A DNA stretch of 64,000 bases from Streptomyces sp. TRM49041 (GTDB taxonomy: Bacteria > Actinomycetota > Actinomycetes > Streptomycetales > Streptomycetaceae): contig NZ_VSRY01000062.1 in NCBI RefSeq assembly GCF_008271805.1, forward strand, positions 1 to 64,000, read 5' to 3'. Numbering within the stretch: the first letter of the stretch is position 1; each line of letters begins with the position of its first letter. A model generated the notes under the pieces. That model ran no database searches and had not been told where the DNA came from. It saw nothing but the letters and a program-made list of their open reading frames with translations. The position numbers and the translations under genes were made by a program. Positions 1 through 64,000 of the stretch are shown here, in pieces.

Positions 1-70
1 CCCAGCCGGATCGGCGACATCGCCCGAGCCGCACTCGTCCTCAACGGAATCTGGAAGTGATCACCGTTGA

Positions 71-193
71 GAAAACCTCACTGATCGCACTATTCGACGG
101 TGGGTCGCCGACTACCGCCGACACGGTGAGGCCGGCCTGGTCCAGCGGACAAGTCCCCAGGCACGGTCCTTCGGCAGGGCCGATGACCGATGG
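71..193 (+). pseudogene. coding-like stretch fused in frame ahead of the tnsB start, probable broken 5' end
   Basis: This stretch is open in the same frame as the transposase at 194 and encodes a helix-turn-helix-like segment (TDRTIRRWVADYRRHGEAGL). That is the kind of N-terminal DNA-binding module expected in TnsB/Mu-type transposases. It has no ATG, GTG or TTG start and is closed by a TGA at 68-70. Positions 1-57 read PSRIGDIARAALVLNGIW in another frame and also look coding. The simplest reading is that tnsB once continued upstream and was broken by a frameshift near 57-70, or that the true upstream frame is outside the window. Confidence 0.5.
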
Positions 194-1786
194 GTGGAGA
201 CCGCGCTGGAAGTCATGGTCGAGCACACCGGAGAGTCGAAGCCATCACGCAAGATGGTCATAGATCGGAATCAGGCCCGGGTGATCGCGCGGTTCGGTCC
301 TGAAGTCGTACCCCAGCCCAGCCAAGCCACGGCCTACCGGGTGCTCACAGAGTTGGAGCGGCGACACCCGCTGTTCCGGCTGAGTACGAAGCGCAACCGG
401 GATATCGCCGATCGGCCGGAGGGTCCGTACGGCAAGCTGCGGCCGACGCGGCCGGGCGAGTACCTGCTGATGGACTCCACCCGCCTGGACGTCTTCGCGT
501 TCGACCCGCTGACCCTGAAGTGGGTGCAGGCCGAGCTGAGTGTCGGGATGGACTGGTACACCCGCTGCATCACGGGGATCCGGCTCACGCCGGTCTCGAC
601 GAAGGCGGTGGATGTCAGCGCAGTGCTGTTCCAGTCATTTCGGCCGCGGCTTGCGGGGCGGGACTGGCCGCGGCACGCGGTCTGGCCCGAGCACGGCATC
701 CCCCGCACCGTCCTGGTCGACGTCAAGGGCGCCACCGGGCCGGGGCTGGCCTCGCCGCCTTTGGTTCCCGAGACGCTGGTCGTCGACCACGGCAAGGTCT
801 ATGTCTCGGAGCACCTGACCAGTGTCTGCCGACGGATGGGCATCTCCATCCAGCCGGCCCGGCTGCGGACGGGCCGCGATAAGGGGCCGGTCGAGCGCTA
901 CTTCCGGACTTTGCGGGAGGGGCTGCTGCAGGTGCTGCCCGGCTATAAGGGCCCCGACATCCACTCGCGGGGTGAGAGCCCGGAGGACGACGCGTTCTTC
1001 TTCCTCGACGAGCTTGAGGCGATCATCCGGGAGTGGACCGCGGCGGTCTATCACTTCCGGCCGCATTCCAGTCTGGTCGATCCGGGTCTGCCGGGTCTGC
1101 GGATGTCCCCGGTGAAGATGTTCGAGCACGGCATGGCGCGGGCGGGTTACATCGAAGCGCCCTGCGACCGGGACCTGGCTTACGAGTTCCTGCAGACGAA
1201 GTGGCGCACGGTCCAGCACTACGGGGTCGAGATCGGCCGCCGCCGTTACAGCGGCCCCGGCCTGCCCGAGCCGGGAGTCCGTAGCCCCTACGACAGTCCG
1301 GTCAAGAACGGCTGGCCTTTCCAGGTGGACCCCGACGACATCACCCGGATCTACTTCCGCGATCCGGCTACTCGGGCCTGGCGCACGCTGGTCTGGGAGC
1401 ACGCGCCGTCGGCCGAGATGCCGCTGAGCGAGGACGCGTTGACGTTCGCCCGGCAGCTGGCGGCCTCGAAGTATCGCTTTCCTGACGACCGGCTTGCCGT
1501 CGCTGATTTGTTGGAGCGGTGGAATCTCGGGCTGGGCACCACGATCGCCGAGCGGCGCATGGCCCTGCGGCTCTCGCGCGAGCAGGCCGCCATCGAGCTT
1601 CCGGAGAGTGAGGCGGAGACGGTCGTCTCGCTTCCGTCCGTACGCAAGGCCCTCGGCCAGGACGAGCAGACCGCGGAACTGCGGGAGCCCGACGTGGTGA
1701 CGGAGACGGGGGATGACGACGAGGCCGATCTGGAGGACCTCGCCGGGGAGGACGACTTCTACGCCGATGCCCTGGAGGACGTGTGA
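194..1786 (+). CDS. TnsB-like DDE transposase (Mu/Tn7 superfamily), probably 5'-truncated
   Basis: This is the catalytic subunit that joins element ends to target DNA in a Tn7-like system. Counting from the GTG at 194, an rve integrase core is visible with a DDE triad at D94 (LLMDSTRLDVF), D198 (LVVDHGKVY) and E234 (KGPVERYF), the last two 35 residues apart. A Mu C-terminal-like beta-barrel follows at about residues 340-430, and the tail (490-530) is very acidic. The 530-aa product lacks a full N-terminal DNA-binding region; related residues continue in frame upstream to position 71 without a start codon, so this start may be artificial. The stop overlaps the tnsC start by 4 nt (GTGA), a sign of translational coupling. 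Confidence 0.85.
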   Translation: METALEVMVEHTGESKPSRKMVIDRNQARVIARFGPEVVPQPSQATAYRVLTELERRHPLFRLSTKRNRDIADRPEGPYGKLRPTRPGEYLLMDSTRLDVFAFDPLTLKWVQAELSVGMDWYTRCITGIRLTPVSTKAVDVSAVLFQSFRPRLAGRDWPRHAVWPEHGIPRTVLVDVKGATGPGLASPPLVPETLVVDHGKVYVSEHLTSVCRRMGISIQPARLRTGRDKGPVERYFRTLREGLLQVLPGYKGPDIHSRGESPEDDAFFFLDELEAIIREWTAAVYHFRPHSSLVDPGLPGLRMSPVKMFEHGMARAGYIEAPCDRDLAYEFLQTKWRTVQHYGVEIGRRRYSGPGLPEPGVRSPYDSPVKNGWPFQVDPDDITRIYFRDPATRAWRTLVWEHAPSAEMPLSEDALTFARQLAASKYRFPDDRLAVADLLERWNLGLGTTIAERRMALRLSREQAAIELPESEAETVVSLPSVRKALGQDEQTAELREPDVVTETGDDDEADLEDLAGEDDFYADALEDV

Positions 1787-2901
1787 ACGACGGCAGCGTT
1801 CCGCATCCGGGCAGTCTTGCCTTGTCGCGGAAGGAGGACTTCAAGGCGTTCGCAGAGAGCCCTCGCCGCAGCCGGCCCGACCTGCTGACCCGCAAGCAGC
1901 TGAAGTCCCTGCCCACACAGGCGCGGGCGGACTACGACCGTCAGCGCCGGCAGTGGCACGCGAACATCGGCCCGGTCAAGACGCCGCAACTGACAGAGCT
2001 CCATGAAGACCTATGGGACATCGTCGACAGCAACGAGCAGGACGGCGACAAGGCCAAGGGGGCGGTGGCCGTCGACGCGTTCCCAGGGCTGGGTAAGACG
2101 ACCTCGGTGCTTGCCTTCGCCCGCGACTTCCACCAGCGGGAGATCGAAGAGTCAGGAGCCTTCACCAGCCAGGGGCACGAGCGGATCCCGGTCTGCCGGA
2201 TCGGGCTGACCGGGAACACCGGAATGAAGGATCTCAACCGGGCCATGCTGGAGTTCTTCGGCCACCCCGGACAGATGCGGGGGACCACCGCCCAGTTCGG
2301 GCGGCGGGTGCTGGACTGCGTGCTGTCCTGTGATGTCCGCCTGGTGGTTCTGGACGATCTGCACTTTTTGAAATGGGGACAGAAGAGCGGCATCGAGGTG
2401 AGCAACCACCTGAAGTGGATCGCCAACGAGTTTCCGGTGACGTTGCTGATGGTGGGGGTCGAGCTCGCGAAGAAGGGCCTGTTCGGCGAGGGAACGAACG
2501 GGCGCGACACCGCTCTGGCCCAGACCGGCCGCCGCACCACCCGCCTCGGGCTTCGTCCGTTCACCATCGATATGGAGGCCGGGCGCCGGGAGTGGCGGCA
2601 GATGCTGCTGGCCCTCGAACAGCGAGTCGTGCTCACCGACAAGCATCCCGGCATGCTCGCGGACGACCTGTCGGACTACCTCTTCGCCCGCAGCACCGGA
2701 CACATCGGCTCGCTGATGACGCTGATCAACCGCAGCTGCCAGCGGGCGGTCCGCACCGGCGCCGAACGTCTTGACCAGGAGCTCATGGACCGGGTGAAGA
2801 ACGACGAGGCATCCGAGGCCGCCCGCCTCGAACTGCAGGCCGCGCTGGAGAAGAAACGGCTGACCAGCCGCCCGCGGCCCCGGAGCCTGCGACCCGCATG
2901 A
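1783..2901 (+). CDS. TnsC-like AAA+ ATPase, transposition regulator
   Basis: This is an ATP-dependent adaptor that would bridge the TniQ target selector and the TnsB transposase. The 372-aa protein has a Walker A motif at residues 101-107 (PGLGKTT) and a Walker B at 186-192 (RLVVLDDLHFL). A conserved region consistent with sensor and arginine-finger segments follows (VTLLMVGVELAKKGLF, about 210-225). The N-terminal 70 residues and basic C-terminal tail (KKRLTSRPRPRSLRP) are the usual places for TnsB and DNA contacts. The GTG start overlaps the tnsB stop and the stop overlaps the tniQ start (ATGA), so the three proteins should be made stoichiometrically. The ATPase core looks intact. Confidence 0.87.
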   Translation: MNDGSVPHPGSLALSRKEDFKAFAESPRRSRPDLLTRKQLKSLPTQARADYDRQRRQWHANIGPVKTPQLTELHEDLWDIVDSNEQDGDKAKGAVAVDAFPGLGKTTSVLAFARDFHQREIEESGAFTSQGHERIPVCRIGLTGNTGMKDLNRAMLEFFGHPGQMRGTTAQFGRRVLDCVLSCDVRLVVLDDLHFLKWGQKSGIEVSNHLKWIANEFPVTLLMVGVELAKKGLFGEGTNGRDTALAQTGRRTTRLGLRPFTIDMEAGRREWRQMLLALEQRVVLTDKHPGMLADDLSDYLFARSTGHIGSLMTLINRSCQRAVRTGAERLDQELMDRVKNDEASEAARLELQAALEKKRLTSRPRPRSLRPA

Positions 2902-5552
2902 GAACGCCGGTCCGCACCCTGCCGATCCGGCTGCCTCCACTGCCCGGCGAGGCTCTGGACTCATGGCTGGAGGCGATGGCCAGGCGGATGGACACCGCGC
3001 TCGGTGATGTCCTGCTGCACTTCGGCTTCCCGGTCCGGCACCGGGCCGGAAACCAGTTCAGGGGCATCCCGGCAGACTGGACGATCGTCCTCGACGAGCA
3101 GCAGACCAATGCCGTCGCGCACGCCACCGGGACGTCCCCGGAGACAGTCGCTGCCCTGACCCTGGCTCATTACGACGGACGGGCCCTCCACCTGAGTGCC
3201 GGGGGCCGGGCCGTGTCACGGCACGTCCTTTGGGGCCGCGGAGGGGGATCCCGGTTCTGTCCGGAGTGCCTTCATGCCACTGGTGGGCGATGGCAATTGT
3301 CCTGGAGGCTCGGTTTCTCCTTCGCCTGCACCCGGCACCGCAGGCTGGTGGCGGACTGCTGCCCGCACTGCGGGAGGGTGCTGCGGCAGCGGCCCCGTTC
3401 CGGCCGGTCCGTCCCCCGGCCTGAACTCTGCGGCAATCCACCGACCCGCCCCACCCGCCCGTTCTCGGCGGGCTGCGGCACCGATCTGACCCGCGCTTCG
3501 ACGCTCCTCCTGCCTCCTGGCCATCCGGTTCTCACGGCGCAGGACCGAGTGATGGAGATCATCGACGGGGCAACGGCAGCTTTCGGCCCCTACCGAACCT
3601 CTCCCCAGCCGGCCTCGGCGGTGCTGGCCGACATCCGGGCCCTGGGCATACGCGTCCTGAGCGACCTGCCCGCAGCTGTCCTACGAGAACAGATCCCGGC
3701 TGACATCGCAGAAGCTCACCTCAGCACCGATGCGGTCTCCCCGCACACCGGACAGGCCATGGAACGTCCGGGGTTCATGGCCCCGCCCCGAGCCGCGGAC
3801 ACGGCCGTCGCGGTCACCATGGCCCTGAGCATCCTGGAGCAACCAGGAATCCACCCGGCCGGCGAGGCCCTGCGGAGCCTGCTGGAAGCAGTACGCGAGG
3901 AACTCACGCAGATCTCGGCGACCAGCATCGACAGCTGGGGCAGGGGCATCAGCCCGGTGCTGCAGTCCGTGCACCTGGCGGCCCTCGCCCCTTCCCTCCG
4001 CCCCAGCGAATACGTCCGCTACCGCATCATGACCGAGACCCCCCGCCGGCCGACCCGGACCACTCGGGACATCGAGCAGCGAGCCAGGAAGATCCCCACG
4101 ATGTTCTGGCCGCCCTGGACGATCCGCCTCGCACCACCTGAAGGAATCCATGCGCGGGCTCTGGCTCCCGTTCTCGCCTCCCTGTTGCTGATTCCCGACA
4201 GCCGCACATCCCTGGACCAGGCAGCCGGGTTGATCGGTGACGTCATCGACGGCACTGAGGTGTCACGCCTCCTCCAGGAAGTCGACGACCTTCCGCAATG
4301 GCCGGACATCGCCACTGCTCTGGACCGGCTCGCGGACTACCTCGGTGCCAACAGCACCCCCATCGACTACGGTCGGCGCCGACTCCTCGACTACACCGGC
4401 CTGCTTCCTCATGACCGCTGGCTGGAGATCTGCCGCCACACCGGAACACCACCGGGAACCGGACGGCGCGAACGCATCGCACGCAGCCAGCTCTTCCAAC
4501 GTCTCAGCGGCCTGCCCGCCGAGTCTGCCCCCGACGACCTGGGCGGGCCCGACAGTGCAGAGTTCCGGGCGACGTCCCTGCGGTTCACCGCGCTTCAGAC
4601 CCCTGAACTCGCGCACGCCCTCCAGCAGGAAGCCCTCAACTTCCTGGCCTCACACCACATCCACGACGAGCCCATGACCTGGCAGCCGCCCGCCACCCTG
4701 CTGGCAGGGCTCTCCCTTCCCGGCCCCGACCCGGCACACGTCGACCTACCCCGCCTGCACCAGCTTGTCCGCGAACGCCAGCACCCTGTTCAGCACGCCG
4801 CCCAGGTTCTGGGCACGACCGTCGAGGCCATCCGACATGTTCTCGACGAACATCCAGCCCCTGCACCCCCGCTGACGAAGAGCACCGCCAGGGCCGCCGA
4901 CCGCATCCGGCAGCAGGCCCGGCAAGCCATTCCGGCAGAGCGCTTCACCCGGCTCTACCTTGACGAACACCGGTCCCTCCAGCAGATCGCCACCCTCACC
5001 GGCTTCTCCCGCAGAGTGCTGACCGACCTTGCCAAGGAGTACGGCATCCCGCTCCGCGAGGGCCCCAAGGACTACAAGCGCCGCGGCACCGTCGAACGGG
5101 CCTGGCTCATCGAGCAGTACGTCCACCGCCGCCGGACCCTGCCGGACCTCGCCCGAGAAGCTGGCATGAGCACCGCGAACATGGCCCGCTGGGCCAAGAC
5201 CCACAACGTTCCGCTGCGACCACGCGGAGGATCCAGTCACAGCCAGGTACTTCGGGCAATCGACCAGGCCAGCCGAGCACCAAGCATCCTTCGGCCGGCA
5301 CTCGGCGGCCAGGGGGCCAGCGAACGGTTGAGCCGATTCGCGGCTGCATCTGCCTACCCCAGCCTCGGTGCCGCAGCGAGCGGCCTCGGCCTCAACACGT
5401 TCACCCTCGTCGCACAGATCAACCGGATCGAACGAGAACTCGGCGGACCACTCCTGGTCCGGGCGGAACGCGGTAGGCCCATGACGCTCACTCCCCTGGG
5501 GAAGAAGGTGCTCAAGGCCATTCGAAAGATGCAGGACAACACGATGCCCTGA
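2898..5552 (+). CDS. TniQ/TnsD-family target-selection protein with multiple C-terminal DNA-binding modules
   Basis: This is the probable target selector of the Tn7-like element. The N-terminal TniQ domain begins RTLPIRLPPLPGEALDSWLE and carries zinc-ligand-type cysteines at C121/C124, C144 and C154/C158 (FCPECL ... FACTRHRRLVADCCPHC). A second Cys-rich stretch lies near residues 176-195. The middle is an alpha-helical region with no recognised motif. The C-terminal third holds three helix-turn-helix-like segments at about 627-660, 681-719 and 733-774. It ends in a segment at about 811-873 that reads like a LysR-type winged helix (SLGAAASGLGLNTFTLVAQI, then GGPLLVRAERGRPMTLTPLG). At 884 aa it is much longer than minimal TniQ proteins and suits a site-specific TnsD-like role. 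The ATGA start is coupled to tnsC. Confidence 0.8.
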   Translation: MRTPVRTLPIRLPPLPGEALDSWLEAMARRMDTALGDVLLHFGFPVRHRAGNQFRGIPADWTIVLDEQQTNAVAHATGTSPETVAALTLAHYDGRALHLSAGGRAVSRHVLWGRGGGSRFCPECLHATGGRWQLSWRLGFSFACTRHRRLVADCCPHCGRVLRQRPRSGRSVPRPELCGNPPTRPTRPFSAGCGTDLTRASTLLLPPGHPVLTAQDRVMEIIDGATAAFGPYRTSPQPASAVLADIRALGIRVLSDLPAAVLREQIPADIAEAHLSTDAVSPHTGQAMERPGFMAPPRAADTAVAVTMALSILEQPGIHPAGEALRSLLEAVREELTQISATSIDSWGRGISPVLQSVHLAALAPSLRPSEYVRYRIMTETPRRPTRTTRDIEQRARKIPTMFWPPWTIRLAPPEGIHARALAPVLASLLLIPDSRTSLDQAAGLIGDVIDGTEVSRLLQEVDDLPQWPDIATALDRLADYLGANSTPIDYGRRRLLDYTGLLPHDRWLEICRHTGTPPGTGRRERIARSQLFQRLSGLPAESAPDDLGGPDSAEFRATSLRFTALQTPELAHALQQEALNFLASHHIHDEPMTWQPPATLLAGLSLPGPDPAHVDLPRLHQLVRERQHPVQHAAQVLGTTVEAIRHVLDEHPAPAPPLTKSTARAADRIRQQARQAIPAERFTRLYLDEHRSLQQIATLTGFSRRVLTDLAKEYGIPLREGPKDYKRRGTVERAWLIEQYVHRRRTLPDLAREAGMSTANMARWAKTHNVPLRPRGGSSHSQVLRAIDQASRAPSILRPALGGQGASERLSRFAAASAYPSLGAAASGLGLNTFTLVAQINRIERELGGPLLVRAERGRPMTLTPLGKKVLKAIRKMQDNTMP

Positions 5553-5564
5553 GACGCGGCATGA

Positions 5565-5966
5565 TCATTCCGGGTCGGCAATGCGTCGAAATACCCCGTC
5601 GAACTCGCCGGATGCCACGAGCCCGGCAATCACGCGCACCATGCTGCCGATGCCGGGATTCCGCACGATCAGCCCGTCCGCGCAGAAGAAGCACTGCCCG
5701 GAGACCGCCTCTCCGCTCGCCTCCCAGCTCCGCATGAGCCGATCCACCTCGGCGAGAGTGAAGATCGTGGAACTCCAGCGCGACCCGTCGGCAAGATGAA
5801 CCTCGGCATCGACGTTGCAGACCTCTTCGATCGCCTCGTCCGGTTCCACGAGGAAGAGCACCTGGAAGCCGGCGGCCCGAACCCGGTAGTAGGGAGCCTC
5901 CCAGTCGGCATCAGAAGCCCGACCCTCGGACGCCGGGCCCGCCTGTTGCGGCATCGACGCCGTCAC
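5565..5966 (-). CDS. hypothetical protein, second gene of a coupled pair
   Basis: This 133-aa soluble protein has no signal peptide or membrane segment and I do not recognise its family. It is acidic with an aromatic-rich beginning (ADWEAPYYRVRAAGFQVLF) and a central EVHLADGSRW stretch. Its ATG overlaps the stop of the leftward gene upstream (ATGA, 5963-5966), so the two are almost certainly co-translated. It converges on tniQ with only 12 nt between stops. Size, acidity and pairing resemble the small stand-alone or immunity-like proteins common in Streptomyces accessory DNA; that is inference from appearance only. Confidence 0.65.
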   Translation of the reverse strand: MTASMPQQAGPASEGRASDADWEAPYYRVRAAGFQVLFLVEPDEAIEEVCNVDAEVHLADGSRWSSTIFTLAEVDRLMRSWEASGEAVSGQCFFCADGLIVRNPGIGSMVRVIAGLVASGEFDGVFRRIADPE

Positions 5967-6427
5967 TGAAGCTCCTCACCCGGCGGTATGAAGGCGTCGG
6001 CGCTGTCGGCGTCCTCCACATGCCCCTGAGCATCGACTGTGATGGCAGTCGCCCGGCCCTGCGAAGTGATCAACCAGGCCAGCACCTGCTCCGTGAGAGG
6101 TGATCCACCCGGCCCTTCATCCGTCCAGTGTGCCCGCCATCCCCCACCGGGTATCGCGGCGACCACCTGATCGGCCCGCTCCAAGTGGGAGAAGTCCACG
6201 TAGTCCGTGACCTGGCGCAGTGCCCCTCGTTGCGGGTCGACCACCAAGGCTGTCCCGGTTGCGGGATCCCATCCCTCCACGCGCACCATGCGACCGATCT
6301 CGGTCTTAGTGCCATTGAAGATGGCGGTCCATCCGGTCTGATTGAAGTATCGGAGTTGCGTGGCGTCATGATCCCGGAGGTCCGGCGACCTGCTCGACCT
6401 CCGTGTCGTGGAAGCCGTGGTTATCAA
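5963..6427 (-). CDS. hypothetical protein, first gene of a coupled pair (start uncertain)
   Basis: This reading frame of up to 154 aa is convincing from about residue 23 (LRYFNQTGWTAIFNGTKTEI) to the end. It contains alternating beta-type segments (MVRVEGWDPATGTALVVDP) and an acidic tail. No good start is present: the longest frame opens with a TTG at 6427 without a ribosome-binding site, and the next ATG (6291) falls inside the conserved-looking part. It may therefore have lost its natural 5' end at a junction near 6380-6430. The stop overlaps the ATG of the next gene. The function is unknown. Confidence 0.55.
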   Translation of the reverse strand: MITTASTTRRSSRSPDLRDHDATQLRYFNQTGWTAIFNGTKTEIGRMVRVEGWDPATGTALVVDPQRGALRQVTDYVDFSHLERADQVVAAIPGGGWRAHWTDEGPGGSPLTEQVLAWLITSQGRATAITVDAQGHVEDADSADAFIPPGEELQ

Positions 6428-6686
6428 GAAACCGGCAGGCCGGTGATACTGATGTCAAAGACCCGACGGACTGTGGAAGCGGACCCAGACATTCCTGTAG
6501 GGCTCACGGAGCTTGTGGCCGACCGGCGGGCAGCCGGGCCAGCGTTGCTGCCACAGATCCGTCAGAAGCACCCGCACATCTCCAGTCAGTGGAGCCGCGA
6601 CTGGCTCCCCAAGCAGGGGAGGCCGCCGAGTAGGCGGGAGAGAGTGCGGTCAGTGGATTGCTGCTTTTCTATGCTGGTGCACACAT

Positions 6687-7955
6687 TCACTCGTTGGGGG
6701 ACTCCGTTGCCAGCGGGATACCGCACCGCCAGCAGTCGTTCGCGTGGTCGTCCTGGCAGACGTAGCCGATGGCACCATCCACGCACCATTCGGCGGCCTC
6801 CTCGGAAAGCAGGTCGGGCCCGGCAAGGAGCAGCCGACGAAATTCCGTGGTGTCCGCAATGTCGGCCGGCCGGTTGGTGAACCACTCGTCGAACCAAGGC
6901 TTGTCCCGGTATATGCGCCAGTGCGCATTCTCCCGGTCGTCGACAGCCGTAAGGAACCGATCGACGATGCGCCCCCAACTCGGTGCTCCGAACCAGCCGT
7001 TGTCGGACGCACAGAAGGATTCGATCAGGGTTCGCAGGCCGAACTCCTTCTCGTGAAGGCAGTACCTTCGCCCCCATGAGATCGCGACCTGCGCCATCTC
7101 CGCGAGTTCTTCTCGCGGATCAACCTCGTGCGCCGGGTCGTCAGGGTTGTGGCAGGCCAGCCCGAGCTCGAGTACGGACTGCCCTGTCGGTAGAACCCGG
7201 GACGGGTTGACGATCGCGAGACCGAGACCGATCCAGTCGACATGGTCGAACGACAGCATCGAGCGCACGAGTCGGGTGGTTGCCGTGTTGATCCGCATCA
7301 TTGTGCCGTCGTGGAGCGGACTCTTCCCGGCATGCCAGTTCTCGACAGGTGTGTTGCGCCACACGGCGAGCGTGATGCGGGTGGCAGCGAGCCACAACAG
7401 GGCGTCGTCGTCGAGGTGCCCGAACCGCTTGGCACACTCCTGGGCGCCGTAGGTGATCAACTCTTCCGGTTTCGGCCACCTGTGGCTGTCGGGCCCTTCA
7501 GGCGCGTACTCATAGTCGTCGGCGTACTCGTCGAGGATCGCACTCAACTCGGTTGCGCTGTAAGCCTCGCTGTACTCGGAGCTGTCCGGCTCCTCGACGG
7601 TGTACATGTCGTGGTCCCAGGAGACGTACAGGTCGCCCCAGAGCACGACGTCGTCGCACTCGCTGGCGTTGTCCGTCACAACCGGCCTGATGGTGATCGG
7701 GGCAGTACGCCCGTCGGTTCGCTCGCCGTCCTTCTCGGCGGCCCATGCGGTGATGATCTTGAGTGGCTTCGGAAGGAGAGGGCCGACCTCGGTGATGCTG
7801 AAGGGTTCGTCGTCGTCATCGGTGTCGAACCGGCTGTTGACGAACGCGACCGCCTCGGAGGGCGTGCTGACGATGGACTGGGTACCGCTCTCGTTGTCAA
7901 CCACTCGCCACAACGGGCTGTTCTTCAAGGTGCTCTCCGATCGCGGTGAGTGCAC
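6687..7955 (-). CDS. hypothetical 422-aa acidic protein, unrecognised family
   Basis: This is a soluble, strongly acidic protein without signal peptide or membrane helices. It begins at a GTG (7955), or more plausibly at a TTG at 7928 preceded by GGAGAG, giving MKNSPLWRVVDNESGTQ. The first 60 residues look like a small N-terminal domain ending in an acidic DTDDDDE linker. Residues 130-160 are rich in Glu, Asp, Ser and Tyr. The C-terminal two thirds (from about KPEELITYGAQECAKRFGHL) are helical with many conserved-looking Trp residues, and the end carries paired cysteines (CVDGAIGYVCQDDHANDCWRCG) that could bind a metal. It stands alone between degraded DNA on both sides. I cannot assign a function. 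Confidence 0.65.
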   Translation of the reverse strand: MHSPRSESTLKNSPLWRVVDNESGTQSIVSTPSEAVAFVNSRFDTDDDDEPFSITEVGPLLPKPLKIITAWAAEKDGERTDGRTAPITIRPVVTDNASECDDVVLWGDLYVSWDHDMYTVEEPDSSEYSEAYSATELSAILDEYADDYEYAPEGPDSHRWPKPEELITYGAQECAKRFGHLDDDALLWLAATRITLAVWRNTPVENWHAGKSPLHDGTMMRINTATTRLVRSMLSFDHVDWIGLGLAIVNPSRVLPTGQSVLELGLACHNPDDPAHEVDPREELAEMAQVAISWGRRYCLHEKEFGLRTLIESFCASDNGWFGAPSWGRIVDRFLTAVDDRENAHWRIYRDKPWFDEWFTNRPADIADTTEFRRLLLAGPDLLSEEAAEWCVDGAIGYVCQDDHANDCWRCGIPLATESPNE

Positions 7956-8128
7956 CCGGGGTGGGTGCGATGCGCCGGGTCGCTCGGCACTGACACCAAC
8001 TTATGGGCTGATCAACCCATCCGTAGTCCCGAAGGTGCTTGTCGGCGATGACGTTCGGTACGTTCGCGTGCAACCTGCTTTTCGCGACCGCGGCGACACA
8101 GCACAGTCCAACAGCGGAGGAGGCGAAG

Positions 8129-8463
8129 ATGGCGCTGAACAAGAAGGGTTCCCGGCGCATAACCGTTGACGGGATCGAGTACCGCTGGCGGATCCGCAGG
8201 AAGCCCTCCTACATGCAGGGACTCTGCTGGACACCGAGACCTATGCAGTTGAAGCGGCCAGCGGCAGCCAGTCGGGCGCGACCTTGATCGTCACCAGCGG
8301 CCAGGCCCATCCCAGCAACTGGGTGGGTGCCGAGGCAGTGCCCATCCGCCCAGCCCACGTTGCTGCCAGCATCCGAGAAGCACGGGACCGAGGCTGGGAA
8401 CCAACCAAGGCCGGATCTCCCTTCCAGCTCGACCGATCCGCAGGGTTCATCGCCCAGCCATGA
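8129..8463 (+). pseudogene. frameshifted small conserved actinomycete protein
   Basis: The start region (ATG 8129 behind GGAGGAGGCGAAG) encodes MALNKKGSRRITVDGIEYRW, typical of a small Streptomyces family of about 110 aa with unknown function. Near 8222-8230 the reading frame changes. The remainder of the same family-like sequence (DTETYAVEAASGSQSGATLI ... HPSNWVGAEAVP ... AREAR-type helix) continues in another frame to the TGA at 8461-8463. A single indel therefore separates the two halves. The gene is almost certainly inactive. Its last bases overlap the next broken gene (ATGA). Confidence 0.75.
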
Positions 8464-8816
8464 GACAAAGCGAACAAAAGCAGTCTATATCGGTCGAACT
8501 GCCGCAGAGGCTCCAGGCCTGGTTCTCCGAGCATGAGGAACGCCTGTAATCCTGCGGAATCACGGGTGCGGTCCAGCAGTCGCCCGAGGGCGGCCGAACC
8601 AAGAACAGCACCTGGATGACGCTCGAAAACGATGACTTCGTCGCCGTGCTCATCGTCTGGAGCAGCGGGGAAGCCGAGCTTGAGTACGGGGACATGGCAA
8701 CAGGCTAGGTCCGACAACAGCACCGGGATCTCTGCACCTTCCAGGACCTCCTCGACGCCATCGAGACCATCCACGAATGGATCCGCATAAAGGGCGAGCC
8801 GTCCGTGGAAGGGTGA
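8460..8816 (+). pseudogene. broken hypothetical gene with two in-frame stops
   Basis: From the ATG at 8460 the frame reads MRQSEQKQSISVELPQRLQA, then meets TAA at 8547-8549. It continues with uninterrupted protein-like sequence (CGITGAVQQSPEGGRTKNST, WMTLENDDFVAVLIVWSSGE) to TAG at 8706-8708, and again (VRQQHRDL, then DLLDAIETIHEWI) to TGA at 8814. No frameshift is needed, so two point nonsense changes appear to have killed a gene of about 118 codons. The start overlaps the preceding pseudogene and the final stop overlaps a small frame at 8813, the remains of a tight operon. The original function is unknown. Confidence 0.72.
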
Positions 8817-8923
8817 CCTCCGGCGAGTTTGAGAAAGCCTGGGCCGAGTTCCTTGACAGATTGCAACCCGATCCCGCCGACCTCTCGGTGTTCCGAGGAC
8901 TTCTTGGCATCATCGCGACATGA
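8813..8923 (+). CDS. small hypothetical protein (36 aa) in a degraded operon
   Basis: A GTG at 8813 overlaps the stop of the upstream pseudogene (GTGA) and its own TGA overlaps the ATG of the gene at 8920. The predicted peptide begins VTSGEFEKAWAEFLDRLQPD and looks like a single amphipathic helical segment. Coupling on both sides supports a translated frame, but it could be a leftover of a longer protein. No function can be given. Confidence 0.4.
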   Translation: MTSGEFEKAWAEFLDRLQPDPADLSVFRGLLGIIAT

Positions 8924-9315
8924 CCCCGACCCTTCCCCGCACCATCCGAGCCGTCGACAGCGCTCAGCTGCTGGACCTGGCCCAGGAGGCCGCCATGCAT
9001 GGCTTCAGCCAGCGGCTCCCGGTCGACTGGCTACGAGAGCACCTCGCCGCAGAAGCGACGCATTACCTGTTCCCGACGCTCGTGCAGCGGCTCACGCACC
9101 GTCCCGAGGTGCCGCTGCAGTGGAGGTGCCAGCAACTGCTGACCGTCAGCACCGGCGAGCAGATCTGGGGTCTCCTCGACGTCCTTCCCGACACCTTCGA
9201 CAAGATCCCGGAGACCTTGGATACGGCGTCCAAGAAGGACATCGTCAACCGCATCGAGCAAGCAGTGAAGGTGCGGGAGTGGATGGAACGGACGGCCGCC
9301 GATGCAGGTTCATGA
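8920..9315 (+). CDS. hypothetical protein (131 aa)
   Basis: This is the last and only full-length gene of the decaying rightward cluster. The 131-aa product is mostly helical, without membrane or export signals. It contains LLDLAQEAAMHGFSQRLPVD near the start and a heptad-like C-terminal helix (VNRIEQAVKVREWMERTAAD). Its ATG overlaps the stop of the small frame before it. I do not recognise the family. The lack of disrupting stops suggests it was lost from selection later than its neighbours or is still used. Confidence 0.6.
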   Translation: MTPTLPRTIRAVDSAQLLDLAQEAAMHGFSQRLPVDWLREHLAAEATHYLFPTLVQRLTHRPEVPLQWRCQQLLTVSTGEQIWGLLDVLPDTFDKIPETLDTASKKDIVNRIEQAVKVREWMERTAADAGS

Positions 9316-9437
9316 GGTCCGGCGCAGCCGGCTGGGCAGTCTGAGGAAATGACATCGATTTGAGACAGCCGCCTACGACACGTCGTGAGACTGGAGGGGA
9401 ACGTCCAGGTCATAGCGTCGGCACATGACACCGAAAG

Positions 9438-9466
9438 TGAGAACCTACAGCACATGTGGGTTCTCA
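9438..9466. repeat. inverted pair of a 12-bp motif, third copy at 11504-11515
   Basis: TGAGAACCTACA (9438-9449) faces the reverse complement of TGAGAACCCACA (9455-9466) with a 5-nt spacer. A perfect third copy, TGAGAACCCACA, lies at 11504-11515. It could be a hairpin terminator, or recombinase/transposase binding sites bounding the DIP1984 segment. Confidence 0.5.
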
Positions 9467-9653
9467 AATCCCGTGTCCTTTTCCCATCGGCGATGTCCAC
9501 CGCGTGGCCAATCGGACAGGGGAGTGGGAGCCAGGCTGCCCTGACGCGCCGAGGCTGTCAGATTCCCAGTAGTTCTCCTTCGTGGCGTCCGCTCTGGCTC
9601 CAGTGGCTGGTCAGGACTCCAGCGGATCAGAATCCAGGTGCGTATGAGTTGAT

Positions 9654-9675
9654 TCGCACTCGTATACTCGTGCGA
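9654..9675 (+). promoter_or_regulatory. dyad operator overlapping a -10-like element upstream of the DIP1984 gene
   Basis: A 22-bp imperfect palindrome has outer arms TCGCAC/GTGCGA and core GTATAC. TATACT at 9663-9668 inside it matches an actinomycete -10 box, 33 nt before the GTG start. A convincing -35 element is not seen. Confidence 0.45.
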
Positions 9676-9700
9676 GCTCTTGGAGGGGGAGGTGGAGACA

Positions 9701-10171
9701 GTGAAGCTTGCTGAGGCACTGGCAGAACGTGCGGAGGCGACGCGGCGTGTAGAACAGCTGCGAGCGCGCGTCGTCAGCAGTGCGCGGTACCAGGAAGGGG
9801 AGACACCCGCCGAGGATGCAGCTCAGCTATTGGCTGAGGCCGGTGAGGTGCTGGATGCTTTGGAAACGTTGATCCGGCGGATCAATCGGACCAATGCCAC
9901 CGTGGAGATGGGTCCAGATGGGACGCTCACCGATGCCCTCGCACGCCGGGACGTCCTGCGGTTGCGTCACTCTGTGGTCACTGCGGCGGCGGACGCGGCA
10001 GCGGGTAAGGGCGAGCGGGGATACGGTCGGCAGCTTCGGTCCGAGCTGATGATGCTTTGCGCGCTTCCGGTCGCGGAACTGCGCGGTCAGGCGGATGCAA
10101 TCGCCCGAGAGATCCGCGAGGTCGATGTGCGGATCCAGCGTACGAACTGGGAGGTCGACCTGCTGGACTGA
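9701..10171 (+). CDS. DIP1984 family protein
   Basis: This is a conserved bacterial family of unknown function, sometimes labelled septicolysin-like without good evidence. I chose the GTG at 9701 (VKLAEALAERAEATRRVEQL) because a very purine-rich Shine-Dalgarno region (GGAGGGGGAGGTGGAG) lies immediately before it. The 156-aa product is almost entirely helical: a first long coiled-coil-like helix, a loop with RRINRTNATVEMGPDGTLTD, then ALARRDVLRLRHSVVTAA and a C-terminal helix ending NWEVDLL. This matches the family in length and motifs. It appears intact although it sits among degraded sequences. Confidence 0.85.
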   Translation: MKLAEALAERAEATRRVEQLRARVVSSARYQEGETPAEDAAQLLAEAGEVLDALETLIRRINRTNATVEMGPDGTLTDALARRDVLRLRHSVVTAAADAAAGKGERGYGRQLRSELMMLCALPVAELRGQADAIAREIREVDVRIQRTNWEVDLLD

Positions 10172-10183
10172 GTAGTCCAGCAG
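10160..10183 (+). terminator. hairpin overlapping the DIP1984 stop codon
   Basis: CTGCTGGACT (10160-10169) pairs perfectly with AGTCCAGCAG (10174-10183) around the loop GAGT. The stop codon lies at the top of the left arm. A second hairpin (GGGCTGG/CCAGCCC, 10234-10254) follows. Confidence 0.7.
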
Positions 10184-10736
10184 GCTGGGACGATGTGGAG
10201 TAGGTAGCTGCTTCGGAGGCGTGCACACACCGAGGGCTGGCGGTTTTCCAGCCCACTCCTGGCGCGTGAAGAGCAACGCGGGGGTTCGACTCCCCATATA
10301 ACAGTGCAGCTCAGCACCGCGTACAGGTAACAGTGCACATCGCACAGCACATCACCACGTGCAGATCCAGGCGGCGAGGGCGGGTTCGGGGCTTCCACAT
10401 CGCAGCACCATGGAGAACGGCGATTTCCGGCGGACGCTGTTGGCGACTTCAGCGGTTCTCCTGCATCTTTCGCGAATGAGACTTCCGCGAAAGCCGGGTC
10501 GTCTGAGAGCGCTGGCTACCGGCGATCTCAAAGGACCTGGCAGCCGCGCAAGTCAGCAGCCCGCCAAATGCCACACGCCAGACGCAGTGCAACAGGACAC
10601 ATGCGGCGTGAACGAATAATTCCCCTCTTCGTGTACGGGACCACTCTGATCGTCGTCTTCGTGTGTACCAGGGGCAGGACCTCGGCGTTCGGCGGCTGAG
10701 AGGGCCGCTTCCGGAAACCCGAGGTTGGTGGGTCCG

Positions 10737-10868
10737 ATGAGTACAGCGGTGGCCGCGCCGGTACGGCTGAGTGTGCGGCGTGGTGACGAGGCGGTGGTGA
10801 AGGACCTGGAGTGGCCGTCAGTGCCGCTCGGGCTGCTGCGGGAGGCCCGGCCGTGGCGGACGTTCCGA
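10737..10868 (+). pseudogene. possible 5' remnant of a TnsA-like transposase endonuclease gene
   Basis: From ATG 10737 the frame gives MSTAVAAPVRLSVRRGDEAV and continues with DLEWPSVPLGLLREARPWRTF. The final segment resembles the start of Streptomyces TnsA-like endonuclease subunits, where a similar phrase precedes a conserved Tyr/Trp-rich segment. After WRTFR the similarity stops and the sequence becomes the beginning of an opposite-strand gene. The identification is from memory of the family and covers only about 44 residues. A TnsA fragment would fit the nearby tnsB-tnsC-tniQ genes. Confidence 0.35.
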
Positions 10869-10949
10869 GGGCCGGGACCGCGCCTCCACCCGCCAGTGCT
10901 GTCTCAAGTGCAGTGCCTTGACGAGCCGTTCGGTCATGGGGCCGGTCAT
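10869..10949 (-). pseudogene. truncated start of an unidentified leftward gene
   Basis: A good ribosome-binding site (AGAAAGGAAG) precedes an ATG at 10949. The frame encodes MTGPMTERLVKALHLRQHWR, an initiator-like helical N-terminus. After about 27 codons it runs into the antisense of the putative tnsA fragment, so the rest of the gene is missing. The position of the break coincides with the end of the tnsA-like similarity, pointing to a recombination junction at about 10868/10869. Confidence 0.4.
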
Positions 10950-11503
10950 ACGACTTCCTTTCTGTGCGGGCCTCTGGACGCCCAGTTCTGGTGCACCCCC
11001 CCCATGTTCCACCGTGGTGGGGACCGCAGGGTCGCTCCGCTCTCGGCCCCCGCCTCCCTGGTGACCGTCGGCAGCAGCGGCTTGCCGAGCCCGCTCGCCG
11101 CGGCCGTACCGGCGACGTCGACCGCGAGCACTGCCCACCCGCCCGGGTCGCCACGAGGACGTGCAACCGGGAAGGGAGATCGTGGCGGCGCGGAAGGATC
11201 CGGGGAGCACGGGCACCGCTGGCCCGGGCGCGGGACATGGCCGACCCCCGGGGCCCAGCCACCTGGCCGGGCTCCTGGTGGCCCCGCACTCCCTTGCGGG
11301 TGAGTGGCCGCGGTGGAGGCGGAGGGCGTCTTCGTCGCGCCCGGCCCAGAGGGCGCCCGCGCCCTCTTTCCGGCCCTCGACAACACCGAGCGAGCCACTG
11401 TCCGGTGAGGAAACGACACGGTCCTGAGATCCGAGGAACCTCGTCATCCACCGAGATCGGCTACAGAGCCGCTGGTCAGGAGCGCGTCATGTGAAGCGGT
11501 CGG

Positions 11504-11515
11504 TGAGAACCCACA
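11504..11515 (+). repeat. third copy of TGAGAACCCACA
   Basis: This perfect copy of the 12-mer is also found inverted at 9455-9466 and with one mismatch at 9438-9449. The right copy lies just before the first core-chromosome gene (lysE-like). Confidence 0.5.
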
Positions 11516-11669
11516 GCGCGGAAATGGGTTGCCAGGCAGGGGTGGCCGTTCGCAGGATGCGGTTCATGACGAAGACCTGTGCCCGCCCGCTGCTGCCGAC
11601 CTCCGCCGTACGTTGTTCGCGGCGTCAGCAGCAGGTCGGCCGGCGGTGGGGGTCGACGCGCGTGTTCGC

Positions 11670-12305
11670 GTGATCACCGCGCTGGTCGCGGGGCTCCTCG
11701 CCGGGTACGGGATCGCCGTGCCGGTGGGGGCCGTGGGGACCTACTTGGTGGCGCTGACGGCGCGCACGTCCTTGCGGGTCGGTGCCTGTGCGGCGCTGGG
11801 TGTTGCCACCGCCGACGGGCTCTACGCCCTGGTCGCCGCGGCCGGAGGGTCCGCGCTCATTCCGGTCCTTCAGCCCGTCATGGGGCCGCTGCGCTGGGTG
11901 TCCGGGATGGTGCTGATCGGGCTGGCGGTACGGGGCGGGGCCGCGGCGATCCGGCAGTACCGGCGGCGGCATGCGGTCGCAGCGGGATCGGACCGCGCGT
12001 CTCTCGGGCCGCTGCGGGCCTATCTGGTCTTCGTGGGCATCACGTTGATGAACCCCATGACCGTGATCTACTTCGCTGCCCTGGTGCTGGGAAGCCGCTC
12101 GGCCGTGGAGCCCAGCGTGCTGGAACAGGGGGTGTTCGTCGCCGCCGCCTTTGCGGCGTCCGCCAGTTGGCAGCTGTTTCTCGCCGGGGGCGGCGCGCTT
12201 CTCGGGCGGGCGCTGACCGGTGGCCGGGGGAGGCTGCTCACCACGTTGGTGTCCAGCGCCCTGATCACCGGTCTCGCCGTTCATCTGCTGCTGACGGCGG
12301 ACTGA
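11670..12305 (+). CDS. LysE family translocator
   Basis: This integral membrane exporter belongs to the LysE/RhtB family, which exports amino acids or related small cationic solutes. The GTG at 11670 gives MITALVAGLLAGYGIAVPVG, the expected family beginning, and a 211-aa product of normal length; the frame also extends upstream without similarity. Five to six hydrophobic helices are visible. The conserved first-helix PVG motif is present, and the second half contains VFVGITLMNPMTVIYFAALV, the usual LxNP signature of the family. The substrate cannot be predicted. It is the first intact core-type gene to the right of the accessory region and converges with the GPP34 gene. Confidence 0.85.
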   Translation: MITALVAGLLAGYGIAVPVGAVGTYLVALTARTSLRVGACAALGVATADGLYALVAAAGGSALIPVLQPVMGPLRWVSGMVLIGLAVRGGAAAIRQYRRRHAVAAGSDRASLGPLRAYLVFVGITLMNPMTVIYFAALVLGSRSAVEPSVLEQGVFVAAAFAASASWQLFLAGGGALLGRALTGGRGRLLTTLVSSALITGLAVHLLLTAD

Positions 12306-12311
12306 TCTCCG

Positions 12312-12989
12312 TCAGGCGACGGTGCTCGCGATGGTCGCGGCGGTGACCGCGGCCATCGCCGCCTGCATGTCGCGGATGGCTTTCCGGACGCTCGCGCCCG
12401 CCCACTGGCCTTCGGCGATCTCCGCCATGCGGGGCTCGACCCGCCTGCGGGGCACGTCCGGGAACGTGATGCGGTGCAGCCGGGCACCCTGCAGCAGGGC
12501 GATGAGCGCGGAGGTGCGTTCGTCGGGACGGGCGCCCTCCAGGACGACCCGGGCCAGCCGGTCGCGCAGTTCGCGCTCCACCGAGCCGTCGGCCTCCGGG
12601 TAGCGCCGTACGGGGAAGAGGCCCAGCGTACGGTGCCGCTCCTCCACGACCAGGCCGTGCTCGCAGAGGCTCCGCACCGTCGCGCGCACGGCCGTCGTCT
12701 GGTCCTTCGCCAGCCAGTCGGTGACCTTCCCGCGACGGTTGCGGTGCGCCCAGTCGGTGAGCCGGCTCAGTCGCTCGTCGAGCAGCGGGACGCCGGTCGG
12801 TGAGTCGTCAGCGACTCTCGGACGGCCGCCGGTGACGGCTACGCGGTGCCTCAGGGCGAGTTCCAGGAGGGTGCCGCCCGCGACGGCCCAGCCGGCGGAG
12901 GAGCGGTCCTTCGCCACACCCGACACGTCGTCCAGCGACAGCAGCATGACTTCCTCGCTCAGCGTCACGGACTTGTACAGCTGCGACAT
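12312..12989 (-). CDS. GPP34 family phosphoprotein
   Basis: This bacterial relative of the Golgi phosphoprotein GPP34/Vps74 fold is probably a peripheral membrane, phosphoinositide- or anionic-lipid-binding protein; Streptomyces have several of unknown role. The ATG at 12989 follows GAGGGGAG, giving a 225-aa protein. The N-terminal hallmark LSEEVMLLSLDD and the following AVAGGTLLELALRHRV helix are clear. The hydrophobic hairpin typical of the fold is in the basic middle part, and a C-terminal repeat-like AAMAAVTAATIAS tail follows. It ends 6 nt from the convergent lysE-like gene. Confidence 0.85.
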   Translation of the reverse strand: MSQLYKSVTLSEEVMLLSLDDVSGVAKDRSSAGWAVAGGTLLELALRHRVAVTGGRPRVADDSPTGVPLLDERLSRLTDWAHRNRRGKVTDWLAKDQTTAVRATVRSLCEHGLVVEERHRTLGLFPVRRYPEADGSVERELRDRLARVVLEGARPDERTSALIALLQGARLHRITFPDVPRRRVEPRMAEIAEGQWAGASVRKAIRDMQAAMAAVTAATIASTVA

Positions 12990-13068
12990 ACACGGCTCCC
13001 CTCGATCACCACGGTCACAGAGGTCGACGCCACGGTCCGGGCGGAGGTTGCGTGCCGGGGGATGGATC

Positions 13069-14448
13069 ATGGGGCCCATGACCTCATCACTCGAAGCGCT
13101 TCTCCCGGGGACGGAGCGTGCGCTGCTCCACCGGATCGCCGTCGGCCAGTCGGAAGGCCGGGCACCTTCACTCGTCGGGGCCGTCGCCAGGGGCGGCCGC
13201 GTGGTGTGGACGGGCTCGTGCGGAGATGTCGGTTCCGCCGTCGATACGCAGTACCGGGTCGGCTCCATCACCAAGACCTTCACCGCCGTGCTGGTGATGC
13301 GGCTGCGTGACGAGGGGCTGCTCGGCCTGGACGACCCGCTGGAGATGCATCTGCCGGGCACCGGCGTGGGGGAGGCGACGATCGCCCAACTACTCGGCCA
13401 CACCGGCGGTTTGGCCGCCGAGTCGCCAGGTCCCTGGTGGGAGCGTACGCCCGGTTCGCTGCGCCCGGAGCTCGCCGACGTGCTCGGCGAGCGGCCGTTG
13501 GCGCATCCGCGCGGGCGCCGCCACCACTACTCCAACACCGGTTACACGCTGCTCGGTTCACTGGTCGCGGCGGTGCGGGGCGTGTCCTGGGAGGAGGCCC
13601 TGAGCGCGGAGGTCCTGGAGCCGCTGGGGCTATCCCGGACGACGGCACGGCCTGTCGCGCCGCACGCAGACGGCTGGGCGGTGCACCCCTGGGCCGATGT
13701 GCTGCTGCCCGAACCCGTCGAGGACCTGGGGTTGATGGCTCCTGCCGGTCAGCTCTGGTCGACCGCCGCCGACCTCTGCCGGTTCGCGAACTTCCTCGCC
13801 GAGGGCGATGAGCGGGTGTTGTCCGCGGAGTCCGTCCGGGAGATGCGTACCCATGCCGTGCCGCCCGCTGCCGGGGACTGGGACAGCGGCTACGGGCTCG
13901 GGATGCAACTGATGCGGCAGGACGGCCGTACCCTCGTCGGTCACTCCGGCTCGCTCCCGGGCTTCGTCGCCGGCATGTGGCTGAGCGTGGACGACGATGT
14001 CGCCGCTGTCGTCCTGGCCAACGCGACCTCCGGGCCGCAGAGCGCCGTGCTCGCCTCCGACCTCGTACGGATCGTGGCCCAGGCCGAGCCCCGGATGCCG
14101 GCGCCGTGGAGGCCGCTGCCCGCGGCCGATCCGTCGCTCCTGGCCCTGACGGGCCCCTGGTACTGGGGCACATATGCCTACGCCCTGCGGGTGATCGAGG
14201 ACGGCGGTGTGGAGTTGCAGCCGCTGCGCGGTGCCGGGCGGGGTTCACGGTTCCGGGCCCGCCCGGACGGCACCTGGGTCGGACTCGACGCCTACTACGA
14301 CGGAGAGGTGCTCCGGGTCGTCCGGCGCGAGGACGGCACGGTGAGCCACCTCGACCTCGGCTCCTTCGTCTTCACCCGCGAGCCCTACGAGCCGGGTGAT
14401 GCCGTGCCGGGCGGGGTCGACGACGCCGGCTGGCGGGGCGCCCGTTGA
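13069..14448 (+). CDS. serine hydrolase, class C beta-lactamase/DD-peptidase fold
   Basis: This is a penicillin-binding-protein-like hydrolase of the Beta-lactamase family, probably a cytoplasmic esterase or peptidase because no signal peptide is visible. Counting from the ATG at 13069 (GGGGGATGG upstream; ATG 13078 is the alternative), the catalytic SxxK is S66-ITK. The YxN element is Y154-SN (RRHHYSNTGYTLLGS) and the third motif is H292-SG. An additional C-terminal beta domain (from about residue 370, GPWYWGTYAYALRV) is common in these longer, 459-aa members. All catalytic residues are present. It is divergent from GPP34 and is followed directly by a parS site. Confidence 0.85.
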   Translation: MGPMTSSLEALLPGTERALLHRIAVGQSEGRAPSLVGAVARGGRVVWTGSCGDVGSAVDTQYRVGSITKTFTAVLVMRLRDEGLLGLDDPLEMHLPGTGVGEATIAQLLGHTGGLAAESPGPWWERTPGSLRPELADVLGERPLAHPRGRRHHYSNTGYTLLGSLVAAVRGVSWEEALSAEVLEPLGLSRTTARPVAPHADGWAVHPWADVLLPEPVEDLGLMAPAGQLWSTAADLCRFANFLAEGDERVLSAESVREMRTHAVPPAAGDWDSGYGLGMQLMRQDGRTLVGHSGSLPGFVAGMWLSVDDDVAAVVLANATSGPQSAVLASDLVRIVAQAEPRMPAPWRPLPAADPSLLALTGPWYWGTYAYALRVIEDGGVELQPLRGAGRGSRFRARPDGTWVGLDAYYDGEVLRVVRREDGTVSHLDLGSFVFTREPYEPGDAVPGGVDDAGWRGAR

Positions 14449-14449
14449 T

Positions 14450-14463
14450 GTTTCACGTGAAAC
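14450..14463. promoter_or_regulatory. parS site (ParB-binding), perfect
   Basis: GTTTCACGTGAAAC is the perfect 14-bp palindrome known as the parS core in Streptomyces, where about twenty copies flank oriC and load ParB for origin segregation at sporulation. It lies in the 19-nt gap between the convergent serine hydrolase and GNAT genes. Confidence 0.9.
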
Positions 14464-14467
14464 GGCC

Positions 14468-14920
14468 TCAGAGCGCCATCTTGAAACCCACATGCGAGGC
14501 CGTGAAGCCGAGTCGCTCATAGAAGCGGAGGGCATCGGTACGGGAGGCGTCCGAGGTCAGCTGGACCAGCACGCAGTTCCGGCGGCGTGATTCGGCGATG
14601 GCCCACTCGATGAGCCGCGTACCGAGCCCGCTGCCGCGTGCCTCCGCGTGGATCCGTACCGCCTCGATGAGCGAGCGGGTCGCGCCGCGCCGGGACAGCC
14701 CCGGAATGATCGTGAGATGCACGGTGCCCATGACCTGGCCGTCGCGCACGGCGACGACCAGGTGCTGGTGAGGGTCGGCGGAGACGCGCTCGAAGGCGGC
14801 GAAGTAGGGCGCGAGGTCATCGGGCGATTCCCGCTGGGCGCCGAGTGGGTCGTCGGCGAGCATCGCCACGATGGCGGGAACGTCGGCCGGTGTCGCGCGC
14901 CGAATCTCAAGATCGCTCAT
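14468..14920 (-). CDS. GNAT family N-acetyltransferase
   Basis: This acetyl-CoA-dependent acyltransferase has an unknown acceptor. The 150-aa protein has the whole GNAT fold: beta1 (LEIRRATPADVPAIVAML), beta4 (QVMGTVHLTIIPGL), motif A with the pyrophosphate-binding loop (RGSGLGTRLIEWAI), and the C-terminal segment DALRFYERLGFTASHVGFKM. The motif A Gly residues are intact. The start at 14920 gives MSDLEIRR, standard for such proteins, though the upstream Shine-Dalgarno is weak. It faces a parS-containing intergenic region. Confidence 0.88.
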   Translation of the reverse strand: MSDLEIRRATPADVPAIVAMLADDPLGAQRESPDDLAPYFAAFERVSADPHQHLVVAVRDGQVMGTVHLTIIPGLSRRGATRSLIEAVRIHAEARGSGLGTRLIEWAIAESRRRNCVLVQLTSDASRTDALRFYERLGFTASHVGFKMAL

Positions 14921-15316
14921 GGCGCGGAGACTACCGCCGTCGCAGACGGCGGCCCCTGCGCGTCAGCCCCGGGTGTGGGACAGGCCCAGCCGGCCTCATG
15001 GAGACGGCGACGTGGACGGCGAGGAGCGCCCGGCGAACGGGGCGCTTGAGTGGTTTCACGTGAAACACCGTGCCGCCGCACCAGCTCCTCCGGTGATTCC
15101 ATGTCCGGTACGGCGTTGTTCACGCGGCGTTCATGGCAAGGGGGCCGTGAAGCCCGACCCCGCGGTGCTCGCGACTACCTTCGCCACCTCGGCCGCGGCC
15201 GCCGGCCCGGCATGATCCGCAGTGGTGTCGACGTGCTGCGGGGTGTCGGCGTCCTGTGCGAGCGTATCCGCCACGACTCGCTCGACGAGCTGGTGGCGGC
15301 CGCCGGACAGGGTCGC
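14921..15316. other. intergenic region holding a parS site
   Basis: No firm gene. It contains a perfect parS at 15053-15066. On the minus strand a 47-codon frame (GTG 15274 to TGA 15131, VADTLAQDADTPQHVDTTAD) follows the NUDIX stop and could be a small or broken gene, but I could not confirm it. Confidence 0.5.
15053..15066. promoter_or_regulatory. parS site (ParB-binding), perfect
   Basis: This second perfect GTTTCACGTGAAAC lies 603 bp from the copy at 14450. It is located in an intergenic region between divergently oriented transcripts. Confidence 0.9.
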
Positions 15317-15814
15317 TCACCCCAGATCGGGTGCGTGCATCGCCCGTACGCCCTCGATGTTGCCGTCCAGATAGTGCCGCAGCGACAGCGGAACCAGATG
15401 CACCGCGGCGATACCGACCCGGCTGAACGGCACCCGCACGATCTCGTACTCGCCGACCGGCTCGTCCACCTCTGGGCCGTGTCGTTGTCCCGGGTCCATG
15501 GATTCCATGCGGCACACGAAGAAGTGCTGCACCTTCACGCCCGATACGCCGCCGTCCACGATGTGCTCGACCGTGTCGACGAAACACGGCACCACATCGG
15601 TGATCTTGGCGCCCAGCTCCTCGTGGACCTCCCGGTGCAGGGCGTCGACCACGGTCGCGTCCCCGGGCTCGACCCCGCCGCCCGGGGTGAGCCAGTAGGG
15701 GTCCACCCCGGGTTTGGTCCGCTTGATCAGGATCAGGTCGTCCCCGTCGAGCAGGATGGCGCGTGCGGTGCGCTTGACCACTGGACGTTCGGTCATGGCA
15801 TGAAAATGGCCCAT
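15317..15814 (-). CDS. NUDIX hydrolase
   Basis: This pyrophosphohydrolase has an undetermined nucleoside-diphosphate-linked substrate. The NUDIX box is recognisable as GGGVEPGDATVVDALHREVH followed by EELGAKI, with the REVHEELG core containing the metal-binding glutamates. The N-terminus is MGHFHAMTERPVVKRTARAI from ATG 15814; an alternative ATG at 15796 lacks a ribosome-binding site. The 165-aa length is normal. A C-terminal helix (SLRHYLDGNIEGVRAMHAPD) is typical of Streptomyces homologues. It follows the LysR gene by 44 nt on the same strand and may be co-transcribed. Confidence 0.85.
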   Translation of the reverse strand: MGHFHAMTERPVVKRTARAILLDGDDLILIKRTKPGVDPYWLTPGGGVEPGDATVVDALHREVHEELGAKITDVVPCFVDTVEHIVDGGVSGVKVQHFFVCRMESMDPGQRHGPEVDEPVGEYEIVRVPFSRVGIAAVHLVPLSLRHYLDGNIEGVRAMHAPDLG

Positions 15815-15858
15815 GTCGTTCCGCTTGAAACGCGCGGAGGGACTCCGACCCCACACGG

Positions 15859-16755
15859 TCACCACTCGGCCGCTGCCCGCAGCAGCGTCTCGTGGGCCCG
15901 CGCGATGTGCGCGAGGGCCAGGGTGCCGGTGCGGACGATCAGGAAGTACGTGCGCAGCGGCGGGACGGGCGGGTCGAGCAGCTCGACCAGACGGCCGCTC
16001 TCCAGGGCCTCCTCGCACAGATAACGGGGGAGCACGGCGAGCCCGGCGCCCGAGGCGGCGGACTCCAGGACGGCCCGCAGGTCGGGGGCGATGACCGTGC
16101 CGGAGGCGGCGGGCTTCGACTCGAAGATCGCGGCCCAGTAGCGGGCCACGAAGGGCAGCGACTCGTGCACCTCGACCACGGGCAGCTGGTCCAGGACCAC
16201 GGCTCCCCTGTCGAGCAGCACATCCGGCGCCAGCCGCGCGGCCCAGCGCGGTGCGGCCACCAGTACATGCTCCTCGTCGCACAGTGGTGTGGCGGTGAGC
16301 AGCCCGCCGCGTGGCTGTGCGGTGGCGACGGCCAGGTCGTGGCGGCCGGCGGCCAGCCCGTCCAGGCTTTCCTCGGCGGCGCGGAAGAACGATGTCCGCA
16401 GCGTGAGCCCCTCGGAGACGAGCGGCGTCAGCGCCGGTAACGCCCGTAGGGAGAGGAATTCGGGCGGCCCTGCGAGATGGAGGGTCCGAGCCCCGACCCG
16501 CCCGTGCAGACCGCTCTCGGTGATCTCGACGAGGGCGTCCAGGTGGGGGGCGGCCCGGTGGGCGAGCTCGTCGCCGACGGTGGTGGGTGTGACGCCACGG
16601 GCCTGCCGGAGGAACAACGGACGGCCGAGCTGGCGCTCCAGCGTACGGATCTGGCTGGTCACGGCGGGCTGGGAGAGCCCCAGAAGGGCGGCGGCGCGGG
16701 TGAAGGAGCCGGATCGGTGCACGGTGACGAAGGTCCGCAGCAGGCTCAGATCCAT
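15859..16755 (-). CDS. LysR-family transcriptional regulator
   Basis: A winged-helix DNA-binding domain at residues 1-60 (MDLSLLRTFVTVHRSGSFTR, then AAALLGLSQPAVTSQIRTLE) is followed by a substrate-binding domain with the conserved SLRALPALTPL and GAGLAVLPRYLCE segments. The ATG at 16755 follows GAGGGAGGGG. At 298 aa it is the normal length. The target is unknown; it is not clearly divergent from a metabolic gene, as the trans-sulfuration enzyme lies upstream on the same strand behind a terminator. The intergenic stretch upstream (16756-16897) is AT-richer and may hold its promoter. Confidence 0.9.
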   Translation of the reverse strand: MDLSLLRTFVTVHRSGSFTRAAALLGLSQPAVTSQIRTLERQLGRPLFLRQARGVTPTTVGDELAHRAAPHLDALVEITESGLHGRVGARTLHLAGPPEFLSLRALPALTPLVSEGLTLRTSFFRAAEESLDGLAAGRHDLAVATAQPRGGLLTATPLCDEEHVLVAAPRWAARLAPDVLLDRGAVVLDQLPVVEVHESLPFVARYWAAIFESKPAASGTVIAPDLRAVLESAASGAGLAVLPRYLCEEALESGRLVELLDPPVPPLRTYFLIVRTGTLALAHIARAHETLLRAAAEW

Positions 16756-16897
16756 GCCCCTCCCTCTTCCTGGTCGGCGCCTCCCCCGAGCCGTACAACT
16801 ATAAATATGTCGATAGGTCGCTGTCGCTAGCGTGATTGGATACTGACGTAGGGTCAACTAGCCTGGTTCAGGCCGGTTTCGGGCACATGAGGCAGGA

Positions 16898-16930
16898 CGG
16901 TCCGAGCCATGAGGGGGGAGGCTCGGACCG
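16898..16930 (-). terminator. strong hairpin terminator
   Basis: CGGTCCGAGCC (16898-16908) pairs perfectly with GGCTCGGACCG (16920-16930) around an 11-nt loop. It lies about 57 nt beyond the stop of the trans-sulfuration enzyme and separates it from the LysR gene. Confidence 0.8.
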
Positions 16931-16986
16931 TCCGTTTCGCGTAGCTGTTCCGGTGCGGTGGCCCGTCGGCCCGCCGCCCCGCTCCG

Positions 16987-18129
16987 CTAGCTCCGCCCCG
17001 TCGACATGTCCAGGGCGTGCAGCACGTCGGCCACGAGATCGCCGGGGTCCTCCGCGCCGACCGAGAAGCGGATGAAGCCCGGGGGCACCGCGTCGCCGCC
17101 CCACCGCCCGCGCCGCTCCGCTGTGGAGCGCACACCGCCGAAGCTCGTCGCGTCGTCCACCAGCCGCAGCGCGTCCAGGAACCGCTCCGCGCGGTCCTTG
17201 TCGGCCAGCACGAAGGACACGACCGACCCGAACCGGCGCATCTGGCCCGCCGCCACCTCGTGCGACGGATCGCCCGCCAGCCCCGGGTAGCGCAGCCCCG
17301 TCACGTCTTCGCGGCCCGCCAGGACCTCGGCCAGCGCGAGGGCGTTGGCGCACTGCCGCTCGACGCGCAGCTGGAGCGTGGCCAGGGAGCGATGGGCGAG
17401 CCACGCCTCCATCGGCCCCGGAATCGCTCCGGTGATCTTGCGCCAGCGCCGTATCCCGGCGATGAGCCGCGGGTCCCGGCAGGTGACATGGCCGAGCAGG
17501 ATGTCGCCGTGCCCGGTCATGCCCTTGGTGTCGCTGGCCACCGAGAAGTCGGCACCCAGCGCCAGGGGGCGCTGCCCGAGGGGCGTGGCGAGTGTGTTGT
17601 CCACGGCGACCAGCGCTCCGGCGTCGTGCGCCGCCGCCACCAGCCGCCGGATGTCGCACACGTCGAGGCCCGGGTTCGAGGGCGTCTCGAGCCACAGCAG
17701 TTTCGCGCCGTCGAGGACGGACAGCTGTGCGTCGCCGCCGGTCGGCGCGGTCCGCACCCCGATCCCGTACGCCTCGAGCTGCTCGCGTACGAGGGGCAGC
17801 GCCTGGTAGCCGTCGGACGGCAGGACGGCCACGTCCCCCGCGGTGAGCTGCGAGAACATCACAGAGGAGGCCGCGGCCATGCCGGAGGCGAAGACCACGG
17901 TCTCCACCGCGCCGTCCCCTGGCGCCTCCAACTCGCCGATGGCCCGTTCCAGCAGCGTCCAGGTCGGGTTCTCGTCACGCCCGTACGTGTACGGGCCGGT
18001 CGGCTCGCCGGGCAGGTGGTAGTGCGCGGCGAAGACCGGTCCGGGCAGCGTCGGCTCGTACTTCCGGGGCTCCGGCAGCCCCGCCCGTACGGCGCGGGTG
18101 CCGTCGCCCCAGTCCTGTTCCGCCCCCAT
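16987..18129 (-). CDS. PLP-dependent trans-sulfuration enzyme (cystathionine gamma-lyase/synthase family)
   Basis: This Cys/Met-metabolism family enzyme acts on cystathionine or O-acylhomoserine. The 380-aa product has TYGRDENPTWTLLERAIGEL (substrate and phosphate region), the SGMAA motif, an LETPSNPGLDVCDI segment, VAVDNTLATPLGQRPLALGA, and the PLP-binding lysine K202 in SDTKGMTGHGDILLG. The typical Ser/Thr-Lys-GH context identifies the Schiff-base site, although the usual residues are slightly altered (TKGMTGH). FIRFSVGAEDPGDLVADV closes the C-terminal domain. Reaction specificity cannot be decided from sequence. The ATG shares its A with the stop of the holin-like gene (TGATG), so the two are coupled. 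Confidence 0.9.
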   Translation of the reverse strand: MGAEQDWGDGTRAVRAGLPEPRKYEPTLPGPVFAAHYHLPGEPTGPYTYGRDENPTWTLLERAIGELEAPGDGAVETVVFASGMAAASSVMFSQLTAGDVAVLPSDGYQALPLVREQLEAYGIGVRTAPTGGDAQLSVLDGAKLLWLETPSNPGLDVCDIRRLVAAAHDAGALVAVDNTLATPLGQRPLALGADFSVASDTKGMTGHGDILLGHVTCRDPRLIAGIRRWRKITGAIPGPMEAWLAHRSLATLQLRVERQCANALALAEVLAGREDVTGLRYPGLAGDPSHEVAAGQMRRFGSVVSFVLADKDRAERFLDALRLVDDATSFGGVRSTAERRGRWGGDAVPPGFIRFSVGAEDPGDLVADVLHALDMSTGRS

Positions 18130-18509
18130 CAGCCCCGGCCGTCGGGGAGTACGAGGTTCAGCGCCCACGACACGACCGAGATGATCAGGCCACCGAGCAC
18201 GGCGGTCCAGAAGCCGTCGACATGGAAGCCCAGGCCCAGCTGGTCGGCCAGCCAGGAGGTGAGGAGCAGCATCAGGGCGTTCACGACCAGCGTGAACAGG
18301 CCGAGCGTGAGAACGAACAGCGGCAGGGTGAACAGCTGCACCAGCGGCTTGACGAGGAAGTTCACCACGCCGAAGACCAGGGCGACCAGGATCAGCGTCC
18401 AGGTCTTCCGGCCGGTGCTCTCGCCCGTGAGGGTGATGTCCTGGAGCAGCCAGATCGCCACCGCCAGGGCGCCGGCGTTCGCGAGCGTCTTGACTACGAA
18501 ATTCATCAT
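18129..18509 (-). CDS. phage holin family (holin_4_2) membrane protein
   Basis: This small integral membrane protein of about 126 aa has four hydrophobic helices. It starts MMNFVVKTLANAGALAVAIW, contains FGVVNFLVKPLVQLFTLPLF, and ends VLGGLIISVVSWALNLVL. This is the chromosomal 'phage holin family' of actinobacteria; it is not evidence of a prophage and its role is unknown. No strong Shine-Dalgarno is seen before the tandem ATGs at 18509/18506. It is translationally coupled to the trans-sulfuration enzyme, a conserved-looking pairing with no obvious functional explanation. It is divergent from the cupin gene, with 50 nt between starts. Confidence 0.85.
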   Translation of the reverse strand: MMNFVVKTLANAGALAVAIWLLQDITLTGESTGRKTWTLILVALVFGVVNFLVKPLVQLFTLPLFVLTLGLFTLVVNALMLLLTSWLADQLGLGFHVDGFWTAVLGGLIISVVSWALNLVLPDGRG

Positions 18510-18559
18510 GTGTCTGATCGTGGCAGACGTGATCGGAACTAGGCAGGGGCGTACAGGCG

Positions 18560-18877
18560 ATGAAGGCATTCCGGCTGGACGAACTGGAGGCGGAGCGTGC
18601 CGCCAACAACGGTGCGTACCTCCAGTTCCTGCGCGAACGGAACGTGTCGGTGGGGCTGTACGCGCTCGACGCCGGGCAGCTCGATCCGCAGCAGCCGCAC
18701 AAGGAGGACGAGGTCTACTTCATCGTCAGCGGCCGGGCCTCGATCACGGTGGGCACGGAGACCGAGCAGGTCGGGCGGGGAAGCGTCGTCTACGTACCGG
18801 CCGGGGAGCCGCACCGGTTCCACCACATCACCGAGGACCTGCGGGTGATGGTGGTGTTCTCTCCGCCCGAGAGCTGA
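18560..18877 (+). CDS. cupin domain-containing protein
   Basis: This single-domain cupin of 105 aa is probably metal-binding. Motif 1 is partly visible in QQPHKEDEVYFIVSGRASIT and motif 2 in GSVVYVPAGEPHRFHHITED. The histidines and glutamate (H in QPHKEDE, H in PHRFHH) provide plausible ligands. The N-terminal helix MKAFRLDELEAERAANNGAY leads into the barrel. Such proteins may be small isomerases, dioxygenases or sensors; no specific activity can be assigned. It stands alone between the divergent holin-like gene and the DUF5326 gene. Confidence 0.85.
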   Translation: MKAFRLDELEAERAANNGAYLQFLRERNVSVGLYALDAGQLDPQQPHKEDEVYFIVSGRASITVGTETEQVGRGSVVYVPAGEPHRFHHITEDLRVMVVFSPPES

Positions 18878-19009
18878 CCTGGAGACCCCGGCTTCCCTAG
18901 GGGGCACCTCAGGGGACTTCAAGGGACGCGGAGCCCCCGCGGGACACCTTCCCGCCCATAGCATCGAAGGCGTTCACCGTTGTAGGACGCACAGAGAAGA
19001 GGCAGGGCA

Positions 19010-19252
19010 ATGGCGGTAAAGGAACTTCTCGCGGGGCTGCCGTGGTGGGTGAAGTGGGTGGCCATACCGGTCATCGCCGTGGTGGTCTTCGGCGGCATGA
19101 TCGCGAACGCTGTGTTCTTCGTGATCGGTCTGCTCTTCAAGGTGCTGGTCTTCGTCGCGCTCGTCGGCGGACTTATCTACGTCGTACGGAAGTTCACCGG
19201 TTCGTCGTCCTCCTCGTCTTCGTCCTCGTCCTCGTCGCGTGACGAGTGGTGA
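19010..19252 (+). CDS. DUF5326 family membrane protein
   Basis: This 80-aa actinomycete membrane protein has a short N-terminal amphipathic helix (VKELLAGLPWWVKWVAIPVI) and two hydrophobic segments (PVIAVVVFGGMIANAVFFVI and KVLVFVALVGGLIYVV). It ends in a run of twelve serines before RDEW. A good Shine-Dalgarno (AGAGAAGAGGCAGGG) precedes the ATG. Function unknown. The serine run is encoded mainly by TCG/TCC codons and is likely to vary in length between strains. Confidence 0.85.
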   Translation: MAVKELLAGLPWWVKWVAIPVIAVVVFGGMIANAVFFVIGLLFKVLVFVALVGGLIYVVRKFTGSSSSSSSSSSSSRDEW

Positions 19253-19315
19253 GTCGGCTTCTCCGTTAGCCCGCTTGGGGGAACGGCCCTGGCGGAACCC
19301 ACCCCCGAACGGAGG

Positions 19316-19333
19316 CTGCCATTAGAGTGGCAG
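19316..19333 (+). terminator. small hairpin after the DUF5326 gene
   Basis: CTGCCA and TGGCAG pair around TTAGAG, 64 nt past the DUF5326 stop. It is a weak candidate terminator upstream of ssgR. Confidence 0.4.
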
Positions 19334-19498
19334 GGCTTCCGCAGCCCTTGGAAACAGGGGCTGACTGAACGCCTTACCAGCGGTTTGTACGACTGTTGCG
19401 ACTGTATGCGCCGGAAAGTTCAGCGACGGACAGGAACGCGCGCAGGGGTGTCAGCGGCGATCGCTCGTGGGCACATGCCCTGGGGGTGACCTTTGGTC

Positions 19499-20263
19499 AT
19501 GGCTTCGACTACCACTGCCCCAACTCTGATCGGCTCGGTGCAGCGGGCGCTCAGACTGCTGGAGGCCGTGGGCTCCCATGCGGGTGGAGCCCCCGCCAAA
19601 CAGCTCGCGCGCGAGACCGGGCTGCCGCTGCCCACCGCGTACCACCTGCTGCGCACCCTCACCCACGAGGGCTATCTGCTCCGTGACAAGGGTGTGTTCA
19701 CGCTGGGCGAGGCCGCCCGGCGCCTGGCCAGGGCAGGATCGCTGCAGAATCGTCGCAGCAAGATCGAGGACTCGCTGGCGCACTGGCGGGACGCCATCGG
19801 CGTGCCCGTCTACTTCGCCGTGTACCGGGACGGCGAGATCGAGCTCGTCGCCGTCTCCGACACGCCCGCCGCGCCCGCCGTCGACGAGTGGGCCGACTTT
19901 CGCGAGACCGGTCACGCCCACGCCATCGGCCAGTGCCTGCTCAGCCAGCTGGACAACCGGGCCCGCCAGGACCACCTGGACCGCCACCCCGTCGACGCGA
20001 TCACGCCGTTCACCGTGCGCGACCGGCGGACGCTGCTGGAACGGCTGAACCGTGCGCAGCCGCCGCGGACCTTTGTCGAGCGCGAGGAGTACGCCCTCGG
20101 CACGGTCTGCGCCGCGATTCCGATCACCGCCGGCGCAGCCGCCGCGGCGATGGCTGTTTCTCTCCCCCTGCACTATGAAGAGCGATTGCTTCCCGCGGTC
20201 GAGGAGCTACGGAGTGAGATCGGAAGGCTGCTCAGCTCGTTCGCCTTCTCTATCAGTATCTGA
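19499..20263 (+). CDS. ssgR: SsgR, IclR-family activator of ssgA
   Basis: This IclR-type regulator immediately precedes ssgA, the arrangement known for ssgR in Streptomyces, where it activates ssgA and so sporulation-specific septation. The 254-aa product has an N-terminal winged helix (SVQRALRLLEAVGSHAGGAP, then KQLARETGLPLPTAYHLLRT) and the C-terminal IclR effector domain (EDSLAHWRDAIGVPVYFAVY, HAHAIGQCLLSQL, and FVEREEYALGTVCAAIPI). The ATG at 19499 follows TGGGGGTGACC. The effector is not known. A terminator and the ssgA promoter region separate it from ssgA, consistent with independent transcription. Confidence 0.82.
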   Translation: MASTTTAPTLIGSVQRALRLLEAVGSHAGGAPAKQLARETGLPLPTAYHLLRTLTHEGYLLRDKGVFTLGEAARRLARAGSLQNRRSKIEDSLAHWRDAIGVPVYFAVYRDGEIELVAVSDTPAAPAVDEWADFRETGHAHAIGQCLLSQLDNRARQDHLDRHPVDAITPFTVRDRRTLLERLNRAQPPRTFVEREEYALGTVCAAIPITAGAAAAAMAVSLPLHYEERLLPAVEELRSEIGRLLSSFAFSISI

Positions 20264-20314
20264 AAACTCACTCCTTGTGATCTGCTAGCGCGTGCAGGAC
20301 GATTACGTCAAGAG

Positions 20315-20344
20315 GGCCAGGAGGGGTCAATCCTGGCCGTTTTG
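20315..20344 (+). terminator. terminator between ssgR and ssgA
   Basis: GGCCAGGA (20315-20322) pairs perfectly with TCCTGGCC (20331-20338) around an 8-nt loop and is followed by GTTTTG. It should end ssgR transcripts, leaving ssgA to its own promoter. Confidence 0.8.
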
Positions 20345-20401
20345 TCATCACCAGTGCTTTCAGAACTGCATCGAGAACATTCATCTACAGCGGGGTACAT
20401 G

Positions 20402-20836
20402 ATGCGCGAGTCGGTTCAGGCCGAGGTCCTGATGAGCTTCGTCGTCTCGGAGGAGCTCTCCTTCAGGATCCCGGTCGAGCTCGGGTACGAGACGAGGGAC
20501 CCCTTCGCGGTCCGGATGACGTTCCATCTGCCCGGCGACGCCCCGGTGACCTGGGCCTTCGGCCGTGAGCTGCTCGTGGACGGGATCAACAGCCCCGCCG
20601 GGGACGGCGATGTGCGGATCGAACCGGCCGGCGACGAGGAGCTCTCGGACATCCACATCCGGCTGCGCGTCGCCTTCGACCAGGCGCTGTTCCGCGCGAG
20701 CGCACCGCCGCTCGTCGCGTTCCTCGACCGCACCGACAAGCTGGTGCCCCTGGGGCAGGAAAACACGCTCGGCGACTTCGACGAGGGCCTGGAGGAGGCC
20801 CTCGGGCGCATCCTCGCCGAGGAGAACGCGGGCTGA
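20402..20836 (+). CDS. ssgA: SsgA, sporulation-specific cell division activator
   Basis: This is the founding member of the SALP family, unique to morphologically complex actinomycetes. It localises to future septum sites and recruits SsgB/FtsZ during aerial hypha septation. The 144-aa product carries the family hallmarks: SFVVSEELSFRIPVELGYET, RMTFHLPGDAPVTWAFGREL, and a C-terminal PPLVAFLDRTDKLVPLGQEN segment followed by a helical end. I chose ATG 20402 (MRESVQAEV) because GCGGGG lies 6 nt upstream; an ATG also occurs 3 nt earlier, and a downstream MSF start gives the shorter form quoted for some species. The upstream ssgR gene supports the identification. Confidence 0.9.
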   Translation: MRESVQAEVLMSFVVSEELSFRIPVELGYETRDPFAVRMTFHLPGDAPVTWAFGRELLVDGINSPAGDGDVRIEPAGDEELSDIHIRLRVAFDQALFRASAPPLVAFLDRTDKLVPLGQENTLGDFDEGLEEALGRILAEENAG

Positions 20837-20917
20837 GCGGACGTCCAGCCGCCTTTGCCGCCGTACTGCTCTGCCGCACCGTTCTGCGTACCGCCTCGCC
20901 GTATGCCCTGCCGGACC

Positions 20918-20957
20918 ACCGGGCCCGGGCCCCGGGGGCGGGGGGTCCGGGCCCGGT
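20918..20957. terminator. bidirectional terminator between ssgA and yibE/F
   Basis: ACCGGGCCCGG (20918-20928) is perfectly complementary to CCGGGCCCGGT (20947-20957) with an 18-nt G-rich loop. It separates the convergent ssgA and YibE/F genes. Confidence 0.75.
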
Positions 20958-20980
20958 AACGCCCGCTTCAACGCCCGGCG

Positions 20981-22387
20981 TCACTTCCTGCGGCGGCGCC
21001 CTCGCCCGGAGCGCCCGGGAGGGGTACCGGGAGGGGTACCGGCGGCGGGCGCGCCCGCCGCCGGCCGGTCGGCAGAGACGACCAGCGCCGCCAGACCCGT
21101 CGTCACCGGCACCGACGCCACCAGGCCGATCGAGCCGACCAGCGTACGTACGATCTCCTGCGCCACCAGTTCGCTGTTGGCGACGGTCCCCACGCTGCTC
21201 TGCGCGATCGAGAACAGCAGCAGCAGCGGCAGCGCCGCACCCGCGTACGCCAGCACCAGCGTGTTGACCACCGAGGCGATGTGGTCGCGCCCGATCCGGA
21301 TGCCCGCCCGGTACAGCGCGCGCCGACCCATCCGCGGATCCGCCTGGTGCAGCTCCCACACCGCCGAGGTCTGGGTCACCGTCACATCGTCCAGCACACC
21401 CAGCGAACCGATGATGACACCGGCCAGCAGCAGACCGGACATGTCGATGTCCGGATAAAGCCCGTGGATAAGGCCGGTGTAGTCGTCCGTGTTGCCGGTC
21501 AGCCGCGCCCAGCCGATGAACAGAGAGCCCAGCACGCCGATCAGCACCAGCGAGATGAGCGTGCCGATCACCGCGACGGATGTCCGCGCACTCAGGCCGT
21601 GGCTGAGATAGAGCGCGATGAGCATGATCGCGCTCGCTCCGACCACAGCCACCACCAGGGGATTCGAGCCCTCCAGGATCGCCGGGAGGATGAAGAACGT
21701 CAGGAAGGCGAAGCTGCTCCCGAGCGCGACCAGTGCCATCACGCCGCGCAGCCGCCCCACCGCGACCACTGCGAAGGCGAAGAGGGCCGCGAGAACCACC
21801 AGCGGGAACTTCCGGTTGACATCCGTCACCGAGTACTGGAGGTCCTCCGGCGCGTCCGGCGCGTACGCCACGATCACGCCCTGGCCCTGCTCGAGTTGGC
21901 GGGGCGCGTCGGGCTGCACGATCTCCGTGAACGTACGGCCCTTGTTCTCACCGGTGGTGACCTCGATGGTCACCCGCTTGCACTGCCCCTGCTGCGCGTT
22001 GACCGCCTCCCGCCCCTGCGGTGTGCTGGTGTCACCGGTCGGCGGGACCTGCGCGGCGTTCACGTCCTTGCAGTCGACCTGCTCGACGCGGACGACGTCG
22101 CCCTGCTCGGTCTGCCGGTCGAAGCCGACGCCGGTGCGTTCGTGAGCGGGGGCTCCGTCCGGCCACAGGACGGCGAGGCCGACGAGCACCGCCGTGGCGA
22201 AAGGAATCAGCACTGCGGTGATGACCTTGCGCAGATGCTTGGAGACGGGCGCGGCCGGCCCATGGGCGTGCGTGTGGACGTGCGCGAGCGCGTCGGGGTC
22301 CGGGTGGCCGGATTCAGGGCCGTGTCCGTGGCCGTGCTCCGGGCCCTGCTCCGACCCGTTCTCCGGGTGCTGATGCGAGGAAGTCAC
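20981..22387 (-). CDS. YibE/F family membrane protein
   Basis: This 468-aa integral membrane protein of unknown transport or signalling role has a His/Gly/Pro-rich cytoplasmic N-terminus (histidines spaced in HGHGHGPESGHPDPD, HVHTHAHG) suggestive of metal binding. A first transmembrane helix precedes an extracellular domain with two cysteines (VDCKDVNAAQ, QQGQCKRVTI). At least seven further helices form the YibE/F domain, including VVGASAIMLIALYLSHGLSA, ISLVLIGVLGSLFIGWARLT and the signature IGSLGVLDDVTVTQTSAVWE. The C-terminus is basic and Pro/Gly-rich. It lies between ssgA and thiC as in other Streptomyces. Confidence 0.88.
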   Translation of the reverse strand: MTSSHQHPENGSEQGPEHGHGHGPESGHPDPDALAHVHTHAHGPAAPVSKHLRKVITAVLIPFATAVLVGLAVLWPDGAPAHERTGVGFDRQTEQGDVVRVEQVDCKDVNAAQVPPTGDTSTPQGREAVNAQQGQCKRVTIEVTTGENKGRTFTEIVQPDAPRQLEQGQGVIVAYAPDAPEDLQYSVTDVNRKFPLVVLAALFAFAVVAVGRLRGVMALVALGSSFAFLTFFILPAILEGSNPLVVAVVGASAIMLIALYLSHGLSARTSVAVIGTLISLVLIGVLGSLFIGWARLTGNTDDYTGLIHGLYPDIDMSGLLLAGVIIGSLGVLDDVTVTQTSAVWELHQADPRMGRRALYRAGIRIGRDHIASVVNTLVLAYAGAALPLLLLFSIAQSSVGTVANSELVAQEIVRTLVGSIGLVASVPVTTGLAALVVSADRPAAGAPAAGTPPGTPPGRSGRGRRRRK

Positions 22388-22465
22388 CGACCGATCATCG
22401 CAAGAACGGTAGGGGCCCCCTGTTCAGCGTGGCCGGAATGGCGTTAGCGTGGTGGCACATTTGCA

Positions 22466-22598
22466 CACGCGGGAGCTCGGAGCACCGGGCTGAGAGGGCG
22501 CTGACCTCCGTCCCCGCGATGTTTCATGTGAAACATCGCCGACGGAAGCCGCTGCGTCGACCGCCGAACCTGTTACCGGGTAATGCCGGCGTAGGGAG
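22466..22598 (+). ncRNA. TPP riboswitch (THI element)
   Basis: The conserved thi-box parts are present: GCACCGGGCTGAGAGGGCGCT near 22481-22502, GAACCTG at 22566-22572, and ACCGGGTAATGCCGGCGTAGGGA at about 22575-22597. A variable arm between them is enlarged by a long hairpin at 22516-22539. The aptamer ends in GTAGGGAGTAGG, which contains the ribosome-binding site of thiC (ATG 22608). Thiamin pyrophosphate binding should therefore sequester translation initiation directly. Confidence 0.93.
22521..22534. promoter_or_regulatory. parS-like site inside the TPP riboswitch
   Basis: GTTTCATGTGAAAC differs from parS by one central base. It forms the top of an 11-bp-armed palindrome spanning 22516-22539, which as RNA is an extra hairpin in the variable arm of the aptamer. 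Confidence 0.6.
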
Positions 22599-22601
22599 TA
22601 G

Positions 22602-24386
<1,785 letters not shown>

Positions 24387-24394
24387 TGGTAGGT

Positions 24395-24431
24395 GGGCGG
24401 TGCCCCGGTCGGTCGACTGCGGGCACCGCCC
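24395..24431 (+). terminator. thiC terminator
   Basis: GGGCGGTGCCC (24395-24405) and GGGCACCGCCC (24421-24431) form a perfect 11-bp stem with a 15-nt loop immediately after thiC. Confidence 0.85.
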
Positions 24432-24639
24432 CCTCGTCTGAGGCCGTCTCACTCTGTCCCGGTTCGGGGACGTCGACCGACGGCCGTTGCCGGGGCGAGG
24501 ACACGGTTGAGCTGCGGATCGGTGACGCTTTGGCCAGGAGCCCCAGTTGCCTTGATCATGCGACCGGCGCATGGATAAGTTTCGGCCGCTTGGCTGAAAT
24601 TTGATGCGCTTCTGACAAGGGGCATGGGGAGGGAACCGA

Positions 24640-24993
24640 GTGAGCTGGTACCTGGCAGTGCTCAAGAACTACGCCGGATTCAGCGGACGTGCACGCCGCA
24701 CGGAATACTGGATGTTTATGCTCTTCAGCATGATCTTCACGATCGTCCTGGCGGGCATCGGCGTAGCCATCGAGACGATGATTCCCTACGCGCTCTACTA
24801 CGTCGCGGTCCTCGTTCCCTCGATCGCCGTGACGGTCCGTCGCCTGCACGACACCGGACGCTCGGCCTGGTGGCTGCTGATGTACTTCGTGCCGCTCGTC
24901 GGCGCCATCGTCATGCTTGTCTTCCTCGCCACCGACGGTCAGCACGAGGAGAACAAGTACGGCGTGAACCCCAAGTTCTCGCCCGCCGTCTGA
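24640..24993 (+). CDS. DUF805 domain membrane protein
   Basis: This 117-aa inner-membrane protein belongs to the widespread DUF805 family. The signature start is YLAVLKNYAGFSGRARRTEY followed by WMFMLFSMIFTIVLAGIG. The conserved VRRLHDTGRSAWWLLMYFVP motif and a final hydrophobic segment (LVGAIVMLVFLATDG) complete the domain. Three to four transmembrane helices are visible. The GTG start follows GGGGAGGGAACCGA. The function of the family is unknown. The gene is monocistronic and flanked by hairpin terminators on both sides. Confidence 0.9.
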   Translation: MSWYLAVLKNYAGFSGRARRTEYWMFMLFSMIFTIVLAGIGVAIETMIPYALYYVAVLVPSIAVTVRRLHDTGRSAWWLLMYFVPLVGAIVMLVFLATDGQHEENKYGVNPKFSPAV

Positions 24994-25024
24994 GCCGACG
25001 TCCCGGCCGTGGCCGGAGCGCGAA

Positions 25025-25062
25025 CAACGGGCCGGACCAGCGTCGAGCTGTCCGGCCCGTTG
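25025..25062. terminator. hairpin terminator after the DUF805 gene
   Basis: CAACGGGCCGGAC (25025-25037) pairs perfectly over 13 bp with GTCCGGCCCGTTG (25050-25062). It should also serve the convergent membrane-protein gene. Confidence 0.85.
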
Positions 25063-25071
25063 TCATGCCGA

Positions 25072-25117
25072 CGGGCCAACGGGCGCTCCGACACGGCGGG
25101 CCAACGGGCGCTCCGAC
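25072..25117. repeat. two direct 21-bp repeats
   Basis: Two copies of a 21-bp unit (beginning CGGGCCAACGGGCG), 25072-25092 and 25097-25117, lie between the terminator and the stop of the leftward membrane-protein gene. Length variation between strains is likely. Confidence 0.7.
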
Positions 25118-25125
25118 GCGGCCGG

Positions 25126-25869
25126 TCAGTCCGTGCGGGGTTCCGGGCCTCTCAGGTCCGGGCTGGTGAAGCCGGTGCCCGGCGGGCGGGCGAGTCGGCG
25201 TGGCGGGTCCGGGACGGCCGGGGCCGTGCCCGGTTCGGCCAGGGCCTCGCGGAGGAAGGGCAGGATGCCGCGCTCCAGCAGGGCGTGCCGCCAGGCCTCC
25301 CGTGCACGGGAGATCTCGTCGGGCAGGTCACCGCCCGGCTCCTGTGGTGCGGGCACCTCGGTCGAGCGGTTTCGCAGGGCCGTGACCAGCAGTCCGATGG
25401 CTGCGGCCAGGATGCCGGCGGCGGTGACGGCGGCGAAGAACCAGCCGGCGGCGAGTAGCGGATCGGCGATGTCCGGCGGCGGGTCGAGCACCTTCAGCAG
25501 GTAGCCCACGAGCAGGAAGATGATCGCCGCGGTGCCCGCCAGGATCGGCGCCAGGACCGTGACGACGACACCGAACCCGGCGCCGGGTGTCGTCTCGTCA
25601 CCCGAGCCGCCGAGTACCGAGGCCATCACGGACACGCCCGAGGGTCTGCGGTGCTCTTCGCGCACGCGTACGAAGTGGTCGTACTCCGTCGCGGCGGCCG
25701 TGCTGATCAGCGCCGAGGCGTCCAGCGCCATGGTGCGGAGCTGCTCGGCGTTGAGGCGCTCGCCGAGCGCGTCCAGATCCGGTCGGTCGGGCGCGGTGCG
25801 CAGCGCCTCGTCGAGGATTCGCTCAAAGTCGGCGCGGTCCTCGGGCAGCAGGTGCGGAGCGCTCTTCAT
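25126..25869 (-). CDS. hypothetical membrane protein with two transmembrane helices
   Basis: The 247-aa product starts at ATG 25869 behind GGGGGATGCACC. The N-terminal cytoplasmic part is helical and acidic (MKSAPHLLPEDRADFERILD, then ALGERLNAEQLRTMALDASA). Two membrane helices follow near residues 100-125 (VVVTVLAPILAGTAAIIFLL) and 142-165 (GWFFAAVTAAGILAAAIGLL). The C-terminal cytoplasmic domain is helical with a Pro-rich tail. No enzymatic motif is visible. Similar two-helix proteins are common in Streptomyces core genomes and uncharacterised. It is the last gene of a leftward pair behind the phosphatase gene. Confidence 0.75.
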   Translation of the reverse strand: MKSAPHLLPEDRADFERILDEALRTAPDRPDLDALGERLNAEQLRTMALDASALISTAAATEYDHFVRVREEHRRPSGVSVMASVLGGSGDETTPGAGFGVVVTVLAPILAGTAAIIFLLVGYLLKVLDPPPDIADPLLAAGWFFAAVTAAGILAAAIGLLVTALRNRSTEVPAPQEPGGDLPDEISRAREAWRHALLERGILPFLREALAEPGTAPAVPDPPRRLARPPGTGFTSPDLRGPEPRTD

Positions 25870-25996
25870 GGTGCATCCCCCGATACTCCCGTTGGGCATG
25901 GAACCCGCGTAGAAACGGCAGTTGGGCACGCCGATGGTAGAGCCGTTACGGCGAGGGGTGACAGAGGTTTCCGCAAATCGCCTGCCCCGGCTGCGC

Positions 25997-27166
25997 TCAG
26001 TTATGCAGCGGGAGCCGGCGAACCAGCAGCTTTCCGGCCATGGTCACGCCGCCGTCCATGGCGATCGCGAGCCCGTCCGCGTACACGTGCGGGCCCTCGA
26101 CCGTGGGACCGGTCGCCTCGCCGTCGGCGGCGTCCTCGGTGCCGACCTCGCCGAGCAGGTACGGGATCGGGCTGTGTCCGTGTACGACGCGCTGCCCGCC
26201 GTACGCCGCGAGCAGTTCCCGGACGGCGCCGGAACCGCCCTCGTCGCGGAACGCGAACCGCTTGGTGAGCTTGCGGAAAAGCTCCCAGCATTCATCGGCG
26301 TCGTTGCGGGTGAGTACCTCGTGGACGGTGTCGTTGACGTCCTCGATGCTGGTTCCGTAGTCCAGGTAGGCGGTGGTGTCGGAGTGCAGGAGGAGGTGGC
26401 CGTCCTCCTCGACGATCGCGTCGAGCCGGGACATCCACTGGAGGTGCACGTCCTGGAGGCGGTCCATGTCGCTCTTCTGGCCACCGTTGAGCAGCCAGGC
26501 CGCCTGGAAGGTCGCGGTGCCGGCACCGGAGTTGACGGGAGTGTCGCCGAACCGCTTCGCGCCGAGCAGCAGCAGTTCGTGATTGCCCATCAGGGCCTTG
26601 CAGTAGCCGCCGGCGGCGGCAGCCTCCGCGGACAGGCGCATGACCAGGTCGATGACGCCGATGCCGTCGGGGCCGCGGTCGGTGAAGTCGCCGAGGAACC
26701 AGAGGCGGGTGTTGCCGGCCGCCCAGCGCCCCTCGGCGTCGATGAGGCCCTGCTCGTGCAGCGCGGCGACGAGTTCGTCCAGATAGCCGTGGACGTCGCC
26801 GACCACGTACAGCGGGCCGGGAGTCGCGCCGTGGGTGCCCTGCGGGGCGGGAGCCGTCGCGGGGACCTCGGGCGGGGCGACCGGGACCTGGAGCGTGTCG
26901 CCCCGGTTGATCACCGGGAGGTCGCGCTCGGTGGGGGTGTACCCGTCGGGGTATTCGTCCTGAGAGTAGGCGTCGCCGGGGTGGGCGCCGACGGAGTGCG
27001 GCGGCTGCGCCTGCGGAGCCTGCGTCGCGGGATGGTCCGCCTCGGGCTGCTGCGGGTGAGGTTGCGTGGAATGACCCTGTACGGGCACCTGGGCGTACGG
27101 CGGTACGCGGAAATCACGCAACGTCGCCGTCCGCACCACGGGTCCCTGACTGGCCCCCTGAGTCAT
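25997..27166 (-). CDS. PPP-type serine/threonine protein phosphatase (metallophosphoesterase)
   Basis: This metal-dependent phosphoesterase belongs to the bacteriophage-lambda/PPP-like group. The ATG at 27166 follows GGAGGGG and yields 389 aa. The first 115 residues are Pro/Gln-rich and low in complexity (PVQGHSTQPHPQQPEADHPA), probably disordered. The catalytic domain shows GDVHGYLDELVAAL (motif 1), WFLGDFTDRGPDGIGVIDLV (motif 2), ALMGNHELLLLG (motif 3) and the later VVHGHSPIPYLLG (motif 4), so all metal ligands are present. A central region (DVNDTVHEVLTRNDADECWE) is family-specific. It may dephosphorylate proteins or small molecules; the disordered N-terminus favours an interacting regulatory role. 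Confidence 0.87.
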   Translation of the reverse strand: MTQGASQGPVVRTATLRDFRVPPYAQVPVQGHSTQPHPQQPEADHPATQAPQAQPPHSVGAHPGDAYSQDEYPDGYTPTERDLPVINRGDTLQVPVAPPEVPATAPAPQGTHGATPGPLYVVGDVHGYLDELVAALHEQGLIDAEGRWAAGNTRLWFLGDFTDRGPDGIGVIDLVMRLSAEAAAAGGYCKALMGNHELLLLGAKRFGDTPVNSGAGTATFQAAWLLNGGQKSDMDRLQDVHLQWMSRLDAIVEEDGHLLLHSDTTAYLDYGTSIEDVNDTVHEVLTRNDADECWELFRKLTKRFAFRDEGGSGAVRELLAAYGGQRVVHGHSPIPYLLGEVGTEDAADGEATGPTVEGPHVYADGLAIAMDGGVTMAGKLLVRRLPLHN

Positions 27167-27490
27167 CGACCCCTCCACCACCGTCGCGACGCCCTCACAT
27201 CGCGGACCGGCCTGGTCGGGGCGGCCCGCGGTGTCGTGCGCCCATCATAGGAATGAGGCTTGTGCTGTGTGACGCACCAGGGGTGGTGAATCAGGGTGCA
27301 CACCCGGTTCATCGGCCGTTTCGCCCTAATTGAGAAGGTTTGGACCGGGGGAGACGGGGTTCCTGGCAGGGTGCCGCCAGGAACCCGTCGGCTTCTTGCG
27401 ATGTTATGCCCCGTTGTTACCGGGCTGTCATTCTACGTCCGCACGCGTCCTCAAGTGTCCTCAAGCCCCCGGACCGTGCGCGTCCGCGTC
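27167..27490. other. intergenic region with a terminator
   Basis: No gene seen. It contains the LacI-gene terminator (27357-27386) and must include the promoter of the leftward phosphatase gene near 27170-27300. Confidence 0.6.
27357..27386 (-). terminator. terminator downstream of the LacI-family gene
   Basis: GGGTTCCTGGC (27357-27367) and GCCAGGAACCC (27376-27386) form a perfect 11-bp stem with an 8-nt loop. Confidence 0.8.
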
Positions 27491-28606
27491 CTACTCCTGG
27501 TGCGGAGAGCGCGGTGCGCTGACCGTCGTGCGGGGCGACCTCCGCTGTGACGACGTCCGGATGATCAGCTCCGTCGGTATCACCTGCTCGACCGGCCGGT
27601 CGTGGTCGATGCCCTCGATCGCGTCGATGAGCAACTGGACCACGGCGGTGCCGATCCGGCGCGGCTTCAGCGACAACGTGGTGATCGGCGGCTCGGTCGT
27701 GGCGTACACGGTCGACTCGCTGCAGCAGACCAGGAGCAGGTCCTCCGGGACGCGCAGCCCGTACCGCCGCGCTGCGGCCAGCAGGTCCGTACCGTTCGGG
27801 TCGAACAGGCCGTACACGGCGTCGGGCCGGTCGGGACGGGCCAGCAACCGGTCGGCGGCGACCGCGCCGGCGCACGGGTCGTGGGCCGGGTACGACTCGT
27901 ACACGGGGTTCTGGCCGACGCGCTCGCACCAGTTCAGATACGCGGTGGTGGACAGCCGGGTGTACGTGTCGGTGGTCGTCCCGGTGAGCAGGCCGATCCG
28001 GCGGGCGCCGGCCTCGGCGAGGTGGTCCAGCAGGCCGACGACGGCGGCCTCGTGGTCGTTGTCGACCCACGCGGTGACCGGGAGGGTGCCGGCGGGGCGG
28101 CCGTCGGAGACGACGGGGAGGCCCTGGCGGACCAGTTCGGTGACGACCGGGTCGTGGTCGGAGGGGTCGATGACCACGGTGCCGTCGAGAGCCACGTTCG
28201 ACCAGACGTCGGCGGGGCTGCGGCGCGAGGTCGCGGGCAGGATGACCAGGGCGTAGCCGCGCGCGAGTGCGGCGGAGGTGGCCGCTCTGACCATCTCGGC
28301 GAAGTATGCGAACTCGGTGAAGGTGAAAGGTTCATCCCCGTATGTGGTCACCGTCAGGCCGATGAGGCCCGATTTGCCGGTACGGAGGGTTCGGGCGGCC
28401 GCGGAGGGCCGGTAGCCCAGCCGGTCGGCGACCTCGCGGACGTGCCGGCGGGTGGCGTCCGGGAGCCGGCCCTTGCCGTTGAGCGCGTCGGAGACAGTCG
28501 TGATGGAGACGCCGGCCGCGGCGGCCACGTCCCGGATGCCCGCGCGCCCCTGCCGGCTTCCCCGGGTCTGTGCCCGGCTCACCTGGTGCTTCCCTGCTGC
28601 TGTCAT
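27491..28606 (-). CDS. LacI-family transcriptional regulator
   Basis: The 371-aa repressor has a basic N-terminal arm, a LacI helix-turn-helix at about residues 23-70 (IRDVAAAAGVSITTVSDALN, then RPSAAARTLRTGKSGLIGLT) and a periplasmic-binding-protein-like effector domain. This includes VVIDPSDHDPVVTELVRQGL, RRIGLLTGTTTDTYTRLS and PDAVYGLFDPNGTDLLAAA. The hinge-helix alanines are typical. The ligand is unknown and no sugar-transport operon adjoins it, so it may act on distant genes or on the divergent aminotransferase gene 391 bp away. The start at 28606 is reasonable, though the Shine-Dalgarno (AGCAGCAGGGAAG) overlaps the first codons. Confidence 0.9.
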   Translation of the reverse strand: MTAAGKHQVSRAQTRGSRQGRAGIRDVAAAAGVSITTVSDALNGKGRLPDATRRHVREVADRLGYRPSAAARTLRTGKSGLIGLTVTTYGDEPFTFTEFAYFAEMVRAATSAALARGYALVILPATSRRSPADVWSNVALDGTVVIDPSDHDPVVTELVRQGLPVVSDGRPAGTLPVTAWVDNDHEAAVVGLLDHLAEAGARRIGLLTGTTTDTYTRLSTTAYLNWCERVGQNPVYESYPAHDPCAGAVAADRLLARPDRPDAVYGLFDPNGTDLLAAARRYGLRVPEDLLLVCCSESTVYATTEPPITTLSLKPRRIGTAVVQLLIDAIEGIDHDRPVEQVIPTELIIRTSSQRRSPRTTVSAPRSPHQE

Positions 28607-28997
28607 GGCGAGCCGATAGTAGGGCGATGGCGGGCGGGTGGGACGGTCGCATATTCACTCGTTGACAGGCACGTTTCTGCATGGTCTCGGCCCGTCAACG
28701 GCATGGAATCCCAAGGAAGTTGGCAGGTCGTGCGGTGGGTCGCCGGTCGTTCATGCGTATGGGCCCGCCTTCTGGACGAGGTTTCGAAGAGCTTTCAACT
28801 CACCTCTACGGGGGATGCGCGCCACGGCGCGAGCCACCGGCGCTCGCCATTCGGCCGCGCGCTCCCCCGGGTGTGGCGGAAGGTTTCGGCCGCGTTCCGG
28901 ACGTCCTCCCGATCGCCGTCCTTCGGCCATTCGCAGGGGCGCGGAATCCTCATAAGGTGTGCAGTATCGGTGGTACATACGGTCGAGGAGGACCACA
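28607..28997. other. intergenic region between divergent LacI-type and aminotransferase genes
   Basis: No gene supported. It should hold both divergent promoters; a TTGACA at 28661-28666 is a possible -35 element, but no matching -10 is certain. Confidence 0.5.
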
Positions 28998-30080
28998 GTG
29001 AGCGAGACGACCCCCAAGCTGCGCGCAGCGCTGGACGACATCCCCACCTACAAGCCGGGCAAGCCGGCCGCCGCCGATGGCCGGGTCGCGTACAAGCTGT
29101 CCTCCAACGAGAACCCCTATCCGCCGCTCCCGGGTGTGATGGAGAGTGCGCTGGCCGCCGCGGCCGACCTCAACCGTTACCCGGACATGGCGTGCACCGG
29201 CCTGATGAACGAGCTCTCCGATCGCTTCGGGGTGCCCCTGACACATGTGGCGACCGGTACCGGGTCGGTGGGTATCGCCCAGTCGCTGGTGCAGTCCACG
29301 TCGGGGCCCGGCGACGAGGTGATCTTCGCCTGGCGGTCCTTCGAGGCGTACCCGATCATCACGCAGATCAGCGGCGCCACCGCCGTGAAGGTCCCGCTCA
29401 CCGAGGGCGGGGTGCACGACCTGGACGCGATGGCGGAGGCGATCACCGAGCGCACGCGGCTTATTTTTGTCTGCAATCCCAACAACCCCACGGGCACGGT
29501 CGTGCGCCGGGCCGAGCTCGAGCAGTTCCTGGACCGTGTGCCGTCCGACATCCTGGTCGTCCTTGACGAGGCGTACATCGAGTTCATCAGGGACAACGAG
29601 GTGCCGGACGGGATCGAGCTGTACCGGAACCGCCCGAACGTGGCGGTGCTGCGGACCTTCTCCAAGGCGTATGGTCTCGCCGGTCTGCGTGTCGGGTTCG
29701 CGATCGCGCATGAGCCGGTGGCGTCCGCGCTGCGGAAGACGGCGGTGCCGTTCGGGGTGACGCAGGTGGCGCAGGACGCGGCGGTGGCCTCCCTGCGCGC
29801 GGAGGACGAGCTGCTGGGCCGCGTCGGGTCGCTGGTCTGCGAGCGCGCGCGGGTGTGCGAGGGGCTGGCGGCTCAGGGCTGGACCGTGCCCACGACGCAG
29901 GCGAACTTCGTGTGGCTGCCGCTGGGTGAGCTCGCCGCGGAGTTCGCCGCGGCCTGCGAGCAGGCGGGTGTGGTCGTACGGCCGTTTCCCGGGGAGGGCG
30001 TCCGGGTCACGATCGGCGAGGTCGAGGCGAACGACATCTTCCTGCGGACGGCCGAGGCGTTCCGCAAGGAGAAGTTCTGA
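28998..30080 (+). CDS. HisC-type aminotransferase (histidinol-phosphate / aromatic amino acid)
   Basis: This class I/II PLP enzyme belongs to the HisC group. The GTG at 28998 follows GAGGAGGACC and gives 360 aa ([20 protein letters not shown]). Hallmarks are [30 protein letters not shown], the [11 protein letters not shown] motif, [14 protein letters not shown]-binding K223 in [15 protein letters not shown], and the C-terminal [16 protein letters not shown] arginine segment. A separate his operon hisC normally exists in Streptomyces, so this stand-alone copy is more likely an aromatic-amino-acid or phenylalanine-type aminotransferase. That is inference from context, including pheA elsewhere in this window. 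The enzyme looks intact. Confidence 0.9.
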
Positions 30081-30141
30081 CCCGGCTGTGCCGGCCTGGC
30101 GGTGCCGACCGGGCTGTCCTGCCCCGACCCTTCTGACCAGA

Positions 30142-30178
30142 CCGTTCTGAAGCAGTCCGTTCTGAAGCAGTCCGTTCC
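30142..30178 (+). repeat. 15-bp tandem repeat (2.5 copies) after the aminotransferase gene
   Basis: The unit CCGTTCTGAAGCAGT occurs at 30142-30156 and 30157-30171, with a partial third copy. It lies in the short region between the aminotransferase stop and a pseudogene. Confidence 0.7.
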
Positions 30179-30208
30179 GACCCGGCCGCGGGCTCCGAGC
30201 CGCGACGG

Positions 30209-30375
30209 TCACTCGTCGCCCCGGGAGATCGGCGTCGGCCCGTAGGGCAGAGCCGGCGCGTCGCCGTCGGTCCAGAAGGCCACGGTGCGAGGACCCCCGC
30301 GAGCGCCTTGCTCGTGGGGGTCTCTTCGATGGTCGCGGTCGTGTGGCCCGCGGGCCGGGAGATGTGTATCCGCAT
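30209..30375 (-). pseudogene. remnant of a cyclophilin-like fold protein gene
   Basis: From ATG 30375 the frame gives MRIHISRPAGHTTATIEETP, the start of the small cyclophilin-like (TM1367-type) family. A second frame near the end gives TVAFWTDGDAPALPYGPTPI before a stop. The signature FW.DG.ALALPYGPTPISRGDE normally lies about 90 residues into a protein of about 125 aa. Here only about 30 residues and a frame change separate the two parts, and the C-terminal strand after SRGDE is missing. The gene therefore suffered internal and 3' deletions and is non-functional. It is divergent from cydA. Confidence 0.7.
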
Positions 30376-30383
30376 GGCCGAAA

Positions 30384-30400
30384 TTCAACGGTATGTTGAA
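30384..30400. promoter_or_regulatory. inverted repeat TTCAAC-N5-GTTGAA
   Basis: A perfect 6-bp-armed dyad, followed by a further GTTGAA at 30405-30410, lies between the degraded cyclophilin-like gene and the Rex operator. It is probably the operator of the lost gene's promoter. Confidence 0.45.
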
Positions 30401-30462
30401 GTTTGTTGAAAGGGGGACCCCGGTCCTGGCTGCGGATTCCGTGTAGGCCATAATGTTTGTGA

Positions 30463-30480
30463 TTGTGAACGCATTCACAA
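30463..30480. promoter_or_regulatory. Rex operator (ROP) upstream of cydABCD
   Basis: TTGTGAACGCATTCACAA is a perfect 18-bp palindrome matching the Rex operator consensus TTGTGAA-N4-TTCACAA established in S. coelicolor. Rex releases this site when NADH/NAD+ rises, so cydABCD is induced when oxygen is limiting. It lies 103 nt before the cydA start. Confidence 0.92.
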
Positions 30481-30582
30481 GCACGCACGATTCCTCCCAG
30501 GATCAACCGGAATCGGCGGGCGAACGGAAGGCCGTGGGGCTGCGAGGCCACAGGGCTGCTAGGCCGAAAGGAGAAGATCGTC

Positions 30583-32088
30583 GTGGACCTGGCTCTGGCG
30601 CCGGAGACGCTGGCGCGGTGGCAGTTCGGTATCACCACCGTCTACCACTTCCTCTTCGTCCCCCTGACCATCTCACTCGCCGCGCTCACCGCAGGACTCC
30701 AGACGGCGTGGGTGCGCACCGGTAAGGAGAAGTACCTCCGGGCGACCAAGTTCTGGGGCAAGCTCTTCCTGATCAACATCGCGATGGGTGTCGTCACCGG
30801 CATCGTGCAGGAGTTCCAGTTCGGCATGAACTGGTCGGACTACTCGCGGTTCGTCGGTGATGTCTTCGGTGCCCCGCTCGCCTTCGAGGCGCTGATCGCG
30901 TTCTTCTTCGAGTCCACATTCATCGGCCTGTGGATCTTCGGCTGGGACAAGCTCCCGAAGCGGATCCACCTCGCCTGCATGTGGATGGTCTCGATCGGCA
31001 CGATCCTCTCCGCGTACTTCATCCTGGCGGCCAACTCCTGGATGCAGCACCCGGTCGGGTACAAGATCAACCAGGAGTCGGGGCGGGCCGAGCTCACCGA
31101 CTTCTGGGCGGTGCTGAGCCAGAACACGACCCTGACCCAGGTCTTCCACACCATGGCCGCGGCCTTCCTCACCGGCGGCGCGTTCATGGTCGGTATCGCC
31201 GCCTTCCACCTGGCACGCAGGAAGCACATCCCGGTGATGAAGAGCTCACTGCGGCTGGGCCTGGTCACCGTGGTGATCGCGGGCATGCTGACCGCGATCA
31301 GCGGCGATCTGCTCGGCAAGGTCATGTTCAAGCAGCAGCCGATGAAGATGGCCGCCGCCGAGGCACTGTGGGACGGCGAGGGGCCCGCCCCGTTCTCGGT
31401 CTTCGCCTACGGCGACGTCGACAAGGGGCACAACAAGGTCGCCATCGAGATCCCGGGCCTGCTCTCCTTCCTCGCGAACGACGACTTCTCCTCGCACGTG
31501 CCCGGCATCAACGACACCAACAAGGCCATGCAGGAGAAGTACGGCCCCGGCGACTACCGGCCCAACATCCCCGTCGCCTACTGGTCGTTCCGCTGGATGA
31601 TCGGCTTCGGCATGGCCTCCTTCAGCCTCGGGCTGCTGGGGCTCTGGCTGACCCGCAAGAAGTTCCTCCTGCCGGGCCACCTGCGCGTCGGTGACGACGA
31701 GGTGCCGCATCTCGTCCTCTTCAAGAAGCCCCTCGGCCACAAGCTCACCAAGCTGTACTGGCTGACCGCCCTGTGGACCCTGGCCTTCCCGCTGATCGCC
31801 AACTCCTGGGGCTGGATCTTCACGGAGACGGGCCGCCAGCCCTGGGTCGTCTACGGAGTGCTGCGCACCCAGGACGCGGTCTCCCCCAGCGTCACCCAGG
31901 GCGAGGTCCTCACCTCGATGATCGCCTTCACTCTGCTGTACGCGGTGCTCGCCGTGGTCGAGGTCAAGCTGCTGGTGAAGTACATCAAGGCCGGCCCGCC
32001 CGAGCTCACCGAGGCCGACCTCAACCCGCCCACCACGATCGGCGGCCACGACCGCGACGCCGACCGGCCCATGGCCTTCTCGTACTGA
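30583..32088 (+). CDS. cydA: cytochrome bd oxidase subunit I
   Basis: CydA is the quinol-oxidising, heme-bearing subunit of the high-affinity cytochrome bd oxidase in the cytoplasmic membrane. The 501-aa protein begins MDLALAPETLARWQFGITTV; H22 just after this is the position of a heme ligand. GMNWSDYSRFVGDVFGAPLA and FESTFIGLWIFGWDKLP follow in the first helices, and HTMAAAFLTGGAFM carries the next His. The C-terminal SWGWIFTETGRQPWVVYGVL is the GRQPW signature. Nine membrane helices are expected, and the Q-loop between helices 6 and 7 is of the short type. The GTG start follows AAAGGAGAAG. It heads cydA-cydB-cydCD under Rex. Confidence 0.97.
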   Translation: MDLALAPETLARWQFGITTVYHFLFVPLTISLAALTAGLQTAWVRTGKEKYLRATKFWGKLFLINIAMGVVTGIVQEFQFGMNWSDYSRFVGDVFGAPLAFEALIAFFFESTFIGLWIFGWDKLPKRIHLACMWMVSIGTILSAYFILAANSWMQHPVGYKINQESGRAELTDFWAVLSQNTTLTQVFHTMAAAFLTGGAFMVGIAAFHLARRKHIPVMKSSLRLGLVTVVIAGMLTAISGDLLGKVMFKQQPMKMAAAEALWDGEGPAPFSVFAYGDVDKGHNKVAIEIPGLLSFLANDDFSSHVPGINDTNKAMQEKYGPGDYRPNIPVAYWSFRWMIGFGMASFSLGLLGLWLTRKKFLLPGHLRVGDDEVPHLVLFKKPLGHKLTKLYWLTALWTLAFPLIANSWGWIFTETGRQPWVVYGVLRTQDAVSPSVTQGEVLTSMIAFTLLYAVLAVVEVKLLVKYIKAGPPELTEADLNPPTTIGGHDRDADRPMAFSY

Positions 32089-32104
32089 GGAAGGGGACCG
32101 AGGC

Positions 32105-33106
32105 ATGGAACTGCCCACCATCTGGTTCGTACTCATCGCCGTCCTCTGGACCGGCTACTTCTTCCTCGAAGGCTTCGACTTCGGGGTCGGGATCCTGACC
32201 AAGCTGCTCGCCCGCGACCGGGCCGAGAAGCGGGTCCTCATCAACACCATCGGACCCGTCTGGGACGGCAACGAGGTGTGGCTGCTGACCGCCGGCGGCG
32301 CCACCTTCGCCGCCTTCCCCGACTGGTACGCCACCCTCTTCTCCGGCTTCTACCTGCCGCTGCTCCTCATCCTGCTCTGCCTGATCGTGCGCGGCGTCGC
32401 CTTCGAGTACCGGGCCAAGCGGCCCGAGCCACGCTGGCAGCACAACTGGGAGCAGGCCATCTTCTGGACCTCCCTCATCCCCGCGCTGCTCTGGGGTGTG
32501 GCCTTCGGCAACATCGTCCGAGGCGTCGAGATCGACGCCTCCAAGGAGTACGTCGGCACTTTCTTCGACCTGCTCAACCCCTACGCGCTGCTCGGCGGAC
32601 TGGTCACCCTGAGCCTGTTCACCTTCCACGGAGCGGTGTTCACCGCACTGAAGACCGTGGGGGACATACGGGAGCGGGCCGGGAAGCTGGCGCTGACCCT
32701 CGGCCTGGTCGCCGCCGTCCTCGCCCTCACCTTCCTGGTGTGGACACAGGCCACCCGGGGCGACGGGACGAGCCTGGTCGCGATGGTCGTCGCCGTGGCC
32801 GCGCTCCTCGGGGCGGTCGGCGCGATCAAGGCCGGACGGGAGGGCTGGTCCTTCGCGCTGTCCGGCATCACGATCGCCGCCGCGGTTGCGATGCTGTTCC
32901 TGACGCTCTTCCCGAACGTCATGCCGTCCTCGTTGAACCCGGACTGGAGCCTGACCGTGAGCAACGCGGCCTCCAGCCCGTACACCCTGAAGATCATGAC
33001 TTGGTGTGCGGTGATCGCCACGCCGCTCGTCCTGCTCTACCAGGGCTGGACCTACTGGGTGTTCCGCAAGCGGATCGGCACACAGCACATCGCCAAGACC
33101 CACTAG
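32105..33106 (+). CDS. cydB: cytochrome bd oxidase subunit II
   Basis: This is the partner subunit that stabilises the di-heme site of CydA. The 333-aa membrane protein starts MELPTIWFVLIAVLWTGYFF and carries LEGFDFGVGIL, the usual helix 1 signature. GPVWDGNEVWLLTAGGATFA and YLPLLLILLCLIVRGVAFEY with KRPEPRW follow in the next segments. Eight to nine hydrophobic segments are visible. It begins 16 nt after cydA behind GGAAGGGGAC, and the fused cydCD gene follows 14 nt downstream, so all three form one operon. It looks full length and intact. Confidence 0.97.
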   Translation: MELPTIWFVLIAVLWTGYFFLEGFDFGVGILTKLLARDRAEKRVLINTIGPVWDGNEVWLLTAGGATFAAFPDWYATLFSGFYLPLLLILLCLIVRGVAFEYRAKRPEPRWQHNWEQAIFWTSLIPALLWGVAFGNIVRGVEIDASKEYVGTFFDLLNPYALLGGLVTLSLFTFHGAVFTALKTVGDIRERAGKLALTLGLVAAVLALTFLVWTQATRGDGTSLVAMVVAVAALLGAVGAIKAGREGWSFALSGITIAAAVAMLFLTLFPNVMPSSLNPDWSLTVSNAASSPYTLKIMTWCAVIATPLVLLYQGWTYWVFRKRIGTQHIAKTH

Positions 33107-33120
33107 GCCACCGGCAGGGG

Positions 33121-36100
33121 ATGTTTCACGTGAAACCGATCGACCCGCGTCTGCTCCGGTACGCCCGGGCCACCCGTCTGTTCCTCATGGCGCTGGTCCT
33201 CCTCGGCCTGGTCGGGGCGGCGCTGGTGGTCGGTCAGGCGATGCTCATCGCCGAGGTCGTCGTCGGGGCGTTCCAGCGCGGGCTGGCCGTCGACGACCTC
33301 ACCGTGCCGCTGGTGCTGCTCGCCGTGGTCGCGGTCGGCCGCGGGCTGGTGTCCTGGCTCACCGAGCTCGCCGCCCACCGGGCCGGCGCGGCGGTGAAGT
33401 CCGAGCTGCGGCGGCGGCTGCTGGAGCGGGCCGCCGGGCTGGGTCCGGGGTGGCTGAGCGGGCAGCGCACGGGGTCGCTGGTGGCGCTGGCGACGCGTGG
33501 TGTGGACGCGCTGGACGACTACTTCGCGCGCTACCTGCCGCAGCTGGGTCTTGCCGTGGTCGTCCCGGTGGCCGTGCTGGCCCGGATCGTCACCGAGGAC
33601 TGGGTGTCGGCGGCCATCATCGTGGTGACGCTGCCGCTGATCCCGATCTTCATGGTGCTCATCGGCTGGGCCACCCAGGCCCGCATGGACCGGCAGTGGA
33701 GGCTGCTGTCCCGGCTGTCGGGCCATTTCCTCGACGTGGTGGCCGGACTGCCCACCCTGAAGATCTTCGGGCGGGCGAAGGCGCAGGCGGAGTCCATCCG
33801 CGCCATCACGTCCCAGTACCGGCAGGCGACGCTCCGGACCTTGCGGATTGCGTTCCTTTCGTCGTTCGCCCTGGAGTTGCTGTCGACACTGTCGGTGGCG
33901 CTGGTCGCCGTCGGCATCGGCATGCGGCTCGTCCACGGCACCCTCGACCTCTACACGGGTCTGGTCATCCTGATCCTCGCGCCCGAGGCTTATCTGCCGC
34001 TCCGGCAGGTCGGTGCCCAGTACCACGCGGCGGCGGAGGGCATCTCGGCCGCCGAGGAGGTCTTCGCGGTGCTGGAGGCCCCGGTACGGAAGGGTGGCAC
34101 AGGCGTTCTGCCCGACGGCCCCGTCCGGATCGAGCTGGACGCGGTGACCGTACGTCATGCCGGGCGGAGGCACCCGTCGCTGGACCGGGCATCGCTGGTC
34201 GTCGAACCCGGTGAGACGGTGGCCCTGGTCGGGCCGAGCGGTGTCGGCAAGTCGACGCTCCTGGACGTGGTGCTGGCCTTCACCGCGCCGGAATCGGGTT
34301 CCGTACGGGCCGGTGGCGTGGACGTCGCGTCGCTGGACCCGGAGCGGTGGCGGGAGCGGATCGCCTGGGTGCCGCAGCGGCCGTACCTGTTCGCCGGGAC
34401 CATCACCGAGAACGTCCGCCTCGCCAGGCCCGACGCGGACGACGACGCCGTACGGGCGGCTCTGCGCGACGCCGGTGCCGACTTCGTCGACGACCTGCCG
34501 GACGGCGCCGCAACGGTGCTCGGCGAGGAGGGCGCCGGTCTGTCGGCCGGCCAGCGGCAACGGCTGGCGCTGGCCCGGGCGTTCCTCGCCGACCGGCCTG
34601 TGCTGCTGCTCGACGAGCCGACCGCCGCGCTGGACGGCGCGACCGAGGCAGCGGTGGTGGAGGCGGTACGCAGGCTGGCCGCCGGGCGGACGGTTCTGCT
34701 GGTCGTGCACCGTCCCGCGCTGCTGGCCGTGGCGGACCGAGTGGTCGCGCTGCGGGAGGAGGAGCGGGCCCTTCCGACCCCGGCTCCGGCCGGGGCCGGG
34801 GAGCCGGAGCAGGGCCAGGGGCAGGGGCCGGAGTCGGCGACGGGGCCGGGTCCGGGTCCGGGGCAGGCCGGCGCGGCCCATGTCGGCGCGGACATGGTCG
34901 ACGACGCCTTCGGGGTCGTGGGCGGTCTGCACGGTGCCCACGCGGCGGCCGCACGTCCGGTGCCCACCGTGTCCGACCCGCCGGCCCCGCTGCCCGGGCG
35001 GCGCGTGCTGGCGCGGGTCCGGGGCATGGCCGGGGAGTTCCGGGGGCGGCTCTCGCTGGCGCTGCTGCTGGGCAGCCTCGCACTCGGGTCGGCCGTCGGA
35101 CTTATGGCCGTGTCCGGCTGGCTGATCTCCCGCGCCTCCGAACAGCCGCCCATCCTGCACCTCATGGTCGCGGTGACGGCCACCCGCGCGTTCGGCATCG
35201 GCCGGGCCGTGTTCCGGTACGCCGAGCGGCTGGTGTCGCACGACGCGGTGCTGCGCATGCTCGCCGACCTCCGGGTGGCCAGCTACCGACGCCTGGAGCG
35301 GATCTCCCCGGCGGGGCTGCGCCGGACCCGCCGCGGCGACCTGCTGTCCCGGCTGGTCTCCGACGTGGACGCCCTCCAGGACTACTGGCTGCGCTGGCTG
35401 CTGCCGGCCGGTACGGCCCTGCTGGTCGGCGCGGGCGCCGTCGGGTTCACCGCGTGGCTGCTGCCCGAGGCCGGCGCCGTGCTCGCGGCGGGCCTGCTCG
35501 TCGCCGGGGTCGCCGTCCCGGCGCTGGGCGGCGTCGTGTCCCGCCGTGCCGAGCAGCGGCTCGCCCCCGCCCGGGGCGCCCTCGCGGCCCGGGTGGTCGA
35601 CCTGCTGCGCGGCTGCGCCGAGCTGACCGTGGCCGGTGCGCTGCGGAGCCGTATCGCCCGGACCCGCGAGGCCGACGCGGTGCTCACCCGGATCGCCGCG
35701 CGCCAGTCGGCGGCCACCGCGCTCGGCGGCGGGCTGACCGCGCTGTCGGCAGGGCTGACCGTGGCCGCCGCCGCGCTGGTAGGCGTTCAGGCCGTACGGG
35801 ACGGGCGGCTCGGTGGCGTGGCATTGGCGGTCGTCGTCCTCACCCCGCTCGCCGCGTTCGAGGCCGTCATGGGACTGCCGCTCGCCGTCCAGTACCGACA
35901 GCGCGTACGGCGCAGCGCCGAGCGGGTCTTCGAGGTGCTCGACGCGCCCGTCCCCGTACCGGAGCCGGAGTGGCCAGCGCCCCCGCCACAGAGCCCGTTC
36001 CCGCTGGAGCTGCGCGGCGTCACCGCGCGTCACCCCGGGCAGGACCGGGACGCGCTGGTCTCCTTCGACCTGCGCCTGGAGGCCGGCCGGCGGGTCGCCG

Positions 36101-36777
36101 TCGTCGGTGCGTCGGGGGCGGGCAAGACCACCCTGGCGCAGGTGCTGCTGCGGTTCGTGGAGACCCGGGCCGGTGCGTACCGGCTGGATGGCACCGACGC
36201 GACGGCGCTCGACGGGGACGAGGTACGCCGGTTCGTGGGGCTCTGCGCTCAGGACGCCCACCTCTTCGACAGCACCATCCGCGAGAACCTGCGGCTCGCC
36301 CGGACCGGTGCGAGCGACGAGGAACTGCGCCGGGTGCTGGCCGAGGCCCGGCTGCTGGACTGGGCCGACGCCCTGCCCGACGGCCTGGACACGCTGGTCG
36401 GCGAGCACGGTGCCCGGATCTCCGGCGGCCAGCGGCAGCGCCTCGCCCTCGCCCGGGCGCTCCTCGCCGACTTCCCGGTCCTCGTCCTCGACGAGCCCGC
36501 CGAGCACCTGGACCTCGCCACGGCCGACGCGCTCACGGAGGACCTGCTCCGGGCGACGCGCGGCCGCACCACGGTGCTGATCACCCACCGGCTGCACGGT
36601 CTCGACGCGGTCGACGAGGTCGTCGTCCTGGAGGACGCCAGGGTCGTCCAGCGCGGCCCGTACGCCGAGCTCGCCGCCGTCGACGGGCCACTGCGGCGGA
36701 TGCTGGAACGGGAGCGCGCAGCCGACCTCCGCGTCGAGGGCCCGGAAGCGTCGGGCGTCTCCGTACGGCGCCGATAG
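33121..36777 (+). CDS. cydCD: CydCD fusion, thiol-exporting ABC transporter for cytochrome bd assembly
   Basis: This single 1218-aa polypeptide combines the two half-transporters usually encoded by cydD and cydC; it exports glutathione/cysteine-type thiols and is needed for cytochrome bd assembly. The first half has six membrane helices and an ATPase with Walker A GPSGVGKST near residue 372, signature LSAGQRQR and Walker B LLLLDEPTAALDG. A disordered Pro/Gly/Gln-rich linker (about 545-625, GEPEQGQGQGPESATGPGPG) precedes the second half. There Walker A is GASGAGKTT (about 996), the signature SGGQRQR, and Walker B LVLDEPAEHLD. The start ATG at 33121 is overlapped by a parS site. Fused CydCD is typical of Streptomyces. 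Confidence 0.95.
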   Translation: MFHVKPIDPRLLRYARATRLFLMALVLLGLVGAALVVGQAMLIAEVVVGAFQRGLAVDDLTVPLVLLAVVAVGRGLVSWLTELAAHRAGAAVKSELRRRLLERAAGLGPGWLSGQRTGSLVALATRGVDALDDYFARYLPQLGLAVVVPVAVLARIVTEDWVSAAIIVVTLPLIPIFMVLIGWATQARMDRQWRLLSRLSGHFLDVVAGLPTLKIFGRAKAQAESIRAITSQYRQATLRTLRIAFLSSFALELLSTLSVALVAVGIGMRLVHGTLDLYTGLVILILAPEAYLPLRQVGAQYHAAAEGISAAEEVFAVLEAPVRKGGTGVLPDGPVRIELDAVTVRHAGRRHPSLDRASLVVEPGETVALVGPSGVGKSTLLDVVLAFTAPESGSVRAGGVDVASLDPERWRERIAWVPQRPYLFAGTITENVRLARPDADDDAVRAALRDAGADFVDDLPDGAATVLGEEGAGLSAGQRQRLALARAFLADRPVLLLDEPTAALDGATEAAVVEAVRRLAAGRTVLLVVHRPALLAVADRVVALREEERALPTPAPAGAGEPEQGQGQGPESATGPGPGPGQAGAAHVGADMVDDAFGVVGGLHGAHAAAARPVPTVSDPPAPLPGRRVLARVRGMAGEFRGRLSLALLLGSLALGSAVGLMAVSGWLISRASEQPPILHLMVAVTATRAFGIGRAVFRYAERLVSHDAVLRMLADLRVASYRRLERISPAGLRRTRRGDLLSRLVSDVDALQDYWLRWLLPAGTALLVGAGAVGFTAWLLPEAGAVLAAGLLVAGVAVPALGGVVSRRAEQRLAPARGALAARVVDLLRGCAELTVAGALRSRIARTREADAVLTRIAARQSAATALGGGLTALSAGLTVAAAALVGVQAVRDGRLGGVALAVVVLTPLAAFEAVMGLPLAVQYRQRVRRSAERVFEVLDAPVPVPEPEWPAPPPQSPFPLELRGVTARHPGQDRDALVSFDLRLEAGRRVAVVGASGAGKTTLAQVLLRFVETRAGAYRLDGTDATALDGDEVRRFVGLCAQDAHLFDSTIRENLRLARTGASDEELRRVLAEARLLDWADALPDGLDTLVGEHGARISGGQRQRLALARALLADFPVLVLDEPAEHLDLATADALTEDLLRATRGRTTVLITHRLHGLDAVDEVVVLEDARVVQRGPYAELAAVDGPLRRMLERERAADLRVEGPEASGVSVRRR
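33123..33136. promoter_or_regulatory. parS site overlapping the cydCD start codon
   Basis: The perfect GTTTCACGTGAAAC begins at the third base of the cydCD ATG, so the first codons (M-F-H-V-K) are spelled by the ParB-binding site. Confidence 0.9.
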
Positions 36778-36835
36778 TACGGGGGCGGGCGTACGCAGGG
36801 CGGGCCTCCGCCGCCCGGGCGGACCGGCGCCGCCC

Positions 36836-36895
36836 GGCCGACGGCGGGGCGGGGACCGGCCGACGGCGGGGCGGGGACCGGCCGACGGCGGGGCG
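36836..36895 (+). repeat. 22-bp GC-rich tandem repeat, about 2.7 copies
   Basis: The unit begins GGCCGACGGCGGGGCGGGGA (22 bp in all) at 36836, 36858 and, partially, 36880. It sits between cydCD and the M23 peptidase gene and is likely to be variable between strains. Confidence 0.85.
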
Positions 36896-37003
36896 CCGGA
36901 CAGGTCGGCGACGGGGGTGTGGCCGGACAGCGGCGTGCGGGTGGGCCGGACGGCGGTACTGCTGTAGGCCGGTCGGCGGTACGGCGCCGGGTGGGACGGC
37001 CAG

Positions 37004-38113
37004 ATGCGGGAGAAGCCCTGTCCGAAGAGCGACTATCCCAGGATGCGCCTTCCCCACGGTCGGCGGTCGCTGCTCGGGCCGGTGCTGTCCGCGCTGATCG
37101 TCCTGCTCGCCCCCCCGTCCACGGCCGCCGCCGCTCCGGTGGCCGGGCCCGACGGGCCCGCGGTGAGCGCCGAGGTGGCGCGGCTCTTCGAGGAGGCCGG
37201 CAAGATCACGGAGGCGTACGAGCGGGGGCTCCGCGCCTCCGCCGCGCAGCAGGCCAAGGCCGACCTGCTCCAGAAGAAGCTGGACGAGAAACGGCGCGAA
37301 CTGGCCGCCCTGCACAACCGGGCGGGTGAGGTCGCCCGCGCCCAGTACCGGACCGGCAGCTCCTTCGCGGTGACCGCGCGGCTGCTGCTCGCCGACAACC
37401 CGGAGGACGCGCTGCGCGCCGAGCGGGTCGCACGCCAGGCGGGCCAGGTGGTGCACCAGTTGATGAAGCACACGGGCCGGGCAGAGCGGCGGCTGGCGTC
37501 CGCCGAGAACCAGGCGAGATCCGCGTGGCGGGACCTGGATGTCGGCCGGGCGCGGCTGGCGGAGGTGAAGCGCGATCTGGAGACGCGGCTGGAGCGGGCA
37601 CAGTGGCGGCTCCAGGCGGAGGCGGACCGCAGTGCGGCGGCGGGCAGCTGCCCGGGCGCGGCGCGCCTCGACCAGCCGGACGGCCGGTGGGACGAGGGCC
37701 GGGCCTGGGTGGCGCCGGTCTCCGCGAAGCACGGGTACGAGCTGTCGGCGGGCTTCGACAGCGCGGGGAGGCACTGGGCGCACCGGCACACGGGGCAGGA
37801 CTTCGCGGTGGACATCGGTACGCCGGTGCGGTCGATCGGAGCGGGGCGCGTCCAGTCCGTGTCGTGCGGGGGCCCGTTCGGGATCGAGGTGGTCGTACGG
37901 CACACGGGCGGCTGGTACTCGCAGTACGCGCATCTCGCGTCGGCCGCGGTGGACCAGGGGGAGGCCGTCGCCGCCGGGCAGTGGATCGGCCAGGCAGGGA
38001 CCACGGGGAACTCGACCGGGCCCCATCTGCACTTCGAAGTGCGGGTCACCCCGCACCTGGGCTCCGGCGTCGACCCCATGCGCTGGCTGCGTGAGCACGG
38101 GGTCGAGCTGTGA
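37004..38113 (+). CDS. secreted M23 family peptidase (LytM-type)
   Basis: This probable extracytoplasmic zinc endopeptidase acts on peptidoglycan. The N-terminus has a signal peptide (RRSLLGPVLSALIVLLAPPS ending TAAAAPVA), then a coiled-coil region of about 150 residues (QAKADLLQKKLDEKRRELAA) of the kind used by EnvC/NlpD-like activators. A C-terminal LytM domain follows with HRHTGQDFAVDIG (His and Asp zinc ligands), QYAHLASAAVDQGEAVAAGQ, and GPHLHFEVRV (HxH motif). All catalytic residues are present, so it can be an active enzyme. Two starts are possible, ATG 37004 and ATG 37043; the second places the signal peptide nearer the start. Confidence 0.87.
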   Translation: MREKPCPKSDYPRMRLPHGRRSLLGPVLSALIVLLAPPSTAAAAPVAGPDGPAVSAEVARLFEEAGKITEAYERGLRASAAQQAKADLLQKKLDEKRRELAALHNRAGEVARAQYRTGSSFAVTARLLLADNPEDALRAERVARQAGQVVHQLMKHTGRAERRLASAENQARSAWRDLDVGRARLAEVKRDLETRLERAQWRLQAEADRSAAAGSCPGAARLDQPDGRWDEGRAWVAPVSAKHGYELSAGFDSAGRHWAHRHTGQDFAVDIGTPVRSIGAGRVQSVSCGGPFGIEVVVRHTGGWYSQYAHLASAAVDQGEAVAAGQWIGQAGTTGNSTGPHLHFEVRVTPHLGSGVDPMRWLREHGVEL

Positions 38114-38145
38114 GGCGGGTCCCGGTGACCGGCTCAGTAGTCGGC

Positions 38146-39006
38146 TCAGTAGTCGGCGAGGATGCCTTCGATGACCGCCGCCACGCCGTCCTCCTGGTTG
38201 GCGACGGTCCGGCCGGAGGCGGCGGCGACGACGTCCGGGTGGGCGTTACCCATCGCGTACGACGTGCCGGCCCAGGTGAGCATCTCGATGTCGTTGGGCA
38301 TGTCCCCGAACGCCACGACCTCGTCCGCGGAGATGCCGCGCTCGGCGCAGCACAGGGCGAGCGTGCTGGCCTTGGACACTCCCAGGCCGCTGACCTCCAG
38401 CAGCGCGGTGGGGCTTGAGCGGGTGATGGTGGCCCGGTGGCCGACGGCCGCACGCGCCAGGGCGAGGAAGCCGTCGGGTGTGAGCTCGGGGTGGAGCGCG
38501 AGCAGCTTCAGCAGGGGCGCGCCGAGCCCGGCCACGTCCTCGTGGAGGAGCTTCTCGGCGGGGCCGATGTCGAGGGCCGCGTCGAGGTGGAGGGGCGGGT
38601 AGTCCGGTTCGTGCCGGATGCCGTCGGCGAACTCCATCGCGAAGGCCGTGCTGGGCGACTCCATGCGCAACGTCTCGACGACGTCGAGTGCGGTCTCCCG
38701 CTCCAGGGACCGCACGTCGATGATCTTCCGTCCGGCGTGCAGATCGACGACGGCCGCCCCGTTGGAGCAGATCGCCAGCCCATGGCCGTGGACGTGGGCG
38801 CTGACGACGTCCATCCAGCGGGCGGGCCGGCCGGTGACGAAGAAGACCTCGATCCCCGCCTCCTCAGCGGCGGCCAGTGCCGCGACCGTGCGGTCCGAAA
38901 CGGACTTGTCGTTACGCAGAAGCGTTCCGTCAAGGTCGGTGGCGATCAGCCGTGGACGCGCCTTGGACATCGGACGGGGGCGGGGGAAGGTCGTCGGTGA
39001 GGTCAC
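38146..39006 (-). CDS. HAD family hydrolase (Cof-like phosphatase)
   Basis: This class IIB haloacid-dehalogenase phosphatase acts on small phosphorylated metabolites. Motif I is [14 protein letters not shown], motif II VFFVTGRPARW, the conserved Lys is in GLGVSKASTLALCC, and motif IV is [18 protein letters not shown], with the terminal MGNAHPDVVAAASGR signature. The alternative starts are GTG 39006 and ATG 38970; both keep the domain whole and neither has a good Shine-Dalgarno. A second, related HAD gene lies at 55664-56470 next to serS. The substrate is unknown. The stop lies in a repeated CGGCTCAGTAGT stretch (38130-38156). Confidence 0.88.
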   Translation of the reverse strand: MTSPTTFPRPRPMSKARPRLIATDLDGTLLRNDKSVSDRTVAALAAAEEAGIEVFFVTGRPARWMDVVSAHVHGHGLAICSNGAAVVDLHAGRKIIDVRSLERETALDVVETLRMESPSTAFAMEFADGIRHEPDYPPLHLDAALDIGPAEKLLHEDVAGLGAPLLKLLALHPELTPDGFLALARAAVGHRATITRSSPTALLEVSGLGVSKASTLALCCAERGISADEVVAFGDMPNDIEMLTWAGTSYAMGNAHPDVVAAASGRTVANQEDGVAAVIEGILADY

Positions 39007-39137
39007 CCGTCCATTGTCCCGTACCAGTCACCCACCAGGTGCACGAACGTGCGAAACCGTGCGCATTTGAGCCGCACGCTTGTGCGCAGGCGAAACGGGT
39101 GAAACGGCGGAAACGGGGGTGGTGGATGGGGTGACCG

Positions 39138-40043
39138 TCAGGCGTTCAGCTGGGCGAGCCCCTCGGTGGCGATCCGCTCGAAAACGGTCTCGTCGGTGGC
39201 GAAGACGGAGTCCGGGATGGGTGCGTGCACCACGATCTCGTCGAATCCGAGCTCCGCGTGCCGACCGGCGAAGTCCACGAACGCGTCCACGGACTCCAGT
39301 GGGCGGTTCCCGTCCGGGGTGAAACCGGTCAGCAAGATCTTGTCCAGTTCGGCCGCGTCCCGGCCGGCCCCGGCGCACGCCTTGTCCAGTTTGTCCAGCT
39401 GGTCGCGGAGAGCGAGCCGGGACTGCTCGGGCGTGCCCGTCTCGGTCAGCTTCGGATCGCCGGTCGTGACCCACGCCTGGCCGTGCCGGGCTGCGAGCCG
39501 CATCCCGCGCGGGCCGGTCGCCGCGACGGCGAAGGGCAGCCGGGGCCGCTGGACACAGCCGGGAATGTCGCGGGCCTCGTGCGCCGAATAGTGAGTGCCC
39601 TCGTGGGTGACGCTGTCCTCGGTGAGGAGTCGGTCGAGCAGCGGGACGAACTCGGCGAACCGGTCCGCGCGCTGCCGGGGCGTCCACGCCTCCTGCCCCA
39701 GCGCCGTGGCGTCGAAGCCGTTGCCGCCCGCGCCGATGCCGAGCGTGATCCGGCCGCCGGAGATGTCGTCAAGGGAGATCAGCTCCTTGGCCAGTGTGAC
39801 CGGGTGCCGGAAGTTCGGCGACGTGACGAGGGTGCCCAGGCGGAGTCGTCGGGTGGCCGTCGCGGCGGCGGTCAGCGTCGGCACCGCGCCGAACCAGGGG
39901 CCGTCGCGGAAGCTGCGCCATGAGAGGTGGTCGTAGGTGTACGCGGCGTGGAAGCCCAGTTCCTCCGCCCGTGTCCACTGGTCTCGGCCGCCGTCGTGCC
40001 AGCGGCGTACGGGCAGGATCACGGTGCTCAGGCGCAGAGTCAT
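39138..40043 (-). CDS. LLM class F420-dependent oxidoreductase
   Basis: This luciferase-like TIM-barrel oxidoreductase of 301 aa probably uses coenzyme F420, which Streptomyces make. Characteristic parts are TRAEELGFHAAYTYDHLSWR near the N-terminus, LRLGTLVTSPNFRHPVTLAK and GGRITLGIGAGGNGFDATAL. ELGFDEIVVHAPIPDS comes near the end. The His-Pro of SPNFRHP is conserved in the F420/FMN-binding region. The natural substrate is unknown. It is monocistronic, and the region upstream of its start (40044-40572) is gene-free. Confidence 0.88.
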   Translation of the reverse strand: MTLRLSTVILPVRRWHDGGRDQWTRAEELGFHAAYTYDHLSWRSFRDGPWFGAVPTLTAAATATRRLRLGTLVTSPNFRHPVTLAKELISLDDISGGRITLGIGAGGNGFDATALGQEAWTPRQRADRFAEFVPLLDRLLTEDSVTHEGTHYSAHEARDIPGCVQRPRLPFAVAATGPRGMRLAARHGQAWVTTGDPKLTETGTPEQSRLALRDQLDKLDKACAGAGRDAAELDKILLTGFTPDGNRPLESVDAFVDFAGRHAELGFDEIVVHAPIPDSVFATDETVFERIATEGLAQLNA

Positions 40044-40572
40044 GCCCCGAGCCTACGTCCGCCCCAGGACTGTCCCCCTGCGCGGAATGGCCTCAGTATT
40101 CCGACCTGGGTGCTGCCATCTCCAGGCCATACCGCCGCCGTCGGCGCGGTCACAGCCGTGACAGCGGTCTGTCTCCTGTGGGTGACCGGCAAGGGCGCAC
40201 GGTGTCGAGTGGAGGGCCGTTCTGACACATCGTGTCCGGCGCCGAGGTCACTCTGTCGAGTGGCTTTCCGGCAGAGCCGCTCCATAGATGGCGTGGATTC
40301 AGCAGGAAAGGGTCACGAGGTGACCTCTGGCGAAAGAATCCAAAGACTTCCGGCATCTTCGATCACGGATTCGGCGGAGCTGACTACCGTGCGATTCCGA
40401 GGGCTGGATGACCCACGGCACCCTCCGTGGATGTCCTGTCGGAATTCAGCCGCTGACAAGGGGTGACCGTGCTCGACATCACCATGCCGGGACATCGGAC
40501 GGCTTCGGTCTTCGCCGCCCCGGAGACCCGCCGGGCCGTCATGGACGTGGCTGTTTCACGATCAGGAGCCGA
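40044..40572. other. gene-free interval with a dyad
   Basis: No gene can be supported. A palindrome GGTCAC-GAG-GTGACC lies at 40311-40325, and a good Shine-Dalgarno (AGGAG, 40564) closes the region in front of the next gene. The promoter of the rightward cluster should be here. Confidence 0.55.
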
Positions 40573-41487
40573 ATGGTGATGCATCCCGATTTCCCCGGAG
40601 CCCCTTGGGCATCACCGGCACGGTCGCTGCCGTCGCCGTCGGACCACGCCGCCGAGGAGCTGGCCCGGAACCTGGTCCGTGCTCGTCACGAGCGGCTCTC
40701 CGGCACTCTGGTGGTGGTGGGCGACCCGGGCGGCACCTTTCATCTGGCGAACGGCGCCATCGTCGCGGTCGAGTCGCCCGGAGCCCCGACCGTGGAGACC
40801 CTGTTGCTGTGTTCCGGGCGTCTCGGGACGGCCGAGTGGGCGGCCGCCTACCAGGCCGGTGCGGCCGATGGCCGGATCGGAACAGAACTGATCGACCGGA
40901 CGCTGGTCGGAGCGGCCGAGCTGCAGTTGATATGTCACATGGCAGCCCTGGACGGCGCCCTCTCCGTCTGCATGGGCCGCATCGACGAGTGCCTCCTCGA
41001 ACCCGGCGGGGGCCATCACCTGACGGCACCCCAAGCCATCGAACCGGATTGGCTGCTCCCGGAGGTGAGCCGTCGTATCAAGGCACTCGCTTCGCTCCGG
41101 GTCTCGCTCTGCCCTTTCAAGGACCGGTTGACTCCGACGTCCGCGGGAGCCGCACTGCTGAGCGGTTCGACGTCCGGTACGCGACGGGAGATCCTTCTAC
41201 GCGTCAACGGACGCCGCAGCGCACGGGACCTCTCCTTCCTGCTGGCGCGGGGCCTCTACGCGGTCACGGTCGAACTCACACGCATGCTGAGCGAGGGTCT
41301 GGTCGCGGTGGTGTCCTCCCGTACGGCCGTTCCTGTCGGCGAGCCGGCCGAGGCAGCCGATCGGATGCCGAACGCCTCCCGCCTCCCTCACCGCCCGGCC
41401 GACGCGAGCGGCCTTCCTCAGCGCCGACGCGGCATGAGCGGAATCCACGACGTCCTCCCTCTGCGGCCGGTGACGGATTGCCGGTAA
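40573..41487 (+). CDS. hypothetical protein with a PATAN/DUF4388-like N-terminal region, upstream of Roadblock genes
   Basis: The product is about 304 aa from the ATG at 40573 (GTG 40576 and ATG 40579 are alternatives behind the same AGGAG). The N-terminal half contains RLSGTLVVVGDPGGTFHLAN followed by GAIVAVESPGAPTVETLLLC. This pattern resembles the DUF4388/PATAN fold found in Roadblock- and GTPase-linked signalling proteins; that match is by appearance only. The middle (DWLLPEVSRRIKALASLRVS) and a winged-helix-like part (RREILLRVNGRRSARDLSFL, then LYAVTVELTRMLSEGLVAVV) could bind partners or DNA. The last 50 residues are low complexity. The context suggests a regulator acting with the two Roadblock proteins. 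Confidence 0.65.
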   Translation: MVMHPDFPGAPWASPARSLPSPSDHAAEELARNLVRARHERLSGTLVVVGDPGGTFHLANGAIVAVESPGAPTVETLLLCSGRLGTAEWAAAYQAGAADGRIGTELIDRTLVGAAELQLICHMAALDGALSVCMGRIDECLLEPGGGHHLTAPQAIEPDWLLPEVSRRIKALASLRVSLCPFKDRLTPTSAGAALLSGSTSGTRREILLRVNGRRSARDLSFLLARGLYAVTVELTRMLSEGLVAVVSSRTAVPVGEPAEAADRMPNASRLPHRPADASGLPQRRRGMSGIHDVLPLRPVTDCR

Positions 41488-41676
41488 CCGATGTCCCTTC
41501 CCGCGGGGAGCCTCAGTCCCACTGCGGGCCAGGGCATGCGACGCCAGCCCCCGTCGTGGTCCACAAGGGGGGCGGAACCCCTGGCCTCATCCGGGACGGA
41601 CGATCAGGCGCGCTACGCGTCGAAGAAGCTGCACAGCCGGCCGGGAGTGATCCCGGCTTGAACACACAGGAGAGTT

Positions 41677-42075
41677 GTGACTATCAAGAATGACGAGCTG
41701 ACCGCTGAGATGCGTGCACTCCGCGATCGGGTCGTCGGTGTCACGGACGTGGTCGTGGCTTCGGCCGACGGCCTTCTCATCACTGCTGAGGCGGACGACA
41801 CGGTGGACGGAGAGTGCCTGGCCGCTCTCACGGCAGCGGCACTCAGCATCGCCCGCCGCACGGGCGCCGCCACAGGCAAGGGACTGGTCCAACACACCGT
41901 CTCACGGTTCAGCGGCGGTTATCTGGTCGCACAGGCGATCGGCGACATGGCGTTGATGGCGGTGCTCGGCGACTCGGGCATGGACGTGAGGCGGTTCCAC
42001 GCCGAGTCGCAGGTGAGCGCCGACCGGATCGGCCTGCTGCTGACTTCCGAGACCGGGACCACTCAGGTCGGCTGA
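41677..42075 (+). CDS. Roadblock/LC7 domain protein (CvnB/MglB-like)
   Basis: This 132-aa single-domain Roadblock protein belongs to the class that acts as partner or activator of Ras-like GTPases in bacteria (MglB, conservon CvnB). The fold is seen in MRALRDRVVGVTDVVVASAD, GLLITAEADDTVDGECLAAL, the long helix TAAALSIARRTGAATGKGL, and GYLVAQAIGDMALMAVLGDS. The GTG start follows ACAGGAGAG. In conservons such a gene normally sits between a histidine kinase and DUF742/GTPase genes, but none of these is present here, so it would have to work with a GTPase encoded elsewhere or with its neighbours. Confidence 0.87.
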   Translation: MTIKNDELTAEMRALRDRVVGVTDVVVASADGLLITAEADDTVDGECLAALTAAALSIARRTGAATGKGLVQHTVSRFSGGYLVAQAIGDMALMAVLGDSGMDVRRFHAESQVSADRIGLLLTSETGTTQVG

Positions 42076-42177
42076 GCCGGACGCCCTCTGCGAAACAGGG
42101 CCCAGGACTGCACGATCGCCCAGGGTGGGAGCCGGCTTCGGTCCTCACCCGACACCGAATCCATCAGAAGGAACACA

Positions 42178-42615
42178 ATGAGCGCAGCGGGAACCTCAGG
42201 CCACCAGAGCATGTCCGGCCGAGTGGTCAACATTGTCAAGACCCTCCGCACGGAGGTGCCGGAGTGCGTGGCCGCCGGGATCATCGACATGTCGACGGGC
42301 ATGTTGTTGTCGGTGGAGACCAGTGACTCGCACCCGCCGGAGGTACTCGACATGCTGGCGGCGGCCACACTCGAGCTCTTCCAGGGCCGCAATGTGGTGA
42401 TGATCGAGAACATCTTCAAGGAGCGCCGCGGAGTGGTGTCCGACCGGCACTACTTCCAGGAGATCCTTGTCAACAGCGACAACCTGGCGCACCTCTTTCT
42501 GCGTGTCGACAGCGCCGACGAGGTCGTCGCGGTCGTCGTGTGCCGAAAGTCGGCGAACGTGGGGATGCTCTTCGCCCAGGCCCGAAGGGTCCTGAAGGAC
42601 AACGGACCGCTGTGA
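42178..42615 (+). CDS. second Roadblock/LC7-like protein
   Basis: This 145-aa protein of the same general fold as its upstream neighbour begins MSAAGTSGHQSMSGRVVNIV and contains VAAGIIDMSTGMLLSVETSD, DMLAAATLELFQGRNVVMI, and VNSDNLAHLFLRVDSADEVV. It ends in an ARRVLKDNGPL helix. It has a clear Shine-Dalgarno (AGAAGGAACACA). Divergence from the first Roadblock protein and the 102-nt spacing suggest a heterodimer pair rather than a recent duplication. The function is unknown. Confidence 0.78.
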   Translation: MSAAGTSGHQSMSGRVVNIVKTLRTEVPECVAAGIIDMSTGMLLSVETSDSHPPEVLDMLAAATLELFQGRNVVMIENIFKERRGVVSDRHYFQEILVNSDNLAHLFLRVDSADEVVAVVVCRKSANVGMLFAQARRVLKDNGPL

Positions 42616-43134
42616 CGGGCCCTCCTGCCCGGATGGGCCGGAGCAATGCTCAAGGTCCACCCGTCAGGCCGCTAGGGGCGACCGAGGTCTGACCGAGGTC
42701 TGACCGAGGTGACGAGGGTTCCCAAGGACATGCCGTGTGTCACCGTCGTCGCAGCCGTGCCCGTGGGGACCGCGCGGAGCAGCGGTCCGCCACGGAACGA
42801 ACGCCGGGAAGATCGAGCAGGGACGGGCAGCGGATACAGGAGGACCGGGCCGCGTTCAGGGGCTTCTGCGACGACGAACCGGTCCTTCCGCCTGCCTGAG
42901 CCGAAGACTTCCGGGTGGTGCGTCCGGAACGTCACCAGTCCACGAGGCGTGGCCCCCGGACCCGCCTGGTCCTCCCCTTCGGTCACCCGAACAGGTGGCG
43001 ATGACGCCACGTCATGGTGTCCGACCCTGTGGCGTGCCGCCCCCTGGCACCGTGAGCCGCGTCGTCGACGTGCTGTGACCCGACCGGCGGAGCGCCCGGC
43101 GGCCTCATGTTCCTGCCCCGGAAAGGGAACTCTC
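42616..43134. other. intergenic region with a short tandem repeat
   Basis: No gene supported. GACCGAGGTCT is repeated almost three times at 42680-42710. The ribosome-binding site of the next gene (GAAAGGGAA) is at the right edge. Confidence 0.55.
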
Positions 43135-45144
43135 GTGCGTCTTCGCAGAGCTGCTCTGCTCACCGCTCTCCTGGTTCCACTCACGTTCGGGGCCTCCCAT
43201 TCGGAGGCCACCGGTGGACCGCCCCCGGGACACGGCACGCTGGAGCAGCACGGCGTCGTGCGCAGCGGCAGCCGGCCCATCGCCGCCGCCGAGGTGACGC
43301 TGTTCCAGGCCGGTGGCCATCCCGGCGCCGGCGCCCGTCCGCTGGCCCGCACCCGCAGCGACGCTCACGGCCGTTTCAGCCTCTCGTACCGTGCTCCGAA
43401 GGCCCCGGACGCCGTGCTGTACCTGACCGCGGACGCGAGACCGGCCGGCCACGGGCACTCCCGGGCCGCGCACCGGGTGCGGCCGGTACGGCTGGTCACG
43501 ATGATCGGCACCGGCCGTCGCACCGGCAAGGTGGTACTCAACGAGCGCACCACGGTCGCGGCGGGCTTCGCGATGGCGCAGTTCACGCAAGGGGGTGAGG
43601 TGGCAGGACGCAGCCCCGGGCTGCAGAACGCGGCGGCGGTCTCCCACAACCTGGCCGACATCGACGACGGGGCGGTGGCCGAGGCACTCGCCACCGCCCC
43701 GAACGGCGAGCAGACGTCCACTCTGCGCGCCTTCAACACGCTGGCCGACATTCTGTCCGGCTGCACCGCGGGACAGACCTGCGACACCCTCTTCGAGCTG
43801 GCCGGACATCCCGGGGCACCCGCGCCCCGGGAGACCTTCCAGGCCGTCGCGGACATCGCCCGGCTGCCCGGCAACCACGCAGCCGAACTCTTCGCGCTGG
43901 CAGAGGGCCGCACCGACTACCTGCCAAAGCTGACGAAGGCCCCCGACGCCTGGACCATCGCGTTGCGCTACGTGGGCAATGGTCACGAGCTGGACGGGCC
44001 GGGCAATGTCGCGTTCGACGCCGAAGGCACGGCATGGATCGGCAACAACTACACGTACGGCGCCGACCCCCGCAGGTCCGTCTGCGGATCCCGCATCCTG
44101 TCCCGGCTCACCCCGACCGGCCAGGACGTCCCGGGTGCCCCGTACCGCGGCGGTGGACTGTACGGGGTGGGCTTCGGTACCGCCATCGACCCCGACGGTC
44201 ATGTCTGGGCGGCCAACTTCGGCTTCCAGGGAAGCGACTGTCCGCTCGACGCGAGCCGCCTGTACCGCAGTATCTCGGAGTTCACCCCCGATGGCCGGCC
44301 CCTCTCGCCGCCGCGTGGCTGGCGGCGCGGTGACATCGTCCAGCCGCAGGGCACGGTGTCGGACCGGGAGGGAAACATCTGGGTCGCCAACTGCGGTGGC
44401 AGGAGCGTGACCCGAATCCCGCAGGGGGACGCGCACCGGGCCCGGAACATCGCACCGGGCGGTGACAGCCTGATCAAGCCGTTCGGCGTCACGGTGGACA
44501 CCCGGGGGCGTGCCTGGGTGACCGGAAACGGAAGCGACAGCGTGACGTTGCTTTCCCCGCAGGGCAGGCCCCTGCGCTCGATCACCGGCGGTGGGATCAA
44601 ACGGCCCATGGGCGTCGCCTCCGACACTCTGGGCAACGTGTGGGTGGCCAACGGCGGTGCGGTGGTGGCGCCCTGTGAGGGCACCACACCCGCCATGGTC
44701 GCCGAGGCGGTCGAGGACGTCGTCGCCCGACACGTCGACGCGTCGGTCACGCTGATCCGCCCCGACGGCACCACCCCGGCCAAGCCGTTCGTCAACGACG
44801 GCCTGTTCCTGCCCTGGGGCATCGCCGTCGACGGCAACGACACCGTCTGGGTGGCGAACTTCGGCGGTCACCGCCTGGCCAACCTGTGCGGTGCCCGCGT
44901 GTCCGCCTGCCCGCCCGGACTCCGGACGGGCGACGCGATCTCGCCGGCCGGCACCGGGTACACCAGCGACGGACTGGAACGGAACACCGCCGTCCAGATC
45001 GACCCCTCCGGCAACGTCTGGCTGGCCAACAACTGGATGACCGTGCCGCTGCAGACCAACCCCGGCGGGCACGAGATGGTGGTGTTCGTCGGGCTCGCGG
45101 CTCCGGTGCGGACGCCACTGCTCGGACCGCCCCGCCATCTCTGA
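43135..45144 (+). CDS. secreted NHL-repeat / Vgb-like beta-propeller protein
   Basis: This exported protein of 669 aa probably binds ligands or glycans rather than catalysing. GTG 43135 follows GAAAGGGAACTCTC; the signal peptide is RRAALLTALLVPLTFGASHS. Residues 35-100 look like a carboxypeptidase-regulatory-like (transthyretin-type) domain (GVVRSGSRPIAAAEVTLFQA). A helical region (about 140-250) with a TGCTAGQTCD-type cysteine pair follows. From about residue 280 there are six or so NHL/Vgb-like blades marked by recurring phrases such as NVAFDAEGTAWIGNNYTYGA, GTAIDPDGHVWAANFGFQGS and GIAVDGNDTVWVANFGGHRL. Homologous secreted propellers occur in Streptomyces without known function. Confidence 0.82.
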   Translation: MRLRRAALLTALLVPLTFGASHSEATGGPPPGHGTLEQHGVVRSGSRPIAAAEVTLFQAGGHPGAGARPLARTRSDAHGRFSLSYRAPKAPDAVLYLTADARPAGHGHSRAAHRVRPVRLVTMIGTGRRTGKVVLNERTTVAAGFAMAQFTQGGEVAGRSPGLQNAAAVSHNLADIDDGAVAEALATAPNGEQTSTLRAFNTLADILSGCTAGQTCDTLFELAGHPGAPAPRETFQAVADIARLPGNHAAELFALAEGRTDYLPKLTKAPDAWTIALRYVGNGHELDGPGNVAFDAEGTAWIGNNYTYGADPRRSVCGSRILSRLTPTGQDVPGAPYRGGGLYGVGFGTAIDPDGHVWAANFGFQGSDCPLDASRLYRSISEFTPDGRPLSPPRGWRRGDIVQPQGTVSDREGNIWVANCGGRSVTRIPQGDAHRARNIAPGGDSLIKPFGVTVDTRGRAWVTGNGSDSVTLLSPQGRPLRSITGGGIKRPMGVASDTLGNVWVANGGAVVAPCEGTTPAMVAEAVEDVVARHVDASVTLIRPDGTTPAKPFVNDGLFLPWGIAVDGNDTVWVANFGGHRLANLCGARVSACPPGLRTGDAISPAGTGYTSDGLERNTAVQIDPSGNVWLANNWMTVPLQTNPGGHEMVVFVGLAAPVRTPLLGPPRHL

Positions 45145-45545
45145 CCGGTGAGGGGCCCGGGGCGGTACCGCCGGATCTTCACTCGGCGTCCGCTCCCGCC
45201 CCCGGGCGGGGCTGTTCCAGGGCTGCGGGGATCGCTTCCGGACGCTACGACCGCAGCGATCCCCGCCGGGCGTCCGGACCGTGACGGTCCACGCCGGTCC
45301 GACCGGGAGGGGCGAAGGGGACGGCGTACGGGACGGGGGAACCGAGACGGGGGAACCGAGACGGGCGACCGGGACACGACCGGGGACACGAGGCCGCCCA
45401 AGCGGGCGCCCCGCGCAGCACGGGACGGGTCGATCGCGAAGCGCTGTGGCGCCTGGAGGCGGCCGTGGGCCGCGGCGAGGCCGCGACGGTGGCGGACGAC
45501 ATGCGTACGGTGCCGCCGCGGGTGCTCCGGCCCCGTCGGCCGCCG
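45145..45545. other. gene-free interval with imperfect GC-rich repeats
   Basis: No supported gene. It contains imperfect repeats of GGGGAACCGAGAC around 45336-45362. Both adjoining genes (NHL protein and kptA) converge here. Confidence 0.5.
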
Positions 45546-46088
45546 CTACTCCTGGAACCGCAGATAGCGCGTGGGCACCGCGTCCGTGAGCCAGACCCCG
45601 TTGGCGCTGACGTGGAAGACGTGCCCGTCGCGGTGCATGGCGCCCGCGTCCACGGACAGCACGACGGGCCTGCCCCGCCGTGCCCCGACCCTGGTCGCCG
45701 TCTCCCGGTCGGGCGACAGGTGGACGTGGTGGCGGGCCATCGGGCGGAGGCCCTCGGCGCGGATCGCGGCCAGGTTCGCGGCCACGGTGCCGTGGTAGAG
45801 GTACGCGGGCGGGGTGGCCGGCGGCAGGCCGAGGTCCACGTCGACGGTGTGGCCCTGACTGGCCCGGATGCGGTCGCCGTCGATGGTGAAGCGTCGCTTG
45901 TCGTTCACGGCCACGACGTGCTCCAGCTCGGCGCGGCTGAGGGGCATGCCGTGCCGGGCCATGGCACGCAGCAGGTCGTCGACCGCGACCCAGCCGTGCG
46001 GGTCGAGGACGAGTCCGATCCGCCCGGGCTGGTGGCGCAGATGCCGTGAGAGGTACTTCGACACCTTCACGGTGCGTCTTCCGTCCAT
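45546..46088 (-). CDS. kptA: RNA 2'-phosphotransferase (KptA/Tpt1)
   Basis: KptA transfers an internal 2'-phosphate from RNA to NAD+, making ADP-ribose 1''-2'' cyclic phosphate; in yeast this finishes tRNA splicing, while the bacterial role is unsettled. The 180-aa product from ATG 46088 shows the family core KVSKYLSRHLRHQPGRIGLV, GWVAVDDLLRAMARHGMPLS, NDKRRFTIDGDRIRASQGH, YLYHGTVAANLAAIRAEGL, and HHVHLSPDRETATRVGARRG. The Arg-His-Arg-Arg catalytic residues reside in these motifs and are all present. It lies downstream of three DnaA-like boxes in its promoter region. Confidence 0.93.
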   Translation of the reverse strand: MDGRRTVKVSKYLSRHLRHQPGRIGLVLDPHGWVAVDDLLRAMARHGMPLSRAELEHVVAVNDKRRFTIDGDRIRASQGHTVDVDLGLPPATPPAYLYHGTVAANLAAIRAEGLRPMARHHVHLSPDRETATRVGARRGRPVVLSVDAGAMHRDGHVFHVSANGVWLTDAVPTRYLRFQE

Positions 46089-46146
46089 GACGGAAGCGTG
46101 GCAGGGATCACGCCCGTCCCGCCACAGAAAATTCCGTGAGCAGGTT

Positions 46147-46200
46147 TGGTCCACAATCAACTCGTGTTATCCACAGGAAGATGGGCGATTCTGTGGACAA
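46147..46200. promoter_or_regulatory. group of three DnaA boxes
   Basis: TGGTCCACA (46147-46155), TTATCCACA (46167-46175) and TTGTCCACA on the minus strand (46192-46200) lie within 54 bp, between the MerR gene stop and the kptA start. Two are perfect matches to the Streptomyces/E. coli box. Confidence 0.75.
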
Positions 46201-46213
46201 CTAGCGGCCTCTC

Positions 46214-47197
46214 TCAGGGGCTTGGGGCTCCTTCGGCCGCTTCCCGGGCCCGCGCGGTGAGTGCGTCCAGTGTCCTTGCCTGCACCTCGCGCTCGGCGGC
46301 CGCCGCGATGAACGCCGGGGCGTTGGCCGCGCCCACCAGCCCGTGCACCGCCTGGACGGTCGCGGCGGGAAGGACGACGGCCCGGTGTTCGTCGTCCCGG
46401 GCCGGCGGCCCTCCGGGGGTGAGGTGCTGCTGGAGGTGGCGGGTCGCGAAGATCCGCATCGCGCGGGCCAGCTCGGCGTCCACCGTCTGCTGGGCGAGCG
46501 GCCGCAGCCGCCGCACCAGCGAGGCCGCCTCGGCCGCGTCCTCGTCCGTCGGTGGCCGGTGGCCGAGGTAGCGGGCGAATACATGCTCCGTGGTGAACTC
46601 CAGGAACCGGGCCGCTATGTGCTCCACCTGGGCGCGCAGCTCCCGGAGGTGCCCGGCGATGGCGAGCAGCGGCACCCCGGCCGTGTACAGCTCGGCCGCC
46701 ACGGCCAGCTCCTGCGGGCTCGGCACCAGAAACTCGTCGTCCCGCCCCGGGACACGCTCCAGCACACCCAGCTCGACGGCTTCCTGGACGGCCCGCTCGT
46801 CCGGGGTGCCGCCGAACGTGGCGTCGAGCTCCGCGCGCGTGATCCGGTCGGCCTGCTCGTCCGTCCACGGCCCGTTCACCTCGGCGACCAGGCCGAGCAC
46901 GCCGCCCAGGCCCCGGCCGGCGTCCCATGCCTCCAGCAGCTCCTTGATGGACGCCAGGGTGTAGCCCCGGTCGAGCAGGTCGGCGATCTGCCGGAGACGG
47001 GCCAGATGGGCGTCCCCGTACACGTTCGACCGGCCGCGCCGCTCGGGCCTGGGCAGCAGGCCGCGGTCCTGGTAGGCGCGGATCGTCCGGACCGTGGCGC
47101 CGCTGAGATGCGCCAGGTCCTCGATCCGGTACTCGGCCGCCGGACGCCCGGCCACCTTCTCGTCCACAGGTCTTCCGCCTGCCGGCTGCTCGGACAC
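46214..47197 (-). CDS. MerR-family transcriptional regulator
   Basis: The 327-aa regulator has an N-terminal MerR winged helix at about residues 22-90 (RIEDLAHLSGATVRTIRAYQ, DRGLLPRPERRGRSNVYGDA, LRQIADLLDRGYTLASIKEL). A helical effector-like region follows (ELAVAAELYTAGVPLLAIAG, then HIAARFLEFTTEHVF) and a C-terminal AAA-rich tail. The C-terminal domain is larger than that of metal-sensing MerR proteins and lacks cysteine ligands, suggesting an organic effector. It is separated from the upstream hydrolase-SDR gene by 149 nt on the same strand. The target is unknown. Confidence 0.88.
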   Translation of the reverse strand: MSEQPAGGRPVDEKVAGRPAAEYRIEDLAHLSGATVRTIRAYQDRGLLPRPERRGRSNVYGDAHLARLRQIADLLDRGYTLASIKELLEAWDAGRGLGGVLGLVAEVNGPWTDEQADRITRAELDATFGGTPDERAVQEAVELGVLERVPGRDDEFLVPSPQELAVAAELYTAGVPLLAIAGHLRELRAQVEHIAARFLEFTTEHVFARYLGHRPPTDEDAAEAASLVRRLRPLAQQTVDAELARAMRIFATRHLQQHLTPGGPPARDDEHRAVVLPAATVQAVHGLVGAANAPAFIAAAAEREVQARTLDALTARAREAAEGAPSP

Positions 47198-47346
47198 ACT
47201 CGCTCCTTACCGCCCCGCGCCGTCCTGTCAGGGATGGTACGGCCGCCGCCGCGCCCGGCTGGGGGCGGAGGTACCAGGAGGCCGGTCCGCGTTGTCGCCA
47301 TGTGTGTCCACCGGCGGTGCGGTGGTCGCCCGGACCGCCTACGCCC

Positions 47347-49116
47347 TCACAGCGGCGGCGACAGCCTCGCTATCCCCCGTAGTGCCCTCGGCGCGAACCG
47401 GGACATGAGCAGGGCTCCCCGGGCCTCCGGGGTCACCGGCACCACCGCCCGGTTCTCCACGACGGCCCGCAGGATCGCCTCGGCGACCTTCTCCGGGGGG
47501 TAGTTCCGCAGCCCGTACAGCCGAGACGTGCGCTTGCGCAGCCGCTTCTGCTCCTCCTCCGGTACCCCCGCGAAGTGCGCCGTCGACGCGATGCCGGTGT
47601 TCACGATGCCCGGGCAGATCGCCGTGACCCCGATGCCCTGCCCGGCCAGCTCCGCCCGCAGGCACTCGCTGAGCATCAGCACCGCCGCCTTCGACGTGCT
47701 GTACGCGGGCAGTGCCTTCGACGGCTGGTAGGCGGCGGCAGACGCCGTGTTCACGATGTGGCCGCCCTGGCCGCGCTCGGCCATCTGCCTGCCGAAGATC
47801 CGGCAGCCGTGGATCACACCCCACAGATTGACGTCCAGGACCTTCTTCCAGTCCTCGCTCGTCGTGTCGAAGAACGACCCCGACAGGCCGATCCCGGCGT
47901 TGTTGACCAGCACGTCCACCGTGCCGTGCTCGGCGGCGACCTTCGCGGCGAGCTTCTCCATCGCCTGTTCGTCGCTGACGTCGGCCACCTCGGCCCACGC
48001 CCCGGGCGCTCCGAGCAACCGGGACAGCTCCGCCGTGCGCGACGCGCTCTCCGCGTCCCGGTCGACGGCCACGACCCGCGCCCCGGCCTCGGCGAACGCG
48101 AACGCCGTGGCCCGCCCGATACCGCTGCCCGCGCCGGTCACGAGCACCAGCTGCCCGCCGAACCGGTCCGCGTACCGCCGCCCCGAGGCGACCGGGGCCG
48201 GTACCTCCGCGCCCTTCTCCTCGTGCGCCGTCACGAACTCGCTGATCCACCCGGCGAGCTGTTCCGGCCGCGTGCGCGGTACCCAGTGCTTCGCCGGGAG
48301 CGTGCGCCGCACCAACTGCGGGGCCCACAACGCCAGCTCGTCGTACAGCCGCTCCGACAGGAAGACATCACCGGTCGGCGTGATCAGCTGCACCGGCGCG
48401 TGCGCGTAGGCGTCCGAGCGCGGGCGCAGCAGCCGCGCCCGGACGTTGTCCCGGTACAGCCACGCGCCGTGCGCCGCGTCCGTCGGCAGTGACGCCGTCG
48501 GGTAGCTGTCGCCCGGCACCTTCTCGACCCGGCGGAGGATCGCCGGCCACCGCTTGCCGAGCGGCCCGCGCCAGGCGAGCTCCGGGAGCACCGGGGTGTG
48601 CAGCAGGTACACATACCAGGACTTGGCGCCCTGGCCGAGCAGCTGCCCCACGCGGCGCGGGGTGGGCCGGACGACCCGCTGCTTGATCCAGTGTCCGAAG
48701 TGGTCGAGGGAAGGCCCCGACATGGACGTGAACGAAGCGATCCGGCCCTCGGTGCGCTTCACCGTGACGAACTCCCAGGACTGGACGGACCCCCAGTCGT
48801 GCCCGACCAGGTGCACCGGCCGGTCCGGGCTGACCGCGTCCGCGACCGCCAGGAAGTCGTCCGTCAGCTTCTCCAGCGTGAACCCGCCGCGCAGCGGCAC
48901 CGGCGCCGTGGACCGGCCGTGCCCCCGTACGTCGTACAGAACGACATGGAACCGCTCGGCGAGCCGCAGCGCGACCTCCGACCACACCTCCTTCGAGTCG
49001 GGGTAGCCGTGGACCAGCACGACCGTGGGCCGGTCGCGGTCGCCCAGCTCGGCGACGCACAACTCGATCCCGCCCGTACGAACCCAGCGCTCCCGCGCAC
49101 CCCTCAGCAGACTCAT
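47347..49116 (-). CDS. alpha/beta-hydrolase - short-chain dehydrogenase fusion
   Basis: This two-domain 589-aa enzyme has an N-terminal alpha/beta hydrolase (about residues 12-290: VVLVHGYPDSKEVWSEVALR, LVGHDWGSVQSWEF with the DWGS nucleophile elbow typical of epoxide-hydrolase/dehalogenase types, and LPAKHWVPRTRPEQL with a catalytic His). The C-terminal classical SDR (about 315-580) has LVTGAGSGIGRATAFAFAEA, DVLVNNAGIGLSGSFFDTTS, and the active-site pair YSTSK. In the elbow motif the nucleophile is Asp (HDWG). The fusion suggests consecutive steps on one lipophilic substrate. Its ATG overlaps the stop of the M24 peptidase gene (ATGA). Confidence 0.88.
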   Translation of the reverse strand: MSLLRGARERWVRTGGIELCVAELGDRDRPTVVLVHGYPDSKEVWSEVALRLAERFHVVLYDVRGHGRSTAPVPLRGGFTLEKLTDDFLAVADAVSPDRPVHLVGHDWGSVQSWEFVTVKRTEGRIASFTSMSGPSLDHFGHWIKQRVVRPTPRRVGQLLGQGAKSWYVYLLHTPVLPELAWRGPLGKRWPAILRRVEKVPGDSYPTASLPTDAAHGAWLYRDNVRARLLRPRSDAYAHAPVQLITPTGDVFLSERLYDELALWAPQLVRRTLPAKHWVPRTRPEQLAGWISEFVTAHEEKGAEVPAPVASGRRYADRFGGQLVLVTGAGSGIGRATAFAFAEAGARVVAVDRDAESASRTAELSRLLGAPGAWAEVADVSDEQAMEKLAAKVAAEHGTVDVLVNNAGIGLSGSFFDTTSEDWKKVLDVNLWGVIHGCRIFGRQMAERGQGGHIVNTASAAAYQPSKALPAYSTSKAAVLMLSECLRAELAGQGIGVTAICPGIVNTGIASTAHFAGVPEEEQKRLRKRTSRLYGLRNYPPEKVAEAILRAVVENRAVVPVTPEARGALLMSRFAPRALRGIARLSPPL

Positions 49117-49976
49117 ACGGCCGCCTCCTCGGTCCAGCGCCGCACGTGCGGCAGGTCGTCGTCAAGCCAGAACGCGCTCTGCTCCGGGTCCTTGGAGTCG
49201 GTCACCACGAGCAGCTCCTCGAACTTCACGCCCGTACCCCGGAATCCGAGATGCGGCTCGACCGCCCACAGGCCCGGCTGCGGCGGGTGGTCGGAGAACG
49301 TGTACGGGGACCACAGCGGCGACCAGCCCTCCCGGTGCCCGTGCAGCGCGTCGCCCGCCAGCCCCTTCAGCGCCTGTGTGCCGAACCCGAACAGCGTCGG
49401 CGACCAGCGCCGCTCCCGCACCCGGCCCACCTTGTGGGCGATCACCCCGAACGGATACGCGCGGTGCCGGTTGGCGTACCCCTGACGGACCATGAGCCGG
49501 TCCACGTCCTCGTAGATCTCCCGCAGCGGCCTGCGCTCTCGCACCTCGCGCAGGATCAGCTCGCGGTGCCCCCGCAGATCGGCGAGCAGCCTGTCGTGCA
49601 CCGGGTTCAGACCGAGACAGCCCGAGTAGCCGATATCCGCCGTGAAGCCCTTGTACACGGGCGCCATGTCGAGGATGAACGGCATCCCCGGCTCCAGCCG
49701 CCGGCCGGTGGGGAAGAACTGCAGCGGTATCCGGAAGTTCGCGAACGCCGTGCGGTCGCCGAACCAGGCGAACGGCAGATGGAACCAGTCGCGCACCCCA
49801 CGCTCCCGCAGCCACTCCCGCTGCATCCGCGCCGCCTCACGCTCCGTCACCCCCGGCTTGAGCTGCGCGGCCACCGCCTCCGCGCACTCGTACGCCAGGC
49901 GCTGCACCTCCCTGAACCCGCGCAGCTCCGCGCCCGGTCCAGCCCCTACCTCCGCCGCTGCCGTCACTGCTGCCAT
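49113..49976 (-). CDS. M24 family metallopeptidase-fold protein
   Basis: This 287-aa protein has a pita-bread (methionine aminopeptidase/prolidase) fold. ATG 49976 follows GGCGGG. It shows RLAYECAEAVAAQLKPGVTE, RDWFHLPFAWFGDRTAFANF, LEPGMPFILDMAPVYKGFTA with the first metal Asp, and ADIGYSGCLG with the second. HREGWSPLWSPYTFSDHPPQ and the late GLWAVEPHLGFRGTGVKFEE carry the remaining likely ligands (His, Glu, Glu). Canonical spacing is altered, so it could be a divergent peptidase or creatinase-like hydrolase. It is translationally coupled to the hydrolase-SDR fusion, so a shared pathway is likely. Confidence 0.85.
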   Translation of the reverse strand: MAAVTAAAEVGAGPGAELRGFREVQRLAYECAEAVAAQLKPGVTEREAARMQREWLRERGVRDWFHLPFAWFGDRTAFANFRIPLQFFPTGRRLEPGMPFILDMAPVYKGFTADIGYSGCLGLNPVHDRLLADLRGHRELILREVRERRPLREIYEDVDRLMVRQGYANRHRAYPFGVIAHKVGRVRERRWSPTLFGFGTQALKGLAGDALHGHREGWSPLWSPYTFSDHPPQPGLWAVEPHLGFRGTGVKFEELLVVTDSKDPEQSAFWLDDDLPHVRRWTEEAAV

Positions 49977-50195
49977 GACACCCGCCTGTCCGTAGGCGAC
50001 CCAATGCGGTACGCGTCCGTAACTTGACACCAATGAATGTGACAATGACCGGCGGCGACGTCAAGGGGCAAGCACGACCTGTGGAAAACCCCCGACCGCG
50101 TACGCCTCCCGTACGGGGCCCTACTCCTCGAGTCGGAGAGGGATACAGCCGCCAGGGCTGACGTTCGCTGTGGCCCGCGCCACTACCTTCGAAAC

Positions 50196-51170
50196 GTGAC
50201 TGTGATCGCCACCGAAAGCCTCAGCAAGCGGTTCCCCAGGGTGACCGCTCTCGACCGGCTCTCCCTGGACATCGGGCCCGGTGTGACCGGACTGGTGGGT
50301 GCCAACGGAGCCGGCAAGTCCACCATGATCAAAATCCTGCTCGGTCTGTCCCCGGCCACCGAGGGGCGTGCCGAAGTGCTCGGCCTCGACGTCGCGACCA
50401 GCGGCCCCGCCATCCGCGAGCGCGTCGGCTACATGCCGGAGCACGACTGCCTGCCGCCCGACGTCTCGGCCACCGAGTTCGTCGTCCATATGGCGCGCAT
50501 GTCCGGCCTGCCGCCCGCCGCGGCACGCGAGCGCACCGCGGACACGCTCCGCCACGTCGGCCTGTACGAGGAGCGCTACCGCCCCATGGGCGGCTACTCG
50601 ACCGGCATGAAGCAGCGCGTGAAGCTCGCCCAGGCCCTCGTACACGACCCGCAGCTGGTCCTCCTCGACGAGCCGACCAACGGCCTCGACCCGGTCGGCC
50701 GCGACGAGATGCTCGGTCTCATCCGCCGCGTCTGGACGGACTTCGGCATCTCGGTGCTGGTCACCTCACACCTGCTCGGCGAGCTGGAGCGGACCTGTGA
50801 CCACGTCGTCGTCATCGACGGCGGCAGCCTCCTGCGCTCCAGCTCCACCAGCGACTTCACGCAGACCACGACGACCGTCGCCGTCGAGGTCACCGACTCC
50901 GACACACACCCCGACGGCACCGCCGCCCTCCGCGCCGCCCTCACCGCCGCCGGAGTCACCCTCCACGCGCGCGTGGAGGACGGCCTGCCGGGCGCCGGCC
51001 ATATCCTCCTCATGGAGGCGACCGGCGACGACATCTACGACACCGTGCGCGACACCGTCGCCGACCTGGGGCTCGGCCTCGTCCGCATGGAACAGCGCCG
51101 CCACCACATCGCCGAGGTGTTCCGCCCCGAGGCCGCGGCCGGCCAGTCCCTGGAGGTACAGGCCCGATGA
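50196..51170 (+). CDS. ABC-2 transporter ATP-binding protein
   Basis: This is the first of two ATPases in a four-gene exporter operon. In the 324-aa protein the Walker A is GANGAGKST (about residues 33-41), the signature motif STGMKQRVKLAQALVHDP, Walker B LVLLDEPTNGLDP and the H-loop VLVTSHLLGELE. The last about 100 residues (DFTQTTTTVAVEVTDSDTHP onward) form a small C-terminal domain found in the DrrA/CcmA group. The GTG start has little Shine-Dalgarno and may be leaderless or weakly initiated. It overlaps the next gene by 4 nt. The substrate could be a lipid, peptide or drug. Confidence 0.93.
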   Translation: MTVIATESLSKRFPRVTALDRLSLDIGPGVTGLVGANGAGKSTMIKILLGLSPATEGRAEVLGLDVATSGPAIRERVGYMPEHDCLPPDVSATEFVVHMARMSGLPPAAARERTADTLRHVGLYEERYRPMGGYSTGMKQRVKLAQALVHDPQLVLLDEPTNGLDPVGRDEMLGLIRRVWTDFGISVLVTSHLLGELERTCDHVVVIDGGSLLRSSSTSDFTQTTTTVAVEVTDSDTHPDGTAALRAALTAAGVTLHARVEDGLPGAGHILLMEATGDDIYDTVRDTVADLGLGLVRMEQRRHHIAEVFRPEAAAGQSLEVQAR

Positions 51171-52045
51171 GTACCCAGACGCAGATCCACAACATCGGGT
51201 ACCGCAAGTACGACGGCCCCCGCCTCGGCCGCGCCTACGCGCGCAGGTCGCTGTACACGCAGTCTCTGCGCGGCGCCTATGGACTCGGCCGCAGCGCCAA
51301 GTCCAAGGTCCTGCCGATGATCCTTTTCGGCGTCATGTGCGTACCGGCGCTGATCATCGTCGCGGTCGCCGTCGCCACCAAGGCCAGCGCCCTGAGCGTC
51401 GACTACACCCGCTACGCGATCCTCATGCAGCTGGTCATCGCCCTGTACGTGGCCTCCCAGGCGCCCCAGTCCGTCTCCCGCGACCTGCGCTTCAAGAGTG
51501 TCCCGCTGTACTTCTCCCGCCCCATCGAACGGGCCGACTACGTCCTCGCCAAGTACGGCGCGATGGCGTCCGCGCTGTTCATCCTGACCGCCGCGCCGCT
51601 GCTCGTCCTCTACGTGGGGGCGCTGCTCGCCGAGATGGACTTCTCCGACCAGACCGAGGGCTTCGCGCAGGGGTTGGTGTCCGTGGCGCTGCTGTCGCTC
51701 CTCTTCGGCGGAATCGGCCTCGTCCTGGCAGCCCTGACACCCCGTCGGGGCTTCGGCGTCGCCGCCGTCATCGCGGCGCTCGTCATCTCGTACGGCGCCG
51801 TCTCCACCGTCCAGGCCATCGCCTGGGGCACCGACAACCTCGACGCCGTGACCTGGCTCGGCCTCTTCTCGCCGATCACCCTCATCGACGGCGTGCAGAC
51901 CGCCTTCCTCGGCGCGGCGTCCTCCTTCCCGGGCAACACCGGACCCGACGCCGTCGCAGGCGCGGTCTATGTGCTGGTCGTCCTCGGACTCATCGCCGGT
52001 TCGTACGCCGCTCTGATGCTCCGCTACCGAAAGGTCGGGCTGTGA
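51167..52045 (+). CDS. ABC-2 type permease
   Basis: This 292-aa integral membrane protein has about six hydrophobic helices, for example MILFGVMCVPALIIVAVAVA, YGAMASALFILTAAPLLVLY, and AGAVYVLVVLGLIAGSYAAL. The cytoplasmic N-terminus (HNIGYRKYDGPRLGRAYARR) is the recurring beginning of this ABC-2 subgroup. Amino acids between helices 2 and 3 (VSRDLRFKSVPLYFSRPIER) form the conserved coupling segment, which also appears in the later permease of this operon as KPVKRP. It overlaps both neighbouring ATPases by 4 nt. Confidence 0.9.
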   Translation: MSTQTQIHNIGYRKYDGPRLGRAYARRSLYTQSLRGAYGLGRSAKSKVLPMILFGVMCVPALIIVAVAVATKASALSVDYTRYAILMQLVIALYVASQAPQSVSRDLRFKSVPLYFSRPIERADYVLAKYGAMASALFILTAAPLLVLYVGALLAEMDFSDQTEGFAQGLVSVALLSLLFGGIGLVLAALTPRRGFGVAAVIAALVISYGAVSTVQAIAWGTDNLDAVTWLGLFSPITLIDGVQTAFLGAASSFPGNTGPDAVAGAVYVLVVLGLIAGSYAALMLRYRKVGL

Positions 52046-52953
52046 CAACCCTCAACATCGACCACGCATCGCGCTGGTTCGGCAATGTCGTGGCCGTCAA
52101 CGACGTCACCATGAACATCGGCCCGGGCGTGACCGGCCTCCTCGGCCCCAACGGGGCCGGGAAGTCCACCCTCATCAACATGATGGGCGGCTTCCTCGCC
52201 CCCTCCACCGGCACCGTGACGCTCGACGGTCAGCCCATCTGGCGCAACGAGTCCGTCTACCGCCACATCGGTGTCGTACCGGAGCGCGAGGCGATGTACG
52301 ACTTCCTCACCGGCCGCGAGTTCGTCCTCGCCAACGCCGAACTGCACGGCCTCGGCGCGGCGGAGGCACAGCGCGCCCTCGCCACCGTCGAGATGGAGTA
52401 CGCGCAGGACCGGAGGATCTCCACGTACAGCAAGGGCATGCGGCAGCGCGTGAAGATGGCCTCCGCGCTCGTCCACGACCCGTCCGTGCTGCTTCTCGAC
52501 GAGCCGTTCAACGGCATGGACCCGCGCCAGCGCATGCAGCTGATGGATCTGCTGCGGCGGATGGGCACCGAGGGCCGTACCGTCCTGTTCTCCTCGCACA
52601 TCCTGGAGGAGGTCGAGCAACTCGCCTCCCACATCGAGGTCATCGTCGCCGGACGGCACGCGGCCAGCGGCGACTTCCGGCGCATCCGCCGCCTGATGAC
52701 CGACCGCCCGCACCGCTACCTGGTCCGCTCCAGCGACGACCGGGCACTCGCCGCCGCGCTCATCGCCGACCCGTCGACCGCCGGCATCGAGGTGGACGTC
52801 ACCGAGGGGGCGCTGCGGATCCAGGCGGTGGACTTCGGCCGCTTCACCGAACTGCTGCCGAGGGTCGCCCGCGAGCACTCCATCCGGCTGCTGACGGTCT
52901 CGCCCTCGGACGAGTCCCTCGAGTCGGTCTTCTCCTACCTCGTCGCGGCCTGA
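52042..52953 (+). CDS. second ABC-2 transporter ATP-binding protein
   Basis: The start GTG 52042 overlaps the preceding stop (GTGA), giving 303 aa. Motifs are Walker A GPNGAGKST, Q-loop region VVPEREAMYDFLTGREFVL, signature STYSKGMRQRVKMASALVHD, Walker B LLLDEPFNGMDP and H-loop VLFSSHILEEVEQ. The C-terminal about 90 residues are a regulatory-type domain. It is clearly related to the first ATPase of the operon, so the transporter may be a heterodimer or two exporters made together. The permease gene begins 15 nt downstream. Confidence 0.93.
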   Translation: MTTLNIDHASRWFGNVVAVNDVTMNIGPGVTGLLGPNGAGKSTLINMMGGFLAPSTGTVTLDGQPIWRNESVYRHIGVVPEREAMYDFLTGREFVLANAELHGLGAAEAQRALATVEMEYAQDRRISTYSKGMRQRVKMASALVHDPSVLLLDEPFNGMDPRQRMQLMDLLRRMGTEGRTVLFSSHILEEVEQLASHIEVIVAGRHAASGDFRRIRRLMTDRPHRYLVRSSDDRALAAALIADPSTAGIEVDVTEGALRIQAVDFGRFTELLPRVAREHSIRLLTVSPSDESLESVFSYLVAA

Positions 52954-52968
52954 AGGGAGCCCTCGACC

Positions 52969-53691
52969 ATGTATCACCCCACTGTCGCCCGGCTCACCTA
53001 CCGGGCCCTGCTGGGCCGTCGCCGTGCCGCGGTCCTCTTCGTACTCCCCGTCCTGCTGGTGGCCATCTCGGTCGCCGTCCGCGTCTTCAACGGCGCCGAC
53101 GACCAGATCGCCGCCGACGTCCTCGGCGGGTTCGCGCTCGCCACGATGGTGCCGCTGATCGGTGTCATCGCGGGCACGGGCGCGATCGGCCCCGAGATCG
53201 ACGACGGCTCGATCGTCTATCTGCTCGCCAAGCCGGTGAAGCGCCCCACGATCATCTTCACCAAGCTGATCGTCGCCATCGCAGTGACCATGGTCTTCTC
53301 GGCCGTCCCGACCCTTGTCGCCGGCCTGATCCTCAACGGCAACGGGCAGCAGGTGGCCGTCGCGTACACCGTGGCCGCGCTCGTCGCGTCGATCGCGTAC
53401 AGCGCCGTCTTCCTCCTCCTCGGCACGGTCAGCCGGCACGCCGTCGTCATCGGCCTGGTCTACGCGCTCGTCTGGGAGACGCTGTTCGGCAGCCTCATCG
53501 ACGGGGCCCGGACCCTGAGCGTCCAGCAGTGGGCCCTGGCGGTCGCCGAGAAGGCCACCCGGGGCGAAGGGCTGATCTCCTCGGATGTCGCCCTGCCGGT
53601 CGCGGCGGTCCTGCTGACCGTGGTCACCGTCGCCGCCACCTGGTACGCGGGCAGGAAGCTGCGGACGCTGACGCTGGCGGGTGAGGAGTAG
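52969..53691 (+). CDS. second ABC-2 type permease
   Basis: This 240-aa membrane protein has six predicted helices, including [60 protein letters not shown] and [20 protein letters not shown]. The coupling segment [20 protein letters not shown] is visible. It is shorter than the first permease and lacks its N-terminal extension. It closes the four-gene operon; a DnaA-box-like TTTTCCACA lies just past its stop (53695-53703). Confidence 0.88.
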
Positions 53692-53807
53692 GGGTTTTCC
53701 ACAGGGAGACCGGTGCCGCAGCGGTCCGGCCGCGCCGGGATTACTGTGGGCGAGGGCGCCACCCACACGGCCCGTACGACCCACACTCACACTCTGGGGA
53801 GCAAGCC

Positions 53808-55211
53808 ATGTCAGACCGCTTCGACGTCGTCGTGCTCGGAGCAGGCCCCGGCGGCTATGTCGCCGCGATCCGCGCGGCCCAGCTGGGCAAGCGTGTCGCG
53901 GTGGTGGAGGAGAAGTACTGGGGCGGCGTGTGCCTGAACGTCGGCTGTATTCCCACCAAGGCGCTGCTGCGCAACGCCGAGCTGGCGCACCTCTTCACCC
54001 ATGAGGCGAAGACGTTCGGCATCAAGGTCGACGGGCAGGTCTCCTTCGACTACGGGGAGGCCTTCCGGCGCAGCCGCCGGGTCGCGGACGGCCGTGTCAA
54101 GGGCGTCCACTTCCTGATGAAGAAGAACAAGATCACCGAGTTCACCGGCCGGGGCACCTTCCTGGACGCGAACACCCTCCAGGTGGCTCAGTCCGACGGC
54201 GGCACGGCCACGATCAGCTTCGACAGCTGCATCATCGCGACCGGCGCCACGCCCCGGCTGCTGCCCGGCACGCGGCGCAGCGACCGGGTGTGGACGTACG
54301 AGGAGCAGATCCTCGCCGAGGACCTGCCACAGTCGATCGTGATCGCGGGTGCGGGCGCGATCGGCATCGAATTCGCGTACGTGCTGCACAACTACGGCGT
54401 GAAGGTCACCATCGTCGAGTTCCTCGACCGGGTGGCACCGATGGAGGACAAGGACGTCTCGGCGGAGCTGGCCAAGCAGTACCGCAAGCTCGGCATCGAC
54501 GTGCTGACGTCGACCCGGGTGGAGTCGATCGACGAGTCCGGGCCGCAGGTCCGTGTCACCGTCACCGGTAAGGACGGCGCCCAGCAGGTGCTGGAGGCGG
54601 ACAAGGTCCTGCAGGCCATCGGCTTCGCCCCGAACGTCTCCGGGTACGGCCTGGAGGCCACGGGCGTCCAGCTCACCGAGCGTGGCGCCATCGACGTGGA
54701 CGGGCGCTGCCGGACCTCGGTGCCGCACATCTACGCGATCGGTGATGTGACCGCGAAGCTGATGCTCGCGCACGCCGCCGAGGCCATGGGCGTGGTCGCC
54801 GCCGAGACCATCGCGGGCGCCGAGACGATGGAGCTCGAGTACCCGATGATCCCGCGCGCGACGTACTGCCAGCCGCAGATCGCCAGCTTCGGCTGGACCG
54901 AGGAGCAGGCCCGCGAGAAGGGCTTCGACGTCAAGGTCGCCAAGTTCCCGTTCATGGCGAACGGCAAGGCGCACGGGCTGGGTGACACGACCGGGTTCGT
55001 GAAGCTCATCAGCGACGCGAAGTACGGGGAGCTCATCGGCGCCCACCTGATCGGCCCCGACGTCACCGAGCTGCTGCCCGAGCTGACGCTGGCCCAGCAG
55101 TGGGACCTGACCGTCCATGAGGTCGCGCGGAACGTGCATGCGCACCCGACGCTGGGCGAGGCGGTCAAGGAGGCCGTGCACGGGCTCGCCGGGCACATGA
55201 TCAACTTCTGA
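53808..55211 (+). CDS. lpd: dihydrolipoyl dehydrogenase
   Basis: This is the E3 flavoenzyme of the pyruvate and 2-oxoglutarate dehydrogenase complexes, reoxidising dihydrolipoyl groups with NAD+. The 467-aa protein has an N-terminal FAD site ([20 protein letters not shown]), the redox-active disulfide C42/C47 ([13 protein letters not shown]), a second nucleotide fold ([20 protein letters not shown]), the central [17 protein letters not shown] and the C-terminal catalytic [11 protein letters not shown] with the His-Glu dyad. All active-site residues are present. It stands apart from dehydrogenase subunit genes, as is common for the shared E3 in Streptomyces. The start ATG is preceded by GGGGAGCAAGCC. 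Confidence 0.95.
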
Positions 55212-55459
55212 GCGCCTTCCGCGCCCGGAAATTCACTGGCGCGGAGCGGCCGCCCCCCGGCAGAGTGGTGGACGTACCGACCACCGCAGGGACCGGGGAG
55301 GAGCGCGACGATGACCGAGGAGAGTACGAGTCCGTCGGGCTCCCAGCAGGGCAGCGCGGGGCAGGCACCGGAGTAGCCACCGAGACTCCGTGAGCCGCCT
55401 GTCGGCTGCTGCCCGGGGGCGGCCGCTTCGAGCGCGCGTATGCGCGGGCCGCCCCTCCC

Positions 55460-55544
<85 letters not shown>

Positions 55545-55663
55545 CAGGGCCCTTGAACGGGCCGCGAGAACAAGGCCGACATGCTCAGCGCTGTGCCCGC
55601 TCGGTGCTGTACCTGTCGGCGCGGTGCCCGCTCAGTGCCGTATCTGTCCGGCTCCGGCCACGC

Positions 55664-56470
55664 TCAGCGGGAGAGAAGGCCCTCCAGCACCACCGCGATG
55701 CCGTCCGACTCGTTGGACGCCGTGATCTCGTGGGCCACGGCCTTGAGCGAGTCATGGGCGTTGGCCATGGCTACGCCGTGGTGGGACCAGGCGAACATGG
55801 GGATGTCGTTCGGCATGTCGCCGAAGGCGATCGTGTCCTTGGCCTTCACGCCCAGACGGCGGGCCGCCAGGGAGAGACCCGTCGCCTTGGTGAGGCCCAG
55901 GGGCAGGATCTCGACTATGCCCGGGCCGGCCATGACCACGTCCACCAGGCTTCCGACCGTCTCGCGGGCGACCGTAGCCAGGGCGTCGTCGTCCAGGTCG
56001 GGGTGCTGGACGTACACCTTGTTGAGCGGCGCCGACCACAGATCGGCGGGGTCCTTGTACGGGACGTACGGCAGCGGGCCTTCCTGGACCCGGTAGCCGG
56101 GTCCGACCAGCACATCGCCGTCCAGGCCGTCGCGGCTCGCGGCCAGCGAGAGCGGGCCGACCTCGGCCTCCAGCTTCGACAGGGCGAGCCCCGCCAGCTG
56201 CCGGTCCAGAGTCACCGACGTCAGCAGCCGGTGCTCGCCCGCGTGGTAGACCTGCGCGCCCTGGCCGCACACCGCGAGCCCCTCGTAGCCGAGGTCGTCG
56301 AGGATGTGCCGGGTCCAGGGCACGGAGCGTCCGGTGACCACGATGTGCGCGGCGCCCGCCTCCGTGACGGCGGCGAGCGCGTCGCGCGTACGCTGCGAGA
56401 CCGTCTCGTCGGAACGAAGCAGCGTCCCGTCGAGGTCGGTCGCGACGAGCCGGTAGGGGAAGGGGCTCAC
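55664..56470 (-). CDS. HAD family hydrolase (Cof-like phosphatase), coupled to serS
   Basis: This 268-aa class IIB HAD phosphatase has motif [16 protein letters not shown], motif [15 protein letters not shown], the catalytic Lys region [16 protein letters not shown], motif [22 protein letters not shown] and the usual [19 protein letters not shown] end. The GTG at 56470 overlaps the serS stop (GTGA, 56467-56470), so translation is coupled to seryl-tRNA synthetase. It resembles the HAD protein at 38146-39006, suggesting paralogues. The substrate is unknown; pairing with serS suggests clearing of a phosphorylated by-product, but this is speculation. Confidence 0.9.
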
Positions 56471-57744
56471 TTGGCCGCGGGCTCCAGCAGCTCCCGGCCT
56501 CCGAGGTACGGCCGGAGGGCCTCCGGGACACGCACCGAGCCGTCGGCCAGCTGGTGGTTCTCCAGGATCGCCACGATCGTGCGCGGTACGGCGCAGAGCG
56601 TGCCGTTCAGGGTGGCCAGCGGCTGCACCTTCTTGCCGTCGCGCATGCGCACGGACAGCCGGCGGGCCTGGAAGCTGTCGCAGTTGGACGCGGACGTCAG
56701 CTCGCGGTACTTGCCCTGTGTCGGGATCCACGCCTCGCAGTCGTACTTGCGCGACGCGGACGCGCCCAGATCACCGGTGGCGACGTCGATCACCTGGAAC
56801 GGCAGCTCCAGCGACGTCAGCCACTGCTTCTCCCACTCCAGCAGCCGCTTGTGCTCGGCCTCGGCCTCCTCCGGCGCGACGTACGAGAACATCTCGACCT
56901 TGTCGAACTGATGGACGCGGAAGATGCCGCGGGTGTCCTTGCCGTACGTGCCGGCCTCGCGCCGGTAGCAGGGCGAGAATCCGGCGTACCGCAGCGGCAG
57001 CTTGTCCGCGTCGAGGATCTCGTCCATGTGGTACGCGGCGAGCGGCACCTCGGACGTGCCCACCAGGTAGTAGTCGTCCTTCTCCAGGTGGTACACGTTC
57101 TCGGCGGCCTGGCCGAGGAAGCCGGTGCCCTCCATGGCGCGCGGCCGGACCAGCGCCGGCGTGAGCATCGGGACGAACCCGGCCTCCGTCGCCTGGGCGA
57201 TCGCCGCGTTGACCAGCGCGAGCTCCAGCAGCGCGCCCACGCCCGTCAGGTAGTAGAAGCGCGAGCCGGACACCTTCGCACCGCGCTCGACGTCGATGGC
57301 GCCCAGCGCCTCGCCCAGCTCCAGGTGGTCCTTGGGCTCGAAGCCCTCGGCGGCGAAGTCCCGGACGGTGCCGTGCGTCTCCAGGACGACGAAGTCCTCC
57401 TCGCCGCCGACCGGGACGTCCGCGTGGACGATGTTGCCGAGCTGGAGCAGCAGGCGCCGGGTCTCGTCGTCGGCCTCGTTCTGCTCGGCGTCGGCGGCCT
57501 TGACGTCGGTCTTCAGCTGCTCGGCCCGCTTGAGCAGCTCGGCCCGCTCCTCGGGCGACGCCTTGGGGATGAGCTTGCCGAGCGACTTCTGTTCGGAGCG
57601 GAGCTCGTCGAAGCGGACGCCGGACGACCTGCGCCGCTCATCGGCGGAGAGCAGGGCGTCGACGAGCTCGACGTCCTCTCCACGGGCGCGCTGGGAGGCG
57701 CGAACACGGTCGGGGTCCTCACGGAGCAGGCGAAGGTCAATCAC
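56467..57744 (-). CDS. serS: seryl-tRNA synthetase
   Basis: This class II aminoacyl-tRNA synthetase charges tRNA-Ser and tRNA-Sec. The 425-aa protein has the N-terminal coiled-coil arm ([20 protein letters not shown]; then a helical hairpin, [19 protein letters not shown]) that contacts the long variable arm of tRNA-Ser. Motif 2 is recognisable as [20 protein letters not shown] and motif 3 as [24 protein letters not shown]-type and [16 protein letters not shown] segments form the active site. Length and motifs are normal. A tRNA-Ser gene lies only about 1 kb beyond its stop. The upstream intergenic region carries a DnaA-box cluster. Confidence 0.97.
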
Positions 57745-57891
57745 CCCTCCAGGCTACCGGTGTGCGCAGACCGCATCCCACCGCATATCCACTGCGCCAC
57801 AGCGTGTCACTTTGTCCTGATTGCCGGAATTATTGAAGCTAGCAATGAAACGTCTGCTATTCAACGGCAAAGCACCGTCCACGCGCGTCAC

Positions 57892-58212
57892 TTGTCCACA
57901 GAGGGGGCCGGCTCGGAAATGTTATCCACAGGCTGTGTGGAAGAGATGTGGACTTCTGAATTGATCATTCCGAAAGTCGTGCGTGCGGAGAGGGATTCGC
58001 CGATCAAACCTGTTCCACACACTCATTCGGGTGGGAATTTCTCGCCCTAAGGGGTTGATCAAAGGAATTGGGGTGACGCGGGCGGACAAAACCGACTGTG
58101 GACGCCGGTGAGGTAGCTACACCGATTTATCGACCTTGTCCGGGTCCGTTGAGGCCCGGCGTATGCCGCGATGTCGACTTGTCCCCAGGTTGAGAAGGGG
58201 CCCTGTGGATAA
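57892..58212. promoter_or_regulatory. DnaA-box cluster in the serS-pheA intergenic region
   Basis: The region 57745-58231 is free of genes and visibly AT-richer than its surroundings. Perfect DnaA boxes are TTGTCCACA (57892-57900), TTATCCACA (57922-57930) and, on the minus strand, TTATCCACA (58204-58212). Near matches are at 57936-57944, 57947-57955 and 58097-58105 (minus strand) and 58011-58019 and 58179-58187 (plus strand). This resembles the high-affinity DnaA-box clusters described near oriC in S. coelicolor (D78, H24, H69), which titrate DnaA. Confidence 0.8.
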
Positions 58213-58231
58213 CTCGGGCCTGGGTCCTGCC

Positions 58232-59170
58232 TCAGGCCCCCCGGCCGTCCTGGCACCGCGCCAGCCAGTCCGCCGCCGCCGTGAAATCCGTGTCCGACGT
58301 GCCGGGCCGCAGGGCCCGCACCTGGTCGGCCGAGACACCCGCCCGCGGATACGACCCCAGGAAACGCACCTTCGGGCAGATCCGCTTCAGGCCCATCAGC
58401 GCCTCGCCCACCCGCCGGTCGGAGATATGGCCCTCGGCGTCCACCGCGAAGCAGTAGTTACCGATGCCCGCACCGGTCGGCCGCGACTGGATCAGCATCA
58501 GGTTGACGCCCCGCACCGCGAACTCCTGGAGGAGCTCCAGCAGCGCGCCCGGGTGGTCGTCCCGCAGCCAGATGACCATCGACGTCTTGTCGGCCCCGGT
58601 CGGCGCGGAGGGCCTGGCCGGCCGCCCCACCAGTACGAACCGGGTCTCCGCGTTCTCCGCGTCGTGGATGTCCGCGACCAGGGCCTCCAGCCCGTACGTC
58701 GCCGCCGCGAACTCGCCCGCGAACGCCGCGTCGTACCGCCCCTCCTGCACCAGCCGCGCGCCGTCCGCGTTCGACGCGGCCGACTCCCACAGCGCCTCCG
58801 GCAGGTGGTCGCGGAGCCAGTTCCGCACCTGCGGCTGGGCCACCGGGTGTCCGGTCACCGTCTTGATGTCGGTCAGCTTCGTGCCCGGCCGCACCAGCAA
58901 CGCGAACGCGATCGGCAGCAGCACCTCGCGGTAGATCATCAGCGGCTCGCCGGACGCCAGCTCGTCGAGCGTCGCGGTCACCCCGCCCTCCACCGAGTTC
59001 TCGATCGGTACGAGAGCGGCGGCTGCCTCGCCGTTCCGTACGGCGTCCAGGGCCGCCGGCACCGAGACCATCGGCACCAGCTCCCGCGTCGCGGATTCCG
59101 GCAGCGTCCGCAGGGCCGCCTCGGTGAAGGTGCCCTCGGGACCGAGATAGGTGAATCGCGTGGCCGACAT
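58232..59170 (-). CDS. pheA: prephenate dehydratase
   Basis: PheA decarboxylates and dehydrates prephenate to phenylpyruvate in phenylalanine synthesis. The 312-aa protein from ATG 59170 has the catalytic domain (RFTYLGPEGTFTEAALRTLP, ALVPIENSVEGGVTATLDEL, FAGEFAAATYGLEALVADIH) including the conserved TR motif in AETRFVLVGRP. The C-terminal ACT regulatory domain reads DHPGALLELLQEFAVRGVNL followed by LMLIQSRPTGAGIGNYCF. Phenylalanine feedback inhibition is therefore expected. It is 35 nt downstream of dtpA and so probably shares its transcript, an arrangement also seen in S. coelicolor. Confidence 0.96.
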   Translation of the reverse strand: MSATRFTYLGPEGTFTEAALRTLPESATRELVPMVSVPAALDAVRNGEAAAALVPIENSVEGGVTATLDELASGEPLMIYREVLLPIAFALLVRPGTKLTDIKTVTGHPVAQPQVRNWLRDHLPEALWESAASNADGARLVQEGRYDAAFAGEFAAATYGLEALVADIHDAENAETRFVLVGRPARPSAPTGADKTSMVIWLRDDHPGALLELLQEFAVRGVNLMLIQSRPTGAGIGNYCFAVDAEGHISDRRVGEALMGLKRICPKVRFLGSYPRAGVSADQVRALRPGTSDTDFTAAADWLARCQDGRGA

Positions 59171-59205
59171 ACCGGTCACCCTAATGCGCCGGAGCCCCGG
59201 ACGGT

Positions 59206-60450
59206 TCACGCTTCCAGCAGCCGCTGCCCCACGTACTCGCCCTCCGCCGGCCCGCCCGGTACCGCGAAGAGGCCACTCGACTCGTGCCGGATGAACGCGG
59301 ACAGCGCGTCGCCCCGGTCCAGCTTCCGCTGCACCGGTACGAAGCCCTTCAGCGGATCGGCCTGCCAGCAGATGAACAGCAGCCCCGCGTCCGGCGTCCC
59401 GTCGGGGCCGATCCCGTCGTGGAAGGAGAACGGCCGCCGCAGCATCGTCGCCCCGCCGTTCTGCTCCGGCGCCGAGATCCGGGCGTGCGCGTCCGCCGGG
59501 ATCACCGGCTTGCCGTCCGCGCCGAGCTTGTCCAGATCCGGCTCCGTGGTCTCCGTACCGCCCGTCAGTGGGGCGCCGTCGGACTTGCGGCGCCCTATGA
59601 CCTGCTCCTGGCGCTTCAGCGGCACCTTCTCCCAGTCGTCGAGGAGCATCCGGATACGCCGCACCACCGCGTACGACCCGCCCGCCATCCACGGCTGGTC
59701 GCCGCCCGGCGAGACGAAGACGTGCCCGTCGAAGCCGGGCTCGGCCGGCTTGGGATTGCCGGTGCCGTCGATCTGCCCCATCAGGTTGCGTGCCGTCATG
59801 GGCTGTGCGGTCGCGCCCGGCGAACGGTTGAAGCCGTTCATCTGCCAGCGCACGGTCGCCGCCGCGCCCGCCTCCCGCTGGATCGTGCGCAGCGCGTGGA
59901 ACGCGACCAGCGCGTCGTCGGCGCCGATCTGCACCCACAGGTCTCCGTTGGACCGCTTCGGGTCCAGCTGGTCGGACGAGAACGCGGGCAGCGGGTCCAG
60001 CTGCTCCGGCCGCCGCGCCACAAGGCCGGCGCGGTCGAAGAAGGACGCGCCGAACCCGAACGTGACCGTCAGGGAGCACGGCCCCGCGTCCCGCGCCACC
60101 CCGGCGTCCGCGCCGCCCACCGGCTCGCCCGCCATCAACAGCTCGGCCGCCGCCGACCAGCGGCGCATCAGCGCCACCGCCTCCTTGCGGCCCGCGCCCG
60201 CCGCCAGGTCGAACGCGACGACATGGCCGCGTGCCTGCAACGGTTGCAGGATGCCCGCCTGGTGGGGCCCCCGGAACGGCACCCGGGTCGCTCCGACCGT
60301 CGTCAGCGCCGGCCCCCCGGCGCCCGCCTCGTCGGCGACGGACGCGTATGTGGCGGCGCCGCCGGCCGCGCCGAGCGCCAGTCCGGTCGCGCCCGCGGCA
60401 CCCACAGTGCCCAGCAGCCGCCGCCTAGAGATCTCCAGGTTGTCGCTCAT
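59206..60450 (-). CDS. dtpA: Tat-exported Dyp-type heme peroxidase DtpA
   Basis: This dye-decolourising peroxidase is exported through the Tat pathway and is linked in Streptomyces lividans to copper delivery and maturation of the radical copper oxidase GlxA. The 414-aa protein has the twin-arginine signal SRRRLLGTVGAAGATGLALG. The catalytic Dyp motif GxxDG appears as MGQIDGTGNPK, with the distal Asp. A conserved Arg lies in the segment RRIRMLLDDWEKVPLKRQEQ and a proximal-heme His-containing region near ISAPEQNGGATMLRRPFS. Genomic order with sco, ecuC and copCD is the established dtpA locus. It is separated from copCD by 7 nt. Confidence 0.9.
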   Translation of the reverse strand: MSDNLEISRRRLLGTVGAAGATGLALGAAGGAATYASVADEAGAGGPALTTVGATRVPFRGPHQAGILQPLQARGHVVAFDLAAGAGRKEAVALMRRWSAAAELLMAGEPVGGADAGVARDAGPCSLTVTFGFGASFFDRAGLVARRPEQLDPLPAFSSDQLDPKRSNGDLWVQIGADDALVAFHALRTIQREAGAAATVRWQMNGFNRSPGATAQPMTARNLMGQIDGTGNPKPAEPGFDGHVFVSPGGDQPWMAGGSYAVVRRIRMLLDDWEKVPLKRQEQVIGRRKSDGAPLTGGTETTEPDLDKLGADGKPVIPADAHARISAPEQNGGATMLRRPFSFHDGIGPDGTPDAGLLFICWQADPLKGFVPVQRKLDRGDALSAFIRHESSGLFAVPGGPAEGEYVGQRLLEA

Positions 60451-60457
60451 AGTCAGG

Positions 60458-62416
60458 TCAACCGATCTTCACGTTCTTGTCGATGGTGGTCTGGTCGATG
60501 TCGGACGTGCGGACGGTCACCCGGATCCGCCAGTCGCCCGGCATCGGGAGCTGTGCGGATCTGGCGGTCCACCGGCCCGCGGCGTCCCGGTCCAGTGCGA
60601 CGGGCAGCGGCCCGATCTCCTGCGCGTCGAGTGTGAACGACACCTTCAGCTCGGCCACGTCACGCGGCCGCCCGTCCGCCCCGTCCACGGATACGCGGAG
60701 CGTGTTGCCGCCGGACCGGCCGGGGTCGAGGTTCAGCCGGACGGTACCCGTGCCGTCCGGGCCGCCCGTGTCGAACGGCAGGCTCACGTCGACCGGCCGG
60801 TCGGGTACGGCGGTCGAGGCGGCGGCCCGCTGCCCGTCCGCCCGCTCCTGCGTCCGTCCCGGCTCCGTCGCCGTCAGCGCGGTGGTCACGCCGAGGAGCA
60901 CCACGACGACGGCCGACTCGGCGAGTACGGAGCGGCGCAGCCCGGCCCGTGCGGGGTCGGCGTCCCGGACGCGGCGTTTCCGGGCGACCGCCACGGCGGC
61001 CCGCTGCCGGGCTAGCTGCGCGGCACGTACGGGATCACCGGCACCGCCGCGGACCGGGGCGCCGCCCTCGGCCTGGTCCTCCGCACTCTCCTGGCCGCCG
61101 TCGCCGGCCCCGTCCTTCTTCTCGGACGAGGTGGGAGGCGCCGTCTCCGCCGAAGCGACCGCCACCGTCTCCGCCAGCCGCCGCGTCCAGCGCCGCGAGA
61201 CCCACCCGGCCCCGAGCAGAACGGCGATCAGCCCGACCTTCACCAGCAGCAGCCGCCCGTACGCCGTCCCGGTCAGCGCCGTCCACGAGCCGACCTGCCG
61301 CCACGACTGGTACAGCCCCGTCGCGGCCAGCACCACCACGGCGCCGAACGCGAGGCGCGAGTACCGCAGCACCGCCGCCCGCTCGATCGACGGCTCCCGG
61401 TACAGCGCGACCAGCAACGCCGCGAGACCGCCCAGCCAGGCCGCCACGGCGAGCAGGTGCAGCACGTCCACCGGCATCGCCACCCCCGTCTGGAGCCCGG
61501 TCGACGCGTGTTCGGACAGCGCCCACGTCCCGGCGATCCCGGCCGCGACGACCGTCCCACCGACGGCGAGCCCGAAGACCAGGTCCGGCCGGTCCCCGGG
61601 CCCCGTGCGCCGGGCGTACGACCCGAAGAGCACCGCGACGAACAGCGCCGCCGCCCCGGTCAGCAGCAGCCGGGAGGTGAGCGCCGCACCGGTCTTGGTG
61701 TCCAGCACCCCCTGGAGCACGCCGAGGTCGAAAACGTCGCCCAGCTCCCCGGACCCGGTGTACGGCCCGCGCAGCAGCAGAAGCGCCAGCGTCGCCGCGG
61801 TGAGCGTCACCCACCCGTACGCGATGAGCCGTTGCACCGGCCGCGCCGCCGCCCCGCGCGGCCAGCAGGCCAGGACGAACGCCGCGCCGCCCACCAGCAC
61901 GACGAAGCCCGCGTACGACACGTACCGCCCGATGTCGTAGAGCGCGCCGACGAGTCCGCCGCCGGCCTGCTGCTCCGGCAGGGTGACCGTAGTCTCGGAC
62001 GGCTCGCCGACGGAGAAGGTGAACGCGCCCGAGATCGGGTGGCTGTCGGCGGACACGGCGCGCCAGGCCACGGTGTACGTCCCGTCGGGCACCCCGTCGC
62101 GCAGGTCGACGCCGTACTTGACGACCGAGCCGCTGCACAGGTCGCGCAGCTCCCCGATGTCGGCGCGCCTGCCGCTCGGTTCGAGCACACGGATGCTGTC
62201 GTCGCCCATGGCGACCTGCTCGGAGAAGGTGAGCGTGACCCGCTGCGGCGCCGTGGCGACCACCGCCCCGTCCTCCGGGTCGCTGCCGGACAGCGTGGAG
62301 TGCGCCGCCGCCACGCCGGAGAGCGCGGTGCCGAGCAGTGCCACGGTGAGCAGCAGCAGCGCCAGCAGCCGGGGCGGGCGGGTGGTGCCTCCGGAGCCGG
62401 GGGCGTTGGCCGTCAT
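60458..62416 (-). CDS. copCD: CopC-CopD fusion, copper-uptake/resistance membrane protein
   Basis: This 652-aa protein has a signal peptide (LLALLLLTVALLGTALSGVA) followed by a CopC domain whose mature start AHSTLSGSDPEDGAVVATAP supplies a terminal His typical of Cu(II) sites. DSHPISGAFTFSVG provides further ligands. A CopD membrane domain of about eight helices (from VGALYDIGRYVSYAGFVVLV) carries conserved His (ISEHAS-like and HLLAVAAWLGGLAALL). Beyond it are a charged cytoplasmic linker and a C-terminal extracytoplasmic domain of about 150 residues (from VSLPFDTGGPDGTGTVRLNL). Copper is probably imported or distributed. It lies between ecuC and dtpA in one operon. Confidence 0.92.
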   Translation of the reverse strand: MTANAPGSGGTTRPPRLLALLLLTVALLGTALSGVAAAHSTLSGSDPEDGAVVATAPQRVTLTFSEQVAMGDDSIRVLEPSGRRADIGELRDLCSGSVVKYGVDLRDGVPDGTYTVAWRAVSADSHPISGAFTFSVGEPSETTVTLPEQQAGGGLVGALYDIGRYVSYAGFVVLVGGAAFVLACWPRGAAARPVQRLIAYGWVTLTAATLALLLLRGPYTGSGELGDVFDLGVLQGVLDTKTGAALTSRLLLTGAAALFVAVLFGSYARRTGPGDRPDLVFGLAVGGTVVAAGIAGTWALSEHASTGLQTGVAMPVDVLHLLAVAAWLGGLAALLVALYREPSIERAAVLRYSRLAFGAVVVLAATGLYQSWRQVGSWTALTGTAYGRLLLVKVGLIAVLLGAGWVSRRWTRRLAETVAVASAETAPPTSSEKKDGAGDGGQESAEDQAEGGAPVRGGAGDPVRAAQLARQRAAVAVARKRRVRDADPARAGLRRSVLAESAVVVVLLGVTTALTATEPGRTQERADGQRAAASTAVPDRPVDVSLPFDTGGPDGTGTVRLNLDPGRSGGNTLRVSVDGADGRPRDVAELKVSFTLDAQEIGPLPVALDRDAAGRWTARSAQLPMPGDWRIRVTVRTSDIDQTTIDKNVKIG

Positions 62417-62438
62417 GGTGATGGTGCTTCCTCGCCGC

Positions 62439-62957
62439 TCAGTGCCGCATGCCGTCGTGCTGCTGCCCGTGCGTGTCGTGCTGCTGCCCGTCCTGCTTCG
62501 GGTTGTGGGTCCTGGCCTCGACCGGGACCTCGACCTCGATCGGGTCGGACTCCTTGAAGCGCAGCTCGATCCGGACCTTCTCGCCCTGCTTCGGTGTGCG
62601 CTTCAGATCCATGAACATCAGATGGCTGCCGCCGCGCTCCAGCCTCAGCTCGCCGTGCGCGGGCAGGCCGTAGCCGGTGACCTGCCGCATCTTCTGGTCC
62701 TTCGTCTCGTGCAGCTGCACGTCGTCGGAGAGGTCGCTGGTGACGGCCGTGAGCGTGTCGCCGGCGTCGCCGGTGTTGGTGACGGTGAGGAAGCCGCCGG
62801 CCATGTCGCTGTTCACCGGTTCGGGGATGAAGGCCCCGCTGACCTTCAACCGCGGCTTGCCGTCCGCCGCGTCGGCGGACGAGCAGCCGCCCAGGGCCAG
62901 GCCCGTGACGAGCGCGAGCGCGGCGGAGAGGGCGGCGGTGGTGGTGCGGCGGGTCAC
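62439..62957 (-). CDS. ecuC: PCuAC-type extracytoplasmic copper chaperone (EcuC)
   Basis: This lipoprotein-type copper(I) chaperone delivers copper to Sco and cuproenzymes. The 172-aa protein has a signal peptide ending in the lipobox LGGCSS. It has the PCuAC motif: VQLHETKDQKMRQVTGYGLP and the following SHLMFM supply the usual H-M-H-M copper ligands. The His-rich C-terminal tail (HDTHGQQHDGMRH) would bind additional copper. The GTG start overlaps the sco stop (GTGA). Homologues in S. lividans (ECuC) feed the Sco chaperone. Confidence 0.93.
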   Translation of the reverse strand: MTRRTTTAALSAALALVTGLALGGCSSADAADGKPRLKVSGAFIPEPVNSDMAGGFLTVTNTGDAGDTLTAVTSDLSDDVQLHETKDQKMRQVTGYGLPAHGELRLERGGSHLMFMDLKRTPKQGEKVRIELRFKESDPIEVEVPVEARTHNPKQDGQQHDTHGQQHDGMRH

Positions 62958-63652
62958 GGGTTCTCTCCACGGATGAGCTTCGGCAGGTCCTGGGCGTAGT
63001 CCTCGACGCTGGTGTCCTCGCCGTAGACGACATACCCGCGGTCGGTCTTCGGCGAGAACGCCATCACCTGCGCGCCGTGCATGGAGACGACCTTGCCGTC
63101 CTTGTCCGTCGACGGCGGGTCGATGCCGATACCGAGCCGGCGGGCGCCGGCCTGGATCGTCGGGAACGCGCCGCTGAGGCCGACGAAGCTGGGGTCTCCG
63201 GCGGACGGCAGCCACTTGGCGAGCTCGGCGGGGGTGTCGCGCTCCGGGTCGGTGGTCACGAAGACGACCTCGAGCTTGTCCCGGTCCGCCTTGGGCAGTT
63301 CCTTCATCGCGGTGGCGATGTTGCTCATGGTCAGCGGGCACACGTCGGGGCAGTGCGTGTAGCCGAAGTAGACGAGGGTGGGCTTGCCCTTGGTCCGCTC
63401 GCGTAGGTCGTACGGCTTGCCGGTGGTGTCGGTGAGGACGAGGTTCGGCTTCTCGAACGGGCGGTCCAGGACCGTCCCGGGCTTCGAGGCGTCGGCGGCC
63501 ATGGACACGTCGGCGACGGGGCTGCTGCCCGCCTTCGTACCGGTGCCGCAGGCGGTCAGGGCGAGCGCCGACGCGGTGACGAGGGCGGCGGCGATAAGCC
63601 GGGTGCGCCGGGCCCCGTGGCGGGGCCGCGCGGCGCGGATGACAGTGCGCAT
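62954..63652 (-). CDS. sco: Sco-family copper chaperone / thioredoxin-like protein
   Basis: This membrane-anchored or lipoprotein copper chaperone metallates cytochrome oxidase CuA and, in Streptomyces, supports morphological development. The 232-aa protein has a signal sequence with lipobox-like LTACGTG. The Sco domain shows VYFGYTHCPDVCPLTMSNIA with the CxxxCP copper/redox motif, VTTDPERDTPAELAKWL, and MHGAQVMAFSPKTD carrying the conserved copper-binding His. All three ligands (two Cys, one His) are present. ATG 63652 has only a moderate Shine-Dalgarno (GAGAGAAA). The ecuC start overlaps its stop. Confidence 0.93.
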   Translation of the reverse strand: MRTVIRAARPRHGARRTRLIAAALVTASALALTACGTGTKAGSSPVADVSMAADASKPGTVLDRPFEKPNLVLTDTTGKPYDLRERTKGKPTLVYFGYTHCPDVCPLTMSNIATAMKELPKADRDKLEVVFVTTDPERDTPAELAKWLPSAGDPSFVGLSGAFPTIQAGARRLGIGIDPPSTDKDGKVVSMHGAQVMAFSPKTDRGYVVYGEDTSVEDYAQDLPKLIRGENP

Positions 63653-63701
63653 CACGATTTCTCTCAGATCAGTCAGTCGGGTGGCTGGATGTGTCCGGGG
63701 G

Positions 63702-64000
63702 TCACGCGGAGCGGCGGCGCCCGGACACGACGGCGAAGGCGACACCGGCGGCACCGACCAGGATGCCGACGACACCGAGGACGCGGGCCGTGGTGTCGCT
63801 CACGTCACCGGAGGCGGCCGCGGTCTTCTGCCCGCTCTCGTTCTCGCCGCTCTCGTTCTTGCCGTTCTCGTTCTTGTCGTTCCCGTCGTCCGCCTGCTCC
63901 GCCCCGGCGGAGCCGCCCTTGCCCTCGGCGGCGGACAGTTTCAGGACGGGCGCGGGGGAGTCGGGCTCGGCGGCGCCCTCCTCGGCCTCCTCGATCCAGC
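63702..64000 (-). CDS. ycnI: YcnI-family copper-binding protein, C-terminal part (runs off the window)
   Basis: Only the last about 98 codons are inside the window. They read IEEAEEGAAEPDSPAPVLKL, the end of the DUF1775/YcnI domain. A Lys/Asn/Glu/Gly-rich linker (NDKNENGKNESGENESGQK) follows, then one membrane-spanning helix (VLGVVGILVGAAGVAFAVVS) with the basic end GRRRSA. YcnI proteins bind copper through a conserved His and Trp that would lie upstream. It precedes sco by 49 nt, so it is most likely the first or an early gene of the copper operon. Confidence 0.85.
   Translation of the reverse strand, partial: WIEEAEEGAAEPDSPAPVLKLSAAEGKGGSAGAEQADDGNDKNENGKNESGENESGQKTAAASGDVSDTTARVLGVVGILVGAAGVAFAVVSGRRRSA

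Follow-up and report, generated by a model that had tools for sequence, protein, structure and literature searches.

The 884-amino-acid protein encoded by tniQ in the window (the whole stretch analysed, 64,000 nucleotides at the start of contig NZ_VSRY01000062.1 of Streptomyces sp. TRM49041) is a TnsD-type selector of a Tn7-like element of the TnsA-TnsB-TnsC-TniQ kind. With high probability this element is a cut-and-paste transposon whose selector reads the 3' end of dnaB through a chain of helix-turn-helix (HTH) units. The site specificity of such TniQ-bearing elements, found in Streptomyces and its relatives, for dnaB is well supported, and to all appearances no landing site at this gene has been described before for Tn7-like elements.

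The selector protein and its element

In the window protein two Pfam matches, and no others, exceed the cut-offs, the TniQ domain and HTH_1/LysR at residues 811-868 (E 1.9e-7) (Table 1). The zinc ligands of the former recur as a C..C-C..H motif in 17 of 17 further homologues inspected, bearing out the TniQ/zinc region that an earlier note, made from the sequence alone, had proposed. At residues 600-780 all Pfam matches are sub-threshold (e.g. HTH_26 at 744-769, E 0.11). The three HTH-like stretches that the same note had seen there are upheld by AlphaFold2 helices and by the Rhodococcus pRHL1 homologue (L188, 40% identical), in which all four HTH places are over Pfam cut-offs. Pfam HTH matches, mostly sub-cut-off, mark at least one of the three middle places in L055, L057, L058, L059, L060, L138, L172, L174, L175 and L186, and the scan of L061 gave none at these places. 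The AlphaFold2 model of the C-terminal 304 amino acids (pLDDT 68.6, pTM 0.36, 10 close sequences) contains three three-helix units followed by a winged helix; the full-length model agrees with it in the C-terminal helices, its remainder being poor and uninterpretable (overall pLDDT 44). In a Foldseek search of the PDB the best 50 matches listed are LysR-type regulators, some of them presumably so from their names, with target TM 0.63-0.82 for entries consisting of the DNA-binding domain only (best E 0.02, none below 0.001). The profile and structure searches of the C-terminal third, proposed beforehand as a check, thus found HTHs and confirmed the terminal LysR-like module as a DNA-binding domain. 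Pfam and Foldseek detected no LysR-type effector domain in the window protein, and a full LysR-type transcriptional regulator, with an N-terminal winged HTH and a C-terminal effector-binding domain, was rejected. Searching PDB sequences with the whole protein yielded no informative match (best E 0.025, an oxidoreductase), and the phage collection held no homologue of the window TniQ. A TniQ domain with a CCCH zinc motif and a long C-terminal region with several HTHs, where in the window protein only the LysR unit is over the Pfam cut-off, are features of a TnsD-type selector.

Table 1. Features of the window and, in L188 numbering, the HTH places of the pRHL1 homologue
Feature	Position	Strand	Evidence or remark
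IS 3' end interrupting tnsB	1..74	+	contig starts inside IS; 98.6% identical to an IS terminus on contig C88 of the same genome
tnsB, 5' part lost to IS	78..1786	+	ORF listed 194-1786; weak Mu-transpos_C and rve matches; DNA alignments
tnsC, AAA+ ATPase (TniB family)	1783..2901	+	Pfam AAA_22 1.2e-11, TniB 1.5e-10
tniQ/tnsD, target selector, 884 aa	2898..5552	+	ATG start, intact ORF
TniQ domain, residues 9-149	2922..3344	+	Pfam PF06527 9.5e-20; CCCH zinc ligands C121, C124, C144, H147
HTH unit 1, residues 617-651	4746..4850	+	helices in both AlphaFold2 models; Pfam HTH at matching place in L188 (over cut-off), L057, L059
HTH unit 2, residues 680-715	4935..5042	+	both AlphaFold2 models; Pfam in L188 (over cut-off), L174, L186, L055
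HTH unit 3, residues 734-768	5097..5201	+	both AlphaFold2 models; Pfam in L188, L186 (over cut-off), L055, L058, L060
LysR-type winged HTH, residues 807-880	5316..5537	+	Pfam HTH_1 over cut-off; Foldseek matches to LysR DNA-binding domains
Cargo ORFs, no assigned function	5565..9315		5565-5966 (-), 5963-6427 (-), 6687-7955 (-), 8920-9315 (+)
Cargo-side element end TGAGAACCTACA	9438..9449		inverted repeat of tnsA-side end TGTAGGTTCTCA
GCACA, 5 bp separating window element from next element	9450..9454		
Decayed older tandem element	9455..11515		holds DIP1984-family gene 9680-10171; ends called by pattern
Chromosomal flank, beta-lactamase-fold hydrolase	13027..14448	+	Pfam; start uncertain
L188 HTH place 1	residues 617-643		Sigma70_r4_2, 33.7 bits (cut-off 25.7)
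L188 HTH place 2	residues 675-701		HTH_38, 30 bits (cut-off 27)
L188 HTH place 3	residues 729-755		HTH_28, 37.2 bits (cut-off 25)
L188 HTH place 4	residues 795-853		HTH_1, 51.6 bits (cut-off 26.6)

The elements are Tn7-like in that tnsA, tnsB, tnsC and tniQ follow one another in this order (tblastn in L007, L008, L010, L012, L055-L061 and others) between TGT..ACA terminal inverted repeats, with a 5-bp target duplication. L057, L152 and L172 combine the full gene set with a target duplication. Plasmid record annotations name a TnsA-like heteromeric transposase endonuclease; those of the plasmid regions examined name no tnsE and no CRISPR genes. Repeated TGTCAT/TCTCA-like words are visible in the element ends. 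A perfect 5-bp duplication was found in 18 of 51 loci (86 candidate pairs), against a chance expectation of 0.08 with equal bases or 0.15 at the 67.9% GC of the candidates, and the cases include dnaB-proximal members of two-element arrays (L171, L173). Among dnaB-side loci 27 of the 39 tested have no perfect duplication, many of these being arrays, degraded elements or loci truncated where a contig stops.

DNA alignments of the window to L008, L009 and L015 begin at base 78 and run at 96.6-98.3% identity over 8.4-9.4 kb. Contig C117 of the same genome carries dnaB, then 8 bp, then the tnsA-end of the element, and terminates in the 5' part of the IS that interrupts tnsB. The window copy keeps tnsC and tniQ, whose start is overlapped by the 3' end of tnsC, and is probably no longer mobile by itself because tnsA and the 5' part of tnsB are lost. 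The cargo gave no confident match in Pfam, NCBIfam or PADLOC. The end GAGAACCTACA likewise terminates the elements of L008, L010, L014 and L019. The GCACA beyond it gives the spacing that a fresh insertion at this point would leave (compare L010, L012) and differs from CCGCA, the 5 bp preceding the tnsA-end on C117. The decayed neighbour has a tnsA-type end at 9455, where bases 9455-9529 match the element end at 75%, a candidate cargo-type end at 11515, and a gene assigned to NF038048 (2.1e-52). The hydrolase flank is on the same side of dnaB in homologous loci, with DNA matches to L008, L009, L013, L014, L016, L017 and L019.

Insertion behind dnaB

The earlier note had likened the protein to TnsD as the selector of a fixed site, and close homologues indeed share dnaB, one position next to it and a Tn7-like geometry. 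Of the homologous elements whose site was resolved and whose TniQ identity is 40% or more, 14 out of 17 are at dnaB, and L173 and L174 extend this to a second family within the order. This count takes in L013 and L015, with a frame break in tniQ, and an L173 copy with one listed stop, and treats the distal array members in L171 and L173, directly behind the dnaB-proximal element, as dnaB-sited. It omits the window's own element, L138 and L152 (both located by way of dnaB), plasmid homologues, anything below 40% identity, fragments (L014, L016-L019, L030, L182 and others), L009 (which lacks the left flank and has a dnaB-type right flank), L011 (the contig being element only) and L071 (contig ending in tnsC). 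In the first set of 13 homologous loci the left flank was kept in 10, and dnaB was there in all 10. A pattern joining the dnaB 3' end to the element end occurs in 29 of 295 Streptomyces genomes versus 3 of 295 for the reversed pattern. Twenty-seven of its 31 places were checked for dnaB, leaving out G099, G192, G193 and the third G129 place; the G192 and G193 places are unlike dnaB ends. A tRNA attachment site was dropped, no tRNA being present in 10 of 11 loci scanned, and the ARAGORN tRNA-Arg call in L009 (3599-3689) lies within tniQ and looks spurious.

At 34 sites the element begins 5-11 bp past the dnaB stop codon, with a mode of 10 bp (10 bp at 20 sites, 8 bp at six, 11 bp at four, 9 bp at two, 7 bp and 5 bp at one each); 19 of these sites were found by the dnaB-end/element-end pattern, the degenerate end of L154 was picked by eye, and a match resembling an end, 23 bp from the stop in L094, was left uncounted. 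The tnsA side faces dnaB, and elements are also stacked in tandem arrays behind it. Constant spacing to a conserved attachment gene, here with exceptions, is again a property of TnsD-type selectors. Since insertions at dnaB always lie just past the stop codon, a feature of the downstream intergenic DNA, e.g. a terminator, could be recognized rather than dnaB codons. This is very improbable, as the downstream DNA varies between loci whereas the offset from the block encoding HYSRFVDMA is 43-50 bp in divergent paralogues and plasmid dnaB genes alike, and in L012, where dnaB is one codon longer, the distance to the coding block (44 bp) is better kept than that to the stop. Elements lie behind divergent dnaB copies in L146 (41% amino acid identity, 23/26 motif bases) and L151 (70% amino acid identity), behind a frame-broken copy near the chromosome end in L140, and behind plasmid dnaB genes of Mycolicibacterium alvei (pJCM12272; L185, 7 bp after the stop) and Tsukamurella (L186, 14 bp).

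Decay of many loci, some without detectable Tns genes, and the conserved synteny of dnaB would also fit one ancient insertion inherited by descent, with no repeated homing. That account is scarcely credible and is already contradicted, because the target duplications are independent: they differ at the same position (CACGG, CCGGA, TCCCT, GCCGA, CAGGT and others). The tandem arrays, the elements at paralogous and plasmid dnaB genes, and the 33% to 98% identity of the TniQs of dnaB-sited elements to that of the window (P0001) likewise speak for repeated homing.

Elements at other sites and the LysR-type unit

Below 40% TniQ identity dnaB is beside the element in 2 of 19 loci (L060 and L061), the set comprising L059-L070, L072, L074, L176-L179 and L181, of which L065 has 257 bases before tnsA, L067 and L072 are broken copies, and some flanks are short or broken. 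Plasmid homologues are dnaB-adjacent in 2 of the 15 examined among 57 records found. The comparison of insertion sites suggested in the earlier note therefore places close homologues at dnaB, and distant ones and some from plasmids at other places; as unrelated sites had been named there as evidence against a fixed target, the original claim holds in part. Among the genes preceding the elements in L058 and L062-L070 no attachment gene was recognized, and none of 12 non-dnaB sites contained a degraded dnaB motif (smallest shuffle P 0.054, L190). L184 is a true insertion away from dnaB, with a TniQ (annotated CDS of 791 aa) 63% identical to P0001 and 70% to that of dnaB-homing L172.

Some of these elements bear on a further explanation, that the TniQ HTH block merely licenses insertion and that TnsC, TnsAB, cargo or a host protein picks dnaB. 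The TniQs of the plasmid element L194 and of dnaB-homing L060 are 97% identical, yet L194 is flanked by a 5-bp duplication of its own at a site without the dnaB motif, and L062 shares 80% of its HTH region with dnaB-homing L061 on a 10.9-kb contig without dnaB or a match to its flank. However, the site tracks the TniQ clade elsewhere: L056 and L175 (TniQs 62% identical) both follow one OmpA-family gene, and L059 and L195 (85% identical) are both at one gene for an HTH protein, with Pfam HTH_3/HTH_31 matches only, which we take to resemble the telomere-associated protein Tap. TnsABC similarity does not predict the insertion site, TnsB and TnsC being both 79% identical to the reference in L056 at the OmpA site and 64% and 69% in L055 at dnaB. 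In Tn7 the selector is TnsD (PMC2918618). Choice by another factor is thus improbable, and TniQ would by itself set the site. In a FastTree phylogeny of 16 sequences the dnaB-homing TniQs do not form a single clade.

The LysR unit is not required for dnaB siting, nor is it enough to bring it about, being missing in dnaB-homing L061, L152 and L173 and present in L056 and L175 after the OmpA-family gene; its role as dnaB specifier was rejected on these grounds. Moreover, in L011, L012, L013, L016 and L017 the homology to the window stops at 5240 (about residue 781), just before the unit, and a different kind of unit and cargo follows (49% identity for L011 and L012); L012, L013, L016 and L017 are at dnaB all the same. 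Hence the suggestion that four modules together read a long site stands as regards the fixed site, and its extension to all four is qualified, because dnaB-homing relatives without the unit and non-dnaB relatives with it exist. The chances are nearly balanced that the winged HTH acts outside target recognition, as a regulator or as a binder of the element's own DNA. The same exchanges and absences at dnaB favour such a role, and its presence in 14 of 23 different TniQs scanned with Pfam, with strong scores in distant ones (L188, 9.2e-14; L171 distal copy, 2.5e-14), weighs against it.

Target reading and known systems

In the proposed mechanism the HTH chain would bind the last part of the dnaB reading frame, centred on the HYSRFVDMA codons, and the N-terminal TniQ/zinc region would recruit TnsC. 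TnsC would then place TnsAB, and the element would join about 10 bp past the dnaB stop, tnsA side towards dnaB, with a 5-bp duplication. Because the essential dnaB and its attachment sequence would stay intact, later related elements could land at the same place and arrays accumulate.

Tn7 has the same gene order, with its tnsA side towards the attachment gene. As in Tn7 with TnsD at attTn7 (glmS), TnsABC act with a selector having an N-terminal TniQ/CCCH zinc region and C-terminal HTHs, and insertion occurs just past an essential gene that is recognized by its 3' coding end, with a 5-bp duplication. Unlike in Tn7, the attachment gene is dnaB, insertion lies about 10 bp past the stop (about 20 bp in Tn7), and the selector ends in a LysR-type winged HTH. 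The conserved block spans about +18 to +43 from the duplication centre, versus +23 to +58 bound by Tn7 TnsD (PMC2918618). The TnsDs of CAST I-B, I-B2 and I-D, proposed readers of attachment sites at glmS and tRNA genes, similarly join a TniQ core to a long C-terminal multi-HTH region and differ in attachment gene; the main text of that study, as available, contains neither LysR nor dnaB (Faure et al. 2023, PMC10293859). Benler et al. 2021 describe an actinobacterial Tn7-like clade of which, as they state, no member had been characterized experimentally, and their main text does not mention dnaB (PMC8649781); the dnaB elements are likewise Tn7-like elements of Actinobacteria. Tn7706 of Rhodococcus, with tnsA, tnsB, tniQ and tniB, is multicopy on actinobacterial plasmids and chromosomal islands, and dnaB does not occur in the available main text (PMC12915292). 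The Rhodococcus sp. YL-1 plasmid is among its carriers there and has a homologue here (H16, 39% identity), so that the H16 element would be Tn7706. A literature search turned up no earlier description of Tn7-like elements using dnaB for attachment.

Copies of dnaB with the same 3' block can occur both on the chromosomes and on the large plasmids of actinobacteria. One selector might therefore target the chromosome and, through the plasmid gene, enter plasmids as well, replacing the plasmid-capture role of TnsE in Tn7. We consider such a dual-replicon attachment gene rather unlikely; the plasmid genes in L185 and L186, the divergent paralogues in L146 and L151 and the chromosome-end copy in L140 fit it. 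Boarding at plasmid dnaB is not the sole route, because the plasmid insertions of L184, L188 and L194 lie away from dnaB.

The essential replicative helicase gene dnaB is apparently a new attachment gene for Tn7-like transposons, with a selector that has four HTH modules, one of LysR type. As like TnsABC occur with different TniQs at different genes, selector swaps could reveal the DNA-reading module. Homing to dnaB accounts for the recurrent stacks and relics downstream of this gene in Streptomyces, and it suggests a conserved landing site, harmless to dnaB, for inserting DNA into these important antibiotic producers.

Insertion of the element behind dnaB

The TniQ protein of the window, a TnsD-type target selector of a Tn7-like element, had been read in an earlier note as recognising a long fixed attachment site, one target gene being expected for close homologues. 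This is largely what was found: among the 17 homologous loci with TniQ identity of at least 40% and resolved flanks, the element lies at dnaB in 14, at an OmpA-family gene in two (L056 and L175, 22 and 27 bp past its stop) and elsewhere in one (L058). Thirteen close homologues of the window tniQ were found, 12 in Streptomyces and one in Streptantibioticus. Flanking DNA is present in 12 of these loci, all with at least one common flank, and dnaB is the left-flank gene in all 10 that retain this flank, with the element end TGTAGG[T/G]TCTCA (TGCAGG in L019) 5-11 bp past its stop in 10 of 10. A pattern joining the dnaB 3' end to the element end matched 29 of 295 Streptomyces genomes (31 places), and the backwards-read control 3 of 295. 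The dnaB gene was present in 150 of 150 genomes searched, and an end like the element's, with 3 mismatches at most, stands 8-11 bp past its stop in 8 among the best 30 of the 150. Over 34 dnaB sites the offset from stop to element was 10 bp in 20, 8 bp in six, 11 bp in four, 9 bp in two and 7 and 5 bp in one each, a peak not imposed by the search, since the pattern permitted 0-26 bp. L146 (212-4899) holds two divergent dnaB paralogues close together, with an element end 10 bp past the stop of the first. In genome G129 the pattern places element ends behind three dnaB-like ends (C1:72819, C1:4443327 and C1:8459736): one is the housekeeping copy, and the other two, which agree fully over the matched stretch, lie close to either end of the 8.5-Mb sequence.

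The source genome comprises 7.49 Mb in 174 contigs, of which C53 supplies the window with its first 64 kb. On contig C117 about 100 bp of the opposite element end begin 8 bp behind the genome's own dnaB and run into the 5' portion of the IS whose 3' end opens the window. From the IS matches of C88 and C117 and this dnaB-adjacent end we infer, across an assembly gap, that the window element also lies behind dnaB, minus tnsA and 5' tnsB. The small cargo genes downstream of tniQ have no recognisable function, and the decayed second element may end at 11515. Four places with an equal sub-threshold TniQ-family score (337-aa frame; contigs C84, C96, C97 and C122 of the same genome) are probably copies of another transposon.

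Features of the element in the window
Feature	Position	Strand	Remark
IS 3' end	1-74		98.6% match to IS on contig C88; window begins inside IS
tnsB			3' part only; upstream of tniQ
tnsC	1783-2901		upstream of tniQ
tniQ	2898-5552	+	intact ORF, 884 aa
Cargo-side inverted-repeat end	9438-9449		TGAGAACCTACA
Second element end	9455		TGTGGGTTCTCA; five bases past first element's end, opens decayed second element

Multi-HTH TnsD proteins homing to conserved genes are known (PMC10293859). As the attachment gene of a Tn7-like element, dnaB was not found in the literature: full-text searches, with supplements and most subscription papers outside their range, showed no report, and PMC10293859, PMC8649781 and PMC11406308 do not use the word in their main text. 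Two papers name both a Tn7-like transposon and dnaB, PMC8987985, where dnaB has an unrelated sense, and PMC10991518.

Domains of TniQ and the block common to targeted dnaB copies

Pfam cut-offs were passed in the window protein by TniQ (residues 9-149) and LysR HTH_1 (811-868), the latter confirming the LysR-like terminal module proposed earlier, and Foldseek of an AlphaFold2 model of the C-terminal 304 residues returned LysR-family DNA-binding domains (best E 0.02). The three preceding HTH stretches, too weak to call from this protein alone, are firm in the 40% identical TniQ of L188 (Rhodococcus jostii RHA1 pRHL1), where cut-offs are exceeded at all four HTH places, and the helices of the model agree with these places. 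Matches at one or more of them, most below cut-off, occur in L055, L057-L060, L138, L172, L174, L175 and L186. The zinc ligands C121, C124, C144 and H147 form the CCCH pattern reported for Tn7 TnsD (PMC2918618).

Copies of dnaB other than the housekeeping gene are targeted at a like offset, namely the L146 paralogue (41% protein identity), that of L151 (70%), the L140 copy, which has a broken frame and lies near the end of a chromosome, and plasmid genes of Mycolicibacterium alvei (L185) and Tsukamurella (L186). Common to them is a block coding HYSRFVDMA (HLSRFANMA in L185). Its 26 bases are matched at 23 in L146, 25 in L151, 17 in L185 and 26 in L186, which 0 of 500 shuffles reached in each case, L140, L146 and L151 having been found with a pattern holding the last 8 block bases, so that the independent evidence there lies in the remaining bases. 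In L012, whose dnaB has one extra codon, the distance to the block (44 bp) is better kept than that to the stop. Counted from the middle of the 5-bp target duplication, the block takes up about +18 to +43, and Tn7 TnsD binds +23 to +58 (PMC2918618); the HTH chain would read this block. On Tsukamurella plasmid 14 (L186, 14391-20478), next to the plasmid dnaB, the transposition genes are succeeded by genes for resistance to mercury and arsenic; a far end with matching duplication was not found there, and the resistance genes are candidate cargo.

The site determinant and repeated use of the site

TnsB and TnsC of L056, at the OmpA-family gene, are nearer the reference than those of dnaB-homing L055, and therefore TniQ fits better as the site determinant. 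Between L056 and L175 the TniQs share 62% identity, and between L059 and L195, both at one HTH-protein gene, 85%. The dnaB-homing TniQs do not form a clade. The LysR unit is absent at dnaB-located L061, L152 and L173. In L011, L012, L013, L016 and L017 the DNA is homologous to the window up to base 5240, near codon 781 and just before this unit, where LysR unit and cargo of another type take over; judged from sequence, base 5240 would be a shared exchange point inside tniQ. Despite their other-type unit, L012, L013, L016 and L017 are at dnaB. Hence the LysR unit is best seen as an accessory module. The whole L011 contig (1-7827) is one element end to end; its title coverage of 245 is that contig's figure alone, and the element may be multicopy in its genome.

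For 51 loci whose tnsA-side end is defined, a matching cargo-side end with the same 5 bases was sought. Perfect duplications were obtained in 18 (12 of 39 at dnaB, 6 of 12 elsewhere), the chance expectation from 86 candidate pairs being 0.08 for equal base frequencies and 0.15 for the 67.9% GC of these loci; they differ among loci, and the insertions are therefore independent. Elements at dnaB measure 615 bp (L135), 1.7-1.9 kb (L140 and L149, in which tns genes were not detected) and up to 12 kb (L152; tns set complete), so non-autonomous relatives also use the site. MITE-like derivatives of 223-615 bp, which retain the two ends but lack tns genes, lie at dnaB or the OmpA-gene site (L012 5616-5847; L135 1561-2175; L056, oriented, 16074-16296).

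Tandem junctions were matched in 10 of 46 loci. Those behind dnaB are in the window, L010, L012, L016, L151, L171 and L173, that of L056 is at the OmpA gene, and the matches of L137 and L143 are uncertain. The dnaB-proximal element of L171 and L173 has its own perfect duplication and therefore came after the distal one, at most 5 bp from the same place. Second insertion of Tn7 near itself is inhibited (PMC11406308); the array members found here are divergent (in L171 the TniQs are 86% and 47% identical to that of the window), as type-specific immunity would allow. In L019 (4212-8248) and L182 (2353-6431) dnaB is separated from a window-type tniQ remnant by a distantly related TnsABC set, whose TnsB shares about 32% identity with the reference; the site may also serve a different kind of Tn7-like element.

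Exceptions in the wider family

Of 19 fetched loci with TniQ identity below 40%, dnaB adjoins the element in L060 and L061 only. Plasmid records with a TniQ homologue number 57, and 2 of the 15 fetched are dnaB-adjacent. L194, on a Streptomyces plasmid, has a TniQ 97% identical to that of dnaB-homing L060 and a clean duplication, with no dnaB motif at its insertion site; L184 and L188 are true insertions on plasmids away from dnaB; and the L062 contig contains no dnaB, though its HTH region is 80% common with dnaB-homing L061. Homing to dnaB is confined to part of the wider TniQ family, and these exceptions suggest that either a second route to plasmids would exist, as TnsE provides for Tn7, or specificity can relax.
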